Source: Alphaproteobacteria bacterium
GTDB taxonomy: Bacteria; Pseudomonadota; Alphaproteobacteria; Rhizobiales; Rhizobiaceae
NCBI GenBank assembly: GCA_024742485.1
Contig: JANSYK010000001.1
Span: 2,356,001 to 2,420,000, forward strand
Direction of reading: 5' to 3'
Length of the DNA: 64,000 nucleotides
Below the pieces are notes generated by a model. It had not been told where the DNA came from. It saw nothing but the letters and a program-made list of their open reading frames with translations, and did no database searches. Position numbers and translations under genes: made by a program. Numbering within the stretch: position 1 is the stretch's first letter; every line of letters starts with the position of its first letter. Shown here piece after piece: positions 1 to 64,000 of this stretch.

Positions 1-1385
1 GGTCCGGCAAATCGACCCTTGTCAAGATGTTGAGCGGTGTCGTGCAACCGACAACCGGCTCAATGTCGCTGAACGGGCAAAACGCCGTTTTCAAATCGCC
101 GCGTGACGCTTTCGAGGCCAATGTCGTCACCGTTCATCAGGAACTCAGCCTGGTCCCCGAACTCTCGGTGGCGGAGAACATATTCCTCGGCCGCCTGCCG
201 AAACGCACAATATTCGGGATCGACAGGATCGACTGGAAGTCGGCCTTCAGAAAAACGGGCGATCTGCTGGACAGGATGGGTCTGGATATCGATCCGGCCA
301 CGCAAATCAAGACCTTGAGCGTCGGCCAGCAGCAGACGATCGAAATCGCCAAGGCGATGTCCTTCGATCCGGCCCTGCTGTTGCTGGACGAACCGACATC
401 CGCCCTTGCCTCCAAGGAAGTCGAAATGCTGTTCACGCTGCTTCGCACCCTCAAGGAGCGCGGCGTGACCATGATGTATATCTCCCACCGCTTGTCTGAA
501 CTGGCTGAAATCGCCGATACGGTCACGGTGCTGCGCGACGGTCATCACATTGCATCGGTCGAAATGGCACAATCATCCAGCCAGGAGATTGTTGGCATGA
601 TGTTCGGTGACGTGGCCCGCGCAATACGGCCGGCCCGGACCGCGAGAACAGGATCCGGGGATCCCATCTTGCAGGTGCGCAATCTGACCCGCGAACACGC
701 CTTTGACGATATCAGCTTTGATCTGCATCCCGGAGAAGTGCTGGGAATAGCGGGCATGCTGGGTGCCGGACGAACGGAACTGCTGCGCGGCATTTTTGGC
801 GCCGATCCGGTCGACAGCGGCGAAATCATCGTCGATGGGCAAAAGGTGGAGGCCCCGTCACCCCGGACCACAACCGGACTGGGTCTTGGCTACACGCCGG
901 AAAACCGCAAGGAGGTCGGACTGGTCCAGGACCATTCCATTCACAACAATCTGTCGATGGCGAGTCTGCGCAAAAACGCACCAGGCGGCTTCATCACCAA
1001 ATCGGCCGAACGGCCGGGTGTCGAAAAGCAGATTGAACAATTGCACATCAAGGTCGATGGCTCCGATGACCCGGTGTCGTCCTTGAGCGGCGGCAATCAG
1101 CAGAAGGTTGTCATCGGCAACTGGCTGAACACCGATCCCAAGATCATGTTTTTCGACGAGCCCAGCCGCGGCGTCGATGTCCACGCCAAGCAACAGATCT
1201 TCCAGATCATTTGGGAGCAGGCCGACAAGGGTTTGAGTTCCATTTTCGTTTCGACGGAACTGGAGGAACTGCTCGATGTGTGCGATCGCATCCTGATCAT
1301 GAAGGACGGTCGACTGGAAGGTGAACTCGACCCGGCAAAGACCGATCTCACTCAACTCTACGCCGCCTGCATGGAGGGGCTTTGA
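1..1385 (+). CDS. Sugar ABC transporter ATP-binding protein, RbsA/MglA type (5' truncated by window)
   Basis: This is the cytoplasmic ATPase that powers uptake of a sugar. The reading frame is open from the first bases, which encode SGKSTL, the end of the first Walker A, so the gene begins before the window; the ATG at 27 in the ORF track is internal. It has the two-cassette layout of the RbsA/MglA/XylG family. Cassette 1 has signature LSVGQQQ and Walker B LLLLDEPTSAL. Cassette 2 has the degenerate Walker A GMLGAGRTELLR, signature LSGGNQQKV and FFDEPSRGVD. The permease gene follows with a one-base overlap (TGATG). A periplasmic sugar-binding protein is probably encoded upstream. The neighbouring lactonase and epimerase suggest a sugar that is oxidised by a dehydrogenase and lactonase route, but the sugar itself cannot be read from the sequence. 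Confidence 0.95.
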   Translation, partial: SGKSTLVKMLSGVVQPTTGSMSLNGQNAVFKSPRDAFEANVVTVHQELSLVPELSVAENIFLGRLPKRTIFGIDRIDWKSAFRKTGDLLDRMGLDIDPATQIKTLSVGQQQTIEIAKAMSFDPALLLLDEPTSALASKEVEMLFTLLRTLKERGVTMMYISHRLSELAEIADTVTVLRDGHHIASVEMAQSSSQEIVGMMFGDVARAIRPARTARTGSGDPILQVRNLTREHAFDDISFDLHPGEVLGIAGMLGAGRTELLRGIFGADPVDSGEIIVDGQKVEAPSPRTTTGLGLGYTPENRKEVGLVQDHSIHNNLSMASLRKNAPGGFITKSAERPGVEKQIEQLHIKVDGSDDPVSSLSGGNQQKVVIGNWLNTDPKIMFFDEPSRGVDVHAKQQIFQIIWEQADKGLSSIFVSTELEELLDVCDRILIMKDGRLEGELDPAKTDLTQLYAACMEGL

Positions 1386-2344
1386 TGCAGCTCGCCCAAT
1401 TCTTCCGACGCCATCCGATGGAAATCATCCTGGTGGCGATGTATCTCTATCTCATGGCGGCAGCGCCGGGTTTTGCCACGCTCGACAACCAGTTCAACGT
1501 GCTGCGCAACGTCACGATGCAGGGCATCATTGCCTTCGGCATGACGATGATCATTATCTCGGGCGAGATTGATCTGTCGATCGGCTCGGGTGTTGCATTC
1601 GCCGGCTGCGTGACCGCCTGGTTTACCCGCGAGCTGACACCCTTTACCGGTGCCTATACGGCTATCGCGATCGGCGCCGTCGCGGCCATGGTGATCATGT
1701 TCTGTGTTGGCGTTTTCACCGGCAAGTTGCGCCAGCATTTCAACATGCCAACCTTCATCACCACCCTCGGCCTGCTGACCGTCCTGTCGGGCGCTGCCAA
1801 TCTGATCACCGGCGGATTTCCGATCACCAGCTTTCCCTACCAGTTCAACTTCCTCGGTTCGGGCTTCCTGTTCGGCATCCCCTTCCCGGTCTATATCTTT
1901 GTCGCCGTCTTCGGCTTCGTCTACTTCCTGATGAACTACACCAGTTTCGGCCGATCCATTTATGCCGTCGGCGGCAATCTCGAAGCGGCGCGGCTGTCGG
2001 GGATTGATGTCTGGAGGACCAAAACGCTGGCGTTCGGCATCACCGGTGTTTTTACGGCCATTGCCGGCATTTTGATCGCATCGCAGATTCTGTCCGGCAG
2101 TGCCAGTGCTGCGCGCGGCTGGGAGCTCGACGTCATTTCGGCGGTCATCATCGGCGGCACCAGCCTGTTCGGTGGAAAGGGGTCGATCCGCGGCACCCTG
2201 ATCGGGGTGCTGTTCCTGGGCGTGATCGTCAACGGAATGACGCTTTTGAATGTCAGCGAATACTGGCAATATGTGGTGCGCGGCATGCTGATCATCAGCG
2301 CGGTGCTGTTGAACCATGCGCTGGAAAAGAGCGCCAAGACCTGA
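1385..2344 (+). CDS. Sugar ABC transporter permease, RbsC type
   Basis: This is the inner-membrane channel of the sugar importer, about 319 residues with eight or more hydrophobic segments. The family motif GEIDLSIGS lies near residue 60, and a cytoplasmic loop for ATPase contact precedes GGTSLFGGKGS. The ORF track begins one codon earlier at a TTG; the ATG at 1385 is preferred because it gives the one-base TGATG overlap with the ATPase gene. The length is normal for the BPD_transp_2 family. Confidence 0.94.
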   Translation: MQLAQFFRRHPMEIILVAMYLYLMAAAPGFATLDNQFNVLRNVTMQGIIAFGMTMIIISGEIDLSIGSGVAFAGCVTAWFTRELTPFTGAYTAIAIGAVAAMVIMFCVGVFTGKLRQHFNMPTFITTLGLLTVLSGAANLITGGFPITSFPYQFNFLGSGFLFGIPFPVYIFVAVFGFVYFLMNYTSFGRSIYAVGGNLEAARLSGIDVWRTKTLAFGITGVFTAIAGILIASQILSGSASAARGWELDVISAVIIGGTSLFGGKGSIRGTLIGVLFLGVIVNGMTLLNVSEYWQYVVRGMLIISAVLLNHALEKSAKT

Positions 2345-2354
2345 GGGGTGCATC

Positions 2355-3254
2355 ATGTCCAACGAGATCATCACCTGCCTGGCGCCAACCGGCGATCTGT
2401 GCGGCGAGGCGGCCACATGGTCGGCCGACGAAAACCGAATTTACTGGGTCGATATCAACCGGTTCCTGCTCCACCGGATGGACCTTGAGAGCCGGGCTGT
2501 CACCAGTCATCTGTTCGATGAACCGGTTGTTGCGCTGTCGCTGACCGATGAAGACGGAAAACTGCTGGTCACACTGGGCTCAAAGCTCGTCTATATTGTC
2601 GTCGGCACGGATGAACGCATCGATCTGGGCATCACGCTGCCTGGATCGCCCGATGTCCGTTTTAATGACGGCCGGACGGATCCGAACGGAACATTCTGGG
2701 TTGGATCCATGGCCAACAATGTCGGTCCGCATGGCGAGAATCTCGATGTGCGGGACGGGATGGGAAAACTGTTCCGCTGGCGCATCGGCGGCGCGCTGGA
2801 GGAATTCGAAAGCGGCATCGGCATATCCAATACACTTTGCTGGGCGCCGGACGGCAAGACCTTCTATTTCGGTGACACGTTGAAGAACGAGATACGCGCC
2901 TACCCTTATGATTTGGGCACTGGTGACATCGGACCCGGCACACCACATTTTTCGGACTTCGATCGTGGGTTGCCGGACGGCTCGACGATTGACCGCGACG
3001 GCTTCATCTGGAATTGCCGGTTCGGTGGCGGTTGCATCGTGCGCATAGCGCCGGATGGATCGGTTGACCGCATCATCGAGATGCCTGTCAAGAACATCAC
3101 GACCTGCACCTTTGGCGGGCCGGATCTTTCAACGCTCTTTGTCACCACCGCCAGCACCGCCAAAGCAGAAACGGACCGGCTTGCCGGCAGTCTCTTCGCC
3201 ATTCGGACCGAGACCGCCGGCCTGCCCGAAAACCGTTTTCGGACCGGCGGCTGA
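2355..3254 (+). CDS. SMP-30/gluconolactonase/LRE family sugar lactonase
   Basis: This is a probable cytoplasmic metal-dependent lactonase that hydrolyses a sugar-1,4- or 1,5-lactone to the aldonic acid. It is about 299 residues, the normal family size for a six-bladed propeller. Putative metal ligands fit the family: Glu in GEAATW near the N terminus, Asn in RFNDGRTD, Asn in GISNTLCW and Asp in GLPDGSTID. The ATG at 2355 is chosen over the upstream ORF start because a GAGGGG ribosome site precedes it and the extra residues would overlap the permease. It lies 10 bases after the permease, so it is in the same operon. The lactone-forming dehydrogenase is not visible here and may lie upstream. 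Confidence 0.9.
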   Translation: MSNEIITCLAPTGDLCGEAATWSADENRIYWVDINRFLLHRMDLESRAVTSHLFDEPVVALSLTDEDGKLLVTLGSKLVYIVVGTDERIDLGITLPGSPDVRFNDGRTDPNGTFWVGSMANNVGPHGENLDVRDGMGKLFRWRIGGALEEFESGIGISNTLCWAPDGKTFYFGDTLKNEIRAYPYDLGTGDIGPGTPHFSDFDRGLPDGSTIDRDGFIWNCRFGGGCIVRIAPDGSVDRIIEMPVKNITTCTFGGPDLSTLFVTTASTAKAETDRLAGSLFAIRTETAGLPENRFRTGG

Positions 3255-3278
3255 CGGTCTGCGCGAGGCAGCAGCAAA

Positions 3279-4295
3279 TTGACCTGGACCATTGAATGGG
3301 ACGGTGGCCATGGCCAGATCGAGCCACTGGCCGGCATGCTGGGACCGGTCTGGTTCTCACTGCCATCAGGTCGCAGCATACAGCCCTTTGCCATTGCGCC
3401 CTGGTCGGATGACGATACCCCCGAACACGATGAACTGCCGCCGATTCTCAAACGGTTGCGCGGCGAATGGCCGTGTGTTCCGTTCGGAGTGCCTGACGCA
3501 CGCACAGATCTGCCCGGCCATTGGCTGGAGGGCTTGGATACCGGCAGGAACCCGCCGGACGACTTCATCCACGGATTCAGCTCGAACCATGATTGGGAAT
3601 TGGTCACGGCAAAACCGGGCGCAATCACCATCAAGATCGACTATCCCGAGACGCATCCGGTCCGGCGCCTGACCCGAACCATTCGCGGCCACGCCGGACG
3701 AGCACAACTGGACATTTCGTTGAAGATCGAAACCCGACAGCGCATGGCGCTGCCAGTGGGGCTTCATCCGGTTTTCGCCCTGCCGGCCAGTTCTGGCGGT
3801 GCGGTTCTTGAATTCAGCGGTTTGGGATCCGTTCACAGTTACCCGGTTGATACGGAAGCAGGTGTCTCGGTCATCGAACCCGACCAGCGGGCAGAAGGCC
3901 TGGACGGTCTGAAGGTCAAGGCGGGTGGAACGCTGGACGCGTCACGGTTGCCCCTGCCCCATGCTGCCGAAGAGCTGCTTCTTGTCGAGGGTCATGGCGG
4001 CCGGGCGATCCTGCGCAATGAAGACGAAGGATACCAGACACAACTCACCTGGGACGAAAGTGTCTTCCCATCCTGCCTGTTGTGGATTTCAAATGGCGGC
4101 CGGACGGCCTATCCCTGGAACGGACGCTTCAATGCCATCGGTATCGAACCCGTGGCCGCGGCCTTCGATTTGGGTCATGCACACAGTCTGAACGATCAAA
4201 ATCCACTGCGCCGTGCGGGCCTTGAAACGGCACTCCACCTGTCACCGGACCGACCGTTTGAAACGAATTACAGCATTGCGCTGTCCGATCTGTAA
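3279..4295 (+). CDS. Aldose 1-epimerase (galactose mutarotase superfamily) protein
   Basis: This likely interconverts the alpha and beta anomers of the imported sugar. It has 338 residues with the GALM-type beta-sandwich pattern. The conserved HPVF in VGLHPVF corresponds to the family's active-site histidine region, and a second His lies in SSNHDW. The start is a TTG at 3279 after GAGGCAG; no better ATG is in frame. It is the last gene of the sugar operon, 24 bases after the lactonase. Substrate identity is inferred only from neighbours. Confidence 0.82.
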   Translation: MTWTIEWDGGHGQIEPLAGMLGPVWFSLPSGRSIQPFAIAPWSDDDTPEHDELPPILKRLRGEWPCVPFGVPDARTDLPGHWLEGLDTGRNPPDDFIHGFSSNHDWELVTAKPGAITIKIDYPETHPVRRLTRTIRGHAGRAQLDISLKIETRQRMALPVGLHPVFALPASSGGAVLEFSGLGSVHSYPVDTEAGVSVIEPDQRAEGLDGLKVKAGGTLDASRLPLPHAAEELLLVEGHGGRAILRNEDEGYQTQLTWDESVFPSCLLWISNGGRTAYPWNGRFNAIGIEPVAAAFDLGHAHSLNDQNPLRRAGLETALHLSPDRPFETNYSIALSDL

Positions 4296-4513
4296 TTGGG
4301 ACTGAACTCCGCTGAAGAGATGTACAATTCGGTTCCGTCCGGCTGAAGCAAATGGGCCTGAAATCCGGACTCCGGAATGAATACAATCTGGATCCGTCCG
4401 CAAAGTCGGACGCCATTCGCGCCAGCATTTGTTCCGGTTTCATTGCGCGCTGTCGCAATCCGGCCTAAATTGTCAGGCAATCGGAGACGATTCGACCTTC
4501 GCAACCTGCAAAA

Positions 4514-5179
4514 ATGGACCCTTCAATGCTTCGCAAACCGGCATGGAAAACGGCGGCGATCACAGGCGGATTACTGGCCCTGTCGACAGGCCTTGCAAAC
4601 GCCCATCCGCATGTTTTTGCCCAGGCGCGGCTGGAAGTGGTCATCGGCAAAGACGGAGATGTGGAGGCGCTGCGCCATATCTGGCGATTTGACGAGCTGT
4701 TTTCATCGACGGTCCTTCTTGAATTCGACGCCAACGCCAATCTCAAGCTGGAAGCCGATGAGCTGGAAGCCGTTGGCAATGTCGTCAAGGATTCACTGGC
4801 CGACTTCAATTATTACACATCCGTCATGGCCGATGGGAAAGATGTGCAGGTCAATCCTCCCGACCGGATCAATGTGGATTTTCAGGACCAGCAGCTTCTG
4901 ATGTTTTTTTCCGTCTCGCCTGCAAAGGCCATGCCCTTGACGGGAACGCTGAGTTTCGGCGCTTACGATCCGACCATGTATGCGGCACTGGATTTCATGA
5001 GCGATGATGATCTGGTGATCGACGGATCGGCGCAGGCCTGCAGCAGTGCAGTTGTTCGGCCTGATCCCGATGAAGTTCTGGCGCAAAACCAGCAATCGCT
5101 GACCGAGGCTTTTTTCAACGATCCGGGCGGCAACGATATTTCCAAATTCTTCGCCACGAGACTAGAGCTGACATGCTGA
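4514..5179 (+). CDS. DUF1007 family periplasmic protein, partner of nickel/cobalt transporter
   Basis: A 221-residue exported protein of the DUF1007 family. An N-terminal hydrophobic segment ends at ANA and is followed by the family hallmark HPHVF. Members are almost always encoded next to NicO/RcnA-type metal transporters, as here, where the next gene overlaps by seven bases. The biochemical role is not established; a periplasmic metal-handling or accessory role is inferred. An ATG at 4526 (MLRKPAW) would give a more typical signal peptide and is an equally good start. No riboswitch was recognised in the 218 bases upstream. Confidence 0.85.
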   Translation: MDPSMLRKPAWKTAAITGGLLALSTGLANAHPHVFAQARLEVVIGKDGDVEALRHIWRFDELFSSTVLLEFDANANLKLEADELEAVGNVVKDSLADFNYYTSVMADGKDVQVNPPDRINVDFQDQQLLMFFSVSPAKAMPLTGTLSFGAYDPTMYAALDFMSDDDLVIDGSAQACSSAVVRPDPDEVLAQNQQSLTEAFFNDPGGNDISKFFATRLELTC

Positions 5180-6165
5180 CTGGCGGTACGCGCCGGATTC
5201 ACCTGCTGATCGTTGCCGGCCTTGTCCTGATCGCGCTGCCGGGCCTGGCCCTGGCCCAATCGCCACTCGGCATTGGCGCAGCGGAACCGGCGTTTGACAG
5301 TTCCGGGCTTTTCGGTGGCGTTTTCAACTGGATCAATTCTCAACAGCAATCCTTCTATCGAGCCCTTTCGGGCGCGGTCAAGGAGATGCGCGAGGACCCC
5401 GCAAAGCTGTGGACCCTTGTCGGGCTATCATTTGCCTATGGCGTCTTTCATGCGGCCGGTCCCGGGCACGGCAAGGCTGTGATTTCCTCCTATGTTATCG
5501 CCAATGAGCAGACATTGCGACGTGGGATCACCATATCCTTCATGGCCGCTTTCATGCAGGGTGCAGTGGCAATCCTGATCGTCGGCGTGACCTATCTGGC
5601 ATTGCGGGGCACCGGCATTTCCATGACACGGGCAACGCACACGCTGGAAATCGCCAGCTATGCATTGATTGCCGGGTTCGGCGGTTGGCTGCTGTTTCGC
5701 AAATTGCGGCCGAAAACGCGGCACGCGCACCATCACCATGAACACATACACGACCACGACCATCACCATCATGTCGGACCAGACGGCGTGTGTGAAAGCT
5801 GCGGCCATTCGCATGCACCGGATCCGGCACAAATCAGCGGCGCTAAACTTGAACTGCGCGAAGCATGGTCAGCCATCGTTGCCATCGGCCTGCGCCCCTG
5901 TTCAGGCGCTTTGATCGTTCTGAGCTTCGCGCTCTTGAACGGGCTTTACCTCGGCGGATTCCTGTCGGTTACCGCCATGTCGATCGGCACGGCCATCACG
6001 GTGTCGATCCTTGCGACGCTGGCAGTTGTTGCCAAAGGGGCGGCTGTGCGTCTGGCCAACAGCGAATCCGCTGCAGCACGCATCACGGGTGGAATCGAAA
6101 TTCTTGGAGCTGCATCGGTTCTTGTATTGGGTCTGGTGTTGCTGTTTGCAGCGCTTCAGGCTTAA
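5173..6165 (+). CDS. NicO-family nickel/cobalt transporter (RcnA-like)
   Basis: An inner-membrane metal transporter of 330 residues, probably an Ni/Co exporter. It begins with a cleavable-looking signal, followed by six or so membrane segments. The family motif HAAGPGHGKAVISSYV is present. The central cytoplasmic loop is very histidine-rich (HAHHHHEHIHDHDHHHH) and ends in a CESCGHSH cluster, a likely metal-sensing or metal-loading segment. It overlaps the DUF1007 gene, so the pair is co-translated. Import rather than export cannot be excluded from sequence alone. Confidence 0.9.
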   Translation: MLTGGTRRIHLLIVAGLVLIALPGLALAQSPLGIGAAEPAFDSSGLFGGVFNWINSQQQSFYRALSGAVKEMREDPAKLWTLVGLSFAYGVFHAAGPGHGKAVISSYVIANEQTLRRGITISFMAAFMQGAVAILIVGVTYLALRGTGISMTRATHTLEIASYALIAGFGGWLLFRKLRPKTRHAHHHHEHIHDHDHHHHVGPDGVCESCGHSHAPDPAQISGAKLELREAWSAIVAIGLRPCSGALIVLSFALLNGLYLGGFLSVTAMSIGTAITVSILATLAVVAKGAAVRLANSESAAARITGGIEILGAASVLVLGLVLLFAALQA

Positions 6166-6237
6166 CACGCGAACCCTGCCGACCAATCAGCAAGAATGAC
6201 TTTAACGGGTCCTGACCTTGGGAAAGGGAACATCACG

Positions 6238-6999
6238 ATGATCGATTTGAACAACAAGACAGCACTGGTCAAGGGCGCAAGTCGCGGCATCGGCGCCGCA
6301 ACGGCAAGACGGCTGGCGCAATATGGTGCCAATGTCGTGCTGGCTGCGCGCACCAGAAATGACATTGAGGCCGTTGCCCAGGAAATCAGGGATGCCGGCG
6401 GAACCGCCGAGGCCATCGTCTGCGACGTTGCGAATTATGCGGATGTGCAAGCGGCCGTCGACCATTGTGTTTCAACATTCGGGCGGCTCGACATCCTGGT
6501 GAACAATGCCGGATTGATCGAACCGATTGCCCGCATTGCCGACAGCGATCCCGACCATTGGGGTCGGGTCGCCGACGTCAATTACAAGGGTGTCTATTAC
6601 GGCATGCGGGCCGCCATTCCGGTGATGGAAAAGCAGGGCAGTGGCGTCATTATCAACATCAGTTCCGGTGCTGCAACCGGAGCTCTGGAAGGCTGGAGCC
6701 ACTATTGCTCGTCCAAGGCGGCCGCTCTGTCTCTGACCCGCTGCGCCGACAAGGAATATGCCGACAGCGGTATTCGCGTTGTCGGCCTCAGCCCCGGAAC
6801 CGTCGCGACAGAAATGCAGGTCGCAATCAAGGCCTCCGGGATCAATCCGGTCAGCCAGTTGGATCCGTCGGCGCATATCCCGCCGGAATGGGCGGCTGAA
6901 GCCGTCGCGTGGCTGTGCACCGATGCCGGCGCGCCCTATGCCGGGACGGATTTTTCCATCAAGACCGATGAGGGCAGAGCTCTGGTCGGGCTGGTCTAG
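6238..6999 (+). CDS. Short-chain dehydrogenase/reductase (SDR) oxidoreductase
   Basis: A 253-residue classical SDR that oxidises or reduces an unknown alcohol or ketone with NAD(P). The nucleotide-binding glycine motif GASRGIG, the NNAG motif, a catalytic Ser in NISSG and the YCSSK catalytic pair are all present. The ATG at 6238 follows GGAAAGGGAA and is preferred over the ORF-track start at 6196. The TAG stop is the first three bases of a dispersed palindromic repeat (see 6997-7092). Substrate is unknown; no pathway neighbours help. Confidence 0.9.
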   Translation: MIDLNNKTALVKGASRGIGAATARRLAQYGANVVLAARTRNDIEAVAQEIRDAGGTAEAIVCDVANYADVQAAVDHCVSTFGRLDILVNNAGLIEPIARIADSDPDHWGRVADVNYKGVYYGMRAAIPVMEKQGSGVIINISSGAATGALEGWSHYCSSKAAALSLTRCADKEYADSGIRVVGLSPGTVATEMQVAIKASGINPVSQLDPSAHIPPEWAAEAVAWLCTDAGAPYAGTDFSIKTDEGRALVGLV

Positions 7000-7092
7000 A
7001 CCGTTTCACGTTTTGCCGGAAACATCACAAGTGCGGCGACCGAAAGAGGCGCTGGTGCATTCGGGTTTCGCGTTTGCCGTCAATACCCGAAC
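6997..7092. repeat. Dispersed two-hairpin intergenic repeat, copy 1 (diverged)
   Basis: It begins TAGACCGTTTCACGTTTTG, identical for its first 19 bases to copy 2 (40602) and then about as long, but diverged. The 3' stem is TTCGGGT (7060-7066) with ACCCGAA (7085-7091), where the other copies have TTCAGGT/ACCTGAA, so the change in both arms keeps pairing. It lies between convergent genes and supplies the SDR stop codon. Confidence 0.7.
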
Positions 7093-7110
7093 AGTTCCGA
7101 TCCGCAGACC

Positions 7111-7707
7111 TCAGGTTGCCGGTGCTGTCCGCCCGCGCATGAGATTGGTCCAGATCCGATAGGTTTCCAGCGCCGCCAGCGGAACGAAATGTACCAATGC
7201 CGGCCCAAAATCATTGTGAATGAACATCCAGTGCAGCAGCGTCGCAACGGCCGCGACATAAACAAATCGCTGCAGGGTTTTCCAGCTGGAACCCATGGTC
7301 CTGACGGACATGGCATTGGACGTAGCCGCCAGCGGCACGAAGATCAGAAAGGCGATCCAGCCGGTCCATATCCCGAATTTGGTGACATCTGCCATCACCG
7401 CCGACAGTGACCCGAGGTCAATCAGATAATAAAGCGTGTGAAGTGCCGCATATCCGAAGGCCGCCACGCCAAGGTAACGTCTTCTTTTCATCAGCCACGC
7501 AATCCACCGCGCCGACGGAAACAGCATGCGCAGCGGTGTCAGGATCATGGCGATGATCATGAAACGGGCTGCAAACTCTCCGGTCGGATGAAGCAGCGGC
7601 TCCAGGCTGTTGCCACTGAAGGCTCCGGCTATCATTCCGATGGAGGGAAGAGCCAGGATCGCCCAGAAAAAAACCGGTGCATTCAAGATTGTTCGAAGTG
7701 CCGTCAT
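7111..7707 (-). CDS. MsrQ/YedZ-like ferric reductase-type haem membrane protein
   Basis: A 198-residue integral membrane protein with about six hydrophobic helices and several membrane-embedded histidines (ALHTLYY, LLHWMFIHND, LVHFVPL) that fit the b-haem ligands of the ferric-reductase-like domain. MsrQ normally passes electrons to the periplasmic methionine sulfoxide reductase MsrP, but no msrP is adjacent, so the partner is unknown. The ATG at 7707 follows GGGAGA; the ORF-track start adds 16 unlikely residues. Confidence 0.78.
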   Translation of the reverse strand: MTALRTILNAPVFFWAILALPSIGMIAGAFSGNSLEPLLHPTGEFAARFMIIAMILTPLRMLFPSARWIAWLMKRRRYLGVAAFGYAALHTLYYLIDLGSLSAVMADVTKFGIWTGWIAFLIFVPLAATSNAMSVRTMGSSWKTLQRFVYVAAVATLLHWMFIHNDFGPALVHFVPLAALETYRIWTNLMRGRTAPAT

Positions 7708-7824
7708 GATCAAATCTCCCGATCCCGAAAGATATGGACGGCCATTTCCGAGCACGCAATATCGGTTGCCCGAACTTTACCTTAGGGAAACACAAAATAC
7801 CAACGGCCGCCTGGGCCGACGGAT

Positions 7825-8040
7825 CTACGAACCGCTGTGTTTGCGTTGCTGGTAGCGGCTGCGCAACCAGAAGATTGCAAAAAAACCCAGGATGAAAATC
7901 ACCGTGGCAGCGTAACCGAGCCAGGGAGAGATGTCGCCAAGCGCAATCACGATGCCGGGCATCGCCAGAAACACCACAGCCACCACCACCAGGATGATCG
8001 CCGCCGCGATTGCCGCTTTCCTTGTACTGTTGTCCGACAC
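7825..8040 (-). CDS. Small two-helix membrane protein, unknown function
   Basis: A 71-residue protein with two hydrophobic segments (about residues 9-29 and 40-59) and a basic C terminus (RSRYQQRKH). It starts at GTG 8040 after a good AGGAGC site. No family is recognised. Its codon use and ribosome site support a real gene upstream of, and codirectional with, the MsrQ-like gene. Confidence 0.65.
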   Translation of the reverse strand: MSDNSTRKAAIAAAIILVVVAVVFLAMPGIVIALGDISPWLGYAATVIFILGFFAIFWLRSRYQQRKHSGS

Positions 8041-8191
8041 GATGTTGCTCCTGGCGAGTTTTCGATTTCCCTAAACTAGGTAGGTGTACCCTGGGAGACA
8101 AGCGATCCCCTCGCCTTGACCCGAAGATTGAAATGAAACACGCAATGGGCCATGAATGCGCCGACAATACCGATCACGAGGGGATAACACT

Positions 8192-9388
8192 TTGCAAACA
8201 GTCGCAGCATTCGATCGCATGGGAGAGGAAAACGCCTTTGCGGTGCTCGCACGCGCCGCAGCACTTCAGGCCACCGGCCGAGACATCGTCAATCTGGGAA
8301 TTGGGCAGCCGGATTTTTCGACCCCTCCGCATATCGTCGAAGCCGCCATCAAGGCGCTGCGGGATGGCCAGCACGGCTATACACCGGCCACCGGCCTGCC
8401 GGCGACTCGCGAAGCCGTTGCAAGACGTACCCTGTCGTTGACCGGCGTCGAAATATCACCTGATGAGGTGATGATCATGCCGGGTGGCAAACCGACCATG
8501 TTTGCCGCAATCACCCTGTTTGGAGAACCGGGCGCGGAGATCCTCTATCCCGATCCCGGCTTCCCGATCTATCGCTCGATGATTGACTGCACCGGTGCCC
8601 GGGCCGTGCCGGTTCCCATCCGTGAAGAAAACGGATTTGCCTTTTCAGCCGAGGAAACCCTGTCGAAAATCACGCCGAAAACGCGGCTTTTGATCATCAA
8701 TTCTCCGGCCAATCCAACGGGTGGTGTGACACCACGTACCGAGATCGAAAAACTGGTCGCCGGCCTTGCGGATTTCCCAGAGGTCGCCATCCTGTCGGAC
8801 GAGATTTACGACGTCATGACCTATGATGGTGAGCGTCATACATCGCTCCTGACATTTCCGGACATTCGCAATCGCCTCATCGTTCTCAATGGCTGGTCGA
8901 AAACATGGGCGATGACCGGTTGGCGGATGGGTTGGTCGATCTGGCCGACTGGACCGGAAGGCGGCAATCTCTACGACAAGGTGCGCAAACTCGCCGTCAA
9001 CTGCTGGTCCTGTGTCAACACACCCAGCCAGTTTGCGGGCATTGCCGCCATTGACGGTCCGCAGGACCGGGTGGACGAGATGCTGACTGCCTTCGACAGC
9101 CGGAGAAAACTCGTTGTCGAAAGGCTCAACGCAATCCCCGGTATTCGCTGCGCAACGCCCAAGGGTGCGTTCTACGCCTTCCCCAACATCGCCGATCTTG
9201 GAATCAAGGCCAAGGTACTGGCTTCGCGGCTGCTCGAGGAAAAAGGTGTTGCGCTGGTCGGCGGTCCGGATTTCGGTGAATTCGGCGAGGGCTATATTCG
9301 CCTTTCCTGCGCCGCCTCCGAAGAACGCATCGAAGAAGCGATCAGCCGTATCGCGGAATTCGTCGAAGAGGAATCGGGCGGCCGGTAA
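8192..9388 (+). CDS. Class I/II PLP-dependent aminotransferase
   Basis: A cytoplasmic aminotransferase of about 398 residues (aspartate aminotransferase fold type I). Hallmarks are NSPANPTGG, the LSDEIYD cofactor aspartate, and the Schiff-base lysine in GWSKTWAMTGWRMGW. The arginine that binds the substrate carboxylate is probably in YIRLSCA near the C terminus. A TTG at 8192 with GAGGGG eight bases upstream is preferred over the ORF-track start at 8156. The amino donor is not predictable; it stands alone and converges on the TRAP genes. Confidence 0.88.
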   Translation: MQTVAAFDRMGEENAFAVLARAAALQATGRDIVNLGIGQPDFSTPPHIVEAAIKALRDGQHGYTPATGLPATREAVARRTLSLTGVEISPDEVMIMPGGKPTMFAAITLFGEPGAEILYPDPGFPIYRSMIDCTGARAVPVPIREENGFAFSAEETLSKITPKTRLLIINSPANPTGGVTPRTEIEKLVAGLADFPEVAILSDEIYDVMTYDGERHTSLLTFPDIRNRLIVLNGWSKTWAMTGWRMGWSIWPTGPEGGNLYDKVRKLAVNCWSCVNTPSQFAGIAAIDGPQDRVDEMLTAFDSRRKLVVERLNAIPGIRCATPKGAFYAFPNIADLGIKAKVLASRLLEEKGVALVGGPDFGEFGEGYIRLSCAASEERIEEAISRIAEFVEEESGGR

Positions 9389-9406
9389 CAGCCGCCCCGA
9401 ATGTGA

Positions 9407-11023
9407 TCAGCGCGTGACGATTTCGGGCCCCATCAGCGAATAGGGCAGGAAGGTCGACAGCACCGGAACATAGGTCACCAGGATCAGAAAGACGAAGAGC
9501 ACGGCCACGAAGGGAAGCGCAGCTCTCACCACCTGGATGAGACTCATCCCGGTTATGCCGGACGTGACGAACAGATTGAGACCGATCGGCGGGGTGATCA
9601 TGCCAATCTCCATGTTCACGACCATGATGATGCCCAGATGAACCGGGTCGACACCCAGTTCCATGGCGATCGGAAACACCACCGGCGCAACGATCAGCAG
9701 CAGGCCGGAAGGTTCCATGAACTGACCGCCCAGCAACAGCAAAACGTTGACGGCGATCAGGAATGTAAACCACGTAAAGCCTGCATCGACCATCAGCTCG
9801 GTGATGTGCTGCGGAATGCGTTCCCCGGTCAGCACATGGGCAAACAACAAGGCGTTGACGATGATGAACATCAACATGATGGTGGTCTTCGAGGCGTCGA
9901 CCATCACCTTACGGGTATCTTCATTGAAAAATGCGGTGAAGATATTGCGCCCCATCAGGGCCAGGTTGCGTCCCCAGATCGGTAGACCGGCCAACAGGAT
10001 CGATGGTGCCTTCACGACAGCCTCATGGCCGCGCCACTGGACATAGGCGATCACGATGATCAGCGCCAGCAACAGGCCAAGCTGGGTGCGTCCTGCCAGC
10101 GTGACCGATGCGGCATCGGCGGTCGCAAAAAAGGACAGGATCATCCAGACGAAAAAGAAGGCGATTCCGTAGACACTGGCCGAAAAGCCGACCCGCGCCC
10201 GTTTGCTGTCGTCGTCGGAAACCCACGGGACATCCTTCATCGGACCCATATCACGATAGATGAAGAGGGCAATGAAAAATGCGTACACGGCGGCAACCGC
10301 AGCCGCTTCTGTCGGCGTGAACACACCACCGTAAATGCCGCCAAGAATGATGATGATCAGGAACAGGCCCCATCCCGCATCCTTTCCGCCGTCGAGCAGC
10401 TCCTGAAATCCTTTCCAGGGCTCGGCCGGCAGCCCCTTGATTCGCGCCATCACATAGATCGCGATCATCAGCATCAGCCCCGCGACAATGCCGGGAACAA
10501 CACCGGCAAGAAACATCCGGCCGACGGACACGTCGGTGGCCGCCGAATAGACCACCATGACGATTGATGGCGGGATCAGAATGCCCAGCGTTCCCGCATT
10601 GGCGATGACCCCGGATGCAAATTCCTTGGTGTAGCCCACCTGCCGCATGCCGGCGATCGCAATTGTGCCGATCGCCACAACCGTGGCCGGAGATGATCCG
10701 GACAACGCCGCAAAGAGCATGCAGGCCAGAACCGAGGCCATGGCCAACCCGCCGCGGAAGTGGCCAACCGTCGCGATCGCAAAGCGGATGATCCGCTTGG
10801 CAACGCCGCCGGTCGACATGAAAGCCGATGCAAGAATGAAAAACGGAATGGCGAGCAACGTGTAATTCTGGGACGCCGTGAACAATTGCAGCGCCACCGA
10901 CGACATGGAGTCGTCGGAGAAGAACGCAATGACCAAAATCGAAGACAGCCCCAGCGACACCGCAACGGGCACACCGAGAAAGAGGAGTCCCAGAACCAGG
11001 ACGAAGAGAATGATGGCATCCAT
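9407..11023 (-). CDS. dctM: TRAP transporter large permease (DctM), extended form
   Basis: The 12-helix membrane subunit that carries the solute in a sodium-coupled TRAP system. At 538 residues it is about 110 longer than the usual 425-430. The conserved ends (PVAVSLGLSS, ALSGSSPATV, GILIPPSIVM, EIGMITPPIGLNLFV) are intact; the extra length is an insertion of roughly residues 270-385 that includes two more hydrophobic segments. It follows dctQ by four bases and is the last gene of dctPQM. Substrate is inferred from DctP. Confidence 0.93.
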   Translation of the reverse strand: MDAIILFVLVLGLLFLGVPVAVSLGLSSILVIAFFSDDSMSSVALQLFTASQNYTLLAIPFFILASAFMSTGGVAKRIIRFAIATVGHFRGGLAMASVLACMLFAALSGSSPATVVAIGTIAIAGMRQVGYTKEFASGVIANAGTLGILIPPSIVMVVYSAATDVSVGRMFLAGVVPGIVAGLMLMIAIYVMARIKGLPAEPWKGFQELLDGGKDAGWGLFLIIIILGGIYGGVFTPTEAAAVAAVYAFFIALFIYRDMGPMKDVPWVSDDDSKRARVGFSASVYGIAFFFVWMILSFFATADAASVTLAGRTQLGLLLALIIVIAYVQWRGHEAVVKAPSILLAGLPIWGRNLALMGRNIFTAFFNEDTRKVMVDASKTTIMLMFIIVNALLFAHVLTGERIPQHITELMVDAGFTWFTFLIAVNVLLLLGGQFMEPSGLLLIVAPVVFPIAMELGVDPVHLGIIMVVNMEIGMITPPIGLNLFVTSGITGMSLIQVVRAALPFVAVLFVFLILVTYVPVLSTFLPYSLMGPEIVTR

Positions 11024-11027
11024 TGGT

Positions 11028-11708
11028 TCAGTCCTTCAGAATGTCTTTGTTTTCGGCCACCAGCTCTTCGGCCTCATGGCTGGCGATGATCATGTCCCGC
11101 TCGCCGCGCCAGATGAGAACCATTGCCTGCAGGCTGCGAAATCCGAAAAGCGCGAGACCGACGGGCAGGATGAGATAGGCGATCCAGCGCTGAACCCGCT
11201 CCTGCAAACCGAAACTCTCCTGGATCCAGACCGGGTAGCGCAGATCATCGAGCCCGATGCCGATTTGGAACATCTTGCTCCAGTAGTGCACCGCACCGCC
11301 CTTCGTTTCGGCTCCGAAGAATGTCAGCCAGGTCGAGGAGATCAGTGTCACCGCGTAGGCAACGGCGCAGGCCGCGCCAAAAAGGGCTGCCGCCTTGAAC
11401 GCCCTCGCCGGCAACATCTTGATGAAGACATCGACACCCAGATGCGATCCGATCTTGATGCCGTAACTCATGCCGAAAAGGATCATCCAGGCAAACAGCA
11501 CGCGCGTGAATTCCAGTGCACCACCCCAACCGGTATTGAAGCCATAGCGGGCGATCACCTGCGCGAAGGAAACCAGCGTGATCAACGCCAGCAGCACGGC
11601 CAGCACATTTTCCTCGAACCGCAGCACCGCGTCGGGTCGAACCCGCTCCCAAAAAAACAGCAGCACGATGATCAGTGCCATGACGGCGTATAGCCAGAGG
11701 CTGGCCAT
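11028..11708 (-). CDS. dctQ: TRAP transporter small permease (DctQ)
   Basis: The four-helix small membrane subunit, 226 residues, slightly long for the family. It contains the typical RVLFAWMILFGMSYGIKIGSHLGVD region. The ATG at 11708 has a strong GGGAGGGGA site. It sits between dctP and dctM; a 12-bp hairpin separates it from dctP. Confidence 0.9.
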   Translation of the reverse strand: MASLWLYAVMALIIVLLFFWERVRPDAVLRFEENVLAVLLALITLVSFAQVIARYGFNTGWGGALEFTRVLFAWMILFGMSYGIKIGSHLGVDVFIKMLPARAFKAAALFGAACAVAYAVTLISSTWLTFFGAETKGGAVHYWSKMFQIGIGLDDLRYPVWIQESFGLQERVQRWIAYLILPVGLALFGFRSLQAMVLIWRGERDMIIASHEAEELVAENKDILKD

Positions 11709-11743
11709 GGGGTCCCCTCCCTTGGATTCCGGTGGTCTGGTGA

Positions 11744-11773
11744 TGAAATGCCCGCATCATCGCGGGCATTTCA
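11744..11773 (-). terminator. Intercistronic hairpin between dctP and dctQ
   Basis: A perfect 12-bp stem, TGAAATGCCCGC with GCGGGCATTTCA, around a six-base loop, 18 bases after the dctP stop. There is no following T-run, so it more likely stabilises dctP mRNA or partly attenuates than fully terminates, giving more binding protein than permease. Confidence 0.65.
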
Positions 11774-11790
11774 CTGGTCATTGCAAACGG

Positions 11791-12786
11791 TCAGTTATTG
11801 GCGGCAACCGCCGCGTCGATGACAGATTTGCCGATATCGTCCTGGAACTGCTCCCAGACAGGCTTCATCGTATCGACCCAGAACTGGCGTTCTTCCGGCG
11901 AGAGTTGGCGTATGACGCCGCCGGCGGCGATGATGCCTTCCTTCGCCTTCTCATTGATCGCTGTCGCATTGGCATTGGCGGTGGCGACCTCTTCGGTGAA
12001 GATCATCATGAACTGCTCGCGAACATCCTGCGGCAGGCTGTCGAGCCATTCTGTCGAGGTGATCGCCAGATAGGTCAGAAGCTGGTGATTGGTTTCCGTC
12101 ACACCATCCTGAACTTCGAAGAATTTCTGCTTGTAGATGTTGGACCAGGTGTTCTCCTGGCCATCGACGACACCGGTTTGCAGTGCGCCATAGACTTCCT
12201 TGAATGCCAGCTTCTGGGCAGATGCATCCATTGCCTCGATCATCGCCACGGCCACGTCCGAGGTCTGCACACGGAACTTCAGGCCGTGGGCATCGGTCGG
12301 CAGGAGCAATGGCTTGTTGGCCGAGAAGTGCTTCAGGCCGTTATAGATATAGCCGAGGCCGGTATAACCCTTGTCCTCAATCGCACCCAGCATCTCCTGT
12401 CCCACAGGACCCTGCGTGAAATTGTTGACCGCGTCCATCGAGGAAAACAGAAAAGGCAGGTCGAAGAGGCGATACTTCTTGGTGTAGGCTTCGAATTTCG
12501 ACAGTGATGGCGCGGCGACCTGCACATCGCCAAGCAGCAACGCCTCCATGACCTTGTCGTCATCAAACAGTGTGGAGCTCGGATAGACCTCCATACAGGC
12601 CTTGCCGTTCATTTCCTCATTGATGCGTGCGGCAATGGCCGTGGCGGCATCTCCTTTCGGGTGACCGGAATCGGCTGTCACATGGCTGAACTTGATGACG
12701 ATTTCGCCATCATCGCAATCGGCCATCGCCTGCCCTGCGGAAAACAGGATCGCAATCGCCGACACGGCACCGAGTAGTTTTTTCAT
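11791..12786 (-). CDS. dctP: TRAP transporter solute-binding protein (DctP), C4-dicarboxylate type
   Basis: Periplasmic binding protein of 331 residues. Signal peptide MKKLLGAVSAIAILFSAGQAMA precedes the mature start ADCDDGE. The block LKFRVQTSDV holds the conserved Arg that binds the substrate carboxylate, and GVVDGQENTWSNIY with FFEVQDGVTETNH is characteristic of C4-dicarboxylate DctP proteins. First gene of dctPQM. A sigma-54 promoter lies about 200 bases upstream. The C4-dicarboxylate assignment is from motif similarity; other carboxylates remain possible. Confidence 0.92.
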   Translation of the reverse strand: MKKLLGAVSAIAILFSAGQAMADCDDGEIVIKFSHVTADSGHPKGDAATAIAARINEEMNGKACMEVYPSSTLFDDDKVMEALLLGDVQVAAPSLSKFEAYTKKYRLFDLPFLFSSMDAVNNFTQGPVGQEMLGAIEDKGYTGLGYIYNGLKHFSANKPLLLPTDAHGLKFRVQTSDVAVAMIEAMDASAQKLAFKEVYGALQTGVVDGQENTWSNIYKQKFFEVQDGVTETNHQLLTYLAITSTEWLDSLPQDVREQFMMIFTEEVATANANATAINEKAKEGIIAAGGVIRQLSPEERQFWVDTMKPVWEQFQDDIGKSVIDAAVAANN

Positions 12787-12832
12787 CTTGACCTCCTATG
12801 GGACGCATCAGGCATCCCCCATTTCTTTCAAA

Positions 12833-12849
12833 CCGGACAATCTGTCCGG
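12833..12849. promoter_or_regulatory. Palindrome in dctP leader
   Basis: CCGGACA-ATC-TGTCCGG is a perfect 7-bp inverted repeat about 47 bases upstream of the dctP start and downstream of the sigma-54 promoter. It could be a repressor site or an RNA hairpin; no regulator is assigned. Confidence 0.4.
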
Positions 12850-12983
12850 CAAGTATTGCGTGACCTGCCGATAGTATCCGACAAAATCGGCCGCGCCGAC
12901 AAAGACCTTTCGAGGGGAAAAACGATACCGGCCGTTTGACTGGCTTGCTCCCCCGCAATCCGGCATTCCGTCTCACAATGTTT

Positions 12984-12999
12984 TGCAAGCGGTGTGCCA
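12984..12999 (-). promoter_or_regulatory. Sigma-54 (RpoN) promoter of dctPQM
   Basis: On the minus strand the sequence is TGGCACACCGCTTGCA, matching the consensus TGGCAC-N5-TTGCA in both hexamers, with the GG and GC doublets exactly 10 bases apart. It points at dctP, placing transcription start near 12972 and leaving a leader of about 185 bases. Sigma-54 promoters need an enhancer-binding protein; dctD in this window is the natural candidate. Confidence 0.85.
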
Positions 13000-13059
13000 G
13001 TTTGAACGGCAAAGATCAGGATCGGGTATTAAACTAACAAAAACAGCTATTTGGAAGAT

Positions 13060-13081
13060 TTTTGGGCGCGCAGCGCCAAAA
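13060..13081. promoter_or_regulatory. Candidate DctD upstream activator site
   Basis: TTTTGGGCGC-GCA-GCGCCAAAA is an inverted repeat with one bulged base, 61-82 bases upstream of the -24 element, the position expected for an enhancer-binding protein. Binding by DctD is inferred from position and context. It could also be a hairpin downstream of lacI, but it has no T-run. Confidence 0.5.
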
Positions 13082-13192
13082 CCACAACGTGATTGCATGG
13101 GTAGGATTCAACCCATCGCGACCATCCTGTGAGTAGAAGTCGACCCACGGAAAGGATCGAGAGCGGCAATCCTGGCTACCGGAATGCGCACC

Positions 13193-14227
13193 TCAACGTC
13201 GGGCAGTTGTTGTGCTCTTGCGGACCATCAATGTTGGCGGAATGATCACCTTCCTTTCCGCAGATGCTTCCGATTCCAGTATTGAAATCAGCATTCGGCA
13301 GGCCGAGCGCCCCCATGCGCGTCGCGGCAGATGCAAAGTGGTCAGTTCGGGATTGAAGACGGATGCGTAGGGCATGTCATCATAACCAATAATGGAAATG
13401 TCTTCCGGAACGCGTATACCCAGATTTTGCAGCCCGTGCAGCAGACCGATGGCTGTTTCGTCGTTGTGGACAAAGGCGGCAGTTGGAAGATCCCCCATGG
13501 CAGCCAGTTTATGCGCCATTTCCTCGCCGAATTCGGTGCTCAGATTGCCGATGAAGTCTCGCTCGGGCCGCAGCGTTACACCCGCCGATTTCAGCACCTG
13601 GCAAAATCCGAAATAACGCCGCTCGAAACCGTGCACCTGAAGCGGTCCGCAAATCTGGATGATGTCCCGATGCCCCAGATTGATCAGATGTTCGCCCGCC
13701 AACCGTCCACCCAGCGCGTCGTCAATGCGAACCGATGGCAGATCAATGTCCTTGTGGCCCGAACACGAGACCAGTGGCGGGCCGAAATAGGAATCGCCGC
13801 TCTGCATCGGCAGCAATCCTTCCGGAAAGCCATATGTGTTGAGGATCAGCCCCCCGGCCTGATTCATCAGCAGCATGTCGGAAAAGACACGCTCGCTTTC
13901 AGCATTCTCCGATGTATCCCCGATCAAAAGGACAAAGCCGTTGCTTCGCGCTTCTTCTTCGATGCCCTTGAAGAACTCGGAAAAGAAGGCATTGGTGATA
14001 TCGGAAACCAGCACCAGAAGCGTGTGGCTCCGGCCTCGCCGGAATTCAACCGCGGCGCGGTTCGCCCGATAGCCGATTTTCTCGACGACTTCCTGCACCC
14101 GCTTTCGGGTTTCCACATTGACATCATCGGGCCGCGACAATGTGCGTGACACGGTAGCAATCGATACACCGGCCTCTCGGGCAACATCTCGAACGGTGGG
14201 TCGGTGTTTTTTGGCCATTTTTCCCAT
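13193..14227 (-). CDS. LacI family transcriptional regulator
   Basis: A 344-residue repressor-type regulator of the adjacent sugar ABC operon. The N-terminal helix-turn-helix and hinge read TVRDVAREAGVSIATVSRTLS. A periplasmic-binding-protein-like effector domain follows (TAAFVHNDETAIGLLHGL, SIIGYDDMPYA). It is the last gene of the operon, 12 bases after the ATPase gene, so it is probably autoregulated through the double operator at 19487-19521. A second ATG at 14218 (MAKKHRP) is possible. The effector is unknown. Confidence 0.92.
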   Translation of the reverse strand: MGKMAKKHRPTVRDVAREAGVSIATVSRTLSRPDDVNVETRKRVQEVVEKIGYRANRAAVEFRRGRSHTLLVLVSDITNAFFSEFFKGIEEEARSNGFVLLIGDTSENAESERVFSDMLLMNQAGGLILNTYGFPEGLLPMQSGDSYFGPPLVSCSGHKDIDLPSVRIDDALGGRLAGEHLINLGHRDIIQICGPLQVHGFERRYFGFCQVLKSAGVTLRPERDFIGNLSTEFGEEMAHKLAAMGDLPTAAFVHNDETAIGLLHGLQNLGIRVPEDISIIGYDDMPYASVFNPELTTLHLPRRAWGRSACRMLISILESEASAERKVIIPPTLMVRKSTTTARR

Positions 14228-14239
14228 GTCGGTTGCGGA

Positions 14240-15241
14240 TTACGCCAGGGGTCGCCCCTCGGTGTTGAAGCGATGCACATGTTCCGGTTTCGGCATCAGA
14301 TGGAGGCGATCGCCGACCTGTTGGCTGTGCTGGCCGCTCAAGCTTACAGTCAGGGGACCGGCATCGGCAACACGAACATAAAGAACCGTATCATGTCCAA
14401 GCCGCTCGACGAGTGAAACCTCGCCCTCCCAGGCATTTTCGCCGCCGCCCAGATCAAAATGTTCCGGCCTGATCCCGACCGTCTCGGCACCAAGGGCCGA
14501 CGCATAGCGGCCCTTCACAAAGTTCATCTTCGGAGACCCGATGAAACCGGCGACAAACTCGGACGCCGGGTTGTTGTAGAGATCCATGGGGCTGCCGACC
14601 TGCTCGATATAGCCGCCATTCAGCACGACTATGCGATCGGCCATTGTCATCGCCTCGACCTGGTCATGGGTCACATAGATCATCGTCGTCTTCATGCGCT
14701 GGTGCAATTCGCTGATTTCAACACGGGTTTCGGCACGCAGGGCGGCATCGAGATTGGACAGGGGCTCATCGAGGAGAAACACGCGTGGGGCTCTGACGAT
14801 TGCCCGTCCGATGGCGACCCGTTGGCGCTGACCGCCCGAGAGCTGGCCAGGTTTGCGCTTCAGCAGATGAGTCAGTTGCAGGGATTCGGCAGCCGCATTG
14901 ACCTTGTCGGCAATTTCGGCCTTGGATTTGCGCTCCAGGCTCAATGAAAATCCCATATTTTCGGCAACGGTCATCTGGGGATAGAGCGCATAGGACTGAA
15001 AGACCATCGCAATGTTGCGCTGCTTCGGGGAAAGGGAATTGGCCAGAGCTCCGTCAATCAGGAGATCGCCGCCGGTGATGTTCTCCAGCCCGGCGATCAT
15101 CCGCAGAAGGGTGGATTTCCCGCAGCCGGACGGACCGACAAACACAATGAATTCCCCGTCCTCGATCGTCAGATTGATGTCGTGCAGGACCTCCACATCC
15201 TGATAGGCCTTGGACAGGTTTTTCAGTTCAACACGTGCCAT
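14240..15241 (-). CDS. ABC transporter ATP-binding protein, UgpC/MalK type
   Basis: The ATPase of the CUT1 sugar importer, 333 residues. Walker [12 protein letters not shown], signature [16 protein letters not shown], Walker [14 protein letters not shown] and the switch His in [10 protein letters not shown] are present. A short C-terminal TOBE-like regulatory domain follows ([11 protein letters not shown]). It lies one base after the hydroxyacid dehydrogenase gene. Confidence 0.94.
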
Positions 15242-15242
15242 T

Positions 15243-16292
15243 TTATTGTGCTCCCGTTTCCGCGATCATCGGTGCCCGTATGATATTGTGAATGCGCGCC
15301 GGCGTTGCAGGCTGCAGATGACGGCCGCTGGTTCCGTCGAGGGTGTTCCGGATGTCATGGACGATCATGCGTCCGATCGGATGCCTGCCGCCTTCCACGG
15401 CAGCAGCCCGGTGCGGCGACAGGATGATGTTGTCGAGCTGTCGAACCGCGTCATCCGGCAAAACCGGCTCCTGTGGAAAGACATCCGTTGCCACGCGGAT
15501 GTGCTGGTCATGGGCCGCTGCGATCAAGGCTTCGAAATCGACCAGGTGGGATCGGCTGATGACAATCACCAGCGTTCCTGGCTTCATCTTGCGGATCGCG
15601 TTCGTTCCCAGGAGTTGGAAATTCTCATCGGTGGGCGCCGCGGCAACAACAATGCACCGCGATGACGCCACCAATCGGTCCAGATTGCAGAATTGTACGG
15701 ACGGATCGTCAAATCCCGACTCCGACAGCCAGGGATCATAGGCCTTGATGCGGGGGGAAAACGGTGCCAGGAGCCGTGCCGTTTCACGGGCGATGGCGCC
15801 GAAGCCAATGAAGCCGATATCCTGATTGTAAAGGGTGAAGTCCGAACCGGCATTTTCACCCAGCCAGTTTTCCTGTCCCTTTCGAAAATTTTCATGCTCG
15901 CTGACGATACCCCGGGCCCCAGAAAGCAGTAGTCCCAATGTCATCTCGGCCACAGAAAACTGAAACCCGGGGGCACAGGATAGAACTTCAACACCGCGAT
16001 CGAAACAATATTCATAGTCGAGCCCGGTGCGAAACGTACCGGAAACCTCGATGATCGCCTTCAGGTTTCCGGCTGTGACCAGATCGCCGCGGCTCAATCT
16101 GGGATGCGCTGCCACGAGAAACGCCGCCCGTGGCAACAAGGCCTCCAGCATGGATCGCTCCATTGGCCGGTCAGCGCCGCCAATCACATTGCACAGGCTC
16201 AGCAATTCACGGTAGTCGTCCGGATGGAACAACTCGTCCCTCGTTCGAAAGTGCTGATCGAGGATCAGGAGCGGTTTGTCGGTCTGGGACAT
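15243..16292 (-). CDS. D-isomer-specific 2-hydroxyacid dehydrogenase family protein
   Basis: A cytoplasmic NAD(P)-dependent enzyme of about 349 residues that interconverts a 2-hydroxyacid and a 2-oxoacid. Rossmann motif [13 protein letters not shown], catalytic Arg in [10 protein letters not shown], Glu in FPQEPV and His in LSPHRAAA fit the family triad. The ATG at 16292 is preferred to the GTG at 16301 because an AGGTG lies just upstream. Its place between permease and ATPase genes of a sugar importer implies that the solute is, or is converted to, a sugar acid. The substrate is not identifiable. Confidence 0.85.
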
Positions 16293-16301
16293 CACCGGCA
16301 C

Positions 16302-17114
16302 CTATTTCACCGCACCCTGAGTCATTCCGCGAACGAAATGACGCTGGAAAAACAGGAACAGCACAACAACGGGCACCGCCATGATAATGGTTCCGGCAGA
16401 CAGTCCGGTGACATCACGCGTCATGGTCCCCTGAAAATTCAGCAAGCCCACCGAAAGGGTCCGCATCTCGTCCCGTGGCAGCAGCAGCAGGCGCAGCAGC
16501 AGGTCGTTCCAGCTCCAGAGGAATTCCAGCAGGGCGGTTGTGACGACGGCCGGAACGGCAATCGGCATGACCACGCGGCGATAAATCTGGAATTCCGTTG
16601 CCCCGTCGATACGTGCCGCCTCGTGCAGGGCTTTCGGAATGCCGACAAAATAGGATGTGAACATGAAGACGAACACGGACACTGCCAGCGCAAGGTCCGC
16701 CAGAATGACACCCAGATGCGTATTGACCAGTCCGATTGACCGGATGATGGAATAAAGAGGCAGGATGATCGCCGTAACGGGGATCATCAGGCCAATGAGA
16801 AACAGGATCTGAATCCAGATCTTGCCGCGAAATTTGAGGAACACCAGCGCATAGGCAGCCATGGACGCAATCACGATCATCACCGCCGCATCGACAATCG
16901 AGATCAGGAGTGTATTGAAGAAATATCGGTTGAAACCGCCCTCGGTCCACACCCTGATATAGTGATCGATCGTCACGTCCAGCGGTGGATACCAGGCGGG
17001 ATTGACCAGTTCCGTGGTCGGCTTCAATGATGTGAACACCGTCAGAATCAGCGGCGACACCATGAGGATCGCAATAATGCCGAGGACAAAAATGAGAGCG
17101 TAGCGGGCAACCAT
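16302..17114 (-). CDS. Carbohydrate ABC transporter permease, MalG type
   Basis: About 270 residues with six membrane helices. The EAA loop reads ALHEAARIDGATEFQIYRR, which docks the ATPase. The true start is the ATG at 17114, one base after the stop of the partner permease; the ORF-track N terminus is upstream read-through. Partner of the MalF-type permease. Confidence 0.93.
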   Translation of the reverse strand: MVARYALIFVLGIIAILMVSPLILTVFTSLKPTTELVNPAWYPPLDVTIDHYIRVWTEGGFNRYFFNTLLISIVDAAVMIVIASMAAYALVFLKFRGKIWIQILFLIGLMIPVTAIILPLYSIIRSIGLVNTHLGVILADLALAVSVFVFMFTSYFVGIPKALHEAARIDGATEFQIYRRVVMPIAVPAVVTTALLEFLWSWNDLLLRLLLLPRDEMRTLSVGLLNFQGTMTRDVTGLSAGTIIMAVPVVVLFLFFQRHFVRGMTQGAVK

Positions 17115-17115
17115 C

Positions 17116-18003
17116 TCAGCGCTCCTCCCGGTTCTGGATCTGCATGTAGATGAGGGTCGCGAGGCTGACGATGACAAGCAGCGAAACGCCGATCGCTGCG
17201 CCGTAGCCATACTCATTTTCCAGAGCGCCACGCTTGTACATGTATGTCGAAAGGATTTCACTGAAGCGGATGGGTCCGCCTTGCGTGGTCGCCCAGACGA
17301 TGTCAAAGACCTTGAAGGATTGCGTCAGGGTCAGGATGAACACGACCGCGGTAACCGGCCGAAGCGCCGGCAGTGTGACAAACCGGAACGATTGCAGGGC
17401 ATTGGCCCCGTCGACGCGCGCGGCCTCATAAAGGTCTTCGTCGACAGCCTGCAATCCGGCGAGAAAGATGATGACACTCAGACCGATCGTCGACCAGGAA
17501 TGGGCGAATGCGAGGGCGTAAAGCACGACATCCGGGCTTCCGAGCCACGGCGTCGCAAAGCCACCCAGACCGATTGCTTCCAGAACCTGGTTGACCACGC
17601 CGGTTGGCTGATACATCCACCTCCAGATGGTCGCGACCGCCATGGGTGAAATCACGACCGGAAGAACGATTGCTGTCTGGATGATCAGTCGCGCCCTCCA
17701 GACACGGGCAAGCATCGCGGCCAGCACGAGGCCGATCCCCACATTGATGACGATAATGACACCGGACCACACGAAGGTGTTCCGAAACGCCTCCCAGAAA
17801 ATCCGGTCGCTGAACAGCCTCTCGTAATTGGCCAGTCCGATATAGTTGCGCTCGGGACTGATACCGTTCCAGTCCGTGAACGAGTATTCGATCACGGAAA
17901 TGGTCGGGTAAATCGCGAACACCATGTAGATGGCGATCGCCGGCAACAGAAAAAAGACAGGCGTCAGTTGCTTGTAGAGCTTGGATTCGGGGTCCAGAAA
18001 CAT
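17116..18003 (-). CDS. Carbohydrate ABC transporter permease, MalF type
   Basis: 295 residues, six predicted membrane helices, EAA loop DLYEAARVDGANALQSFRF. It forms the channel heterodimer with the MalG-type subunit. It begins about 136 bases after the binding-protein gene, and that gap contains two strong hairpins. Confidence 0.93.
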   Translation of the reverse strand: MFLDPESKLYKQLTPVFFLLPAIAIYMVFAIYPTISVIEYSFTDWNGISPERNYIGLANYERLFSDRIFWEAFRNTFVWSGVIIVINVGIGLVLAAMLARVWRARLIIQTAIVLPVVISPMAVATIWRWMYQPTGVVNQVLEAIGLGGFATPWLGSPDVVLYALAFAHSWSTIGLSVIIFLAGLQAVDEDLYEAARVDGANALQSFRFVTLPALRPVTAVVFILTLTQSFKVFDIVWATTQGGPIRFSEILSTYMYKRGALENEYGYGAAIGVSLLVIVSLATLIYMQIQNREER

Positions 18004-18078
18004 CGAAGCACCTCACAATAAGCGCATGGATTTGGGGTCCACGGCGCGAACCGGTTGTCGGTTCGCCGATCAGCGAAT

Positions 18079-18131
18079 GCCCTTCAGCCCGGCAGGCGAG
18101 CCGAAGGGCCGGCTCACATTTGGTGTGAGCC
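18079..18131 (-). terminator. Two intercistronic hairpins between binding protein and permease genes
   Basis: On the transcript, the first is GGCTCACA (18111-18118) with TGTGAGCC (18124-18131), an 8-bp perfect stem. The second is GCCCTTC (18079-18085) with GAAGGGC (18103-18109). No T-run follows, so partial attenuation or mRNA protection is more likely than full termination. Confidence 0.55.
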
Positions 18132-18139
18132 CGCAGTGA

Positions 18140-19450
18140 TCATCGTTCGGACAGTCCGCCCGGCTTCATGATGGTGCCTTTGGCCTTGGCAGCGTCCCAG
18201 GCGGATTGCATTTCCGCGGTAAAGTCTTCCGGCGTCATGACGTCCAGCAAAAGCGCCTGAAGTCCGTCATAGGAGACATTGGTCAGACTTTGCGGTGTGA
18301 TCGTGTCCAGAAACGCCGGTACGGAACCATTGGCTGCATGATCATCGGATGTCTGCCAGATATCGGATGCCAGGGGAGAGAATTCCGCCTTTGCGAGCGC
18401 TTTGTCCAGGGGACCGACCGGGACAACACCACTGTTCAAAAGCGTCACGCGACCGTCGAGCGTGTTGAACATGCGATTGATGAAGGCAACGGCAATGTCC
18501 TTGTGCTCTGAATTCGCGCGAACATACCATCCGCTTCCAATGGAGTTTGTGGGGTGGATCTTCTGGCCGTCTTCAAATGGAGGGACCGCAAAGACGCTGA
18601 AGTCGGAAACCCGGTCACCTGTGGCTTTGATACCACCGTCGATCACCCAGGGTCCGGTAAAGGTCATCGGGATTTCACCCGCCCAGAAACGATCCATCAA
18701 TTCGCCATACCCGATGGCAACCGGGCTGGGTCCGAACCAACCATCCTTGCCCATCTGTTGCAGCTTGGCACTCGCCTTGACAAAAGCCTCATCTGTCCAG
18801 GATCCATCGGCAAAAAGCACATTTTCAATGCCTTCGGGGCCGGCATAGCGACCGAACATCATGGATTGCCAGTGTGAAACCGGCCATTTGTCCGCGCCTG
18901 CCAATCCGATCGGTGTGTCGTAACCAGCCTCCTTGAGTGCGGCAACGGCAGCCTCCATTTCGCTCCAGTTCGTCGGGACGCTGATTCCCGCTTTCTCGAA
19001 AATCGCCTTGTTGTAAAACATGCCCGTGGTTTCGACTTCATTGCCGAACGACCACAATTTCCCGTCGCTCGATGTCTGCGAAATGATGCCTTCGGGAATG
19101 GTCTCATTCCAGGACAGCTCGTAGAAGTCGTTCGTCAGGTCGGCCACGAGCCCGCCATCGATCAGCGCAGCGGGCTGGCCGGGCCCGGTGCCGAAGGTGA
19201 ACAGATCAGGCCCCTCACCGGCAGAAAGCGCCGGAATGAGTGCCGGATTGAAGAGATCGGACGAATTGTTGACAACCGTCAGTTTGACCTCCGGATTTTC
19301 CGAATTGAACTTGTTTGCCAGTTCCTCATAGACCGTGGTCTGCCCCGGCTCGCCGGCGACCCAAACAATGACTTCCGTTTCAGCAGATGCCGATTGCCCC
19401 ATCAAGGCCGTCGACACGGACAACAGTCCGAACAATGCGAGATTTCTCAT
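18140..19450 (-). CDS. ABC transporter extracellular solute-binding protein, family 1
   Basis: Periplasmic sugar-binding protein of 436 residues. The signal peptide ends at QSASA, and the mature protein begins ETEVIVWVAGEPGQTTVYEEL. It has family-1 features such as KLWSFGNEVETTGMFYNKAIFEKAG and FTGPWVIDGG. The ATG at 19450 has a GGGAGGA site. It is the first gene of the LacI-controlled operon. The transported solute is unknown. Confidence 0.92.
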   Translation of the reverse strand: MRNLALFGLLSVSTALMGQSASAETEVIVWVAGEPGQTTVYEELANKFNSENPEVKLTVVNNSSDLFNPALIPALSAGEGPDLFTFGTGPGQPAALIDGGLVADLTNDFYELSWNETIPEGIISQTSSDGKLWSFGNEVETTGMFYNKAIFEKAGISVPTNWSEMEAAVAALKEAGYDTPIGLAGADKWPVSHWQSMMFGRYAGPEGIENVLFADGSWTDEAFVKASAKLQQMGKDGWFGPSPVAIGYGELMDRFWAGEIPMTFTGPWVIDGGIKATGDRVSDFSVFAVPPFEDGQKIHPTNSIGSGWYVRANSEHKDIAVAFINRMFNTLDGRVTLLNSGVVPVGPLDKALAKAEFSPLASDIWQTSDDHAANGSVPAFLDTITPQSLTNVSYDGLQALLLDVMTPEDFTAEMQSAWDAAKAKGTIMKPGGLSER

Positions 19451-19772
19451 GATATCCTCCCAAGATATGGCTCCTCATTCGCGTGTTGTAACCGTTTACA
19501 GTCCAACTGTAAACGGTTACAGTCGAAAGAATTCACATTTATTGGCTTTGCGGCCGTCGGACACCACCCCGGATCGTCAGGGACGGGACGCTTGACGCTG
19601 CGGAAAATTCACCGAACTGCACCGCTCATCCGAAAGGCCCACGCATTGCGACGGAGCACGGCTGTCGGCAGAGTCATAATGGCAGGTAGGAACCCGAATT
19701 ACCGGCAACCGCCTGTGCAGCAGGACAAAATGCAACAATAGGTGTCAGGTTCGCCCGGCAGGACCCAAGGTG
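19451..19772. other. 322-base intergenic region with LacI operators
   Basis: This separates the upstream end of the sugar operon from the 3' end of the polyamine-type operon, both on the minus strand. The double operator is the only strong signal. The remaining 19530-19772 contains no gene and no clear terminator that I can see. Confidence 0.6.
19487..19521. promoter_or_regulatory. Paired LacI-family operators
   Basis: Two 14-base near-palindromes with the CG centre typical of LacI-family sites, TGTAACCGTTTACA (19487-19500) and TGTAAACGGTTACA (19508-19521). They are exact reverse complements of one another, so the whole forms a 15-bp inverted repeat with a five-base spacer. Centre-to-centre distance is 21 bases, two helical turns, allowing cooperative binding. 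They lie 37-71 bases before the binding-protein start; the LacI protein of this operon is the likely ligand. Confidence 0.82.
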
Positions 19773-20834
19773 TTACCCAGCCGGAATGGCGATCGATTTT
19801 TCTGCGGGCCAGTTGATCCAGACATCACCCGCATCGGGGATATCCTTCATCTCACCCTCCTTGGCCAGAATCTTGATGGGTTGATCCTGCCATTCGAGCA
19901 GATAGGTCACCGTCGGTCCGGCAAATATCTTCTGGCGAATGCTTGCCTTGAGGCAATTCATATGGGGATGCTCGTCCGGCCTTTTTGCCGAAACGATCAC
20001 GCTCTCCGGCCGGACAGCAATCGCGCCTGGCGGTCTCGCGTCCTGTTGGTGATCGGCCCACCGAATGGTGCTGCCGTCCGCCAATGTCATCGCCGACGCA
20101 CCGACCGCGCCCTTGAATATGTTTGCCTCGCCCAGAAATCCGGCGGCAAATTCATTGACCGGTGCATGATACATATCGTGCGGAGTCCCGGTCTGAACCA
20201 ACCGGCCATCCTTCAGGATGCCAATGCGATCGCTGAGGGTCAGTGCTTCTTCCTGGTCATGGGTGACGAATATGGTGGTGATTCCCACCTCGCGCTGAAT
20301 GCGTTTCAGCTCGATCTGCATATCGACGCGCAGCGCCTTGTCCAGCGCACTCAACGGTTCATCCAGCAAGAGAACCCGTGGCTGTGTGACGATTGCCCGC
20401 GCCAGCGCCACGCGCTGCCTTTGTCCACCGGAGAGCTGGTGCGGTCGGCGCTCACCCAAATGCCCTAGCTGCACCAGCTCAAGTGCCTGTGCCACATTGC
20501 GCGCAATCTCCGCCCTGGATTGCTTTCTGACCCGCAAACCGAACCCGACATTGTCGGCAATGCTCATATTGGGAAACAGCGCATAGTTCTGGAACACCAT
20601 GCCGATTTCCCGTTTCTCGACCGGGACGCGCTCGACCGGCTGATCGCCGATCACGACCGAACCGCTGTCGGCAAACAGAAATCCGGCAATCACGCGCAGC
20701 AGTGTCGTCTTGCCGCTGCCAGATGGCCCCAGCAGACCGAAAAACTCGCCATCGGCAAAATCGAGCGAAACATCGTCGAGCGCCTTCATGGCACCGAAAT
20801 GCTTGTTGATATTGGCAACCCGAACCCCGGCCAT
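19773..20834 (-). CDS. ABC transporter ATP-binding protein, PotA type
   Basis: A 353-residue ATPase. Walker [12 protein letters not shown], signature [16 protein letters not shown], Walker [13 protein letters not shown], switch His in [13 protein letters not shown]-terminal TOBE domain with AVRPESVIV. It overlaps the preceding permease gene by one base (TGATG) and closes the gntR operon. Confidence 0.93.
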
Positions 20835-21622
20835 CAGCGTTCTCCCCCGAAATTGGCGTAGCGTGCAGCCAGAAGCATCAACGACATGGAAATGACGATG
20901 ATGATTGTCGAAATGGCATTGATCTCCGGCGTGAAACCTTTGCGAATGGCCGTGTAGATGACCACCGGCAGCGTGCTGTCCCCTGGTTCGGCAAGAAAAT
21001 AGGAAACGACGAACTGATCAAAGGACACCGCAAAGGCGAACAGCGCCCCGGCGATGATTCCCGATGCGATCCAGGGCAAGGTCACGGAGCGGGTCACCTC
21101 CCAACTGCTGGCGCCAAGCGAACGTGCGGCTTCCTCCAGTTGCGGGTCAAAGGTGCGCAACCGCGCGGTCACCACAACAATCACATAGGGCAACGCCAAG
21201 GCGACGTGCCCGATGATGACAGCGGGCGCCCCCCGGCCAAGCCCGATCGAAAAGAAGAAGATCAGCATCGCAGTGCCGGTAATGAGCCAGGGAATGGCGA
21301 TAGGCGGGAACAGGAGCGCCTGCAGGATGACCTTTCCGCGGAACTCGTAGCGAAAAAACGCAATGGCCGCGGCCGTTCCCAATGTTGTCGCAATGACCGT
21401 GGTGGTGCACGCAATCCAGACGCTGCTCCACGCCGCATTCAGGATTTCGGAATTGTTCCATAGTTTTTCATACCAGCCCGTCGTGAAGCGGATCGGCAAT
21501 TGGTAAAATTCCGACTGGTTGAACGACATCACCGCCATGACCAGGATCGGCACATAGAGAAAAGCCAGTACGACGCCAAGATACACACGACCCAGCCGCT
21601 CGAGAAACCGCCCCATGGCCAT
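20834..21622 (-). CDS. ABC transporter permease, PotC type
   Basis: About 262 residues with six helices and EAA loop QLEEAARSLGASSWEVTR. The ATG at 21622 overlaps the upstream TAA by one base; the longer ORF-track N terminus is antisense-like read-through of the previous gene. It pairs with the PotB-type permease. Confidence 0.92.
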   Translation of the reverse strand: MAMGRFLERLGRVYLGVVLAFLYVPILVMAVMSFNQSEFYQLPIRFTTGWYEKLWNNSEILNAAWSSVWIACTTTVIATTLGTAAAIAFFRYEFRGKVILQALLFPPIAIPWLITGTAMLIFFFSIGLGRGAPAVIIGHVALALPYVIVVVTARLRTFDPQLEEAARSLGASSWEVTRSVTLPWIASGIIAGALFAFAVSFDQFVVSYFLAEPGDSTLPVVIYTAIRKGFTPEINAISTIIIVISMSLMLLAARYANFGGER

Positions 21623-22482
21623 TATTGCGCCCTCCTGAGAACCGGACTTGAAACCGCGAGGATCAGCAGCACTACGCCCAGCAGAATGAACGACAGGGCT
21701 GCACCCAACGGCCAGTTGAAAACCGCGACGAACTGATCCTCGATGACGGTGCCGAAAAATGTGCCGGACCGGCCACCCAATATGCGCGGCTCCATGAAGG
21801 ATCCAACCACGGGCACGAAGATCAGCACCGCCCCCGCGATCAACCCCGGCAGCGCCAGCGGTATGATGATGCGCCACAAAATCATGCGGCGCGGAGCACC
21901 CATGGAACGGGCCGCATCGATCAGATTGTCGTCGATCGCCTGAAGGGCCAGATAGGATGTCAGGATGACGTAGGGCAGGTAGGAGTGTACCAGTCCGATG
22001 ACGATCGCCGGGTAGCTGAACATCAAATTGACCGAAACCTCGAATGGCAGGATCAGGTCGAGCACGCTGTCGATGACGCCATTGCCCCGCAATACGATGG
22101 CCCAGGAAAAAATCCGCACCAGGCTGTTGCTCCAGAACGGCAAGATCACCAGCAGGAACAGGGCTTCACGCCATCGGCCCTTGATCGTTTTGGCCAATAC
22201 AAAGGCGCACGGGAACCCGATCAGAATGCAAAAGCCGGTGACAACCAGCCCGAGGGTCAGGGACCGCACGAGCAGTTTGAGATAAAAGCCCTTCTCGAAG
22301 AACTCCATGTAATTGGCGGCCGTGACAAACCACTCCCGGTCGCCGAATGGCGCTTCGCTGAGAAAGCTGAAAAACAGCATGGCGGCCAGTGGCAGGAACA
22401 CTGCCACCGTCAGCCAGATATAGGCAGGGCTGATCATCGTGGCAGCCCGAAGCCCGTCCCGGCGTGCCAATGTTGAGCTCAT
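21622..22482 (-). CDS. ABC transporter permease, PotB type
   Basis: 286 residues, six helices, EAA loop NLIDAARSMGAPRRMILWR. It follows the binding-protein gene by 24 bases. Family members import polyamines, but related clusters move other cations and small metabolites. Confidence 0.92.
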   Translation of the reverse strand: MSSTLARRDGLRAATMISPAYIWLTVAVFLPLAAMLFFSFLSEAPFGDREWFVTAANYMEFFEKGFYLKLLVRSLTLGLVVTGFCILIGFPCAFVLAKTIKGRWREALFLLVILPFWSNSLVRIFSWAIVLRGNGVIDSVLDLILPFEVSVNLMFSYPAIVIGLVHSYLPYVILTSYLALQAIDDNLIDAARSMGAPRRMILWRIIIPLALPGLIAGAVLIFVPVVGSFMEPRILGGRSGTFFGTVIEDQFVAVFNWPLGAALSFILLGVVLLILAVSSPVLRRAQ

Positions 22483-22506
22483 GATCAGCCCTCCCCGATC
22501 GTGTTT

Positions 22507-23565
22507 CTACTGGGCGTTGGCCTTTAGTTCCTGCCAAAGCTCCAGATAGGTTTTGCGGGTTTCATCGGACACGGGCTGCATGAACTGGACACGTGCGACG
22601 ACGGCAGGATCTCCGAGCGTCGCCCGGTTGAAATCGTCGGCGGGAAGGGCTGCGGCCGCTTTTGCATTCGCCGAAGCCGGCGCGCCGCTCTCTGCCCATT
22701 TGACGTAGAATTGCGGATCAATCATGTAGTTGATGAATTCCCGCGCCGCTTCCCTGTTTTCCGAGGTTGCCGGGATGGACAGACCGTCCAGCCAGCCGAT
22801 GGCACCTTCCTCGGGAACAACGAACGCAACAGGCAGTCCCTTGGCAATCGAACGTCCGGCCGATCCACTCCAATAGGGAGCCATCAAAAAGTCTCCGGCG
22901 GCAAAGAACTGGTTCCAGTCATTTTCTGAACTCCAGAAGGTCTTGATCTGGGGCAGCAGTGTTTCCAGCTTGGATTTCACCGCGTCGAGATCCTTGACAT
23001 CATTGATGTTCTGACCGGTGGCCAAAGCGGCGAACTGGACGGATTCCAGCGCGTCGTCGCGCCATCCGACCTTGCCCGTGTATTGATCATCCCACAGCAC
23101 CTGGATCGATGTCGGCAGGGGTGACACCTCATCCTTGTTGACCCCGAATGATGTCAGGCCCCAAACCCAGGCGACGCCATTGACCTTGCCACCGACATTC
23201 AGTTCGGGATTTCCGCCGAGGTTGGGCGCCAGATCTGCGAAATTCGAAATATCGGACGTGTCGATCGGGCTGATGAGACCTTCTTCCAGTGCTTGCCCGG
23301 TGAACGCCGAATTGATCAGCACCACATCATAGGCGCCCGGATTGGTTCTCAGTTTGGTCAGCATCTCCTGTTCGGAGTTGAAATAATCATGCACCACGGT
23401 GTGCCCGGTCTTCTCCTTGAATTCGGCAACCGCCCAGTCGGAATCCGTGCCGTATCCCTTCCAGTTCAACACGCGGATTTCATCGGCGTGAACAGCCCCC
23501 ACACCCATGCCAAGCACGAGTGTTGCCAGCGCAGCACAACCGGTCCATTTTGCATTGATACTCAT
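22507..23565 (-). CDS. ABC transporter solute-binding protein, PotD/spermidine-putrescine type
   Basis: A periplasmic binding protein of about 352 residues. Signal peptide ends at AVHA, mature start DEIRVLNWKGYGTDSDWA. The family-13 layout is clear (YFNSEQEMLTKLRTNPGAYDVV, APYWSGSAGR, EEGAIGWLDGLSIPATSENREAA). The ATG at 23565 after GGGAG is the start; the ORF-track extension of about 99 residues is spurious. Its operon partners, a glycohydrolase and a sugar kinase, argue that the ligand is a ribosylated or glycosylated compound rather than a simple polyamine; this is inference. Confidence 0.9.
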   Translation of the reverse strand: MSINAKWTGCAALATLVLGMGVGAVHADEIRVLNWKGYGTDSDWAVAEFKEKTGHTVVHDYFNSEQEMLTKLRTNPGAYDVVLINSAFTGQALEEGLISPIDTSDISNFADLAPNLGGNPELNVGGKVNGVAWVWGLTSFGVNKDEVSPLPTSIQVLWDDQYTGKVGWRDDALESVQFAALATGQNINDVKDLDAVKSKLETLLPQIKTFWSSENDWNQFFAAGDFLMAPYWSGSAGRSIAKGLPVAFVVPEEGAIGWLDGLSIPATSENREAAREFINYMIDPQFYVKWAESGAPASANAKAAAALPADDFNRATLGDPAVVARVQFMQPVSDETRKTYLELWQELKANAQ

Positions 23566-23581
23566 TTCTTTTTCTCCCTTT

Positions 23582-24574
23582 TTAGATGTTTGACGTCGTT
23601 TCCAATTGGTCCCACGGATCGGAATGCTCCGATGACGTGCCCTTTCGGCTGGCCAGAAAGGCCAGTGTTTGTTCGCGGTCCGGTGCGGTGGCCGGACCGT
23701 TCTGTTCAGTTGAAAGCGCCGCTGCGGCATTGGCGAAGCGGGCGGCGGCAACGGGTGTTGCACCGGTGGCCAACGCCGCAATGAACGAACCGATATGGGT
23801 GTCGCCGGCTCCATTGGTATCAACCGTGTCCACTGAATAGGATGGCACGAATTCGGCGTCACAGCCCCTCAGCGCCAGCCAGCACCCCTGCGCACCATGT
23901 CGCACAACGGCACCGGTTGCCGTTTCATGCATGGAGGCCGCCATCAATTCAGCTGCACGCCGGGGATCACTTTCACCGGTCATGATACGCGCCTCGTCCG
24001 CATTGGCGCTGATCCAGGCACACCGTTCCGTCAATCGCGCCAGCATGTCCGGCGCAATCTGGGAAACCACCGGCGATGGATCGAACACCAGTGCCGGTGT
24101 GGTCGGAAAGCCCGACAGCCAATCATCCAGAATGTCCGGATTGCGACTCAGCGCAAACGTGTATCCGGATATGAGGACAAATTCGAAAGGTGAAGCATCG
24201 ATATGCGCAAATTGCGAGGAACCAAAATACCGCTCGGCCCCGGCCTGCGAGACAAATGTTCGCTCACCCTGGCTGTCGACCAGCACAATGCATGTTCCCT
24301 GGTCACAATGCTCCAGCTGGCTTTGCAGGACCGGAAACCCGTATTCCGACAAGGAACTTCTGACGATATCCGCAAACCGGCCTGTGCCGTGTGATCCACC
24401 ATAGGATACCCGCATGCCTGCCCGGCTGGCTGCAACCATAGCATTGAACCCACCACCCGGGGCGATCATGCTCTCCTCGCTGACAGCCTCCTCGCCGGCG
24501 CGCGGCACAGTTTGGACGCGATAAACCAGGTCGATCACCACCCCGGACATCTGCAAAAGGCGCGCTGAACTCAT
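23582..24574 (-). CDS. PfkB family carbohydrate kinase
   Basis: A 330-residue ribokinase-like sugar kinase, ATP-dependent. The N-terminal signature region has APGGGFNAMVAASRAG, and the C-terminal signature DTNGAGDTHIGSF holds the catalytic base Asp and the anion hole. It overlaps the glycohydrolase gene by four bases (ATGA), so the two are translationally coupled. The sugar freed by the glycohydrolase is its likely substrate. Confidence 0.9.
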   Translation of the reverse strand: MSSARLLQMSGVVIDLVYRVQTVPRAGEEAVSEESMIAPGGGFNAMVAASRAGMRVSYGGSHGTGRFADIVRSSLSEYGFPVLQSQLEHCDQGTCIVLVDSQGERTFVSQAGAERYFGSSQFAHIDASPFEFVLISGYTFALSRNPDILDDWLSGFPTTPALVFDPSPVVSQIAPDMLARLTERCAWISANADEARIMTGESDPRRAAELMAASMHETATGAVVRHGAQGCWLALRGCDAEFVPSYSVDTVDTNGAGDTHIGSFIAALATGATPVAAARFANAAAALSTEQNGPATAPDREQTLAFLASRKGTSSEHSDPWDQLETTSNI

Positions 24575-25620
24575 GTGGCCTGCCCCATCAGAATCCGGGC
24601 TTCACTTTCCCTGCCACGCCTGAGGGTCAGAAGATTCCTTGTGATGGCATCGAAGTTTAGGTTGTTGACCGCAACAAGCCTGGCAGTCTTGTCTTTCGGA
24701 AAGGATCCCGCACCGTGAACCGCACCACACATTGCACACGCAATGGCGCCGATCGTATCGGTGTCGCCGCCAAGATTTGCCGCGAGCAGACCGGTGTTCC
24801 ATCCATTGCCCCTGGTGAATCTGAACAGCGCGAAGGCTGCCGGTATCGACTCCGTGGAAGCAACACTGGTGCCGATCCTTTCGCGAATGGCCGCCGGCAG
24901 CGAAGCGCTGTCGCACGCGTCGGCAATGTCGAACGCCAGTGCAATGCGACGAGCAATCCCGGCCTCCCCGCCCATGCGACTCTCGACAGTTTTGGCGGCC
25001 ATTAACGCGGCATCCGCAGCCTCTTCGACATTGGCCCCGCCGACCCCCGCGCTGATTGCGGCGGCAACGGCGGCAGCCGACGCGATCGCTTCAACCGTGT
25101 TGTGGGTGATACGGCAGGTGGTTGCGACGAATTCCGTCAGCGCAGCCGGGTCCTCCAGTGGCATGACGATGCCGACGGGGCAGATGCGCATGGCGGCGCC
25201 ATTCGTATCTCCCGACAGGCCCGTTTCCTCCGGAGAGGCCCCGTCAAGCAGGGCTTTGATCGCGCGTTTTGTCGAGGGGCCGAGCAGATCGTGAAGGCCG
25301 CGCTCCTTGACGGACGCTTCCCATTCCACCAGTCGTCGCGCCCATCCTAATTCATCAAACGCTGCGGGCGACTTGAGCAGATGCTCCGCCAGCAACACGG
25401 TTTGCTCCGTGTCATCGGTGATGGATGCCGCGATCAGACCGTGCGCAATGGGGTGCCCGTCGACCGGTGCAACGAAGTCGGAGATTTCACCATAGGTTTC
25501 CAAAATCTCATGGGGCGAGCAGGACTGGGTCGGCATACCCAGCGCGTCGCCAAGCGCGCAGCCCAGTAACGCGCCCATCGCACGTTCCTGTTGCATTTCC
25601 TGGGTGAATGGGGTCGCCAT
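24571..25620 (-). CDS. ADP-ribosylglycohydrolase (DraG-like) family protein
   Basis: About 349 residues, all-helical ADP-ribosylglycohydrolase fold. The metal-site motifs are present: GCALGDALGMPTQ near the N terminus, ITDDTEQT with the paired aspartates, and NLGGDTDTIGAIACAM near the C terminus. Family members cleave N- or O-glycosidic bonds to ADP-ribose or related ribosides. The ATG at 25620 overlaps the gntR stop by one base; the 58-residue ORF-track extension is spurious. Placement with an importer and a sugar kinase points to catabolism of an imported riboside rather than reversal of protein ADP-ribosylation. Confidence 0.88.
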   Translation of the reverse strand: MATPFTQEMQQERAMGALLGCALGDALGMPTQSCSPHEILETYGEISDFVAPVDGHPIAHGLIAASITDDTEQTVLLAEHLLKSPAAFDELGWARRLVEWEASVKERGLHDLLGPSTKRAIKALLDGASPEETGLSGDTNGAAMRICPVGIVMPLEDPAALTEFVATTCRITHNTVEAIASAAAVAAAISAGVGGANVEEAADAALMAAKTVESRMGGEAGIARRIALAFDIADACDSASLPAAIRERIGTSVASTESIPAAFALFRFTRGNGWNTGLLAANLGGDTDTIGAIACAMCGAVHGAGSFPKDKTARLVAVNNLNFDAITRNLLTLRRGRESEARILMGQAT

Positions 25621-26357
25621 CAAAACTCCAGATGCAGCCCGAACCGGGTCGGATCCAATATGCTCTCGACGAACTCGATGACATCGCCGTCCACGGTTCT
25701 GCTGACCCGTCGCAGATGAAGCATGGGTTCGCCCGGCGTGCGCGCCATGATTTTTGCATCGGCGGTCGAGATCGAAGGCAGCACATGCGCCCATTCCTCG
25801 CCGTCATGGATGGCAAGACCGGCAGCGGCCAGGGTCTCACCCAGCGAATCATTGATCAGCCCGTTCTCCAGCGCATCGAAAAACTCGTCCCGCCAGGGTG
25901 TGCGGCTGCGTTCGAGCGAAATGCCCATGCCGTTCTTGCTCAACAGCCGCAGGCGATTGACACAAAGATATTCAATCGCGCCAAGACCGAGAAACTGGGA
26001 TGTTTTCAGGCAGGTCTGCCGCTCGATTCCCAGAAGCCGTGTTTCCACCTTGTCGTCGGTTTTCGACAGCGCTCGTGTCCAGCCGAGCGCGTTGTCGATC
26101 GACGCGCCCTCATAGGTCACGAATGACCCGATACCCGTTCGCGTCGTTATCAGGCCTTGTCGAACCAGTTGTTCAAGACCCTTTCGGACCGTATTGCGGC
26201 TGACGGAAAAACGGCGGACAAGCTCGTTTTCGCTTGCCAGTTGATCACCCCGCGCAATCGCGCCGGAGCGAATCTCCTGCTCCAGTGTGTGGGCAATGCG
26301 TTCCGATTTCGGCAGGCCGATGCCGGGGTTGCCCAGGTGCGGCTTCTGTTTTACCAC
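25620..26357 (-). CDS. GntR family (HutC/UTRA) transcriptional regulator
   Basis: An N-terminal winged helix (SENELVRRFSVSRNTVRKGLEQL) is joined to a UTRA effector domain of HutC type (LLSKNGMGISLERSRTPW, FVESILDPTRFGLHLEF). Likely represses its own operon: gntR, glycohydrolase, kinase, then the importer. The ORF track starts at TTG 26378, but that codon lies inside the first of four tandem 10-base repeats; the GTG at 26357, with AGGAA upstream, is preferred. About 245 residues. Confidence 0.87.
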   Translation of the reverse strand: MVKQKPHLGNPGIGLPKSERIAHTLEQEIRSGAIARGDQLASENELVRRFSVSRNTVRKGLEQLVRQGLITTRTGIGSFVTYEGASIDNALGWTRALSKTDDKVETRLLGIERQTCLKTSQFLGLGAIEYLCVNRLRLLSKNGMGISLERSRTPWRDEFFDALENGLINDSLGETLAAAGLAIHDGEEWAHVLPSISTADAKIMARTPGEPMLHLRRVSRTVDGDVIEFVESILDPTRFGLHLEF

Positions 26358-26370
26358 GGCAAATTGGTTC

Positions 26371-26410
26371 CTGTTCAAACTTGATCATACCTGTTCATAC
26401 TTGTTCATAA
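26371..26410 (-). promoter_or_regulatory. Four tandem 10-bp repeats, probable GntR operator
   Basis: On the minus strand the sequence is ATGAACAAGT-ATGAACAGGT-ATGATCAAGT-TTGAACAGGA wait-free head to tail at (shifted) 10-base register; on the plus strand the units are CTGTTCAAAC, TTGATCATAC, CTGTTCATAC, TTGTTCATAA. The 10-base period puts every unit on the same face of the helix. Position at the head of the gntR operon suggests cooperative binding by GntR. Confidence 0.65.
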
Positions 26411-26645
26411 AATGATGAAATGGTCAGGATGTCAATGTCTGGACGCTCGCGCTTATGCACAGGTCACGGCTCTGATCCAGGCGAATCGTCACATTGCCTC
26501 TGGAGAATCAGCCAGCATCCTCGCCGCGGCCGCTGACATTCATTGTGATGACCTGACCACAAAAAACCCAAATGCTGCCACGCGCGCCGATGGCTGCGTT
26601 CAAATGTCGATATGCAAACCTCATCCGTGGGCCAGGGTCAGGACC

Positions 26646-27536
26646 CTAGCCAAGTTCGCCGTTGATCTGCTTTTCCCGTTTGGTGATTTCCGCCACAAGA
26701 AAGCGCACAAATGTCTTCACCCGAACCGAGGAGCGCAGGTCCGGGTGGGTGAGAACCCAGCCGGGGCGCGATGAAACCGGACCCGTTCCCGGAATGCGAA
26801 CCAGTCCGTCCAGGGCATCGGCAAAGAAACAGGGCAAGGACACCATGCCAAGCCCGGATACGGCCGCCTGTGCCTGATCGAGCATGTCGGGGATCTGATG
26901 GCGCACTCCAGCGTTGGGAAACGGGCCCTGCTTGACCCAATTGTTGCTGAGGTCATGGACCCCTCGCCCTATCCAGGTTGCGTTCGTCTGATCTCCTTCG
27001 AACCAGTGTTCGGAAATGTAATCGGGCGCCGCATAGGCCCGGTCGACGAAGTCCGGCAGCCTGCGACCGACGAGATTGTCATTGGGACTGAATTGGGAGC
27101 GGAACGCAACATCGGACGCACCCTTCATGAGATCGTCTATCTCGAAACTTGAGTGAAGTAAGATTTCGATTCCCGGGTATTTCTGCGAAAACGCCGCAAT
27201 AAGGGGCATGATCATGTATTGAGACATGAGTGGAGGCGAAGTGACCCTCACCTGACCGGACAACACGGTATCCAGACTTGCTGCCTCGCGTTGAAAACCA
27301 TGGACTTCGCCTTCGACTTTTTCAGCCTTTGCGAAGATCTGTTCAGCCATGGCGGTCGCAAGCATTCCGTCCCGTGACCGGGTAAACAGCACCGCACCCA
27401 AACTGGTTTCCAATTCGGTTAGGTGTCGTGATACCGTGGAATGGCTCATCCCCAGTTCCGCTGCGGCACTGCGGACAGATCGGCCGCGAAACAGGGCAAG
27501 AAACACTCTGATATCGTTCCAATCCAGCATGGCCAT
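26646..27536 (-). CDS. LysR family transcriptional regulator
   Basis: 296 residues. The N-terminal helix-turn-helix reads DWNDIRVFLALFRGRSVRSAAAELGMSHSTVSRHLTELE, followed by the periplasmic-binding-like effector domain. Divergent from the gene at 27650, which is its probable target. A six-base inverted repeat with an 11-base spacer lies between them. The effector is unknown. Confidence 0.9.
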   Translation of the reverse strand: MAMLDWNDIRVFLALFRGRSVRSAAAELGMSHSTVSRHLTELETSLGAVLFTRSRDGMLATAMAEQIFAKAEKVEGEVHGFQREAASLDTVLSGQVRVTSPPLMSQYMIMPLIAAFSQKYPGIEILLHSSFEIDDLMKGASDVAFRSQFSPNDNLVGRRLPDFVDRAYAAPDYISEHWFEGDQTNATWIGRGVHDLSNNWVKQGPFPNAGVRHQIPDMLDQAQAAVSGLGMVSLPCFFADALDGLVRIPGTGPVSSRPGWVLTHPDLRSSVRVKTFVRFLVAEITKREKQINGELG

Positions 27537-27550
27537 AAATCGCCCTCTTT

Positions 27551-27573
27551 ATGGTGGTCGATTTTTGCACCAT
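27551..27573. promoter_or_regulatory. Candidate LysR binding site
   Basis: ATGGTG-N11-CACCAT is a perfect six-base inverted repeat with the 11-base spacing usual for LysR boxes, 15 bases upstream of the lysR start and between the divergent genes. Confidence 0.5.
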
Positions 27574-27649
27574 ATCCCCCCAATAACCGCAATTCCAAAT
27601 CATTTTCTGTCCACCTAGGTTGTTGCCCATGCAATCAAGGAGAGCTGAA

Positions 27650-28210
27650 ATGACCATCGAACTTAATCTGACATCCGACAGCCGCATTGAATTCGGCTTT
27701 GGTACCGTCACCGCCGGCAAGGAAGAATGGATGTATGGCGAGTACTTTCCGGCCATGGGCCCGACAATGGCTGAACACGGGCTGTCGATACTTGCCGCTT
27801 TCACCATTGCGGATACGAATTTTGCCGGAATTCGTCCTCAATCAGGCTCGTTCGCCAGCTGGCCTTCAGCCGAAAAACGCCAAGCCTTGCACAACGATCC
27901 GAAGTTCGTGGCAATCCGGCCCGAGAGGGATGCGGCAATGGACGTGTTGTCGGGAGGTCATCTCTTTCAATCAATGGACGAAGTGGTCACACTGAACACT
28001 GACAGTGATTACGCCATAATTATTGCAAAAGAAGATGACGGCATTTCCAACCCGATTTTCGCGTTGCCATTGGCCGACGATAGCCCCGAACAAACCTATG
28101 CCGGCAAGTCGATCATGCTTCGACCCTGGACCGAGGCAGATCAGCAGCTCTTAAGCACCCCCTCTGGCGATGTGGAGGTGTTTCGCATACGTTTCGGCGG
28201 TGCCGGCTAG
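27650..28210 (+). CDS. Hypothetical protein, possibly a duplicated DUF1330/ABM-like fold
   Basis: A 186-residue soluble protein without a signal peptide. Segments such as YGEYFPAMGPTMAEHGLSILAAF and LHNDPKFVAIRPERDAAMDVLSGGHLF recall the small ferredoxin-like alpha+beta barrel proteins (DUF1330, EthD and antibiotic monooxygenase types), but no catalytic motif is seen and the assignment is weak. The ATG at 27650 with AAGGAGAG is the start. It is divergent from the LysR gene and likely controlled by it. A hairpin follows at 28245. Confidence 0.6.
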   Translation: MTIELNLTSDSRIEFGFGTVTAGKEEWMYGEYFPAMGPTMAEHGLSILAAFTIADTNFAGIRPQSGSFASWPSAEKRQALHNDPKFVAIRPERDAAMDVLSGGHLFQSMDEVVTLNTDSDYAIIIAKEDDGISNPIFALPLADDSPEQTYAGKSIMLRPWTEADQQLLSTPSGDVEVFRIRFGGAG

Positions 28211-28244
28211 CTGGGAGAAGCCGTCCCGACTGCAAACAATACTC

Positions 28245-28264
28245 CCGGGCAGAAATCTGCCCGG
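28245..28264 (+). terminator. Hairpin downstream of the LysR-linked gene
   Basis: CCGGGCAG-AAAT-CTGCCCGG forms an 8-bp GC-rich stem (nine pairs if the loop is closed to two bases), 35 bases after the stop and between convergent genes. No T-run is present, so efficiency is uncertain. Confidence 0.5.
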
Positions 28265-28400
28265 CTGGGTGCATACAAGCCACCGGCTGCGACTGCGGCA
28301 ATTCCATCTCTCGCGAATTGGCACATATTCCGCTCTCGCGCAGGGTGTGGTGGGGTATCACCAGAAGGTTCCTCGCACCAAAGACCAGTACCTGCCGCGC

Positions 28401-29762
28401 TCAGTCCCTGTCGGTTGCAATGCCGTCATCGAAGACAATACCGTGACGCTTGATCTTGTCATAAAGGCCTTTGCGGGAGATCCCGAAAGCCTCGTAGACC
28501 GGTTTCAACTGGCCATTGTGTCGGGACAACTCGGCTTCGATCGCGGCTTTTTCGAATGCCGCCACCCGGTTGGCGAGGTTCGATGACGGATCAGACGCCG
28601 ACTCGGTTTCGACGTCAGACCCGCTCCACATGCCAAGCACGAACCGGTCGGCGAAATTGCGCAGCTCGCGCACATTGCCGGGCCAGTCGCGCATCAGCAA
28701 CTCGGCCTCCAGTTCCGGGCTGATATCCGGAATCTCCCGCCGGTAACGGGCGCGCGCATCACGCGCCAGGTGGAAAAACAACAGGGAAATATCGTCCTTG
28801 CGGGCACGCAGCGGCGGAATCTCGAGAGTAATCACATTGAGGCGATAATAGAGATCGGGCCGGAACGTTCCCTTTGATCCTTCCTTTTCCAGATCGAATT
28901 TGGTCGCCGCAACGAATCGCACATCCAGGGGGATGGTCTGATTGGAGCCGAGCCGCTCGATACTGCGCTGTTCGATCGTCCGCAGCAACTTGGCCTGAAG
29001 ATCAAGCGGCATCGATTCGATTTCATCAAGAAAAACCGTACCGCCCTCGGCGTGCTCCAGCTTTCCGATCCTCTGTTTCTGGGCGCCGGTGAACGCGCCC
29101 GGCTCGTGACCAAACAATTCGGATTCAAAAATATCCGCCGGAAGGGCAGCGCAATTGATGGCGACAAAGTTGCCCTCCCTCCGCGGCCCGTAATCATGCA
29201 ATGCCCGCGCCACCACCTCCTTGCCGGACCCGGTCTCGCCGACGACCAGGACATCCGCGTCGGTCTCGGCCACAGCAGCGATCTGGCCACGCAACCGGAT
29301 TATCGCCGCCGACCGTCCGACCAGGCGCTGGGTCAGATCGTTGCGCTGATCGAGCTCGGTGCGCAGGGTCCGGTTTTCCAGAACCAGCCGACGTTTTTCC
29401 AGCGCCCGTTCGATCACCGCAGAAAGACGAGACACGGCAAAGGGTTTTTCGATGAAATCATAGGCGCCGCTGCGCATCGCCTCGACGGCCAGATCAACGT
29501 CGCCGTGGCCGGTGATGAGAATGACAGGGATCGACGGATCAATCGCCAGAATTTTCTTCAGCAAGATCAATCCATCATCGCCCGGCATCCGGATATCGGA
29601 AACAACGACGCCATATTCATCGCGTCCAAGAGCATCCAGCACTGGCGCGGCACGCTGATGGACGACGACATCCAGGCCTTCCAGTTCCAGACCCTGCGCC
29701 AGCGCATGGCGCAGATCGTCATCATCATCGACCAAGTGAATAAGGGGCGTGTTGCTGCTCAC
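28401..29762 (-). CDS. dctD: Sigma-54-dependent response regulator, DctD type
   Basis: A 453-residue enhancer-binding protein of the NtrC family. The receiver domain (1-120) has phosphoacceptor Asp56 in VVVSDIRMP and Lys106. The AAA+ domain has Walker A GETGSGKE (about 175) and the sigma-54 contact loop GAFTGA (about 222). A Fis-type helix-turn-helix ends the protein (AFGISRKGLYDKIKR). It lies seven bases after dctB. The expected role is activation of C4-dicarboxylate uptake; the sigma-54 promoter of dctPQM in this window is a plausible target. Confidence 0.92.
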   Translation of the reverse strand: MSSNTPLIHLVDDDDDLRHALAQGLELEGLDVVVHQRAAPVLDALGRDEYGVVVSDIRMPGDDGLILLKKILAIDPSIPVILITGHGDVDLAVEAMRSGAYDFIEKPFAVSRLSAVIERALEKRRLVLENRTLRTELDQRNDLTQRLVGRSAAIIRLRGQIAAVAETDADVLVVGETGSGKEVVARALHDYGPRREGNFVAINCAALPADIFESELFGHEPGAFTGAQKQRIGKLEHAEGGTVFLDEIESMPLDLQAKLLRTIEQRSIERLGSNQTIPLDVRFVAATKFDLEKEGSKGTFRPDLYYRLNVITLEIPPLRARKDDISLLFFHLARDARARYRREIPDISPELEAELLMRDWPGNVRELRNFADRFVLGMWSGSDVETESASDPSSNLANRVAAFEKAAIEAELSRHNGQLKPVYEAFGISRKGLYDKIKRHGIVFDDGIATDRD

Positions 29763-29769
29763 CGATCGA

Positions 29770-31521
29770 TCACTCCGCTGCCAGGCTTTCGGTTTCGGCC
29801 ACTTTCAACCGGACGGCAAACCGCGCCCCACCATGCTCGCTCGCCTCCAGATCGATGCGACCGCCAAAATCGTGAACGATGCTGCTGACGATGGACAGGC
29901 CGATCCCGATACCGGAGCCGACATCCTTGGTCGTGAAAAACGGATCGAAAACCTTTGCGCGCATATCTTCCGGAATACCAGGACCGTTGTCCTCGACCCG
30001 CACGACAATCTCTTCCGGGCGCTCCTGAACCGAAATCCACACGCATCCCTGCTCGCAATCCTCCACGGCGTCGACCGCATTGTTGATCAGATTGACGAAA
30101 ACCTGCGACAGGCGGATGTGACCACCCAGCACGTGATACGGCGCGTCAGAGGCGCCACGCTGCAAAAGCACACCGGCCTTGCGGGCACGCGGCTGAACAA
30201 GCTGCAGGGATTCATCGAGAACCGGGCCAAGCGGCACGGCGCTGGTCTTGTTGCCGGGTTTGCGCGAAAAGGACAGAAGACTGCGCGACAGGCCCGCCAT
30301 GCGATCGACGAGGCCGCCGATCCGGGTGAGATTGTCGCCGACACTGTCCAATTTGCCCTTGTCCAGAAACCGTTTGGCATTGTCGGAATAGGTCCGCAAG
30401 GCCGCCAGGGGCTGGTTGAACTCATGGCTGAGCGCTGCCGACATTTGACCGAGCACGGCAAGCTTTGCGGCCTGCACCAGTTCGGCCTGCGTTTTGCGCA
30501 GCACGTCTTCGGTCTGACGGCGCTCCTCGATCTCATGGGACAGCGACAGATTGGTCTGGCTGAGCGCGCGGGTTCTTTCCCGAACAAGCCGCTCAAGCCG
30601 CAGCGCTGCTGCCCGGTCCTGGCGCATGCGCAGTGTGTTCGCCTCCCGCCTCTGGATGAAAAAGGCCATGACAGCGCCGAGCAACAGGCAGACCAGCGCG
30701 GCGATGACACCTCCGGTCCAGCGTGCGGTGGCCAGTGGTCGTTCATCGGACAGTACGTGCAACTCCCAGCCCAGCAGCGGCAGGGTTCGCGTCACATCCC
30801 CATGGGGGATCTGGTCACCGCCCAGGAACATGCGTCGGGCCGATGTCGCTCCGGACATCAATGTCGACGCCGGTTTCAGCCGCCAGGCCGGACGGTTGGT
30901 CAAGAAGACGAGGCCGCTCCGGTCGGTCACGAAAATCGGGTTCGTCGACAGCGACCAGGTTGCCTCCACCGGGTCGAAATCGACATAGACGGCAAGAATG
31001 CCAAGCAATCTCCCATCGTCCCATACGCCGGAAGCAAATCCGTAGATCCTCTCACCGCTTTCCAGCGATATCGCCTGCCGCCCGAGCCTGCCCTGCCGGG
31101 CCGCTGTCAGCAATTGACCCTGCGCTGAAATATCCTCGGCAAACAGATCGTGGGCGGTCGCCAGCACGCGCCCGTCGGGATACAGGAAGGCAACCTCCTT
31201 GGCGCCGGACATGCCATGAATTTCAATCGCCTTGCGCCGTGCTGCACCATCATCGACGCCGCCACTCCGGAACAGTGTCAGGACGGATGCCTCGCGTGAC
31301 AGCAATGGCGGCAACAATCGGTACTTGTCGAGGATGCCCGTTAGCGCTTCTGCCTGAACGGCCAGCGTTTCGGCCGCCTTGGCCTGCAACTGCCGCTCGG
31401 CCTGCTCGCGCCAGAGTTCGGCGCTGATCACGATCGCCGCGGCACTCACTGCCACAAACAGGCACGCCGCGATGATGCGTGTCCGGCGGAAAGATCCACG
31501 AATTTCGGCGCCACGTGTCAT
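29770..31521 (-). CDS. dctB: C4-dicarboxylate-type sensor histidine kinase, DctB
   Basis: A 583-residue membrane kinase. TM1 is about residues 15-36, then a periplasmic dCache-like sensor (about 40-265), TM2 about 268-290, a coiled-coil linker, and HisKA with His366 in [10 protein letters not shown]. The ATPase domain carries the N box [10 protein letters not shown]1 DNGPGIP, F box DPFFTTK and a G2 stretch GSGIGIGLS. The pair with DctD and the [11 protein letters not shown] motif place it in the DctB group. It follows modC with the same orientation after 32 bases, but co-transcription with mod is not certain. Confidence 0.9.
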
Positions 31522-31553
31522 GGCGTCAGATTATGCAGGTTTTGAACCATGGT

Positions 31554-32648
31554 CTAGCGACGCTCCGAAAGGGTGCGTTGACCGATTGCCACCGTCTTGA
31601 TCAATGCGAAGAGGGACAGACCCTCACGGATCCCCAACTCATCATGGGCCTGCCGCGTGATGCGGGCGCGCAATGCCTGTCCACCGGTTTCAAGAAGAAC
31701 TTCCACATAGGGACTGTCTTCAAGGGCGATCTGTTGAACAATCGCCGGCAGGATATTGCGAAAGCTGATCCCTCCGGGACGGTTCAGCGAAAGTGCCACG
31801 TCACGCGCCTTGATCCGCATGCGAACCCGCTCACCCTGCTGCAGCTTCGAATTGACAACCGTCAGCGCCGCTGCTCCGTCGAGCATGATCGTCTGCAGGC
31901 CGCTATTCGGAGCGCGGTCCGCCACTGTACCGACCAGCAGTGAACTTGCCTCATGACGGCCGAGCGCCGGACCGAAATCAAGCCGGCTGAACATCTCGAT
32001 TGCGTCACCGGCACCAAGAACAGCACCTTCCGAGAGGACAACCAGCGTGTCGGCAAGGCGGGCCACCTCATCCATCTCGTGGCTGACATAGACAATCGGC
32101 AACCCGGTCACATCACGAATCTCTTCCAGATAGGGCAGGATCTCCCGCTTGCGTGCATTGTCCAGCGAGGCCAGCGGCTCGTCCATCAGCAGAAGGTCTG
32201 GATCGGACAGCAGCGCCCGGCCAATGGCGACACGTTGCTTTTCGCCGCCGGACAGGCCGGCCGGATAGCGCTCCAGCAAACCGTCGATCCCGAGCAGATC
32301 AGCGATGCGGTCAAAATCGACGGAGGCCTTGCGCTTGCCCGCCCAGCGGCCATAGGTCAGGTTCCGTCTTACGGTCATGTGGGGAAAAAGCCGCGCATCC
32401 TGAAAGACCATTCCCACCCGGCGCTGATGAGACGGCAGGTCGATCCCCTCGGCCCTGTCCAGCAGCACCCGGCCGCCGGCGACAATCCGCCCGGTGTCGG
32501 GCCTTGCCAGTCCGGCGATCATTTTCAGGATCGTCGTCTTGCCCGCCCCGGAGTGTCCGAACAGTGCGGTGATGCCGGGTCCGGCGATAAATTGTGCCTG
32601 CAGATCGAAGGCGCCAACCCGTGAGCGAAGGGAAACTTCCAGGCTCAT
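31554..32648 (-). CDS. modC: Molybdate ABC transporter ATP-binding protein ModC
   Basis: About 364 residues. Walker A GHSGAGKTTIL, signature [16 protein letters not shown], Walker B LLLMDEPLASLD, and a C-terminal Mop/TOBE domain that binds molybdate (IKARDVALSLNRP). The ATG at 32648 overlaps the modB stop (ATGA); the ORF-track start adds 12 residues. Last of modABC. Molybdate uptake feeds molybdenum enzymes such as the CO dehydrogenase encoded 13 kb away. Confidence 0.94.
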   Translation of the reverse strand: MSLEVSLRSRVGAFDLQAQFIAGPGITALFGHSGAGKTTILKMIAGLARPDTGRIVAGGRVLLDRAEGIDLPSHQRRVGMVFQDARLFPHMTVRRNLTYGRWAGKRKASVDFDRIADLLGIDGLLERYPAGLSGGEKQRVAIGRALLSDPDLLLMDEPLASLDNARKREILPYLEEIRDVTGLPIVYVSHEMDEVARLADTLVVLSEGAVLGAGDAIEMFSRLDFGPALGRHEASSLLVGTVADRAPNSGLQTIMLDGAAALTVVNSKLQQGERVRMRIKARDVALSLNRPGGISFRNILPAIVQQIALEDSPYVEVLLETGGQALRARITRQAHDELGIREGLSLFALIKTVAIGQRTLSERR

Positions 32649-33331
32649 TGCTGCCCCCAGCGTCGGATCCGCCGGCCGATCCATTCGGCCAGCAAGACCG
32701 ATCCGATCGCCAGACCGGCGGAGATCGATATCATCACGGCAACCGCCTGATCGCCGGTCGGGCTCTGCAACAGCGAATAGATGGCCAGAGACAAGGTCTG
32801 TGTTTCTCCGGGAATATTCGAAACAAAGGTGATCGTAGCGCCGAATTCCCCGAGCGCCTTGGCAAATCCAAGTACGGCTCCGGCGAGAACACCCGGCAGG
32901 ACAAGCGGAAACGTCACCGTCACGAATTGGGTCAGGCGCGTTGCGCCAAGCGTGTCGGCTGCTTCCTCAAGACCCCTGTCCAAATTTTCAATGGCAAGTC
33001 GCATCGGCCGAACCAAAAGTGGGAAAGCCATGACACCGGCGGCCAGCGCCGCACCGGTCCACTGGAAGGCAAGCTCTAGCCCGATGCCGTGCAATGCGTG
33101 CCCCAGATAGCCGTTGCGTCCGAAAACGACCAGCAGCAGATAACCGGTCACCACCGGCGGCATCACGAGCGGAAGGGTGATCAATGCCTGTAACAGGCTT
33201 TTGCCGAAAAAGTCGCGCCGGGCCAGGAGCCATGCCACGCCAAACGCCAGCGGCAGCGAAAACACCATCGCAATCGCCGCGACCTTCAGCGAAAGAAGAA
33301 CGATTTCGAGCGCGGCGCTACCCGTCATCAA
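32645..33331 (-). CDS. modB: Molybdate ABC transporter permease ModB
   Basis: 228 residues, five to six helices. The permease loop reads LEEAADTLGATRLTQFVTVTFPLVLPG and the block FAKALGEFGATITF is typical of ModB. It overlaps modA by 14 bases and modC by four. Confidence 0.94.
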   Translation of the reverse strand: MMTGSAALEIVLLSLKVAAIAMVFSLPLAFGVAWLLARRDFFGKSLLQALITLPLVMPPVVTGYLLLVVFGRNGYLGHALHGIGLELAFQWTGAALAAGVMAFPLLVRPMRLAIENLDRGLEEAADTLGATRLTQFVTVTFPLVLPGVLAGAVLGFAKALGEFGATITFVSNIPGETQTLSLAIYSLLQSPTGDQAVAVMISISAGLAIGSVLLAEWIGRRIRRWGQQ

Positions 33332-34118
33332 TCACATTATCCGTTTCGTTCGGCGGCACGGTAAATCCGAACGGTGTCAACGCACCTGCCCGCGCCTCTT
33401 CAAGCAAAAATGACAGAAAGGATCGCGCGTCATCACCCGCTCCCTTCGTTAATGCCACAGGATAGCGTATTGGCAAATGGCTGGTTGGAGGAAACGCGAA
33501 GACAATGGCGAGTTCATTCTGCATCGCCGCATCGGACCGGTAGACAATTGCGCCCGAAACATCGCCCCGCGCGGCCATTGCAAGCGCCACCCGCACATTC
33601 TCGCCAAAGGCAGCATTTTCTTTGACATCGTCCCACATGCCCATCGACCGGAGCGCCTGCCTGGCGTAAATGCCTGCCGGAACGTGGTTCGGGTCGCCCA
33701 TCGCGAAGCGATCGGCCTGCAGCGTGTCCGGCATGGCCTTGCTGGTCGCCTGACCGTCCCCGGCCTTCTGGACGATCACCAGGGAATTGCCGGCGGCCAC
33801 AGCCCGGCTTTCCCGATCGATCAGATCACGCGCAGCAAGATAATCCATCCAGTCCGGGCTGGCGGACAGAAACATTTCAGCCGGAGCACCTGCCTCGATC
33901 TGCCGTGCAAGAGTGCCTGAGCTCGCCAGGGAGACCACCACCCGTTCACCGGTCTGATCATGATATTTGTCAGCGAGGGCTTCGACAGCATCTTTCATGC
34001 TGGCCGCGGCGAAGACCAGAATCCGGTCGCTGGCGGCAGCCGAAAAACTTGAAAGGACCACCGCCAGAAACAACACGGCAGATCGCAGATGCAATTCGAG
34101 TTTCCGATGGTGTTTCAC
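33318..34118 (-). CDS. modA: Molybdate-binding periplasmic protein ModA
   Basis: 266 residues. A signal peptide ends at FSAAA, and the mature protein begins SDRILVFAAASMKDAVEAL, matching the ModA N terminus in which Ser residues bind the oxyanion. Later blocks include SLASSGTLARQIEAGAPAEMFLSAS and GDPNHVPAG. The start is a GTG at 34118. First gene of modABC. Confidence 0.93.
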   Translation of the reverse strand: MKHHRKLELHLRSAVLFLAVVLSSFSAAASDRILVFAAASMKDAVEALADKYHDQTGERVVVSLASSGTLARQIEAGAPAEMFLSASPDWMDYLAARDLIDRESRAVAAGNSLVIVQKAGDGQATSKAMPDTLQADRFAMGDPNHVPAGIYARQALRSMGMWDDVKENAAFGENVRVALAMAARGDVSGAIVYRSDAAMQNELAIVFAFPPTSHLPIRYPVALTKGAGDDARSFLSFLLEEARAGALTPFGFTVPPNETDNVIDDG

Positions 34119-34130
34119 GGACTAAACCCG

Positions 34131-34161
34131 GGGTCAGGACTCAATAATCGAATTCTGACCC
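34131..34161. promoter_or_regulatory. Inverted repeat upstream of modA
   Basis: GGGTCAG-N17-CTGACCC, seven-base arms, 13 bases upstream of the modA start. It does not resemble the known ModE box. It could be an operator, or the ends of a small decayed element. Confidence 0.4.
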
Positions 34162-34221
34162 TAAGGCGGGTGCGGCCCGTTGAAAACCCGAAAATCCGGA
34201 TCGGAATGTACGCTATTCGGT

Positions 34222-34923
34222 CTAGGCGCTGGCGGCGGCAACCGTGGCTTCGATATGATCGACCAACGGGTCCGGCAGTCCCAGGCGGCCGGCCAGCATG
34301 TCAAGATAGCCACGCTCGGCACGGCTGTCCGGATCGATCGCCAGGCGCGAAGCAGTGTAGACCTCGACGCGCTGCTCTTCGCTGCGAGCAGCGGCAATGA
34401 TTTCGGAAAGGTCGGTTGGGTCGGCAAGTTCGGCATCGATGAAAGCCTGTGCCTCCGTATCCACACCCGACACCGAGAGCTTGTCGGCAATTTTCGCGCG
34501 CTCGGAATCATCCACATGGCCATCACTGCGAGCGGCGGCAATCATCGCGCGAACCAGCGCCAGCGCAAAATCGCTGTCGACCTGTCCAGCATCAAGGTCG
34601 AAACCCGTATCCTGAGGCGCCGGAAGAGCTTCCGGTTCCATCGGCGGTGGCGTGTTCGAATCCGGCGCCTTGCCGGCCTTGTAGTTCTTGTAGGCGTGAT
34701 AGCCGAGCCCGGCCACGGCCGCGATACCGCCGAGTTTCAGCGCCGAACCTGTGAGCGAACGTCCGGTGCTCGTGCCGAGCAGAACCGCGGCAAGGGCACC
34801 CGTTGCCAGCGGATTGTCCTTGGCAAGCTGGACCGCCTGCCCGGCCTTGCCGCGCACCGTATCGTCGGTGCCGGGAACCTTGGAGCCGAGAAGCTGGTCA
34901 AGAAGCTGTTTGGGATCGAACAT
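34222..34923 (-). CDS. DUF533 / YebE-like membrane-associated protein with TerB-like domain
   Basis: 233 residues. The N-terminal half is Ala/Gly-rich with a hydrophobic segment (SALKLGGIAAVAGLGYHAY); an acidic Pro-rich linker is followed by a helical TerB-like domain (ALVRAMIAAARSDGHVDDSERAKI). This is the DUF533 (YebE) architecture. Function in bacteria is not established. It is followed upstream by the KDPG aldolase gene but is probably independent. Confidence 0.82.
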   Translation of the reverse strand: MFDPKQLLDQLLGSKVPGTDDTVRGKAGQAVQLAKDNPLATGALAAVLLGTSTGRSLTGSALKLGGIAAVAGLGYHAYKNYKAGKAPDSNTPPPMEPEALPAPQDTGFDLDAGQVDSDFALALVRAMIAAARSDGHVDDSERAKIADKLSVSGVDTEAQAFIDAELADPTDLSEIIAAARSEEQRVEVYTASRLAIDPDSRAERGYLDMLAGRLGLPDPLVDHIEATVAAASA

Positions 34924-34974
34924 GTGCGGTCACCTTTCCGTGCAATGTGTTTCACACGAAATAGGCACCGGTTC

Positions 34975-34992
34975 ACCGGTTTTCAAACCGGT
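34975..34992 (-). terminator. Hairpin downstream of eda
   Basis: ACCGGTTT-TC-AAACCGGT is a perfect 8-bp palindrome 12 bases after the eda stop in the direction of transcription. It lacks a T-run. Confidence 0.45.
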
Positions 34993-35003
34993 CAGATTGT
35001 CGC

Positions 35004-35642
35004 TTATTTGCCGAGGCGGCTGGCCTCCGAAGCCAGCGCTGTGATGCCGTCCCAGTCACCAGCTTCGACGAGCCCCTTCGGCGCCACCCACGAACCGCCC
35101 ACGCAGATCACATTGGGCAGCGAAAGATAGTCCATTGCCGTATCGGCTGTTATACCGCCGGTGGGGCAGAAGCTGATGCCGCCGAGCGGCGAGGAAAGGG
35201 ATTTCAGATAGGCGGCACCGCCGGCCTGCTCGGCCGGAAAGAACTTCAAAACCGCATAGCCTTCTTCCCGCAGCGCCATGGCTTCGCTGGGTGTTGCCGC
35301 GCCCGGCAGCATCGGTACAGACGAACGGCGGGCCGCATCCAGCAATTCCTGGGTGGTGCCGGGGCTGACGATGAAGGTCGATCCGGCCTCGACGGCGGCG
35401 TCGAATTGACGGGCATTGAGGATTGTCCCGGCACCGACATGGGCGCCCTCTACCTCGTCCGCCACGGCCTTGATGGCGTCCAGCGCCGCTTCGGTGCGCA
35501 AGGTGATCTCGATGGCCTTCAGCCCGCCGGCCACCAGAGCCTGTGCCAATGGTATGGCCGTCGCCACCCGGTCGACCACGAGGACCGGGACAACCGGTTG
35601 AAGTTGCAGGATGGAAAGCAGTTTTTCGGTTTTCTTGCCCAT
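35004..35642 (-). CDS. eda: 2-dehydro-3-deoxy-phosphogluconate (KDPG) aldolase
   Basis: The class I aldolase of the Entner-Doudoroff pathway, which splits KDPG to pyruvate and glyceraldehyde 3-phosphate. It has 212 residues, as usual. The Schiff-base Lys is in [13 protein letters not shown] and the catalytic Glu in KAIEITLRT. The ATG at 35642 (MGKKTEK) replaces a longer ORF-track start. Related KDPGal aldolases share these motifs, so the exact sugar acid is not proven. Confidence 0.9.
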
Positions 35643-35771
35643 ATCGCACCATTTGCCGGAATTCTTCAGCGCTCGATTAACGCGCGTGCTGCCGCTTGTC
35701 CACATGACCGGTGCATTATTGCGCGTTCAAAGGTGACAATCGAAATATTGCACAGCCCGGCGCAACGCGAT

Positions 35772-36725
35772 ATGGCCTCGTTCATGACAATAGCTGAACC
35801 CAACTCCGACACCGGATCGGCAGGTTTTCTTGTTGCAGCCCTGTATCATTTCACACCGCTGCCGCATTTTGCATCGTTGCAGAAACCGCTTCAGGAGGTC
35901 TGTGACCGTCACGGCGTGAAGGGCACATTGCTGCTGGCCGATGAAGGCATCAACGGAACGATCTCCGGCACCGACCAAGGCATTGCCGAAGTCCTGGCCC
36001 ATTTGCGTTCGCTATCACCCTTTGCCGATCTTGAACACAAGGAAAGCCGGGCGCAAACCATGCCCTTCAACCGCATGAAGGTTCGCCTCAAAAAGGAAAT
36101 CGTCACCATGGGGGTCGACAATATCGACCCGCTGGAAAGCGTTGGAACCTATGTAGATCCACAGGATTGGAACGCCCTGATCAGCGACCCCGATACGATC
36201 GTCATCGATACGCGCAATGACTACGAGACGGCAATCGGCCAGTTCGAGGGCGCGATTGACCCGAAAACAAAGTCATTCCGTGAATTTCCGGACTGGGTCC
36301 GTAACAAGGCGGACTTGTCAAAAAAACCCAAAATCGCCATGTACTGCACCGGCGGCATCCGCTGCGAGAAGGCAACCGCCTTCATGAAGGCGGAGGGCTT
36401 CGAGGATGTCTTTCATCTGAAGGGCGGCATATTGAAATATCTGGAGCAGGTCACGCCGGAGGAAAGCCTGTGGGAGGGCGCCTGTTTCGTCTTTGACGAG
36501 CGTGTGTCGGTGACCCATGGGCTGCATGAGGGTGAACACCGGCTCTGCCATGCCTGCCGCTACCCGCTCACGCCGGAGGAAACCCGAAGCCCGCTTTTCG
36601 AGGAAGGCGTATCGTGCCCCTATTGCCATGCGGACCGCAGCGAGGCGGACCGCGCCCGCTATCGCGAGCGCCAGAAACAGATTGCCCTCGCCCGCAAACG
36701 GGGCAAGGAGCATTTGGGCAGCTGA
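35772..36725 (+). CDS. trhO: tRNA uridine(34) hydroxylase TrhO (YceA, rhodanese-like)
   Basis: It forms 5-hydroxyuridine at the wobble position of certain tRNAs in an oxygen-dependent reaction. About 317 residues. An N-terminal UPF0176 domain ([13 protein letters not shown]) is followed by a rhodanese domain with active-site Cys in [12 protein letters not shown] and a C-terminal paired-Cys segment ([17 protein letters not shown]). Starts at 35772 (MASFMT) or 35784 (MTIAEP). The 122-residue extension in the ORF track overlaps eda antisense and is rejected. Confidence 0.92.
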
Positions 36726-36769
36726 GCCTGTCGGGCAGATACCGGCCTGGCCGGCCGTGATCGCCTGAC

Positions 36770-36790
36770 CGGGCGGCCCTTGGCCGCCCG
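36770..36790. terminator. Bidirectional terminator between trhO and the iron-binding protein gene
   Basis: CGGGCGGC-CCTTG-GCCGCCCG, an 8-bp GC-only stem placed between convergent stops. No T-run on either side. Confidence 0.6.
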
Positions 36791-36806
36791 ACCTGTCTCT
36801 CGCAGG

Positions 36807-37832
36807 TCAGTTGTTGAAGCCGACCTTGTCGACAAGAACAGACGCTGCCTTGCGGTTCTTCGCGATCTCGTCCAGCGCCAGGCTGTCGGGCTTGATCGCA
36901 CCGAATGACTGAACGATATCGGAGGTCTTTGCCTTCGGGTCGACCGGATATTCAAAGACCTGTTCGGCATAGATTTCCTGTCCCTTCGGACTGGCGAGAA
37001 ACTCCATCAGCTTGATGGCCGCATCCTTGTTGGGCGCGTGCTTGGCCAGGGCCATGCCGGAAATATTGACATGGGTTCCACGGTCGTCGGCATTCGGGAA
37101 CAGAACCTTGATGGACTTGGCCCACTCCTTCTGTTCCGGCTCTTTTTCATTGGTCTTCATCAATCCGACATAATAGGTGTTGCCGATCCCCAGATCGCAT
37201 TCACCGGCAAAGATGCCTTTCGCCTGGGCCCGGTCATTGCCGGCCGGCTTGCGCGCGAGATTGTCCTTCACCCCGCTCAGCCAGGCTTCCGCCTTGTCTT
37301 CTCCGAGATGCGCAATGACGGAGGCGATCATGCCGATATTGTAGACATGTTGACCGCTGCGAATGCAGATCTTGCCCTTCCATTTGGGATCGGCAAGCTC
37401 CTCATAGGTGATCGCGTCCTGTTCAACCCGATCGACCGACGCGTAGACAACGCGGCCCCGTGTCGTCAGACCGAACCAGTGGCCATCCGGGTCGCGATAA
37501 TTTTCTGGAATTGCTCCATTGATGGATGTGTTGTCGACCGGTTGCGTGACACCGTCTTCCTTGGCGCTGCTCAGCCGGCTGATATCCACCGTCAGGATCA
37601 CATCTGCGGGTGAATTCGCACCCTCGGCGGCCACGCGTTCGACAAGCCCCTTGTTCAGGAAAAGCACGTTGGTCTTGATGCCGGTTTCAGCCGTAAATGC
37701 ATCGAGCAGTGGTGCGATAAGATCCGGCTGACGATAGGAGTAAATGTTGACATCCTCTGCCAGTGCGGAGGTTCCGATCGAGAGCGCCACAACAGCAGCG
37801 GTTCCCAGGGTGCCGATTGATTTTGGATACAT
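36807..37832 (-). CDS. Ferric iron ABC transporter substrate-binding protein (FbpA/FutA type)
   Basis: A periplasmic ferric-ion binding protein of about 341 residues. Signal peptide ends at SALA; mature start EDVNIYSYRQPDLIAPLLDAF is typical. The TYYVG pair of tyrosines supplies iron ligands as in FbpA/FutA, and a further Tyr is in NIYSYR. No permease or ATPase gene is adjacent, so it is an orphan here. It is divergent from rirA, with iron-box-like palindromes in between. The ATG at 37832 (MYPKSIG) is chosen. Confidence 0.9.
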   Translation of the reverse strand: MYPKSIGTLGTAAVVALSIGTSALAEDVNIYSYRQPDLIAPLLDAFTAETGIKTNVLFLNKGLVERVAAEGANSPADVILTVDISRLSSAKEDGVTQPVDNTSINGAIPENYRDPDGHWFGLTTRGRVVYASVDRVEQDAITYEELADPKWKGKICIRSGQHVYNIGMIASVIAHLGEDKAEAWLSGVKDNLARKPAGNDRAQAKGIFAGECDLGIGNTYYVGLMKTNEKEPEQKEWAKSIKVLFPNADDRGTHVNISGMALAKHAPNKDAAIKLMEFLASPKGQEIYAEQVFEYPVDPKAKTSDIVQSFGAIKPDSLALDEIAKNRKAASVLVDKVGFNN

Positions 37833-37841
37833 TTCCAAGCC

Positions 37842-37863
37842 TTTAGTACGAGAAATCTCTAAA
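37842..37863. promoter_or_regulatory. Candidate iron-responsive operator near the iron-binding protein start
   Basis: TTTAG-N12-CTAAA encloses GAGAAATCTC, ten bases upstream of the iron-binding protein start. It resembles, but does not perfectly match, rhizobial iron-control elements (Irr or RirA type). Confidence 0.45.
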
Positions 37864-37937
37864 CATGATTGCTGTACTCCAATTAAAAGCAGGCTGGCAA
37901 GAGGCAATCGTAAAACTTGACAAAAAAAATCGAATTT

Positions 37938-37954
37938 AATAGAACGATTCTAAA
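37938..37954. promoter_or_regulatory. Candidate ICE/Irr-like box upstream of rirA
   Basis: AATAGAACGATTCTAAA has the core AGAA-N3-TTCT of the rhizobial iron control element (TTTAGAA-N3-TTCTAAA); only the left TTT is replaced. It lies 50 bases before the rirA start in the divergent promoter. Confidence 0.55.
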
Positions 37955-38003
37955 TTCACTCCTGCCCGGGCCCGGATCCGGGTTCATAACAAGGCTCTAT
38001 TGC

Positions 38004-38459
38004 ATGCGCGTGACAAAGCAGACGAATTATGCCGTACGAATGCTGATGTATTGCGCCGCCGATCCGCGTGATCTGAGCAGAGTGCCCGATATTGCCAAGG
38101 CCTATGGTGTGTCGGAATTGTTTCTTTTCAAGATCCTGAAACCGCTGGTCAAGGCCGGCCTGATCCACACGGTGCGTGGTCGCAATGGCGGTATCCGCCT
38201 GGGCCGGCCAGCTGAAGAAATCACGCTGTTTGACGTCATTCGGGTCACCGAGGACAGTTTCGCCATGGCCGAGTGTTTTGAAAATGACGCCGCCGATTGT
38301 CCGCTTGTGAACAGTTGTGCGCTCAATTCGGCTTGGCGCGAGGCACTCGATGCGTTTCTGGCAGCGCTGGAAAACCACACGATTGCGGATCTGTCCGCAG
38401 CACGATTCAACATTGCCGGCCGTCTTGGCATCGGTGAGGAAATCAGGGCCGCCAGCTAA
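38004..38459 (+). CDS. rirA: Rrf2 family iron-responsive regulator RirA
   Basis: A 151-residue Rrf2 regulator that, in rhizobia, represses iron uptake when its iron-sulfur cluster is assembled. The sequence is strongly RirA-like: MRVTKQTNYAVRMLMYCA, the helix-turn-helix AKAYGVSELFLFKIL, the wing VRGRNGGIRLG and the three cluster cysteines in AECFENDAADCPLVNSC. The ATG at 38004 is clear by homology; the ORF-track start is too long. It probably controls the divergent iron-binding protein gene. Confidence 0.94.
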   Translation: MRVTKQTNYAVRMLMYCAADPRDLSRVPDIAKAYGVSELFLFKILKPLVKAGLIHTVRGRNGGIRLGRPAEEITLFDVIRVTEDSFAMAECFENDAADCPLVNSCALNSAWREALDAFLAALENHTIADLSAARFNIAGRLGIGEEIRAAS

Positions 38460-38544
38460 AGGCCGCATCATACCATCATTGCTTTGGTGACGAATTGGAC
38501 TGAGCGCCCGTGTGACGCTTCGACACCGAAAGACGTGAAACGGT

Positions 38545-38997
38545 CTATTCCGTGTCCGTTTTCTCGCCGCGCTCGTTGAGACGGTCGCGGCATGCCTGCC
38601 TGATGGCCTGCAACTCCGCCAATGTGTCACTGATCAGGACCTGTTTCTTTTCCAGGCCGACAATCGCCTTGCTTGTCTCTTCGATCACATATTGAAGTTG
38701 CCGGCTGTGGCCTTCCCCATGTTCCCCGTAGAGGTCAAGAAAATGACGGATCTGGGCCAGCGTTGATCCGAGTGCCTTGGCCCGCAGGATGAGCGCCAGG
38801 CGTCCCCGGTCACGACGCGTATAAACACGGCTCCCGTTCACCCGGGCAGGGTGAATCAGATCCTTGTTCTCGTAAAATCGGATTGTCCGTGTCGAAATCC
38901 CGAATTCGTTGGCCAGATCGGCAATGCCATACAGCTCCTGCCGATCTCCATGCTGATCGGCGTGCAGCAATTCTGCATCCGCCGGGGCCCGCTTCAT
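38545..38997 (-). CDS. MerR family transcriptional regulator
   Basis: 150 residues. The MerR winged helix reads YGIADLANEFGISTRTIRFYENKDLIHPAR, followed by a long dimerisation helix without metal-binding cysteines. Regulators of this type often control fatty acid or branched-chain amino acid breakdown (LiuR-like). It lies three bases after the SCP2 gene and divergent from the acyl-CoA dehydrogenase, which fits. Confidence 0.88.
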   Translation of the reverse strand: MKRAPADAELLHADQHGDRQELYGIADLANEFGISTRTIRFYENKDLIHPARVNGSRVYTRRDRGRLALILRAKALGSTLAQIRHFLDLYGEHGEGHSRQLQYVIEETSKAIVGLEKKQVLISDTLAELQAIRQACRDRLNERGEKTDTE

Positions 38998-39000
38998 CAG

Positions 39001-39288
39001 CTAGAGCACCTGTCCCAGCTTCATGGCGACACCCATATCGCCTTCAACTTGCAACTTGCCCTGCATGAAGGCTGCCGTGGGATCAAGATCCCCGGATACC
39101 ATCGATTCCAGATCATCCAGGCTGACCTTGATGGTGCAATCGGCCTCCTGATCATCCGTACTGACGGTCTGATTGTCGACGATGACGACGCCGTCGTCAC
39201 CGCAATCGAATTTCACCACCTTGTCAAAGGCTCCGTTTTCGACCCTGTCTTTGATCGATGCGGCAATATCGGCAACACTCATGCTCAT
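39001..39288 (-). CDS. SCP2 sterol-binding domain protein
   Basis: A 95-residue single-domain lipid or acyl-CoA binding protein. The core pattern (DQEADCTIKVSLDDLESMVSGDLDPTAAFMQGKLQVEGDMGVAMKL) is that of SCP2. The ATG at 39288 follows AAGGAC. It may carry acyl-CoA for the divergent acyl-CoA dehydrogenase. Confidence 0.88.
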   Translation of the reverse strand: MSMSVADIAASIKDRVENGAFDKVVKFDCGDDGVVIVDNQTVSTDDQEADCTIKVSLDDLESMVSGDLDPTAAFMQGKLQVEGDMGVAMKLGQVL

Positions 39289-39378
39289 AGTCCTTGTTGA
39301 TGCGATTATGTTCGTTGATGTTCGCATATAGAGAGGATGGCCGTAAACTGCAATGTATTTTCCTTTACTTCATTTACT

Positions 39379-39392
39379 TGACGTATAGGTCA
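39379..39392. promoter_or_regulatory. Candidate MerR operator
   Basis: TGAC-GTATAG-GTCA, a short inverted repeat in the divergent promoter 46 bases before the acyl-CoA dehydrogenase start. The MerR product is the likely ligand. Confidence 0.45.
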
Positions 39393-39437
39393 GCCGATGC
39401 AACCATTTCATCAGACACCGGCACAAGGGAGCCCTCC

Positions 39438-40604
39438 ATGCATTTGACCGACGAGCATGAGCAATTGCGCAGCACCGTCGCCCGCTTCATCGAGTCCGAT
39501 ATCAACCCCCATGTCGATGAATGGGAAAAGGCCGGACAGTTTCCGGCCCACTCACTTTTTGCAAAACTCGGCGCCCTTGGCCTGTTGGGGATCAAATACG
39601 ACCCGGCCTGTGGTGGACTCGGTCTCGATTTCTCCTACTCCATGGTCATGGCGGAAGAACTGGGATCGGTCACATGCGGCGGTGTTCCGATGGCGATCGG
39701 AGTCCAGACCGATATGTGCACGCCCGCGCTGAACCGCTTCGGATCGGAGGAGATGAAGCGCGAATGGCTGGCGCCGTCGATTGCCGGCGAGATGGTCGGC
39801 TGCCTCGGCGTGTCCGAGGCCGGCGGCGGCTCGGACGTGGCGGCGATCAGGACACAGGCCGTCACCGACGGGGATGACTATGTGATCAATGGCTCGAAGA
39901 TGTGGATCACCAATGGCCTGCAGGCTGACTGGTGCTGTCTGCTGGCCAATACCGGTGCTGACAGCGCAAACAATCAGGCGCATAAAAACAAGTCGCTGAT
40001 CATTGTGCCGATGGATGCAGCGGGCATCGAAAGACAGAAAATCGAAAAAATCGGCATGCATTCATCCGACACGGCCCAGCTGTTCTTTGACAATGTTCGG
40101 GTACCGCGGCGAAACCTTATCGGCCAGGAAGGCATGGGCTTTACCATGCAGATGCTGCAGTTTCAGGAGGAGCGTCTCTGGGTCGCGGCTTCCGGCCTCA
40201 AGGCGCTCGATCGCCTGATCGATCTGACCATCGATTACACCCGCGAACGCAAGGTTTTCGGCAAGGCGGTCCTCGACAATCAGACCGTGCATTTCCGGCT
40301 CGCCGAATTGCGCACCGAGGTCGAGGCATTGAGAGCACTGACCTGGAAAGCCATTGATGATTATGTCAGTGGGAAGGATGCGACGAAACTGGCCTCGATG
40401 GCCAAGCTGAAAATCGGCAGGCTTTATCGTGAGGTCGCCGATAGTTGCCTGCAATATTGGGGCGGCATGGGATTCACGGCCGACAATCCGGTCAGCCGGG
40501 CCTTTCGCGACGGACGGCTTGGCTCGATCGGCGGCGGTGCCGACGAAATCATGCTTGAAATCATCTGCAAGCTGGAAGGCACGGCACCGCGCGGTCCCAA
40601 CTAG
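39438..40604 (+). CDS. Acyl-CoA dehydrogenase
   Basis: A 388-residue FAD flavoenzyme that makes the alpha,beta double bond of an acyl-CoA. Signatures are GCLGVSEAGGGSDVAAI, YVINGSKMWITNG, and near the C terminus LQYWGGMGFTADNPVSRAFRDGRLGSIGGGADEIMLE. The ATG at 39438 follows AAGGGAG. The chain type cannot be stated; the MerR/SCP2 context suits fatty-acyl or branched-chain substrates. Its TAG stop is the start of the dispersed repeat copy 2. Confidence 0.92.
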   Translation: MHLTDEHEQLRSTVARFIESDINPHVDEWEKAGQFPAHSLFAKLGALGLLGIKYDPACGGLGLDFSYSMVMAEELGSVTCGGVPMAIGVQTDMCTPALNRFGSEEMKREWLAPSIAGEMVGCLGVSEAGGGSDVAAIRTQAVTDGDDYVINGSKMWITNGLQADWCCLLANTGADSANNQAHKNKSLIIVPMDAAGIERQKIEKIGMHSSDTAQLFFDNVRVPRRNLIGQEGMGFTMQMLQFQEERLWVAASGLKALDRLIDLTIDYTRERKVFGKAVLDNQTVHFRLAELRTEVEALRALTWKAIDDYVSGKDATKLASMAKLKIGRLYREVADSCLQYWGGMGFTADNPVSRAFRDGRLGSIGGGADEIMLEIICKLEGTAPRGPN

Positions 40605-40706
40605 ACCGTTTCACGTTTTGTCAGAAACGGGACAACGGTGACGGCCTTTGATTTTGTTGATGCATTCAGGCTTTGCCGATTCCGTCAAAACCTGAATTGC
40701 TCTAGA
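40602..40706. repeat. Dispersed two-hairpin intergenic repeat, copy 2
   Basis: About 105 bases beginning TAGACCGTTTCACGTTTTG and ending in AATTGCTCTAGA. Nearly identical to copy 3 at 47975. Its 3' stem ATTCAGGCTTTG/CAAAACCTGAAT carries one mismatch that copy 3 lacks. It supplies the acyl-CoA dehydrogenase stop codon and lies between convergent genes, where it could terminate both. Confidence 0.85.
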
Positions 40707-40717
40707 TCAAAGGTGCT

Positions 40718-41323
40718 TCAGGCGTGAAAACTCGGTCTGTCGCGCATCGCGTCAGCCCATCGATTGACGTGGACACATTGGCCGGGGATGGGCATGTTCA
40801 GGCCATCGGCGATCATCAGGACCGTCATTGCCTGTACGTCAGCCATGGTGAAGGTGTCACCGGCAATGTAGGCGCGCCCGTCGGACATTTCGTCGTCCAG
40901 CCACACCCATTTATCAGGGATGGCCCTGCGCTGCGCCGCGGCGAATTCGGGCACTTGCTCCATCACGGCAGCAAACAGATCCATCGAATGGCGCACGAAA
41001 TTGCCATGGGTCATGAACAGCTGCATGTAAATGCGCTGGCTCCACATCTCGATATGGCCCTGCTCAAAAGGGTTTGTGCCCATAAGGGGACGGTCGGGGT
41101 ATACCGCTTCCAGATAGCGGCAGATGGCGAGGCTTTCGGTGATCATTCGGCCATCATCCAGCTCAAGAACCGGGAGTTCGCCCAGTGTGTTGAGCTGTTG
41201 AAATTCCCGGGAGCGTGTATCCGCGCCGAGTTCCATCTGCACCCGCGGGATCTCGATGCCCTTTTCGGCAATGAAGATCCGGACACGTTTGGTATTGCCG
41301 GATTGTGTATCGTAGAGCTTCAC
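40718..41323 (-). CDS. Glutathione S-transferase family protein
   Basis: 201 residues. N-terminal thioredoxin-like domain (VKLYDTQSGNTKRVRIFIAEKG, with LPVLELDDGRMITESLAICRYLE as the glutathione site) and a helical C-terminal domain with YIAGDTFTMADVQAMTVL. The start is a GTG at 41323 overlapping the upstream stop (GTGA). Third gene of an arsR operon; the substrate is unknown. Confidence 0.88.
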   Translation of the reverse strand: MKLYDTQSGNTKRVRIFIAEKGIEIPRVQMELGADTRSREFQQLNTLGELPVLELDDGRMITESLAICRYLEAVYPDRPLMGTNPFEQGHIEMWSQRIYMQLFMTHGNFVRHSMDLFAAVMEQVPEFAAAQRRAIPDKWVWLDDEMSDGRAYIAGDTFTMADVQAMTVLMIADGLNMPIPGQCVHVNRWADAMRDRPSFHA

Positions 41324-41793
41324 GTGTTGGCCCCGTTCGCGAAACAAACCGCGAGGCGCTCGAGGCTGCCGCGCCATCCGCCGGTCAGTGCCTTTCGAGC
41401 GGCATCGGTTTGCAGGTTTTCATGGGTGATTCGGACCTCGACACCGCCGTCGCGCGGTTCGAATTCGACCGTCACGCGTGTCGGATTGCCGGACGCGTCC
41501 CGCCAGCCAGCCACCTGTTCCTCGGAAGCCCAGCTAAAGACAAGCCGTCGCGGTGGGTCAATATCAAGAAATGTGCCGAAATGGTGAAAACTCTCACCAT
41601 TGTCCGCCACCATCATAAAACGCCAGACGCCGCCCTTGCGGCAGTCGTGACTGAGCACTTTTGCCTGGTAGCCTGGAGGACCGAACCACTTTTCAATCGA
41701 CGCGGGATTGATCCAGGCGTCGAAGGTCGTTTCCGGCGAAGATGGGTAAAACCGACTGACCGACACGGTTTTCCCATCGGCTTGTCTGCTCAC
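41320..41793 (-). CDS. SRPBCC / AHSA1-like domain protein
   Basis: 157 residues with the Aha1/START-like fold: VSVSRFYPSSPETTFDAWINPASIEKWFGPPGY at the N terminus and GGWRGSLERLA at the C terminus. Starts at GTG 41793 overlapping the arsR stop (GTGA). ArsR-AHSA1 pairs are very common; their function is mostly unknown, possibly stress or small-ligand binding. Confidence 0.88.
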   Translation of the reverse strand: MSRQADGKTVSVSRFYPSSPETTFDAWINPASIEKWFGPPGYQAKVLSHDCRKGGVWRFMMVADNGESFHHFGTFLDIDPPRRLVFSWASEEQVAGWRDASGNPTRVTVEFEPRDGGVEVRITHENLQTDAARKALTGGWRGSLERLAVCFANGANT

Positions 41794-42119
41794 GGCTGCT
41801 CCTCCAGGAACGTGCCCAATGCATCGAGCTTCTGCTCCCACAGCCTTGTGTGATGCGCGACCCAGGCTGACACCTCATCAAGCGGCGCGCCATCGAACCG
41901 GCAAACAATGTTGCGTCCCTTTTTGCTTCTGTGCATGAGCCCGGCACGCTCGAGCACATGCACATGCCGCGAGATCGCTGCAAAAGACATGTCATGCGGC
42001 TCGGCGAGTTCCCCGACACAGGCTTCTCCCTCGGCCAGACGGGCCAGGATCGCACGCCGCGTGGGATCCGCCAGAGCCAGAAATACATCATCCAGATCGG
42101 TTCGCGACTGCCGCACCAA
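41790..42119 (-). CDS. ArsR family transcriptional regulator
   Basis: 109 residues with winged helix DDVFLALADPTRRAILARLAEGEACVGELAEPHDMSFAAISRHVHVLERAGL. No metal-binding cysteine motif, so it belongs to the non-metal ArsR group that precedes AHSA1 proteins. The start is TTG 42119 or GTG 42116 after GGAG. Two palindromic sites lie just upstream, so autoregulation is likely. Confidence 0.87.
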   Translation of the reverse strand: MVRQSRTDLDDVFLALADPTRRAILARLAEGEACVGELAEPHDMSFAAISRHVHVLERAGLMHRSKKGRNIVCRFDGAPLDEVSAWVAHHTRLWEQKLDALGTFLEEQP

Positions 42120-42142
42120 AGCTCCGCTCCATATTCATGTTC

Positions 42143-42191
42143 AACAAATATGTTAAATATCATGGTCACAGGAATATTCAACAAATTTGTT
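42143..42191. promoter_or_regulatory. Duplicated ArsR-type operators
   Basis: AACAAATATGTT (42143-42154) and AACAAATTTGTT (42180-42191, a perfect palindrome), both within the longer repeat TTCAACAAATNTGTTAA and 37 bases apart. They sit upstream of arsR and also upstream of coxC, which diverges. Confidence 0.7.
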
Positions 42192-42203
42192 AAGCAATTA
42201 TTG

Positions 42204-42225
42204 GATCGCGGCGATCAAATATAAT
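42204..42225 (+). promoter_or_regulatory. Possible coxC promoter region
   Basis: A perfect 13-base palindrome GATCGC-G-GCGATC (42204-42216) lies directly before a TATAAT hexamer (42220-42225). No good -35 is seen, which would suit an activated or non-housekeeping promoter. Weakly supported. Confidence 0.3.
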
Positions 42226-42359
42226 CGCGTTCATTGACACACGGGGCCATGGGCAACCGTATTGCCCTGACTATATCCTTGTTGATACTCTGCGATTTGG
42301 AGGGATTCCAAACTGCGGCGGATGCAGGACGGGCCCAAAAGGGAGGAACACATAACACG

Positions 42360-43529
42360 ATGGCGGAGGTGTACTACTCTCCTTTTCTGGTGGGTGCGTC
42401 CGTGCTTGTCGCCATCATGGCGGCCTTCACCTGCCTGCGGTTGACCAGCGGCCTGCGGAATCTGTCGGTCACGCGCCGCAAGGTGCGCATCGCACAGGCT
42501 TCGATTGCACTCGGAGGCGGTATCTGGTCGATGCATTTCATCGGCATGCTGGCGGTAACCTTGCCCTTCGTTGTCACCTACGATCCGCTGCTGACGCTTG
42601 CATCGATGCTGCTGGCGATCCTGATTACCGGTTGCGGTTTGCTGCTGCTGCATTTCGGTGAGCGCACCAACTTGCGCATCCTGCTGGCCGGAACGCTGAC
42701 CGGCATCGGCATTGCTGCGATGCATTACACCGGCATGGCCGCCATCTCGGCCAATTGCATCGTCGCCTATCAGCCATTCGGAATTGCTCTTTCTGTCCTC
42801 ATTTCCATTGCCGCCTCGACACTGGCCATGTGGCTGGCCTACTCCACGCGGTCAATCCTGCGCACTGCTGTCGGTGCAATCGTTTTGGGACTTGCCGTGT
42901 CGGCCATGCACTATGTGGCGATGCTTTACACGACATTTACTCAGGCAACTGACTTGGTTGTGCAACCGATTCCGAGCCTCGATCCGCAAGTGCTTGCCAT
43001 CTCGGTGACGCTGACGGCTTTCGTCATCTGCGGCCTGTTTCTGCTGCTTGCCATGCCGATGGAACAGCCGGCAACCGCAATGCCGGAAGAAAAGCCGGAC
43101 CTCGGGAATGAAGGTAAAACCGATTCCGAACCCGAGGCCACGCGCGCGCGGGCGCCTGGAATGGCGCTGAGCCGTGCCAGTTCATCCGCACCACCGGCAA
43201 AGAACCGCATTCCCTACGAGAAGGAGGGAACCGTGCGCTTCATGTCCACGGATCGGATCTTGGCCATCGAAAGCGATGGGCACTACACGAGAATCCGAAC
43301 AGACGACGATGCCCTGTTCTGCCCCTGGTCGTTGTCGAAGGTTGAAAAGAGTCCACCGGCTGAAAAGTTCCTCAAGACCCACCGCCGGTTCCTGGTCAAT
43401 CCGGCGCATATCAAGGGGTTGAAGAAAGTCGGCGACCAGCTTTTCTGCTATGTCGGCAAGGCAACGGAGCTGGAAGTGCCCGTCAGCCGGGCCCGCGCCA
43501 AGGACCTGCGTAATCTCCTCGGAGTGTAG
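42360..43529 (+). CDS. coxC: MHYT domain membrane sensor fused to LytTR DNA-binding domain (CoxC-like)
   Basis: 389 residues. The N-terminal seven-helix MHYT domain (about 1-240) has its repeated Met-His motifs in SMHFIGML, AMHYTGMAAI and AMHYVAML, proposed to bind copper and sense CO, oxygen or NO. An acidic Pro/Ala-rich linker follows. The C-terminal LytTR domain (about 290-389, RFMSTDRILAIESDGHYTRI, THRRFLVNPAHIKGLK) binds DNA. CoxC and CoxH of carboxydotrophs have this architecture. It lies about 550 bases before coxM. The start at 42360 follows GGGAGGA; the upstream ORF extension is spurious. Confidence 0.88.
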   Translation: MAEVYYSPFLVGASVLVAIMAAFTCLRLTSGLRNLSVTRRKVRIAQASIALGGGIWSMHFIGMLAVTLPFVVTYDPLLTLASMLLAILITGCGLLLLHFGERTNLRILLAGTLTGIGIAAMHYTGMAAISANCIVAYQPFGIALSVLISIAASTLAMWLAYSTRSILRTAVGAIVLGLAVSAMHYVAMLYTTFTQATDLVVQPIPSLDPQVLAISVTLTAFVICGLFLLLAMPMEQPATAMPEEKPDLGNEGKTDSEPEATRARAPGMALSRASSSAPPAKNRIPYEKEGTVRFMSTDRILAIESDGHYTRIRTDDDALFCPWSLSKVEKSPPAEKFLKTHRRFLVNPAHIKGLKKVGDQLFCYVGKATELEVPVSRARAKDLRNLLGV

Positions 43530-44077
43530 GCCAAAGCCGAATGGTCGGTTGATGCACCATATGCTGCCAGGAGCGGTGCACGCATTTCCTCGCCAGCCGC
43601 CAAAAGCAGGGCCTTGATCGCCGGATCTGCGGAAAGCCGATGGGCGAGAATGCAGCCGGCCATGCCCGCACCGCAGATCACCAAATCAAATGCGTCCATT
43701 CTGCACCACCCGGTAGTGAGCGCGAACGGTACAGACTATTCGGCACATTGAGAAGGCAGCGAACGCGATTGAGACTTGGATCGAAACGGTAAAATCTGGT
43801 GGTATAAGCAAATTCGGCGGCCGGCGTTGGTGTTGCCTCCTGAACCAAATATGAGCTGATCGAGCCCGCTCCCCTGCTCCGGTTTTTCGCGCAACGCGTT
43901 TCGAGACCTCGGTGGAAACTGGACGCCATGCCAAAGGCAAACGGTCCGGTTCCTCCTGCCGTTCATTCAGAAATACGACCGTTCGTGCAATATCCGGCGT
44001 CTTGGTGAAGCGCGATTTCCCCTTACCGATGCGCCGTTTCACAATGGATTCTGAAACACCGGTCTGGGAGGAAACAC
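43530..44077. other. 548-base region between coxC and coxM
   Basis: It contains the GMC oxidoreductase remnant (43540-43699, minus) and about 375 bases without recognisable genes, which must include any coxM promoter. A CAATGGATTCTGAAACACC stretch and GGGAGGA precede coxM. LytTR-type direct repeats were looked for by eye without a convincing result. Confidence 0.6.
43540..43699 (-). pseudogene. Remnant of a GMC family FAD-dependent oxidoreductase (N-terminal fragment)
   Basis: The minus-strand reading MDAFDLVICGAGMAGCILA continues HRLSADPAIKALLLAAGEE, the FAD-binding start of GMC choline/alcohol dehydrogenases (consensus like DYIIVGAGSAGCVLANRLS), with GAGMAG as the dinucleotide motif. After about 40 residues the similarity ends, where about 550 would be expected, and the frame then runs antisense into coxC. 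The start codon is intact but no ribosome site is seen. It is a relic of a gene lost when this locus was assembled. Confidence 0.7.
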
Positions 44078-44941
44078 ATGATACCCGGTTCTTTCGACTA
44101 TCATCGGCCAACTTCTGTGGACGAAGCCGTCGGCCTGCTGGCAGGACATGCCGGCAATGCGCTCATACTTGCGGGTGGCCACAGCCTGATCCCGATGATG
44201 AAATTGCGCATGGCAATGCCCGAACATCTCATCGACATTCAGGACATCGCGTCCCTGTCCTCCATTGAGGTCTCGGGACCGCAAATTGAAATCGGTGCGA
44301 ATGTCACCCAGGCTGAGCTGATCGCCTCGGAAGATCTGGAGCAGCATTGCCCGATCCTGCGCGAGACATCGCTGCAGATCGCCGACCCCCAGATTCGGAA
44401 TGTCGGCACGCTCGGTGGCAATGTCGCCAATGGCGATCCGGGCAATGACATGCCCGCCATCATGCAATTGCTCGACGCAACCTACGTGCTGAGCGGTCCG
44501 GACGGCAGCCGCGAGGTCAAGGCCCGCGACTTCTATGAGGCCGCCTATTTCACAACGCGTGACGAAGCGGAAATGCTGACATCCATTCGTTTCACCGCGC
44601 CGCCTGCCGGCCACGGATCGAGCTATATGAAGCAGAAACGCAAGATCGGCGACTATGCGACCGCTGCCGCTGGCGTTGTCCTCACCATGTCCGGCGATAC
44701 CTGCGCCAGCGCTTCGATTGGCCTGACCAATGTTGCCGACACGCCCCTATGGGCCGAAGACGCATCGAATGCGCTGATCGGAACAACACTGGACGACGCA
44801 GCCGTTTCCGCTGCCGTCGATGCCGCGAAAGCGATCACCGATCCCGCAGCCGACGGACGCGGCCCGGCGGAATACCGCACCCATGTCGCCGGCATCATGG
44901 TGCAGCGCGCCATCCAGGCAGCGCACCAGCGAGCCAACTGA
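44078..44941 (+). CDS. coxM: Carbon monoxide dehydrogenase medium (FAD) subunit CoxM
   Basis: 287 residues, the flavoprotein subunit that passes electrons to the quinone pool. FAD-binding blocks [17 protein letters not shown] (near residue 32) and [17 protein letters not shown] (near 110) are conserved, as in the O. carboxidovorans protein. The ATG at 44078 follows GGGAGGA. First of coxMSL, 71 bases before coxS. Because coxL is form I, this is a true CO dehydrogenase subunit and not only a related hydroxylase. Confidence 0.94.
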
Positions 44942-45012
44942 AGACAGACAGAAGCGCCCGCACGCACGGGCAGCAGCTAACTCCACTCCAGCCACCACGA
45001 CGGAGGCACGAA

Positions 45013-45504
45013 ATGTCGAAAATAGACGTCAAGATGACCGTGAACGGCAAAGCGGTCGAAACCAAAACCGAGCCGCGCACCCTGCTGATCCATCTCTTGC
45101 GCGAGGACCTCAACCTGACCGGCCCACACATCGGCTGTGACACCAGCCACTGCGGTGCCTGCACAGTTGATCTCAACGGCAAATCGGTCAAATCCTGCAC
45201 GGTGTTTGCCGCCCAGGCAGAAGGCGCCGAGATCACCACGATCGAAGGCATTGCCAAGCCGGATGGCACCCTGCACGCCCTGCAGGAGGCCTTCCGCCAG
45301 CATCATGGCCTGCAATGCGGCTTTTGCACGCCGGGAATGATCACCCGGGCCTACCGGCTTCTGCAGGAAAACCCGAATCCGACCGAAGAGGAAATCCGCT
45401 ACGGCATCAGCGGCAATTTGTGCCGCTGCACCGGATACCAGAACATCGTCAAGTCAATCCAGGCCGCGGCCGAAGAGCTTTCCGTGAAGGAGGCAGCAGA
45501 ATGA
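45013..45504 (+). CDS. coxS: Carbon monoxide dehydrogenase small (2x[2Fe-2S]) subunit CoxS
   Basis: 163 residues. The plant-type [2Fe-2S] cluster uses [10 protein letters not shown] (Cys42, 47, 50) with Cys62; the second cluster uses CGFC and CRC in the helical domain (Cys102, 105, 137, 139 by my count). The ATG at 45013 follows CGGAGG. It overlaps coxL by four bases (ATGA), ensuring equal synthesis. Confidence 0.95.
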
Positions 45505-47918
45505 ACGTCCATGCTGATACCAAGGAGCGCGTCGAGAAACTTCAGGGCCTCGGCTCTTCGAGAAAACGCGTCGAGGATGCCCGCTTCACCCAGGGTGCCG
45601 GAAACTATGTCGATGACATCAAGCTGCCCGGCATGCTGTTTGGAGACTTTGCCCGCTCGCCCTATGGCCACGCCCGCATCAAGTCGATCAACAAGGACGC
45701 CGCACTCGCCGTCCCCGGCGTTGTCGCCGTCCTGACAGCGGAGGATCTCAAGCCGCTCAACCTGCATTACATGCCGACGCTTGCCGGGGATGTGCAGGCG
45801 GTGCTGGCCGATGAAAAGGTGCTGTTTCAGAACCAGGAAGTCGCCTTCATCGTCGCCGAGGACCGCTATATCGCGGCCGATGCGGCCGATCTGGTCGAGG
45901 TCGAGTATGAGGAACTTCCCGCATTGGTCGATGCCTTCAAGGCCATGGATGATGACGCGCCTCTGCTGCGCGAAGACATCAAGGACAAGATGGAAGGCGC
46001 GCATGGGCCCCGCAAACACCACAATCACATCTTCCACTGGGAGGAGGGCGATGAAGCCGGCGCCAACCAGGCGCTTGCCGATGCCGAAGTGACCGTCGAG
46101 GAAATGATCACCTATCAGCGCGTCCATCCCTGCCCGCTGGAGACCTGCGGCTGCGTCGCCTCAATGGACAAGATCAACGGCAAGCTGACATTGTGGGGCA
46201 CGTTTCAGGCGCCGCATGCCGTGCGCACGGTCGCATCGCTGATCACCAACATCCCGGAGCACAATATCCGTGTCGTCTCGCCTGACATCGGCGGCGGGTT
46301 CGGCAACAAGGTTGGCGTCTATGCCGGCTATATCTGTGCCGCTGTCGCCTCGATTGTCACCGGTGTGCCGATCAAGTGGGTGGAGGACCGGATCGAGAAC
46401 CTGTCAACAACCGCCTTTGCCCGCGACTATCACATGACCGGCAAGCTGGCGGCGACCAGGGACGGCAGGATCACGGGACTGCACTGCCACGTTTTGGCCG
46501 ACCATGGCGCCTTTGACGCCTGCGCCGATCCGACCAAGTTCCCGGCCGGTTTCTTCCACATCTGCACCGGCTCCTATGACATTCCGGTCGCCTATTGCGG
46601 TGTTGACGGTGTCTACACCAACAAGGCGCCCGGAGGTGTTGCCTATCGCTGTTCGTTCCGGGTGACGGAAGCGGCCTATATGATCGAACGGATGATCGAT
46701 GTGCTGGCCCGCAAGCTCGACATGGATCCGGCCGAATTGCGGATGAAGAACTTCATCCGCAAGGAACAGTTCCCCTACACGTCGGCGCTGGGCTGGGAGT
46801 ATGACAGCGGGGACTATCACACGGCCATGGACAAGGCGCTCGAAAGCGTCGACTACAAGGCACTGCGGGCCGAGCAGCAGGAGAACCGAGCCGCCTTCGA
46901 ACGTGGCGATACCCGCAAACTGATGGGAATCGGTGTGGCGTTCTTCACCGAAATCGTCGGAGCCGGTCCGGTGAAAAACTGCGACATTCTCGGCCTCGGC
47001 ATGTTTGACAGCTGTGAAATCCGCATTCATCCCACCGGCTCGGCCATCGCCCGTCTGGGAACGATCAGCCAGGGTCAGGGACACGCCACCACCTTTGCGC
47101 AGATTCTGGCAACCGAAATCGGCATTCCCGCCGAGGACATCACGCTGGAGGAAGGCGATACGGACACCGCGCCCTATGGTCTGGGCACCTATGGGTCCCG
47201 CTCGACACCGGTGGCCGGAGCGGCAACCGCCATGGCCGGCCGCAAGATACGCGCCAAGGCCCAGATGATCGCCGCCTATCTGCTGGAAGTGCACGAAGGC
47301 GACCTGGAATGGGATGTTGACCGCTTTCAGGTCAAGGGCAATCCGGACGCCCACAAGACGATGAAGGAAATCGCCTTTGCCTCCTACAACCAGGCCATTC
47401 CCGGCCTGGAGCCGGGGCTTGAAGCCGTCTCCTACTATGATCCGCCCAACATGACCTATCCGTTCGGCGCCTATATCTGCGTTGTCGACATCGATGTCGA
47501 TACAGGTGTCACGGATGTGCGGAGCTTCTATGCACTTGATGATTGCGGCACCCGCATCAATCCGATGATCATCGAAGGTCAGGTTCATGGCGGCCTGACG
47601 GAGGCGCTTGCAATCGCCATGGGGCAGGACATCTCCTATGACGAAATCGGCAATATCAGGGGCGGCAGCCTTCTGGACTTTTTCCTGCCGACAGCAGTCG
47701 AAACACCGCTCTGGCAGACCGACCACACGACCACCCCGAGCCCGCATCACCCGATCGGTGCGAAAGGTGTGGGCGAAAGCCCCAATGTCGGCGGCGTCCC
47801 GGCCTTTTCCAATGCCGTGCACGATGCATTTGCCCATAAGGGCCTGACCCATACCCAGATGCCGCATGACCATTGGCGGGTCTGGGAAACAGCCCGCAAA
47901 CTGGGGCTTACCGGTTGA
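45501..47918 (+). CDS. coxL: Aerobic carbon monoxide dehydrogenase large (Mo) subunit CoxL, form I
   Basis: The catalytic subunit, 805 residues, oxidising CO with water to CO2, two protons and two electrons at a Mo-Cu site bound to molybdopterin cytosine dinucleotide. The diagnostic form I loop AYRCSFR is at residues 381-387, with Cys384 the copper ligand (Cys388 in O. carboxidovorans). Other cofactor blocks are GGGFGNKVG (about 264) and [10 protein letters not shown] near the C terminus, whose Glu is the catalytic base. The ORF track starts 186 bases too early, inside coxS. The frame is intact. Confidence 0.97.
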
Positions 47919-47974
47919 GCCGAACACGGCGAAACCCGTTCCGGCGGGTTTCGTCAACTGTGTGATTCGATGGA

Positions 47975-48078
47975 CCAGACCGTTTCACGTTTTGTCAGAA
48001 ACGTGACAACGGTGACGGACTTTGATTTTGTTGATGCATTCAGGTTTTGCCGATTCCGTCAAAACCTGAATTGCTCTA
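47975..48078. repeat. Dispersed two-hairpin intergenic repeat, copy 3
   Basis: About 104 bases nearly identical to copy 2 (differences at only a few positions). It folds as two hairpins: TCACGTTT-TGTCAG-AAACGTGA and the perfect 12-bp stem ATTCAGGTTTTG/CAAAACCTGAAT. Here the first three bases read CCA or CAG instead of TAG, and the upstream stop codon is 57 bases away. Confidence 0.85.
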
Positions 48079-48301
48079 GAGCGACGGGCGCTTAGATTGG
48101 ATCATTTGATGGGAGGAAATCGGTTCATTCGGCAAGGCGCGTCGCGCAGCGCGATGCAGAGTATCGGGCAAGCGGCGCAACACAGCCGATGGACCGATTT
48201 CCCCCACCCCAGAGAGGGAGAAGACATTGGAAACCGGTAGAAATTGGGCCCGTCGCTCTAACCTATATTTAAATGAACCAATCTAAGCGCCCGTTGCTCT
48301 A
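48077..48301. mobile_element. MITE-like element with 31-bp terminal inverted repeats
   Basis: Left end TAGAGCGACGGGCGCTTAGA... (48077-48107) and right end (48271-48301) are inverted repeats matching at 29 of 31 bases. The interior has no gene; it contains a nested inverted repeat (48115-48133 with 48185-48202) around a GC-rich core. The right end abuts the coxD start codon within 11 bases. No clear target-site duplication is visible. A non-autonomous miniature element, or a composite of palindromic repeats, fits best. Confidence 0.65.
48115..48202. repeat. Internal inverted repeat of the MITE-like element
   Basis: GGAAATCGGTTCATTCGGC pairs with GCCGATGGACCGATTTCC with one mismatch and one bulge, enclosing about 51 GC-rich bases. 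It would form a long hairpin in RNA read from coxL into coxD. Confidence 0.65.
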
Positions 48302-48310
48302 ACCTATATT
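48248..48310 (+). repeat. 22-bp direct repeat before coxD
   Basis: GCCCGTCGCTCTAACCTATATT (48248-48269) recurs as GCCCGTTGCTCTAACCTATATT (48289-48310), one mismatch in 22, 41 bases apart. The second copy ends one base before the coxD ATG. Confidence 0.75.
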
Positions 48311-48311
48311 G

Positions 48312-49190
48312 ATGACCATGAACACCGATATCACATCCAGCCTGTCCGCAATTGGCTACCTGGCCGATCCGCAATTGGCCGTAGCTCTGCAACTGGCACT
48401 CGACCTGCAACGCCCCTTGCTGCTCGAGGGAGAGGCCGGCGTCGGCAAGACCGAAACGGCCAAGGCGCTGGCGCAGGTGTTGGGCACCAATCTCATCCGG
48501 TTGCAGTGTTATGAGGGGCTCGATTCAACCGCAGCCATCTATGAGTGGAACTACCAGAAGCAGCTTCTGGCAATCCGCGCCCGCGAACACGATGCGGTCT
48601 CGGCCGAGAGCATTGAAAAGCACATTTTCTCCGAGGACTTTCTGCTCAAGCGCCCCCTTCTGGAGGCCATCAGCCAGGAACAAAGCCCGGTTCTCCTGAT
48701 CGATGAGATCGACCGGGCGGACGAGGAGTTTGAAGCCTATCTTCTGGAAATTCTCTCCGAATTCCAGATCTCCATTCCCGAGCTCGGAACAGTTCACGCC
48801 ACCGCAAAGCCCCAAGTGATTCTCACTTCGAACGGCACGCGAGAGCTGTCCGATGCGCTGCGCCGGCGCTGCCTCTACACCTATGTCGAATTCCCGGACC
48901 ACAAGCGCGAGCTGGATATAGTGCTGGCCAGACTGCCTGGCATCGAGCGCGAATTGGCCAACCAACTGACCGGATTTGTGCAGCAATTGCGAAAGGAGGA
49001 CCTGGAGAAAAAGCCTGGCATTGCGGAAACCCTCGATTGGGCAGCGGCCATCACGGGGCTGGGGATCACCGCCTTGTCTGACGATCTGGACAAGGTTACC
49101 GCCAGCCTGATTTGCCTGTTGAAGACCGAACCCGACATCAAATCGGTGACCCGAGAGGTTGTCTCGCGTTTGGCCGGAAAGGCGGCCTGA
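48312..49190 (+). CDS. coxD: MoxR-type AAA+ ATPase CoxD
   Basis: 292 residues. Walker A GEAGVGKTE, Walker B LLIDEIDRADEEF, sensor region LTSNGTRELSDALRRRC. In O. carboxidovorans CoxD is a chaperone-like ATPase needed for building the Mo-Cu site by adding sulfur and copper to the apo-enzyme. The ATG at 48312 or 48318 has no good ribosome site; upstream is the repeat element. Two bases separate it from coxE. Confidence 0.92.
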   Translation: MTMNTDITSSLSAIGYLADPQLAVALQLALDLQRPLLLEGEAGVGKTETAKALAQVLGTNLIRLQCYEGLDSTAAIYEWNYQKQLLAIRAREHDAVSAESIEKHIFSEDFLLKRPLLEAISQEQSPVLLIDEIDRADEEFEAYLLEILSEFQISIPELGTVHATAKPQVILTSNGTRELSDALRRRCLYTYVEFPDHKRELDIVLARLPGIERELANQLTGFVQQLRKEDLEKKPGIAETLDWAAAITGLGITALSDDLDKVTASLICLLKTEPDIKSVTREVVSRLAGKAA

Positions 49191-49191
49191 C

Positions 49192-50385
49192 ATGGCCACA
49201 GCAACCCATCAGAACAAAACCACGCCGCTGACCGGCCGCATTGTCGGCTTTATCGACCATCTTCGCATCAATGGTTACAAGGTCGGAACACAGGAAAGTC
49301 GGATCGTCGTCGAACATCTGGGCCGTCGCCCGCCGGCAGCCCTGTCGCACATTCGCCAGGAGCTCAAGATCCTGCTCGCCTGCGGCAAGGAGGAGTGGCA
49401 GAACTTCGACGACCTGTTCGAGGCTTACTGGCAGACCTCCGGACGCCGGAGGGATATGGCGCAGAAAACCGCCTCACCGGACATTCGCAAGCCTCCGAAA
49501 CAGACGCCGATCTGGCAGAACCATTTCGATGACGGCACATCCGGATCCGGCAAGGACACCCCCCAGATCGAGACCGAAGCGGGAAAGGATGTTTCCGGCG
49601 AGGCCACCGGCCGGCTGGTCGCCGCCAACACATCGGTGCTGCAGAAAACCGATTTGAAGAACATCGTCGATCCCGACGAAATTCGTGCCGCCGAAGCCTT
49701 GGCCCTTCGGCTGGCGAGCGCCATGCGCTATCGCCTGTCGCGTCGCCACCAGCCCTCGAGGCACGGTTCCCGAATCGATCTGCGTCGAACAATCCGTGCC
49801 GCCCTGCCCTGTGGTGGCGAGCCGATCGATCTCTATCGTCGATGTGTGCCGCATCGCCCTGTACATATCCTCTTGTTCCTGGATGTGTCGGGTTCGATGA
49901 AGCATTACAGCCGCTTCTTTCTGCAATTCGCAAAAGGGATGGTGTGCAGCTGGATCCATACCGATGCCTATATCTTTCATACCCGGCTCATCCGGGTCAC
50001 CGACGCGGTTCGCGACAAGAACTCAGCCCGCGCCATGACCCGTCTGGCCCTGATGGCCGAGGGTTTTGGCGGCGGCACCCGTCTCGGTGACAGCCTTGCC
50101 ACCTTCAACCGTCACTACGCAAAGAGAGCGGTCAACTCGCGAACGGTCGCTATCATCGTCAGCGACGGCTACGACACCGGTACGCCCGAGAATCTGGCCT
50201 CCGAACTTGCCAGGATGAAGAAACGTGTGCGCAAACTGGTCTGGCTGAACCCCCTGCTTGGATGGCAGAACTATCAGCCCGTCACGGCTGCCATGCAGGC
50301 CGCCCAGCCGCATATCGACCACTTCGCCGCGGCCAACACGCTGGAAAGCGTCGCGCAGCTGGAACCGCATCTGGCAGCGATGTGA
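49192..50385 (+). CDS. coxE: VWA domain protein CoxE
   Basis: 397 residues. The C-terminal von Willebrand A domain has the MIDAS motif DVSGSMKHY and FGGGTRLGDSLATF. The N-terminal helical half is typical of the CoxE family. Works with the CoxD ATPase in maturing the CO dehydrogenase copper site. The ATG at 49192 lies two bases after the coxD stop. Confidence 0.92.
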   Translation: MATATHQNKTTPLTGRIVGFIDHLRINGYKVGTQESRIVVEHLGRRPPAALSHIRQELKILLACGKEEWQNFDDLFEAYWQTSGRRRDMAQKTASPDIRKPPKQTPIWQNHFDDGTSGSGKDTPQIETEAGKDVSGEATGRLVAANTSVLQKTDLKNIVDPDEIRAAEALALRLASAMRYRLSRRHQPSRHGSRIDLRRTIRAALPCGGEPIDLYRRCVPHRPVHILLFLDVSGSMKHYSRFFLQFAKGMVCSWIHTDAYIFHTRLIRVTDAVRDKNSARAMTRLALMAEGFGGGTRLGDSLATFNRHYAKRAVNSRTVAIIVSDGYDTGTPENLASELARMKKRVRKLVWLNPLLGWQNYQPVTAAMQAAQPHIDHFAAANTLESVAQLEPHLAAM

Positions 50386-50390
50386 CACTG

Positions 50391-51230
50391 ATGAAACTGT
50401 CCGACAACACGCTTGATCTCATCGAAAGCCTGCGGCGAAGCGGCCAGAGCTTTTGTGTTGCCACGATCGTGCGAACCAAACATGCGACATCGGCCAAGCC
50501 CGGCGCAAAGGCGGTTGTCACCGAAGATGGTGAGCTGCACGGATTTCTGGGTGGCTCCTGTGTGACGGGAGCGGTCCGCAAGGCCGGTCTCGAAGCGTTG
50601 AAAAATGCCGAAGCGACCATGATCCGGGTCCGCCCAAAAGAAGAGGTCATCGCACCGGTCGACGCCGATGGCACGACCTTGCACAAATCCTCTTGTCCCA
50701 GCGGTGGCACCGTCGAGATTTTTCTCGAACCCATGAAAGCCACCCGCCGCCTGATTGTGTTGGGTGCCTCGCCCATCGCGTTGACACTCATCGACCTGGC
50801 GAAGGCCATCGGGTATCGCACAATCCTCGGCGCGCCGGGGCTTGATGCTGGCCCGCCGGACAATGCCGACATGATGTTTGATTCGATGACCGACGCGGTT
50901 GCCGATGCCGGCCCGGGCGATGCGCTCGTTCTGTCGACCCAGGGCCGCCGCGATCGGGAAGCGCTGCGCGCCGCATTGACAAGCCAGGCCGGCTATATCG
51001 GCATGGTGGCCAGCCGCACCAAGTTTCAGGTGCTGGCACGCGACATGGCGGACGATCCGGACATCGCCGCACGGTTGGGCGATGTGCATGCGCCGGCCGG
51101 GTTGGACATCAATGCCGTCGAGCCGGAAGAGATTGCCCTGTCGATCATGGGTCAGGTCGTTCAGTTGCGCCGAGGCCGGCAATTGGGTGAAAATGCCTCC
51201 GAAATAACAGCCGAAGAGGCGCACCCATGA
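50391..51230 (+). CDS. coxF: XdhC/CoxF family cofactor maturation protein
   Basis: 279 residues. The N-terminal XdhC domain carries ATSAKPGAKAVV and GFLGGSCVTGAV; the C-terminal Rossmann part begins LIVLGASPIALTLIDLAKAIGYR. XdhC-like proteins handle and sulfurate the molybdenum cofactor before insertion. It lies five bases after coxE and overlaps the next gene by four (ATGA). Confidence 0.9.
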   Translation: MKLSDNTLDLIESLRRSGQSFCVATIVRTKHATSAKPGAKAVVTEDGELHGFLGGSCVTGAVRKAGLEALKNAEATMIRVRPKEEVIAPVDADGTTLHKSSCPSGGTVEIFLEPMKATRRLIVLGASPIALTLIDLAKAIGYRTILGAPGLDAGPPDNADMMFDSMTDAVADAGPGDALVLSTQGRRDREALRAALTSQAGYIGMVASRTKFQVLARDMADDPDIAARLGDVHAPAGLDINAVEPEEIALSIMGQVVQLRRGRQLGENASEITAEEAHP

Positions 51231-51871
51231 CAGAGGCGCGTGGTAAAATCGATATTCTATTGCTGGCTGCAGGTCTTTCGACCCGGATGGGCAGTGCCAA
51301 CAAGCTGTTGCTCGATTTCGGCGGCCAGCCATTGGTACGCCACACGGCTTCGGTCCTTTCGCAATGCGGTTTCGAAAGCCTGACCGTCGTCACCGGGTTT
51401 GATGCCAGGGCCATCGGCAACGCGTTGCGCGGACTTCCGTTATCATTGAGCGTCAATCCGGATTTCGAAAGCGGCCAGATGGGCTCCGTCGCCCACGGTT
51501 TACGCACCATCCGGGCATCCCATCCCGGCGCGCCGCGCAATGTCATGATCTGCCTGGCAGATATGCCCTATCTCCAGAAAGCCGATTATCAAGCTCTTGC
51601 CGACGCCTTCTTCAGCCGCGGTGGAAACCGCATTGCCGTCCCGGAATATGCCGGACAGCGGGGCAACCCCATCATCCTGCCGGCTCACCTGATCGATGAA
51701 GCAACCGGCGGCGGCCTCAACACCGGCTGCCGTCGCCTGATCGACAACCGGCCGGAGGATGTTGACCGCATTCGAATTGACAATTCCGCTTTTGTCCGTG
51801 ACATCGACACGCCCCCGGACTACGACAACGCTCTGCGGGACGCCTTTCCGGGCGCGCCCTGCTGCATGTGA
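51227..51871 (+). CDS. Molybdenum cofactor cytidylyltransferase-like NTP transferase (MocA type)
   Basis: 214 residues with the nucleotidyl-transferase start ILLLAAGLSTRMGSANKLLLDFGG and the metal-site aspartate in ICLADMPYL, as in MocA/MobA proteins. MocA makes molybdopterin cytosine dinucleotide, exactly the cofactor form used by CO dehydrogenase, so its place inside the cox operon makes functional sense. The related MobA activity (guanine) is less likely here. Confidence 0.85.
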   Translation: MTEARGKIDILLLAAGLSTRMGSANKLLLDFGGQPLVRHTASVLSQCGFESLTVVTGFDARAIGNALRGLPLSLSVNPDFESGQMGSVAHGLRTIRASHPGAPRNVMICLADMPYLQKADYQALADAFFSRGGNRIAVPEYAGQRGNPIILPAHLIDEATGGGLNTGCRRLIDNRPEDVDRIRIDNSAFVRDIDTPPDYDNALRDAFPGAPCCM

Positions 51872-51913
51872 AGCCATTATCATCCAGGCATCCGACCACG
51901 AGGAATATCCAAT

Positions 51914-52366
51914 ATGGAAATGAATGACACACAACGCATCAATGCTCCCAGGGAAACCGTCTACGCCGCACTCAATGACCCGGAAGTTCTGAAAGCGTGT
52001 ATTCCCGGTTGCGAAAGCCTGGAAAAAATCTCCGACACGGAAATGAACGCGACAGTGGTTTTGCGCGTCGGTCCGGTCAAGGCCAAGTTCAACGGCACGG
52101 TGGAACTGAGTGATTTGCAGCCACCGGAAAGCTATACCATTTCCGGTGAAGGCAAGGGCGGTGTCGCCGGATTTGCCAAGGGTGGCGCCAAGGTCAAACT
52201 GATCGACGAAGGCGAGGACACGGTGCTGGAATATGAGGTCAAGGCTGACATTGGCGGCAAACTCGCCCAGCTCGGCAGCCGTCTGATCGACTCGACATCG
52301 AAAAAACTCGCCGGTCAGTTTTTCAAGAATTTCAGCGATCACCTGGAGGAAGGCGCCGGCGCCTGA
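51914..52366 (+). CDS. coxG: CoxG family SRPBCC protein
   Basis: 150 residues: MEMNDTQRINAPRETVYAALNDPEVLKACIPGCESLEKISDTEM is the classical CoxG start. SRPBCC fold; in CO oxidisers CoxG helps anchor or deliver electrons from CO dehydrogenase to the membrane, probably by a lipid or quinone-binding pocket. It ends the cluster. Lacks the C-terminal membrane tail found in some CoxG proteins. Confidence 0.9.
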   Translation: MEMNDTQRINAPRETVYAALNDPEVLKACIPGCESLEKISDTEMNATVVLRVGPVKAKFNGTVELSDLQPPESYTISGEGKGGVAGFAKGGAKVKLIDEGEDTVLEYEVKADIGGKLAQLGSRLIDSTSKKLAGQFFKNFSDHLEEGAGA

Positions 52367-52447
52367 ATTGTCTGCACCGGGGTTACATCGAAGCCGTCGA
52401 AATCTGAACGGCTCGCGATCGCGTCCTTCTCAGGTGGAGCGTCAGCG

Positions 52448-53116
52448 TTAAATCTGCAAGCGCGATGCGATGGGCTCGTTGATATCAACGGGATGCGTGG
52501 CGATGGCGCCAAGCGCGGCGAATACACCGTCAGCCGCAGTCTGCATCGACATGCTCGGGGCACCCAGATTGTCTTCAAGCGCTGCGACTTCCGGCAGATG
52601 CGGCAGATGAATCCAGCCGGCCCGGATCGGCAGGTCGTTTACCGAAATGTGATGGAGAATGCCGTACATCAGATGATTGCAGCAGAAGGTTCCGGCGGCA
52701 TCCGAAATATCGGACGGGATCCCCGCATCACGCATTGCCCGCACCATGGCGCGGATGGGCAGGGTGGAAAGATAGGCCACTGGACCATCCGGCACCGTCA
52801 GATCACCCTGCAGCAAGACATCGTCATTGTCCCGCAGGCCATAGCGCGCACCGTCATTGAAATTTTGCGCAATCCGCTCGACCGTCACCATTGAGCGACC
52901 GCCATATTCGCCCATCATGACGACGGCGTCCGGTTGGACTTCCGAGATCGCGGCCCGAACAACATCGATGCATTTGAAAAACGTGTTCGGCACGATCCGG
53001 GATACAATTTCAGCGCCGTTGATCCTGCGGCCATCCAGATGTGAAGCGACCTGCTCCGCCGGATTGACGGGTGTGTTGCCGAAGGCTTCAAAGCCGGTCA
53101 GGAGGATTGTGCTCAT
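52448..53116 (-). CDS. pcp: Pyroglutamyl-peptidase I (C15 family)
   Basis: 222 residues. It removes N-terminal pyroglutamate from peptides. The catalytic triad is visible: Glu in MMGEYGGRS, Cys in AGTFCCNHLMYG and His in WIHLPHLPE. Starts at ATG 53116. It converges on coxG with 81 bases between, in which I see no terminator. Confidence 0.92.
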   Translation of the reverse strand: MSTILLTGFEAFGNTPVNPAEQVASHLDGRRINGAEIVSRIVPNTFFKCIDVVRAAISEVQPDAVVMMGEYGGRSMVTVERIAQNFNDGARYGLRDNDDVLLQGDLTVPDGPVAYLSTLPIRAMVRAMRDAGIPSDISDAAGTFCCNHLMYGILHHISVNDLPIRAGWIHLPHLPEVAALEDNLGAPSMSMQTAADGVFAALGAIATHPVDINEPIASRLQI

Positions 53117-53152
53117 CTGATCTGCAAGGCCAGGATTTGTGGTTCCATGATT

Positions 53153-53869
53153 TCAACTTCGTTCATGAGACACAGTTGCATAAATTCGCCGCATATCGGG
53201 CTTTTCGACCGTGAAATAATGCACCCAGATATAGGCATGGCTGAACGCCGCACCGATCAGGGCAGCCTGCGATTGGAGGGCCAATGCCGGTATCCATAGC
53301 GCGCCGATGCCGAAAACATACATCCCGTTGCTGGTAAATCGGAAGATTCCTTCCCGCACCATTGGCCAGGTGCGCGCCTCCGGGTCAAAATGGTCGATGC
53401 CGAAAGCCCGCCGGAAGCTGAAATAGGTTTTGACCGAATAGAACAGATAGGCCGCCGGAACGGCAATGATGGCGGCAATCAGAAGACCGAGCCAGGGTGC
53501 CAGATCGAGCGTTCCGCGATTGGCGACAGCCAGCACGGTGACAATGACAAACCGCGCGGCAAACAGCACCGCAAACAGCACCGCGTAAAACCGAAACGCC
53601 CTTTCGGTATCGCCAAACCATCGTGTCAGCAGTTTTCCATGCAATTCGAGGCGCCAGGCAATCCAGACGAAGATCTGGTGGACGATTGCATCGGCCAGCA
53701 ACAGAACGAACCACACCAATGTTGACATGCCAAGGAACGCGCCATCCATGGCGTTGCCTCTTCCGGCAGCCCAGATGGCAACAGCAAGCAGCGCCGCCAG
53801 GCAGGCTGCATGGGTCAACTGGCCTTCAAACACCAGCGGCCAGTTCGTTTTTCGATCCTGTGCCTCCAC
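53153..53869 (-). CDS. Integral membrane protein, isoprenylcysteine/phospholipid methyltransferase-like
   Basis: 238 residues with about five to six hydrophobic helices. The C-terminal part (VREGIFRFTSNGMYVFGIG and AAFSHAYIWVHYFTVEKPDMRRIY) follows the pattern of the PEMT/ICMT membrane methyltransferases, in which a conserved Asn-Pro-Met-Tyr and a late Glu bind S-adenosylmethionine; here the Pro is Gly. The assignment is tentative. Confidence 0.6.
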   Translation of the reverse strand: MEAQDRKTNWPLVFEGQLTHAACLAALLAVAIWAAGRGNAMDGAFLGMSTLVWFVLLLADAIVHQIFVWIAWRLELHGKLLTRWFGDTERAFRFYAVLFAVLFAARFVIVTVLAVANRGTLDLAPWLGLLIAAIIAVPAAYLFYSVKTYFSFRRAFGIDHFDPEARTWPMVREGIFRFTSNGMYVFGIGALWIPALALQSQAALIGAAFSHAYIWVHYFTVEKPDMRRIYATVSHERS

Positions 53870-53989
53870 AATTCCAACTCCCGATCATTATTGTAGCACA
53901 ATCCACGATCATGGGTTATCGCGCCAAGGTCGGTGACGACGGTCATCTCGAGCATGAGGATCGATCGTACGATCCGTTGTCGGATTCGT

Positions 53990-55246
53990 TCAGGCGGCGG
54001 GCTTGAGATCCGTCAGGCGATGGATATCGGGGCTTCTCCACGTAAACGACATGACCGTCATCCCGATGACGGCCGCCGCAATCACGATAAAGAACGGCAG
54101 GTGAATATTGATGGTCATCAGCTCGCCACCGAGCAGCGACATGACACCGCCGACAAGGGTAAAGACCGCAACCGTTATGCCCATCACCCAGCCCTGTTCT
54201 TCATCGCTGACGCTGCCCGAAAAGATCGACAGGAGGGTTGGATAGGTGATGCCGAAAATGAAATAGAAGCAGAAAATCGGAATGAAGCAAAGCCAGCCAT
54301 AAGGCGAGACGATCACCGCAGCAGCGCTGATGGCCCAGACGATCAGATTGACGGTGATGATCCTCTGTTTGCTGAAACGGGCAAGGGCTGGTGTGACCAG
54401 GAACGTGCTCGACCCGGCCAGTGCGAATCCGATCACCAGCATGACCATGCTGTTGCCGAAGGTCTGGTAGCCGAAGCGGCTTGTCATGTAGTTCTCGATG
54501 AAAATGTAGAAGGTGACATTGGCGATGTGGAAGAACAGAAACACGGACAGAATCCGCATCACAAGCGGGTATTTCGTTACCCGCCAAAGAATTTCGAATA
54601 TTTCCAGCGGCTTGAACTCGAACGGCGCCCGCTCCTGGCGGGAATCCTGGAAGTAAAAAACCACCAGAAGCATTGCAACAATCACCAGAACGAAGGCAGC
54701 ATAGAACGGAAGTTTGAGGCTGGCCCAACTGCCGATAATCACCGGGTCGGAGAGAAAACCGCCGATCAGCGGACCGCCGACAAGGCCGAAACTGACCCCC
54801 GTGATGATGTAACCCATATTGCGTCCGCGGTCGGCGTCATCGACGCTGGCGTCGATCATCGCGGCCTGCGCGATCGGCTGATTGCCGGCCGTGAAGCCGG
54901 TGATGGCACGGCCAAGGATCAAGAGAAAAAGACTGTCGTAATAGAGCGAAACGATAGTGATCGCATAGCCGCCAAGTGCGCCGAACAGGCAGATCATGAT
55001 GGCCGGCTTTCGCCCGATGACATCCGACAGTTTGGCGATATAGGGCGCGCCGATGAACCACGACAGGAAGAAGATGCCGATCACCAGGCCGTAATTGAGA
55101 TGGCGGATCGAATCGGCCGCATCCGACGGCAGGAACCCAGATGTCGGCTCCATGATCAGCGTATTGATGATCGGGAAGACCAGCCCCTGGCCGATAATGT
55201 CAATGAAAACGACAAACAACAGCGCGATTTTTGCCATCACGGTCAT
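53990..55246 (-). CDS. MFS transporter
   Basis: About 418 residues with twelve hydrophobic helices. Motif A after TM2 reads APYIAKLSDVIGRKPAIM, and GRAITGFTAGNQPIAQAAMIDA is typical of the DHA1/TetA-like exporter group. The ATG at 55246 follows GGGGGGC. Probably a drug or metabolite exporter; the substrate is unknown. Confidence 0.88.
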   Translation of the reverse strand: MTVMAKIALLFVVFIDIIGQGLVFPIINTLIMEPTSGFLPSDAADSIRHLNYGLVIGIFFLSWFIGAPYIAKLSDVIGRKPAIMICLFGALGGYAITIVSLYYDSLFLLILGRAITGFTAGNQPIAQAAMIDASVDDADRGRNMGYIITGVSFGLVGGPLIGGFLSDPVIIGSWASLKLPFYAAFVLVIVAMLLVVFYFQDSRQERAPFEFKPLEIFEILWRVTKYPLVMRILSVFLFFHIANVTFYIFIENYMTSRFGYQTFGNSMVMLVIGFALAGSSTFLVTPALARFSKQRIITVNLIVWAISAAAVIVSPYGWLCFIPIFCFYFIFGITYPTLLSIFSGSVSDEEQGWVMGITVAVFTLVGGVMSLLGGELMTINIHLPFFIVIAAAVIGMTVMSFTWRSPDIHRLTDLKPAA

Positions 55247-55347
55247 GGAAGAGCCCCCCTGCGTCATTTGCCATGGTTGCCGAACGGTCAACGAGGTCGG
55301 AAGTTAAGCATCTGCGATGCCGAATAACCAGCCTTCGTCAAACAATT

Positions 55348-55365
55348 CTCCACCCCGGGGCGGAG
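55348..55365 (-). terminator. Weak hairpin between barrel gene and MFS gene
   Basis: CTCCACCCC-GGGGCGGAG, nine bases with one mismatch, 46 bases beyond the end of the barrel gene (transcription leftward). No T-run. Confidence 0.3.
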
Positions 55366-55410
55366 ATCGTTCGTTCACACTAGCGCAAGGGGGCGCTGGG
55401 AAAACAACAC

Positions 55411-57312
55411 CTAATCGACCGCTGGCACGGAGCCGAGCCACCGGGCAACATTCGGCAGTCCAGGCACCGTGCGCATCTCCCGTTCGTAAAGCGTATCGGC
55501 AGCGCCCAGACGGAATTTCAGCCCGGCCATGACGGTATTGTCCTGGATGGTTTCGGACAAACCCGAAGTGCTTTGCTCCGACACCCGGATGCCCTCATAG
55601 GACAGGAACACAGACAGATTGGCGTCGCCGATCTTGCGTTCGAGCTGATGTTCCAATGTCACATCCCAGGAGAACACATCTGTCGGATTGACGGGAGGGT
55701 CATCCGCATCCTGCGTGCCGCTGGCATAGCCGAACCCGGCTTGCAGCATCGTTCGACCTTCATGGAAGAAGGTCTGGCCGATCACACGGCCAAACAGGGC
55801 ATCGCTGAGTGTTTCGGAATTGTCAGCACTGCTGTCCAGATAGCCGGCCTGGACCGCAATCGACCCAAATGGCGACAGAAAGCGCCCACCGAGGCCCGCA
55901 AGCCAATGATCGGCATCCTGATCGACGGGATCGTCATCGTGGAAAAACGTCTGTCCCGCGCCGGCAAACCCGCCAAATTGAAGCTGGTTGAATTGGTACG
56001 CCACTTGACCACCGGCGGTGTACCCGCCGGCATAGGTGTCATTGGCCGGCACGCCGCCGACTGTGTCATTATCGAACGCCGTTTCGCCATCGGCTTCCAG
56101 TTGCACCAGCCAGTCCGAACCCAATGGCAGGGCCACCTTGCTGCCAAGACCGGCCAACGGAAAGTCGTCGATTTCGGTGTTGGGCAGGCCGGAGGAGTTC
56201 AGGTCATTGCCACCGCGCCATAGATATCCTGCCCGCGCACCCAACTCGAAAATCCCGTCAAAGCCGCCGGATGCGCCACCGTTGCCAAAAGCGCTGGTCG
56301 ATGTCGCTGGCCCGCCGGCGCCACCAATGGGAGTCGTCATTCGGAGGAATGGCGTCACCTGATACCGGTTGGCATTGCTGTTTGTGGTTACAGCGGTGGA
56401 TTGATTGAAAACACCCAACCAGGCCTCTGCCCGCACGCCAACACTGAATTTCGCCCGCGAGGATTCCGGACTGAAGGTAAGGGCAGCACTGGCTTCGAAT
56501 GTGGGTACGACGTGAAATTTGCTTGCGGTCGCCGCTGAAGCACCAAAGAAGTTAAATGCGCGTACGCTTGTATTCTTGACGCCAAACAATACGGAAGCCG
56601 CCCCGGAAACATCCAGGGAGACATTGGTGGAAACCGGCAGCATTGTATCAAACCCAATTCGCGGACCGGCACCGACAAATTTGGATGTGCGATTTTCGTT
56701 AACGTAGTAGGATGGCGCAAAAAAGGAATAGAAATGCGTGTTGGTAGCAGCATTGAAATAGGCGAACCTGGCTCCAGCCTTTACCGACGTCTTTGCTCCA
56801 GATCCAGACCCCAATCCAACATCCCGACGGGCTTCGAAATCCACGATATAATGTTCTTCGCGATGTGTGGCCCGCGCGGAATCGTAATTGGTGTAATAAT
56901 AGGGATCTATAATATTGAAGAGCGTAGAGAAAAACGAAGCATATTCGCTGCTCGATTCCTTATTTGAAATCCCCATTCTTGCGAATACACCAATTCCCCA
57001 GTCGGGATTGAAGTTTTGAGACAACTTATTCGCCGGCGTTATGAACCCAACTCCACCACCCCAAACAGTGTCGGGTCGAATGGACTTGGTTGTTACCCCG
57101 GTAAAGAAATTAAATACGTCGACCCAAGGCTGGCTGTCACCGTAGACGCCGCCCCCATAGCCTTCAACAATCAACTGGGTCTGACCGTTCTCCGCACGCG
57201 CGACAGACGGCAAATGCGCCAGCATGGTTCCAATCGCAATAGCAGAAGCTGTCTTAAAAAATCTGGTGTTCAGACGTCGCAATACGCCCGTGCGGGCACC
57301 ATTCACCTTCAT
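55411..57312 (-). CDS. Outer-membrane beta-barrel protein, Lpg1974-like N-terminal half
   Basis: 633 residues. A signal peptide ends at PSVARA, and the rest is rich in amphipathic beta-strands with frequent aromatic residues. The first half (WGGGVGFI, DWGIGVFARMG, KAGARFAYFN, GAGPRIGFDT) resembles the Legionella major outer-membrane porin family. A Gly-rich linker near residue 345 leads to a second strand-rich region ending MAGLKFRLG. It may be one large barrel or two barrel units. The ATG at 57312 is preferred over GTG at 57321. Function is unknown. Confidence 0.75.
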   Translation of the reverse strand: MKVNGARTGVLRRLNTRFFKTASAIAIGTMLAHLPSVARAENGQTQLIVEGYGGGVYGDSQPWVDVFNFFTGVTTKSIRPDTVWGGGVGFITPANKLSQNFNPDWGIGVFARMGISNKESSSEYASFFSTLFNIIDPYYYTNYDSARATHREEHYIVDFEARRDVGLGSGSGAKTSVKAGARFAYFNAATNTHFYSFFAPSYYVNENRTSKFVGAGPRIGFDTMLPVSTNVSLDVSGAASVLFGVKNTSVRAFNFFGASAATASKFHVVPTFEASAALTFSPESSRAKFSVGVRAEAWLGVFNQSTAVTTNSNANRYQVTPFLRMTTPIGGAGGPATSTSAFGNGGASGGFDGIFELGARAGYLWRGGNDLNSSGLPNTEIDDFPLAGLGSKVALPLGSDWLVQLEADGETAFDNDTVGGVPANDTYAGGYTAGGQVAYQFNQLQFGGFAGAGQTFFHDDDPVDQDADHWLAGLGGRFLSPFGSIAVQAGYLDSSADNSETLSDALFGRVIGQTFFHEGRTMLQAGFGYASGTQDADDPPVNPTDVFSWDVTLEHQLERKIGDANLSVFLSYEGIRVSEQSTSGLSETIQDNTVMAGLKFRLGAADTLYEREMRTVPGLPNVARWLGSVPAVD

Positions 57313-57478
57313 CGTTTCCACACATTGCCTGACGGCAACCCTATCCCATGCCCCGCAACATCACTATCAATATCCGAGATTTGCGGCAAACCCGTAAAAT
57401 ATCACAGGCCGATAAACTTTCGGACTGTGACATCAAAGCGACAGGCATAGCCAAACACAGCAGGGAGTGACGAAACGC

Positions 57479-58336
57479 ATGGCGCAAGACAATCCGCGCG
57501 GGATCATCTGGCTGGCGTCCTATCCCAAATCCGGCAACACCTGGACCCGCAATTTCCTGCACAATCTGACCAATGTCCTGTCCGGTGATGCCGAGGACAC
57601 CCAGGACATCAACCGCATGAACGCCATGTCGACCTGGGAGATCGCCGGCCCGCCCTACGAGAAACTGCTGGGCAAGAGCCTGGATCAGTGCAGCCGGGAG
57701 GAAATTGCCTCCGTGCGGCACGAGGTGCAACGCCAGATCGCCGACACCGCCAATGGCCTTGCCTTCGTCAAGACCCACCATGCCCTGGTCATGGACCGGG
57801 ATCGGCCGACCATCAATTTCGATGTGACTTCCGGCGCCATCTATATTGTCCGCAACCCGCTGGACGTCGCCATATCGTTCAGCCACCACATGGGTGCAAC
57901 AATCGACAGGGCGATTGGCCAGATGGCGACGCTCGGGCTCGAAACACCGGTCGCGGAAAAATCCGTCTATGAAGTCTACTCCTCGTGGAGCCAACACGTG
58001 GAGAGCTGGACCCGCAAACCACATCGCACCATCTATGTCATGCGCTATGAGGACATGCTGGACGATCCGGAGACCACCTTCGGGGTTCTGGCAAATCATC
58101 TCCTGCTGAACCCCAGCCCGACAGAATTGCGGCAGGCCATCGACCTCTCCTCATTCGAGCGGTTGCAGAAACAGGAGCAGGAACAGGGCTTCCGGGAAAA
58201 ACCGAAAGCAGCTGAAAAGTTCTTCCGGTCGGGCACGGCAAACCAGTGGAAAAATGAACTAAGTCAAGAACAGATCGACCGGATCATCAACGATCACCAC
58301 ACGCAGATGGAGCGCTTCGGCTACATGCCATCGTGA
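57479..58336 (+). CDS. Sulfotransferase domain protein
   Basis: 285 residues, cytosolic type. The PAPS-binding motifs are clear: the 5'-phosphosulfate loop WLASYPKSGNTWTRNFL at the N terminus and the 3'-phosphate motif IVRNPLDVAISF near residue 125. The likely catalytic base is a His in KTHHALV. The ATG at 57479 is preferred to the GTG at 57467, which would overlap the CAGGGAG ribosome site. The acceptor is unknown. Confidence 0.88.
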   Translation: MAQDNPRGIIWLASYPKSGNTWTRNFLHNLTNVLSGDAEDTQDINRMNAMSTWEIAGPPYEKLLGKSLDQCSREEIASVRHEVQRQIADTANGLAFVKTHHALVMDRDRPTINFDVTSGAIYIVRNPLDVAISFSHHMGATIDRAIGQMATLGLETPVAEKSVYEVYSSWSQHVESWTRKPHRTIYVMRYEDMLDDPETTFGVLANHLLLNPSPTELRQAIDLSSFERLQKQEQEQGFREKPKAAEKFFRSGTANQWKNELSQEQIDRIINDHHTQMERFGYMPS

Positions 58337-58406
58337 CGGCACATGATAGGTCGAACAGCAGTCAAGACTGCCGTTCATAGTAAGCCCCCATCTGCCACAT
58401 CCAGCC

Positions 58407-59141
58407 CTACAGAAACGTTACCCGTCCACTGGTCAGGTCATACATGCCGCCCTGAAGACCGATGGTCCCATCTTGTTCCAGCTCGCGCAGCAGCGGGCTG
58501 TTAGTGCGAATGCGTTCAAGCGACAGCATGACATTTTCCTTCGCGACGGCCTGCACGAAATCCGGATTGTCCGAGGAACGATCCGGTTCAAACCCCTTCA
58601 CGGCTCCGACCGCCGGTTGGATATTGGCAAGCGTGCTGGTCAGATTGCCGAGCATCACATTATCGCAGGCACCCTTGACCGCGCCGCAATCATTGTGTCC
58701 GACAACCAGGATCAGCTTCGCGCCGGACAGAACGCAGGCAAATTCCAAACCGCCCAGAACGCCATCATCAATGTAGTTGCCGGCAACACGCGTCGAAAAG
58801 ATGTCACCAATGCTCTGGTCAAAAATCAGCTCGTTGGAGGCCCGTGAATCGATGCATCCGACAATCGCGGCAAGTGGGAACTGCCCGGCGGCGGTCGCCT
58901 GACGTTCATATTCCAGATCGTGATCCAGCATGCGGCGCTCGACGAAACGTGCATTGCCGGCCTTCAGGAGCTGCAGCGCCCGCGCCGGTGTCATGGCCGC
59001 CTGTGACTGTGCCGTCTGTGTGGTCGCCTTTTGTGCAGCTTCCGCCCCAATTGAGGTCAAGCCGCCTGTAACAAGTGTCCCACCGGCCAGCGTAGATCGG
59101 CCGACCGTCTTGAAAAAGGACCTGCGGCTTTGTTTGACCAT
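58407..59141 (-). CDS. Beta-carbonic anhydrase with Tat signal peptide
   Basis: 244 residues, catalysing CO2 + water to bicarbonate. A twin-arginine signal SRRSFFKTVG with a hydrophobic stretch predicts export in folded form to the periplasm. Zinc ligands are visible: Cys and Asp-Arg dyad in GCIDSRA, then His and Cys in VVGHNDCGAVKGA. Start ATG 59141 has GGAGACAGG upstream. Exported beta-carbonic anhydrases with Tat signals are known in several alphaproteobacteria. Confidence 0.92.
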   Translation of the reverse strand: MVKQSRRSFFKTVGRSTLAGGTLVTGGLTSIGAEAAQKATTQTAQSQAAMTPARALQLLKAGNARFVERRMLDHDLEYERQATAAGQFPLAAIVGCIDSRASNELIFDQSIGDIFSTRVAGNYIDDGVLGGLEFACVLSGAKLILVVGHNDCGAVKGACDNVMLGNLTSTLANIQPAVGAVKGFEPDRSSDNPDFVQAVAKENVMLSLERIRTNSPLLRELEQDGTIGLQGGMYDLTSGRVTFL

Positions 59142-59383
59142 TCCTGTCTCCTACTGGCGATCGTGACGCATTTGGCCCACTCTCGTCGAGCGCGGTTACG
59201 AAACTGATACATCCGAAACAAATGAAGCATTTCCGTGAAAAACGGACACGGGAGTGAAACGTCCACGACCTATCTGTCTGCCGGGTTCGGACGATCGGAC
59301 AACACCTGACGTGCTGACCGTAATCGCGAATCCCGGTGGGGTCATTCGACCGTTGAAACGGTCCACAGATAGCGGAGATTGAA

Positions 59384-60280
59384 ATGAAGAATTTGATCGT
59401 GCACTCAGCAATGGCTGCAATGGTGATGACTGCTCCGTTTTTGGTGGCTGACGCATCGGCCAAGGTCAAGAGCGTCAAGCATCACTTTGTGCAGAGCCAA
59501 TTCGAAGACTACCCGGTCATGGAACTGAAGTATCAGAGCGGGCGATGGAACTGGACCAACAGCAGCAAGACATTCATGCCGCGCGTGAAACTCTATTTCA
59601 AATCGTCGACCAAGGTCGATGAGGCAAAACTGTATGTCGACAAGGGCAAGTTTGGTCTGTGGACCCTTCCCGTCGGTTACAAGACAAAAAAGTATGAAAA
59701 ACTCATCACCGTCAGGATCGGAAAAACAGTCCTTGGCAAGCATCTTGGTTTGGCGCAATCGGTTTGCAAATCCTCCGGTGGACCCAAGAAAGTCGTCAAG
59801 GATGTGGCCGTCAACACAACGTTCTATGCGACTGATGTCAGTGGTGCTGCGACAAGCTATGACACAAAGGCTTCGCGCAAACCTATGTTGATGAAGGTCG
59901 TCTGCCATTCCAAGGTCCCCAATGGCAACGCGGCATCTTCAGGTCATTCCAGCTTCAAGTTCAAGGTGACCAAGACGAGGCTGTACACAATCCCGTCCCG
60001 GCCGGTCTGCGGCAAGCCCGTCAAACTCGTTGCCGAGATTCACGCCAACCGCCCTGGTAAAGCGAACTTCACCTTGTTCCGCGGGGACGGCGAAAAACAA
60101 AATGCCAGCGTCACCATCGGGAAGTCCGGCAAGGGCTTTGCGAAGCGCTGGGCCAAGACCTACAAGCTGAACAAGACCACCAGCCGCAAATACATGATTG
60201 TTGTCAACGGTCACAAGCAATCGACCAATTGGGTTCCGCTGAAGGTTCGATGCAACGTGGCCAAGGGCCTTTCCGGGTGA
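59384..60280 (+). CDS. Secreted Lys-rich protein of unknown function
   Basis: 298 residues. Signal peptide (MKNLIVHSAMAAMVMTAPFLVADASA) followed by a basic, strand-rich mature protein. Four cysteines in two clusters (VCKSS, VVCHS, PVCGK, VRCNV) may form disulfides in the periplasm. The C-terminal third has an Ig-like pattern. Good ribosome site (GCGGAGAT). Not recognised as any family. Confidence 0.6.
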   Translation: MKNLIVHSAMAAMVMTAPFLVADASAKVKSVKHHFVQSQFEDYPVMELKYQSGRWNWTNSSKTFMPRVKLYFKSSTKVDEAKLYVDKGKFGLWTLPVGYKTKKYEKLITVRIGKTVLGKHLGLAQSVCKSSGGPKKVVKDVAVNTTFYATDVSGAATSYDTKASRKPMLMKVVCHSKVPNGNAASSGHSSFKFKVTKTRLYTIPSRPVCGKPVKLVAEIHANRPGKANFTLFRGDGEKQNASVTIGKSGKGFAKRWAKTYKLNKTTSRKYMIVVNGHKQSTNWVPLKVRCNVAKGLSG

Positions 60281-60328
60281 CCGCCCTCCGACTTTCGCAT
60301 CGACATCGCGGCGCTGAAATGCGCCGCG

Positions 60329-60958
60329 ATGAGCCTTTGTGACGACAGTGTCCAAAACCGTTCATTACCGGTCCTGTGTCACATCCTGGACCTTGGCCGC
60401 ACTGCCCGCGCGACGTCCGGTCACATTGCCCCGGGCATGGACCACCCCATATCCATTTGGCATTCGATCAATGATTGGCCTTCCCCAATGCCGACCGGCC
60501 CCGTCAGAAAAACCCCGCTTCCGGCCTGCAGCGCCTTGAACCAGCGCCGCGTGCCGAATGATTTTCTTGATTGTTACACCGTTGATGCATCAATACCCGT
60601 GCGCGAAGCTGCCAACATCATCACGGATTTTCCGGCCTGGGCACGCTTTCTGTTGCGTGTCCGGCGCATCCTCACGGCTCCCTTCGGCCTCGACAATGAC
60701 GGTCCCGATGTGCCGGACCGTGTCGGCATATTCCCCGTCGAATCCGAAACGCCTGAAGAGATCATCGCCGGGTTTGACGACAAGCATCTGAATTTTCGTG
60801 TGGCCGTGCTGGCGCTTGGTGACACGATCAGCCTTGCCACATGGGTCCATCCGCACAATATTGGCGGGCGGATCTATCTAGCGGCCATCATGCCATTCCA
60901 CATTGCCATTGCACGCAACGCGTTGCGGCGCGTCGCAATGGCCGCACCGGTCCGGTGA
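60329..60958 (+). CDS. DUF2867 family protein
   Basis: The C-terminal 150 residues match the DUF2867 pattern (NIITDFPAWARFLLRVRRIL, DDKHLNFRVAVLALGD, HNIGGRIYLAAIMPFHIAI), a START-like fold of unknown function. The N-terminal 50 residues do not look conserved; the real start may be ATG 60437 or 60488, since no good ribosome site precedes 60329. Confidence 0.65.
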   Translation: MSLCDDSVQNRSLPVLCHILDLGRTARATSGHIAPGMDHPISIWHSINDWPSPMPTGPVRKTPLPACSALNQRRVPNDFLDCYTVDASIPVREAANIITDFPAWARFLLRVRRILTAPFGLDNDGPDVPDRVGIFPVESETPEEIIAGFDDKHLNFRVAVLALGDTISLATWVHPHNIGGRIYLAAIMPFHIAIARNALRRVAMAAPVR

Positions 60959-60964
60959 TCCCGG

Positions 60965-61705
60965 TCAGGACACGTTCAGATTATCGGTTGGCGGCGTCGG
61001 ATAGGCGATGCGGCTCTGGCTCAGACCCGACCGCACAAGGCTCTCCGCCAGACCAAGACTGGCCGGCACTGGATTGATCACCGGGGCACCGATCCGCTCG
61101 GATAACTCGGCGGTGATGTCATGAAAAGCCATGCTCATGCATCCCAGGATCAGCGTATCCGCTCCATCCTCTTCAACCGCCAAGCGGCCGACCGCCGCAA
61201 TGGAGCTGATGGCTGCATCCCTGTCCTTGGCCAGATCCATCACGGACAGGCCAACACCACGGGTTGAGGCATAACTCTCGACAACACCGTACTTTCGGGG
61301 ATTTTCATCGGCCTTTGAACCGCTTCCCTTGCCTGGCGACATGATTGAAAAGCGCCCGCCCAGCAGTGCCGCCACATGCATTGCGCAAATGCCCGAACCC
61401 AGTACCGGGATCGACACAAGCTCACGCGCGGCCTCCATCCCTGGGTCTGAAAAACAACTGACGATCACGGCGTCGTAGCCATCCTTTTCAGCCTGGACCA
61501 CGCCCCGCAACAGGGCTGGAACGGTAAGCGCGGCGTCCGTGCGGCTTTCCACCGATGCCGGTCCGCTGTCCGGCAGCCCGATTTGAGCCGTTGCGCCGGG
61601 CCCGACCCATTCATCGAGTTTTGCCTGGCGCCGTTCGATTTCGGCCATGCCAACCTCGCTCAGATGCTTGGCGGTTGCAAATTGATACCGGATACGGACG
61701 GTCAA
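60965..61705 (-). CDS. Asp/Glu/hydantoin racemase family protein
   Basis: 246 residues with two catalytic cysteines characteristic of the family, in VSCFSDPGME and LILGCMSMAFHD. It overlaps the peptidase gene by four bases (ATGA). The context, a peptidase and a dipeptide ABC permease, suggests racemising an amino acid or hydantoin released from the imported compound; this is inference. Confidence 0.85.
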   Translation of the reverse strand: MTVRIRYQFATAKHLSEVGMAEIERRQAKLDEWVGPGATAQIGLPDSGPASVESRTDAALTVPALLRGVVQAEKDGYDAVIVSCFSDPGMEAARELVSIPVLGSGICAMHVAALLGGRFSIMSPGKGSGSKADENPRKYGVVESYASTRGVGLSVMDLAKDRDAAISSIAAVGRLAVEEDGADTLILGCMSMAFHDITAELSERIGAPVINPVPASLGLAESLVRSGLSQSRIAYPTPPTDNLNVS

Positions 61706-63438
61706 GACAGTGCCTCCTCAATCATTTGCCGGGTCTGGGTCAGGGCCGCCACATACTGATTTTGACCGCGTATCAACTCGGTTTTCGCAAAGCCGATCTG
61801 ATCGGCTGGCAAATTGCTCATGTCCTTGGCAATCGCCAACATTGGAAGCGGCGGACAGACATAGGCGGGATCTTGCATAAACCGCGACTGGCGGGCGAAA
61901 TTGACCGGCACGAGAACGCGACTGATCCGCACCAGCAGATCATTGGCGCGCGCCGGGTCAAGGCCCCCTGAATCAATGGCCGCATAGGCCTTGTCCAAGA
62001 TCTGCGCCAGCCTTTGCGTGGCGTCATGCGCGGCTGTCAGGTCGGCCCCGTCACCTGCGGCGACCCGATAGGTGTCAATCGTATCGGCAAATTCCGCTGC
62101 GGTCGCGCGCCAGTCCATCGGCAAAACAGGCAGCGCGGCATGACGCAGCACCGCCAGAGTATAGATGCGGATATCAGTCAACAGCACGTCGCGATCAGCA
62201 ATTTCGAGCGTATCGTCCTCGGTGTGCCACGCAATGTTGCCGCCGCACCCCGACACCTCATAGTAGTCCTTTTCGGCGCGCAGATCATCGGGCATGGTGG
62301 ATGACAGGCTGAAATAGGTCGGCAGGCCGATATTGTAAAAAGAATGGTCGCCCGCGCGTTTCGGGCGGATCCAGTCGGGTGTCTGGCCTGCGATCTCTTC
62401 GATCACCGACGTCACATGCGCCTTCATTTCCGACATGCAGGTTGTCTTGTGATAGCTGGTCGCCCAGCGGCAGCCCGGACTGTCACAGTTCACCGACGCC
62501 ACGCAATTGTTTTCAATATCCATGGCAAAGGCATCGGCATACCAGGTCGACCCCGCATAGCGGCCGGTCGAATGTCCGGGCCACCAGGCAATCCGGACCG
62601 AGCGACGCAGTTTCCCGCGATGGTCAGACAGCACCCTTGCAAGCTCGAGCATGGTCGCATCGCCGGTCGCATTGTCACCGACACCGACCTCCCAACTGTC
62701 ATAATGTCCATGCACCAGAACAAAGCGGTCTGGATCCTCGGTGCCATCGATCTGAACAACCGGGATCTTCTGCGTGAACCAGCCCTCCAGGAGGTCGCTG
62801 CGCATTGTCACACTCTGGCCCGACCCGGCCATTTCGATCAGCGCCTTTCCATCCGGATTGTTGACAGCCAGCACCGGAATTTTCGGCTTGCGCGCCAGAT
62901 CGGAAAGTCCCGGCGTGCCCCAGATCGTCGTGCAGGTGCCCCAATGAATGTTCTGGCCGGGATTGATCACGATGAGCCCCAGCGCGCCGGCTTCCTCGGC
63001 AATCGACGTCAGCGCCGGGTTGCCGAAGCCTTCGGTCAGCAGGATCCGCCCCTTCAATCGTTCCGCCAGGTTGCCCGCACCCTCGGCAAACAGGTCGGCC
63101 GCGTCGCGCGTGTAGTTCCTGAGATTCTTGACATTGGCGCCCAGATAGACGAGTTCGCCCGTCACGCCGTCCGGCACTGGCAGGCTCATCGAAGGCGGCT
63201 TGGCCCGAAAGGATTGTCCGTCAATCTCCACGGACGCCGAAAGGGGAACGGACAAATAGATATCCGGCTCATAAACGCTGTGCGGTATGCCCAGCCGCTG
63301 CAGCCGGCCGATAATCTCGTCGGCACCCTTGTTGACATCCTCCGGCATCCAGCGATGCATTGTGGAGAAAGTTTCAACAAGCGACCAGGGTTCCTCCAGG
63401 GTAATACTGGATAAAACGGTTTCTTCATCCGGTGTCAT
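61702..63438 (-). CDS. M28 family peptidase with altered metal site
   Basis: 578 residues. A PA-type domain lies in the N-terminal part (LTEGFGNPALTSIAEEAGALGLIVIN). The M28 domain shows HGHYDSWEVGVGDNATG with the first His and bridging Asp, VNCDSPG for the fourth ligand and AWHTEDDT for the last His. The usual EE pair (catalytic Glu and metal Glu) is replaced by HS in WWPGHSTGRYAGS. It is probably not a standard zinc aminopeptidase. Start ATG 63438 is chosen over the upstream ORF start. Confidence 0.82.
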   Translation of the reverse strand: MTPDEETVLSSITLEEPWSLVETFSTMHRWMPEDVNKGADEIIGRLQRLGIPHSVYEPDIYLSVPLSASVEIDGQSFRAKPPSMSLPVPDGVTGELVYLGANVKNLRNYTRDAADLFAEGAGNLAERLKGRILLTEGFGNPALTSIAEEAGALGLIVINPGQNIHWGTCTTIWGTPGLSDLARKPKIPVLAVNNPDGKALIEMAGSGQSVTMRSDLLEGWFTQKIPVVQIDGTEDPDRFVLVHGHYDSWEVGVGDNATGDATMLELARVLSDHRGKLRRSVRIAWWPGHSTGRYAGSTWYADAFAMDIENNCVASVNCDSPGCRWATSYHKTTCMSEMKAHVTSVIEEIAGQTPDWIRPKRAGDHSFYNIGLPTYFSLSSTMPDDLRAEKDYYEVSGCGGNIAWHTEDDTLEIADRDVLLTDIRIYTLAVLRHAALPVLPMDWRATAAEFADTIDTYRVAAGDGADLTAAHDATQRLAQILDKAYAAIDSGGLDPARANDLLVRISRVLVPVNFARQSRFMQDPAYVCPPLPMLAIAKDMSNLPADQIGFAKTELIRGQNQYVAALTQTRQMIEEALS

Positions 63439-63458
63439 CACCGATCTCCTCAACGTCG

Positions 63459-64000
63459 TCAGATTTTCACGCGTGGATCAAGCGCCGAATAGGTCAGATC
63501 GACAATCAGGCTGACCAGCACCACGATGGAGGCGTAGATCAATACGGCACCCTGCACCACGGGGTAGTCATTGGCGTAGATGGCATCGATCATGTAACGG
63601 CCAAGGCCGGGCCAGGAAAACACCGTTTCCGTCACGATCGAACCACCGAGATAAACACCGATTTCCAGCCCGATCACGGTCACCACGGGGATCATGGCAT
63701 TGCGCATGACATGGCGCCACAGGGTCTGGTTGAAGGTCAGACCACGGGCGAGCCCAGCCTTGACATAATCTTCATTGATGACCTCCAGCATACTGGCGCG
63801 TGTCGTCCGGGCAATCAGTGCCGCGGGAGTCAGTCCGAGTGTAATCGCCGGAAGAACCAGATGCGAAAGCAGGTCTTTCACGCCTGCCCAATTGCCCGTC
63901 AGCACGGCATCGAGCAATGGAAATCCCGTCACCGGAGTGATGATCGTGCTGAAGCTGATCATCCCGCTCACTGGCAGGATGTCGAGGCCGACGGAAAAGA
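63459..64000 (-). CDS. Dipeptide/oligopeptide ABC transporter permease, DppB type (5' truncated by window)
   Basis: The frame stays open to the right edge of the window, so the N-terminal part lies beyond it. The visible 180 residues include the family segment LPVSGMIS, the EAA-like loop DYVKAGLARGLTFNQTLWRHVMRNAMIPVVTV and TETVFSWPGLGRYMIDAI. It is the membrane subunit of a peptide-type importer, and the M28 peptidase gene follows 20 bases on. Confidence 0.93.
   Translation of the reverse strand, partial: FSVGLDILPVSGMISFSTIITPVTGFPLLDAVLTGNWAGVKDLLSHLVLPAITLGLTPAALIARTTRASMLEVINEDYVKAGLARGLTFNQTLWRHVMRNAMIPVVTVIGLEIGVYLGGSIVTETVFSWPGLGRYMIDAIYANDYPVVQGAVLIYASIVVLVSLIVDLTYSALDPRVKI

Follow-up and report, generated by a model that had tools for sequence, protein, structure and literature searches.

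Enzymes of the DraG/ARH family are known for stripping ADP-ribose from proteins and nucleic acids. What, then, is the role of a member of this family that is encoded in one operon with a sugar kinase-like enzyme and a polyamine-type importer? In the window (the entire stretch of 64,000 nucleotides analyzed here, from a contig of a Rhizobiaceae bacterium), seven genes on the minus strand, from 26378 to 19773, comprise gntR (a regulator of the GntR/UTRA family), genes for a DraG-fold glycohydrolase and a PfkB kinase, and those for a complete importer of the PotABCD type:

25620–26378, minus strand: GntR/UTRA-family repressor, predicted (PF00392, 60.8 bits; PF07702, 30.3 bits; 25% identity to Escherichia coli YegW/GgaR)
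24571–25620, minus strand: DraG/ARH-fold N-glycosidase, proposed to be a pyridine-riboside or pyridine-ribotide hydrolase (PF03747, 199 bits against a cut-off of 26)
23582–24574, minus strand: PfkB-family kinase, YegV-like, not ribokinase proper (PF00294, 142 bits)
22507–23565, minus strand: PotD-like periplasmic binding protein (SBP_bac_8; PotD is the best sequence match with a solved structure, E = 1.8e-44)
21622–22482, minus strand: PotB-like ABC permease (PF00528, BPD_transp_1; PotB model, 187.7 bits)
20834–21622, minus strand: PotC-like ABC permease (PF00528, BPD_transp_1; PotC model, 225.2 bits)
19773–20834, minus strand: PotA-like ABC ATPase with ABC_tran and TOBE_2 domains (PF00005, PF08402; potA subfamily model, 356.0 bits, cut-off 355.6)

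All seven tightly packed genes of the original prediction were found, with the overlaps of 1 base (gntR and glycohydrolase) and 4 bases (glycohydrolase and kinase) and the gap of 16 bases between the kinase and the binding protein that it had described. The upper limit that it gave for the region, 26410, needs a small correction: there is no in-frame start of gntR at that position, the frame is open from a TTG at 26378 (or from a later GTG), and positions 26404–26370 belong to the predicted operator.

The seven-gene arrangement is far beyond chance because it is kept across families. Within the family, the kinase and the SBP-permease genes are present in all 13 relatives that carry the glycohydrolase (two have no gntR match, and one is cut by a contig end). 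Among 80 loci from other species, the kinase adjoins the glycohydrolase in 79 and gntR does so in 74; the whole ABC importer is found in 52 (3 further loci are cut by contig ends), an NCS1 permease takes its place in 22, and in Enterobacterales and Vibrio-like genomes the enzyme pair comes with a YegT-type nucleoside symporter. Thus, the core enzymes are constant and the importer type varies (ABC, NCS1, or nucleoside:H+ symporter), and the presence of nucleoside or nucleobase carriers beside the same enzymes points to an N-glycoside substrate. The reading of the operon as a catabolic route, that is, import followed by N-glycoside cleavage and phosphorylation, is supported by this co-conservation of the glycohydrolase and the kinase with the importer, the reverse of the outcome that had been set in advance as speaking against it.

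The importer itself bears on the nature of the ligand. The nearest NCBIfam models are of the PotD, PotB, PotC, and PotA kind, all scoring under the equivalog cut-offs; the sole threshold passed, by a narrow margin, is that of the potA subfamily model. PotD is the nearest relative of the binding protein in both sequence and fold (AlphaFold pLDDT 88.3; best fold matches including 7xjm and 1pot). The ligand residues of PotD, which we take to be W34, E36, Y37, Y85, D168, E171, W229, W255, and D257, are retained selectively: W34, Y37, D168, E171, W229, W255, and D257 (PotD numbering) are each present in no fewer than 70 of the 71 binding proteins, such that the three amine-binding carboxylates and the Trp cage are preserved, whereas E36 is replaced by G in 71/71 and Y85 by A in 65/71. 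With seven of the nine amine residues kept, E36 and Y85 replaced, and a score of 156.7 bits against a cut-off of 582, the protein was rejected as a PotD of the spermidine/putrescine type. The predicted cationic character of the ligand is thus borne out, at the level of sequence, by the seven cage residues; a polyamine or polyamine conjugate is disfavored by the replacement of E36 and Y85 and by the occurrence of the same enzymes elsewhere with NCS1 or nucleoside:H+ symporters. Given that the carboxylates and the Trp cage are kept and E36 and Y85 are lost, a compact aromatic cation would fit.

The resemblance to E. coli PotABCD in sequence, fold, and cation-cage residues would also be expected of a true polyamine importer that shares the operon by chance with a kinase and an enzyme of protein de-ADP-ribosylation but takes part in no pathway with them. 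We consider this highly improbable because almost every ABC-type locus keeps the enzyme pair along with the importer, and other loci have the pair together with unrelated nucleoside carriers. Unlike the E. coli system, the importer is encoded here with a glycohydrolase and a kinase, E36 and Y85 are lost family-wide, and the PotD, PotB, and PotC equivalog cut-offs are not reached. Moreover, no ADP-ribosyltransferase was seen beside the glycohydrolase, and no DraT-like partner is among the recurrent neighbors in a survey of 122 loci.

The glycohydrolase belongs to the DraG/ARH ADP-ribosylglycohydrolase fold family by domain match (PF03747), bimetal motifs, and fold. The metal-site motifs TDDT (68–71) and GGDTDT (D286, D288, T289), along with TNGAAMR (139–145) and TH (172–173), are invariant or nearly so. 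A Foldseek search with the AlphaFold model (pLDDT 94.5) retrieved 1t5j (MJ1187) as the best match (TMt 0.90), followed by DraG (0.84) and ARH3, including 7arw, the complex of ARH3 with alpha-NAD+. The fold, the bimetal site (TDDT...GGDTDT), and the NGAAMR motif are shared with DraG and ARH1–3, but identity is only about 20–27%, and the enzyme is encoded here with an importer. Functional assignment as DraG (dinitrogenase reductase activating) was rejected at 80.9 bits against an equivalog cut-off of 337, and assignment as Tri1 at 66.5 bits against 490. A DraG-fold ARH3 has been reported to cleave the N-glycosidic nicotinamide-ribose bond of alpha-NAD+ (PMC8319183).

The original description of the kinase as ribokinase-like stands with respect to the PfkB family and falls with respect to ribokinase proper. 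The catalytic GAGD motif (D258) and D15, GG, and N44 are kept in 99/99 kinases, and an SGY motif is common to the window kinase and YegV. K43 of RbsK is deleted in 97/99 and E143 is not conserved, so that, with these ribose contacts gone and a score of 112.8 bits against the RbsK equivalog cut-off of 299.65, the name ribokinase is not appropriate for this enzyme.

The general shape of the route is very likely the following: a solute, probably a small cationic N-riboside, is imported, split, and phosphorylated. The substrate or a product would release the GntR repressor from promoter repeats spaced by 10 bp, and the cation would enter the cell through the PotD-type ABC importer. The DraG-fold enzyme would hydrolyze the N-glycosidic bond between base and sugar and the PfkB kinase would add a phosphate, such that a pentose phosphate and the free base would result. 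The kinase might act second or first, converting the nucleoside to a nucleotide, as PsuK does before PsuG.

Which compound is imported is suggested by the neighbors of the operon. In an unguided survey of recurring genes at the 122 loci, nic (nicotinate-degradation) genes are the metabolic neighbors that recur across genera. Operons bordered by nic genes occur in Paracoccus tibetensis (where nicF is beside gntR), two Aurantimonas, Jiella (both on a single 336,990-bp contig), Burkholderia stagnalis, and a gammaproteobacterium (G502); on a Pantoea plasmid, nic genes border the core, which there has an importer of a different type. On Lactiplantibacillus (L. plantarum) plasmids, the gene order is NrtR-like regulator, NAPRT, nicotinamidase, glycohydrolase, NCS1, and kinase, with 306 bases between pncA and the glycohydrolase gene; no convincing NrtR-type palindrome was found in this gap, and the second lactobacillus locus type has no NAD genes within the stretch seen. 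On the basis of this gene neighborhood, we estimate the probability that the substrate is a cationic pyridine riboside at about 0.5, the most likely compounds being nicotinamide riboside or nicotinate riboside, perhaps as the alpha anomer. The base would then enter NAD salvage or, where a nic cluster exists, nicotinate degradation.

Several lineages show the linkage clearly. Most copies of the operon, including the one in the window, have no adjoining nic cluster; the host genome contains only weak NicE-like matches, no clear NAPRT, and no PnuC. The glycohydrolase and NicE occur together in four genomes of the phylum sample, with NicE near the glycohydrolase in none of the four, one of which, G502, has other nic genes there. 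Several candidates were discarded: an isochorismatase-family gene beside NCS1 in two loci (L084, L088) was rejected as a nicotinamidase because the catalytic-Cys motif is absent from its sequence; an operon-end cysteine hydrolase with an ATDCCV motif (L043, L049, L050, L098) scores 28 bits against the nicotinamidase cut-off of 174 and lacks the D-x-H...H metal site; and the NicA-like and XdhC-like genes at 45–51 kb of the window belong to a CO-dehydrogenase/xanthine-oxidase-type cluster rather than a nic cluster.

The same route might serve other substrates among cationic or modified nucleosides and N-glycosides, for example imidazole ribosides, methylated purine nucleosides, or N-glycosylated amines; the association with nic genes would then be incidental or lineage-restricted. 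This possibility, which we consider less likely than a pyridine riboside, accords with the majority of loci being devoid of nic genes, with the exchange of the ABC importer for NCS1 or nucleoside:H+ symporters, and with the recurrence of the cysteine hydrolase in the operons of several genera. It also accords with a Salmonella STM4066-like locus, in which an MFS transporter, an aminoimidazole riboside kinase (PfkB family), a DraG-fold glycohydrolase, and GntR are clustered, although that glycohydrolase is on a very long separate branch and the kinase is 24% identical. Against it, nic or NAD-salvage neighbors recur in several separate arrangements and with three importer types, and the survey of the 122 loci recognized no genes belonging to pathways of purines, pyrimidines, or polyamines.

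The regulatory region upstream of gntR contains two predicted elements:

26430–26435, minus strand: TTGACA, likely -35 element, from the sequence
26370–26404, minus strand: operator, predicted, with four ACARG-type repeats at a 10-bp period (first bases 26404, 26394, 26384, and 26374)

The ACARG-N5-ACARG pattern is present in 67 of 91 upstream regions (shuffled sequences: mean 0.12, maximum 1), and TTGAC lies 24–50 bp (mostly 28–34) upstream of the operator in 54/61 relatives and 31 bp upstream here. A -10-like TTTTAT at 26412–26407 is separated from TTGACA by a 17-bp spacer; TTGACA is missing from the promoter-scan list because this -10-like sequence breaks the scan rule. The host genome contains a single exact match to ACARGTNTGAACARG, at this operator. 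The GntR operator was found in front of gntR only and not in front of nic genes, so that co-regulation with nic is not supported. The ACARG repeats are absent from the promoter of the E. coli yegW regulator gene.

E. coli yegTUVW is nonetheless, as judged from sequence comparison, a distant relative of this operon. The three core genes of a YegU-V-W-type operon are adjacent here, each homologous to its E. coli counterpart (25% identity for the GntR/UTRA regulator, 34% for the DraG-fold glycohydrolase, and 29% for the PfkB kinase), with a transporter in the same locus, and the glycohydrolase tree groups YegU-type homologs with those of other importer types; the E. coli importer, however, is a nucleoside:H+ symporter, and the regulator is divergent. 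YegW (GgaR) is a single-target regulator, as here. It is fair to say that no characterized pathway combines exactly these genes; the gntR-glycohydrolase-kinase core, however, corresponds to yegW-yegU-yegV, the regulator of which has been studied (PMC10819704); apart from that paper, the literature on the glycohydrolase-PfkB pair consisted of unrelated papers or genome notes.

DNA binding by GgaR is reportedly lost with ADP-glucose, and glycogen accumulation is affected (PMC10819704). This report, together with the ADP-ribosylhydrolase fold, would fit a role in sugar-nucleotide or ADP-ribose (ADP-glucose) metabolism, with ADP-ribosyl or ADP-glucosyl compounds being the substrates of the glycohydrolase, a proposal made for E. 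coli yegTUV and GgaR. We regard such a role as quite unlikely given the negative charge of ADP-glucose and ADP-ribose versus the three invariant pocket carboxylates of the binding protein; furthermore, glycogen genes are not recurrent near the operon in the 122-locus survey, in which only enterobacterial fbaB and thi synteny was seen. The response of GgaR to ADP-glucose and the lack of ribokinase's ribose contacts in the kinase were counted against the pyridine reading.

Returning to a cationic pyridine riboside, parallels exist for the individual steps. The folds of PsuG and Urh1 are unrelated to the DraG fold. The PsuK/PsuG system resembles the proposed route in nucleoside uptake and PfkB phosphorylation, but the PsuG step is a C-glycosidic cleavage, and PsuK has no significant match to the window kinase (E = 0.36). 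In yeast, Urh1 hydrolyzes nicotinamide riboside to base and ribose (PMC11241417), and Nrt1 is a nicotinamide riboside transporter (PMC7072712). A more specific version, which we consider doubtful, is that the operon is dedicated to pyridine ribosides in the alpha configuration, such as alpha-nicotinamide riboside or alpha-NMN, which could arise from NAD breakdown and anomerization. A small-molecule DraG/ARH-fold hydrolase would then take the place of the usual beta-specific nucleosidases, and yegTUV of E. coli would carry out this pathway with a different importer.

If the pyridine riboside assignment is correct, a widespread, vitamin B3-linked branch of the DraG/ARH family, encoded beside importers and kinases, would consist of enzymes of small-molecule salvage or catabolism, and E. 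coli yegTUVW and its relatives would gain a directly testable function. It would further suggest that, in many Rhizobiales and Rhodobacterales, proteins annotated as "spermidine/putrescine ABC transporter" have a different substrate.

The operon most probably mediates the import, cleavage and phosphorylation of an N-glycoside (probability about 0.85), whereas the chances that the substrate is a pyridine riboside are roughly even. In such a pathway, the ABC importer would take up a cationic pyridine riboside, the glycohydrolase and kinase would convert it to free base and pentose phosphate, and the base would go to NAD salvage or nicotinate degradation. The general picture of a catabolic operon drawn in the original prediction is favored, but not the polyamine-conjugate ligand suggested there. 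The genes are as follows.

26378-25620, minus strand: gntR (GntR and UTRA by family search)
25620-24571, minus strand: glycohydrolase (ADP_ribosyl_GH, 199 bits)
24574-23582, minus strand: kinase (PfkB, 142 bits)
23565-22507, minus strand: binding protein of the PotABCD-like importer (family search)
22482-21622, minus strand: first permease of this importer (family search)
21622-20834, minus strand: second permease (family search)
20834-19773, minus strand: ATPase (family search)

The gene spacings had been read correctly (overlaps of 1 and 4 bases and a gap of 16), but the 5' edge originally assigned to gntR does not coincide with an in-frame start: the reading frame opens at TTG 26378, and the preceding stretch is regulatory. 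No PF03747 protein other than the glycohydrolase is encoded in the host genome. On the same strand, 322 bases beyond the ATPase gene, comes a second ABC importer, of sugar type (SBP_bac_1 binding protein and two permeases), with a D-2-hydroxyacid dehydrogenase (15243-19450, minus strand). Upstream of the operon is a LysR gene (26646-27536), and behind it a DctD/DctB-like two-component pair adjoining a molybdate-type ABC system (28401-34118, minus strand).

The unit is conserved. Among 151 genomes from this family, 14, host included, encode the glycohydrolase at E <= 1e-30, and in all 13 relatives it is followed by the kinase, binding protein and permease genes (the contig of L023 ends before the ATPase); gntR was matched upstream in 11 of the 13, the exceptions being L016 and L020. 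Among 80 loci from a wider genome set, 79 have the kinase next to the glycohydrolase and 74 have gntR next to it. The ABC importer is complete in 52 (contig ends truncate 3 further loci), and 22 have an NCS1-family permease, a form that occurs in Pseudomonas, Actinobacteria, Paraburkholderia, Plesiomonas and Lactiplantibacillus. Enterobacterales, Pantoea and Vibrio-like genomes carry a nucleoside:H+ symporter in the importer's place, as in E. coli yegTUVW, whose yegUVW genes are related to the operon core. The maximum-likelihood tree of 85 glycohydrolases requires 9 importer-type changes against a minimum of 5, so that importers were swapped around a stable enzyme pair; in the gammaproteobacterial locus L144, an NCS1-clade glycohydrolase lies next to a divergently transcribed ABC importer copy.

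Several loci depart from these forms. In Pseudomonas typographi (L102:11082-12068), which lacks the NCS1 permease, the first permease-frame residues continue straight into the kinase frame, as if the importer had been deleted. In a Rhodobacteraceae MAG (L082:5511-13874), the glycohydrolase and kinase are followed by a PhnC-type ABC ATPase, and a divergent importer of polyamine type lies upstream. A Yersinia plasmid (L123:5207-11783) encodes, in one run, GntR, glycohydrolase, a SIS-domain protein, kinase, a phytase-like protein and a UshA-type 5'-nucleotidase.

Four ACARG-type repeats with a 10 bp period lie upstream of gntR (26404-26370), a short way after TTGACA (26435-26430). Of 91 upstream regions of relatives, 67 contain the paired repeat, compared with a mean of 0.12 in mononucleotide shuffles, and TTGAC precedes it in 54 of 61 cases; comparison of upstream regions revealed no such repeats in the E. 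coli yegW promoter. The only exact operator match in the host genome is the site upstream of gntR, which fits a repressor with a single target, as GgaR (YegW) of E. coli is reported to be (PMC10819704).

The binding protein is PotD-like by sequence and by fold. Among the ligand residues of the PotD structure, W34, Y37, D168, E171 and W229 are kept across 71 family binding proteins and W255 and D257 in 70 (one is unreadable), but E36 is replaced by G in all 71 and Y85 by A in 65. Judging from these residues, the ligand is probably cationic and probably held otherwise than spermidine in PotD. ADP-glucose has been put forward as the ligand of GgaR, an idea that is difficult to square with the three invariant carboxylates in the importer pocket.

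The glycohydrolase retains the bimetal motifs TDDT and GGDTDT along with the NGAAMR and TH motifs. Its AlphaFold model (pLDDT 94.5) is nearest to MJ1187, then to DraG and ARH3, and the matching structures include ARH3 with alpha-NAD+. Given that ARH3 is reported, in the paper on that structure, to cleave the N-glycosidic bond of alpha-NAD+ rapidly (PMC8319183), the DraG/ARH fold is able to split an alpha-configured bond between nicotinamide and ribose; specificity of the operon's enzyme for the alpha anomer seems unlikely.

The kinase has the ribokinase positions D16/GG/N46 and the catalytic GAGD, but K43 is absent in 97 of 99 kinases and E143 is also lacking, so by these criteria it is not a ribokinase; it shares an SGY motif with YegV, and its substrate may be a nucleoside. 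On a distant branch, in Enterococcus (L120:4069-6978) and Listeria (L121:5079-7984), a glycohydrolase relative follows a PRD regulator and a PTS of the beta-glucoside type, and no kinase is listed in these two operons. Should the phosphate in these operons come from the PTS, that glycohydrolase would take a phosphorylated glycoside, which would favor a kinase-first order.

We clustered all non-core reading frames around 122 loci and sought those recurring in at least 4 genera. Leaving aside ABC ATPases of generic type, LysR-type regulators, enterobacterial synteny and some small or unidentified clusters, the genes that recur are the nicotinate-degradation genes nicA, nicB, nicR, nicD, nicE, nicX, nicF and nicT, together with a cysteine hydrolase. 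The nic identities rest on homology to one annotated Pantoea cluster, whose gene order and products are as expected for nicotinate degradation; the letters are our own reading of it. In Paracoccus tibetensis (L047) the order is nicC, B, A, R, E, D, X, F, then gntR and the operon. Nic genes adjoin the operon in Aurantimonas (L078, L086), Jiella (L081/L140, on the same 336,990-bp contig) and the gammaproteobacterial genome G502 (L144/L157), and its YegT form on a Pantoea plasmid (L125); Burkholderia stagnalis (L032) has nicT, nicR and nicB beside it. Plasmids of L. plantarum carry, in order, an NrtR-like regulator, nicotinate phosphoribosyltransferase (NAPRT; 683 bits, cut-off 469), a nicotinamidase close to solved ones such as 3o90, glycohydrolase, NCS1 and kinase.

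NicE is present at E <= 1e-40 in 9 of 50 glycohydrolase-bearing genomes and lies near the operon on the same contig in 4 of these 9, with 0.1 expected if about 1% of the genome is no more than 25 kb from the operon. Aurantimonadaceae account for three of the four, leaving two independent lineages in this sample. Other routes revealed linkage in Burkholderia, G502, Pantoea and Lactiplantibacillus. In a separate 399-genome phylum sample, NicE is not close to the glycohydrolase in any of the four genomes with both; one of them, G502, has other nic genes close by. We treat the nic link as real for some lineages and as suggestive for the family as a whole. The host genome contains a nicotinamidase-like gene (L177; DWHPDEH and GLATDFC motifs); PnuC, a clear NAPRT and a strong NicE match were not found in it. 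A CO-dehydrogenase/xanthine-oxidase-type cluster (window 44078-51332) comprises a CoxM-like flavoprotein, a 2Fe-2S subunit (45031-45501), a large subunit, a MoxR-like ATPase and an XdhC-like gene.

The recurrent cysteine hydrolase (isochorismatase family, ATDCCV-type active-site motif, without the nicotinamidase metal site) is attached to both ABC and NCS1 forms of the operon:

L043:15736-16266, cysteine hydrolase
L049:15640-16179, cysteine hydrolase
L050:15670-16194, cysteine hydrolase
L098:15693-16184, cysteine hydrolase
L100:9462-9986, cysteine hydrolase
L114:13307-13834, cysteine hydrolase

The substrate of this operon-attached enzyme may reveal which base is released.
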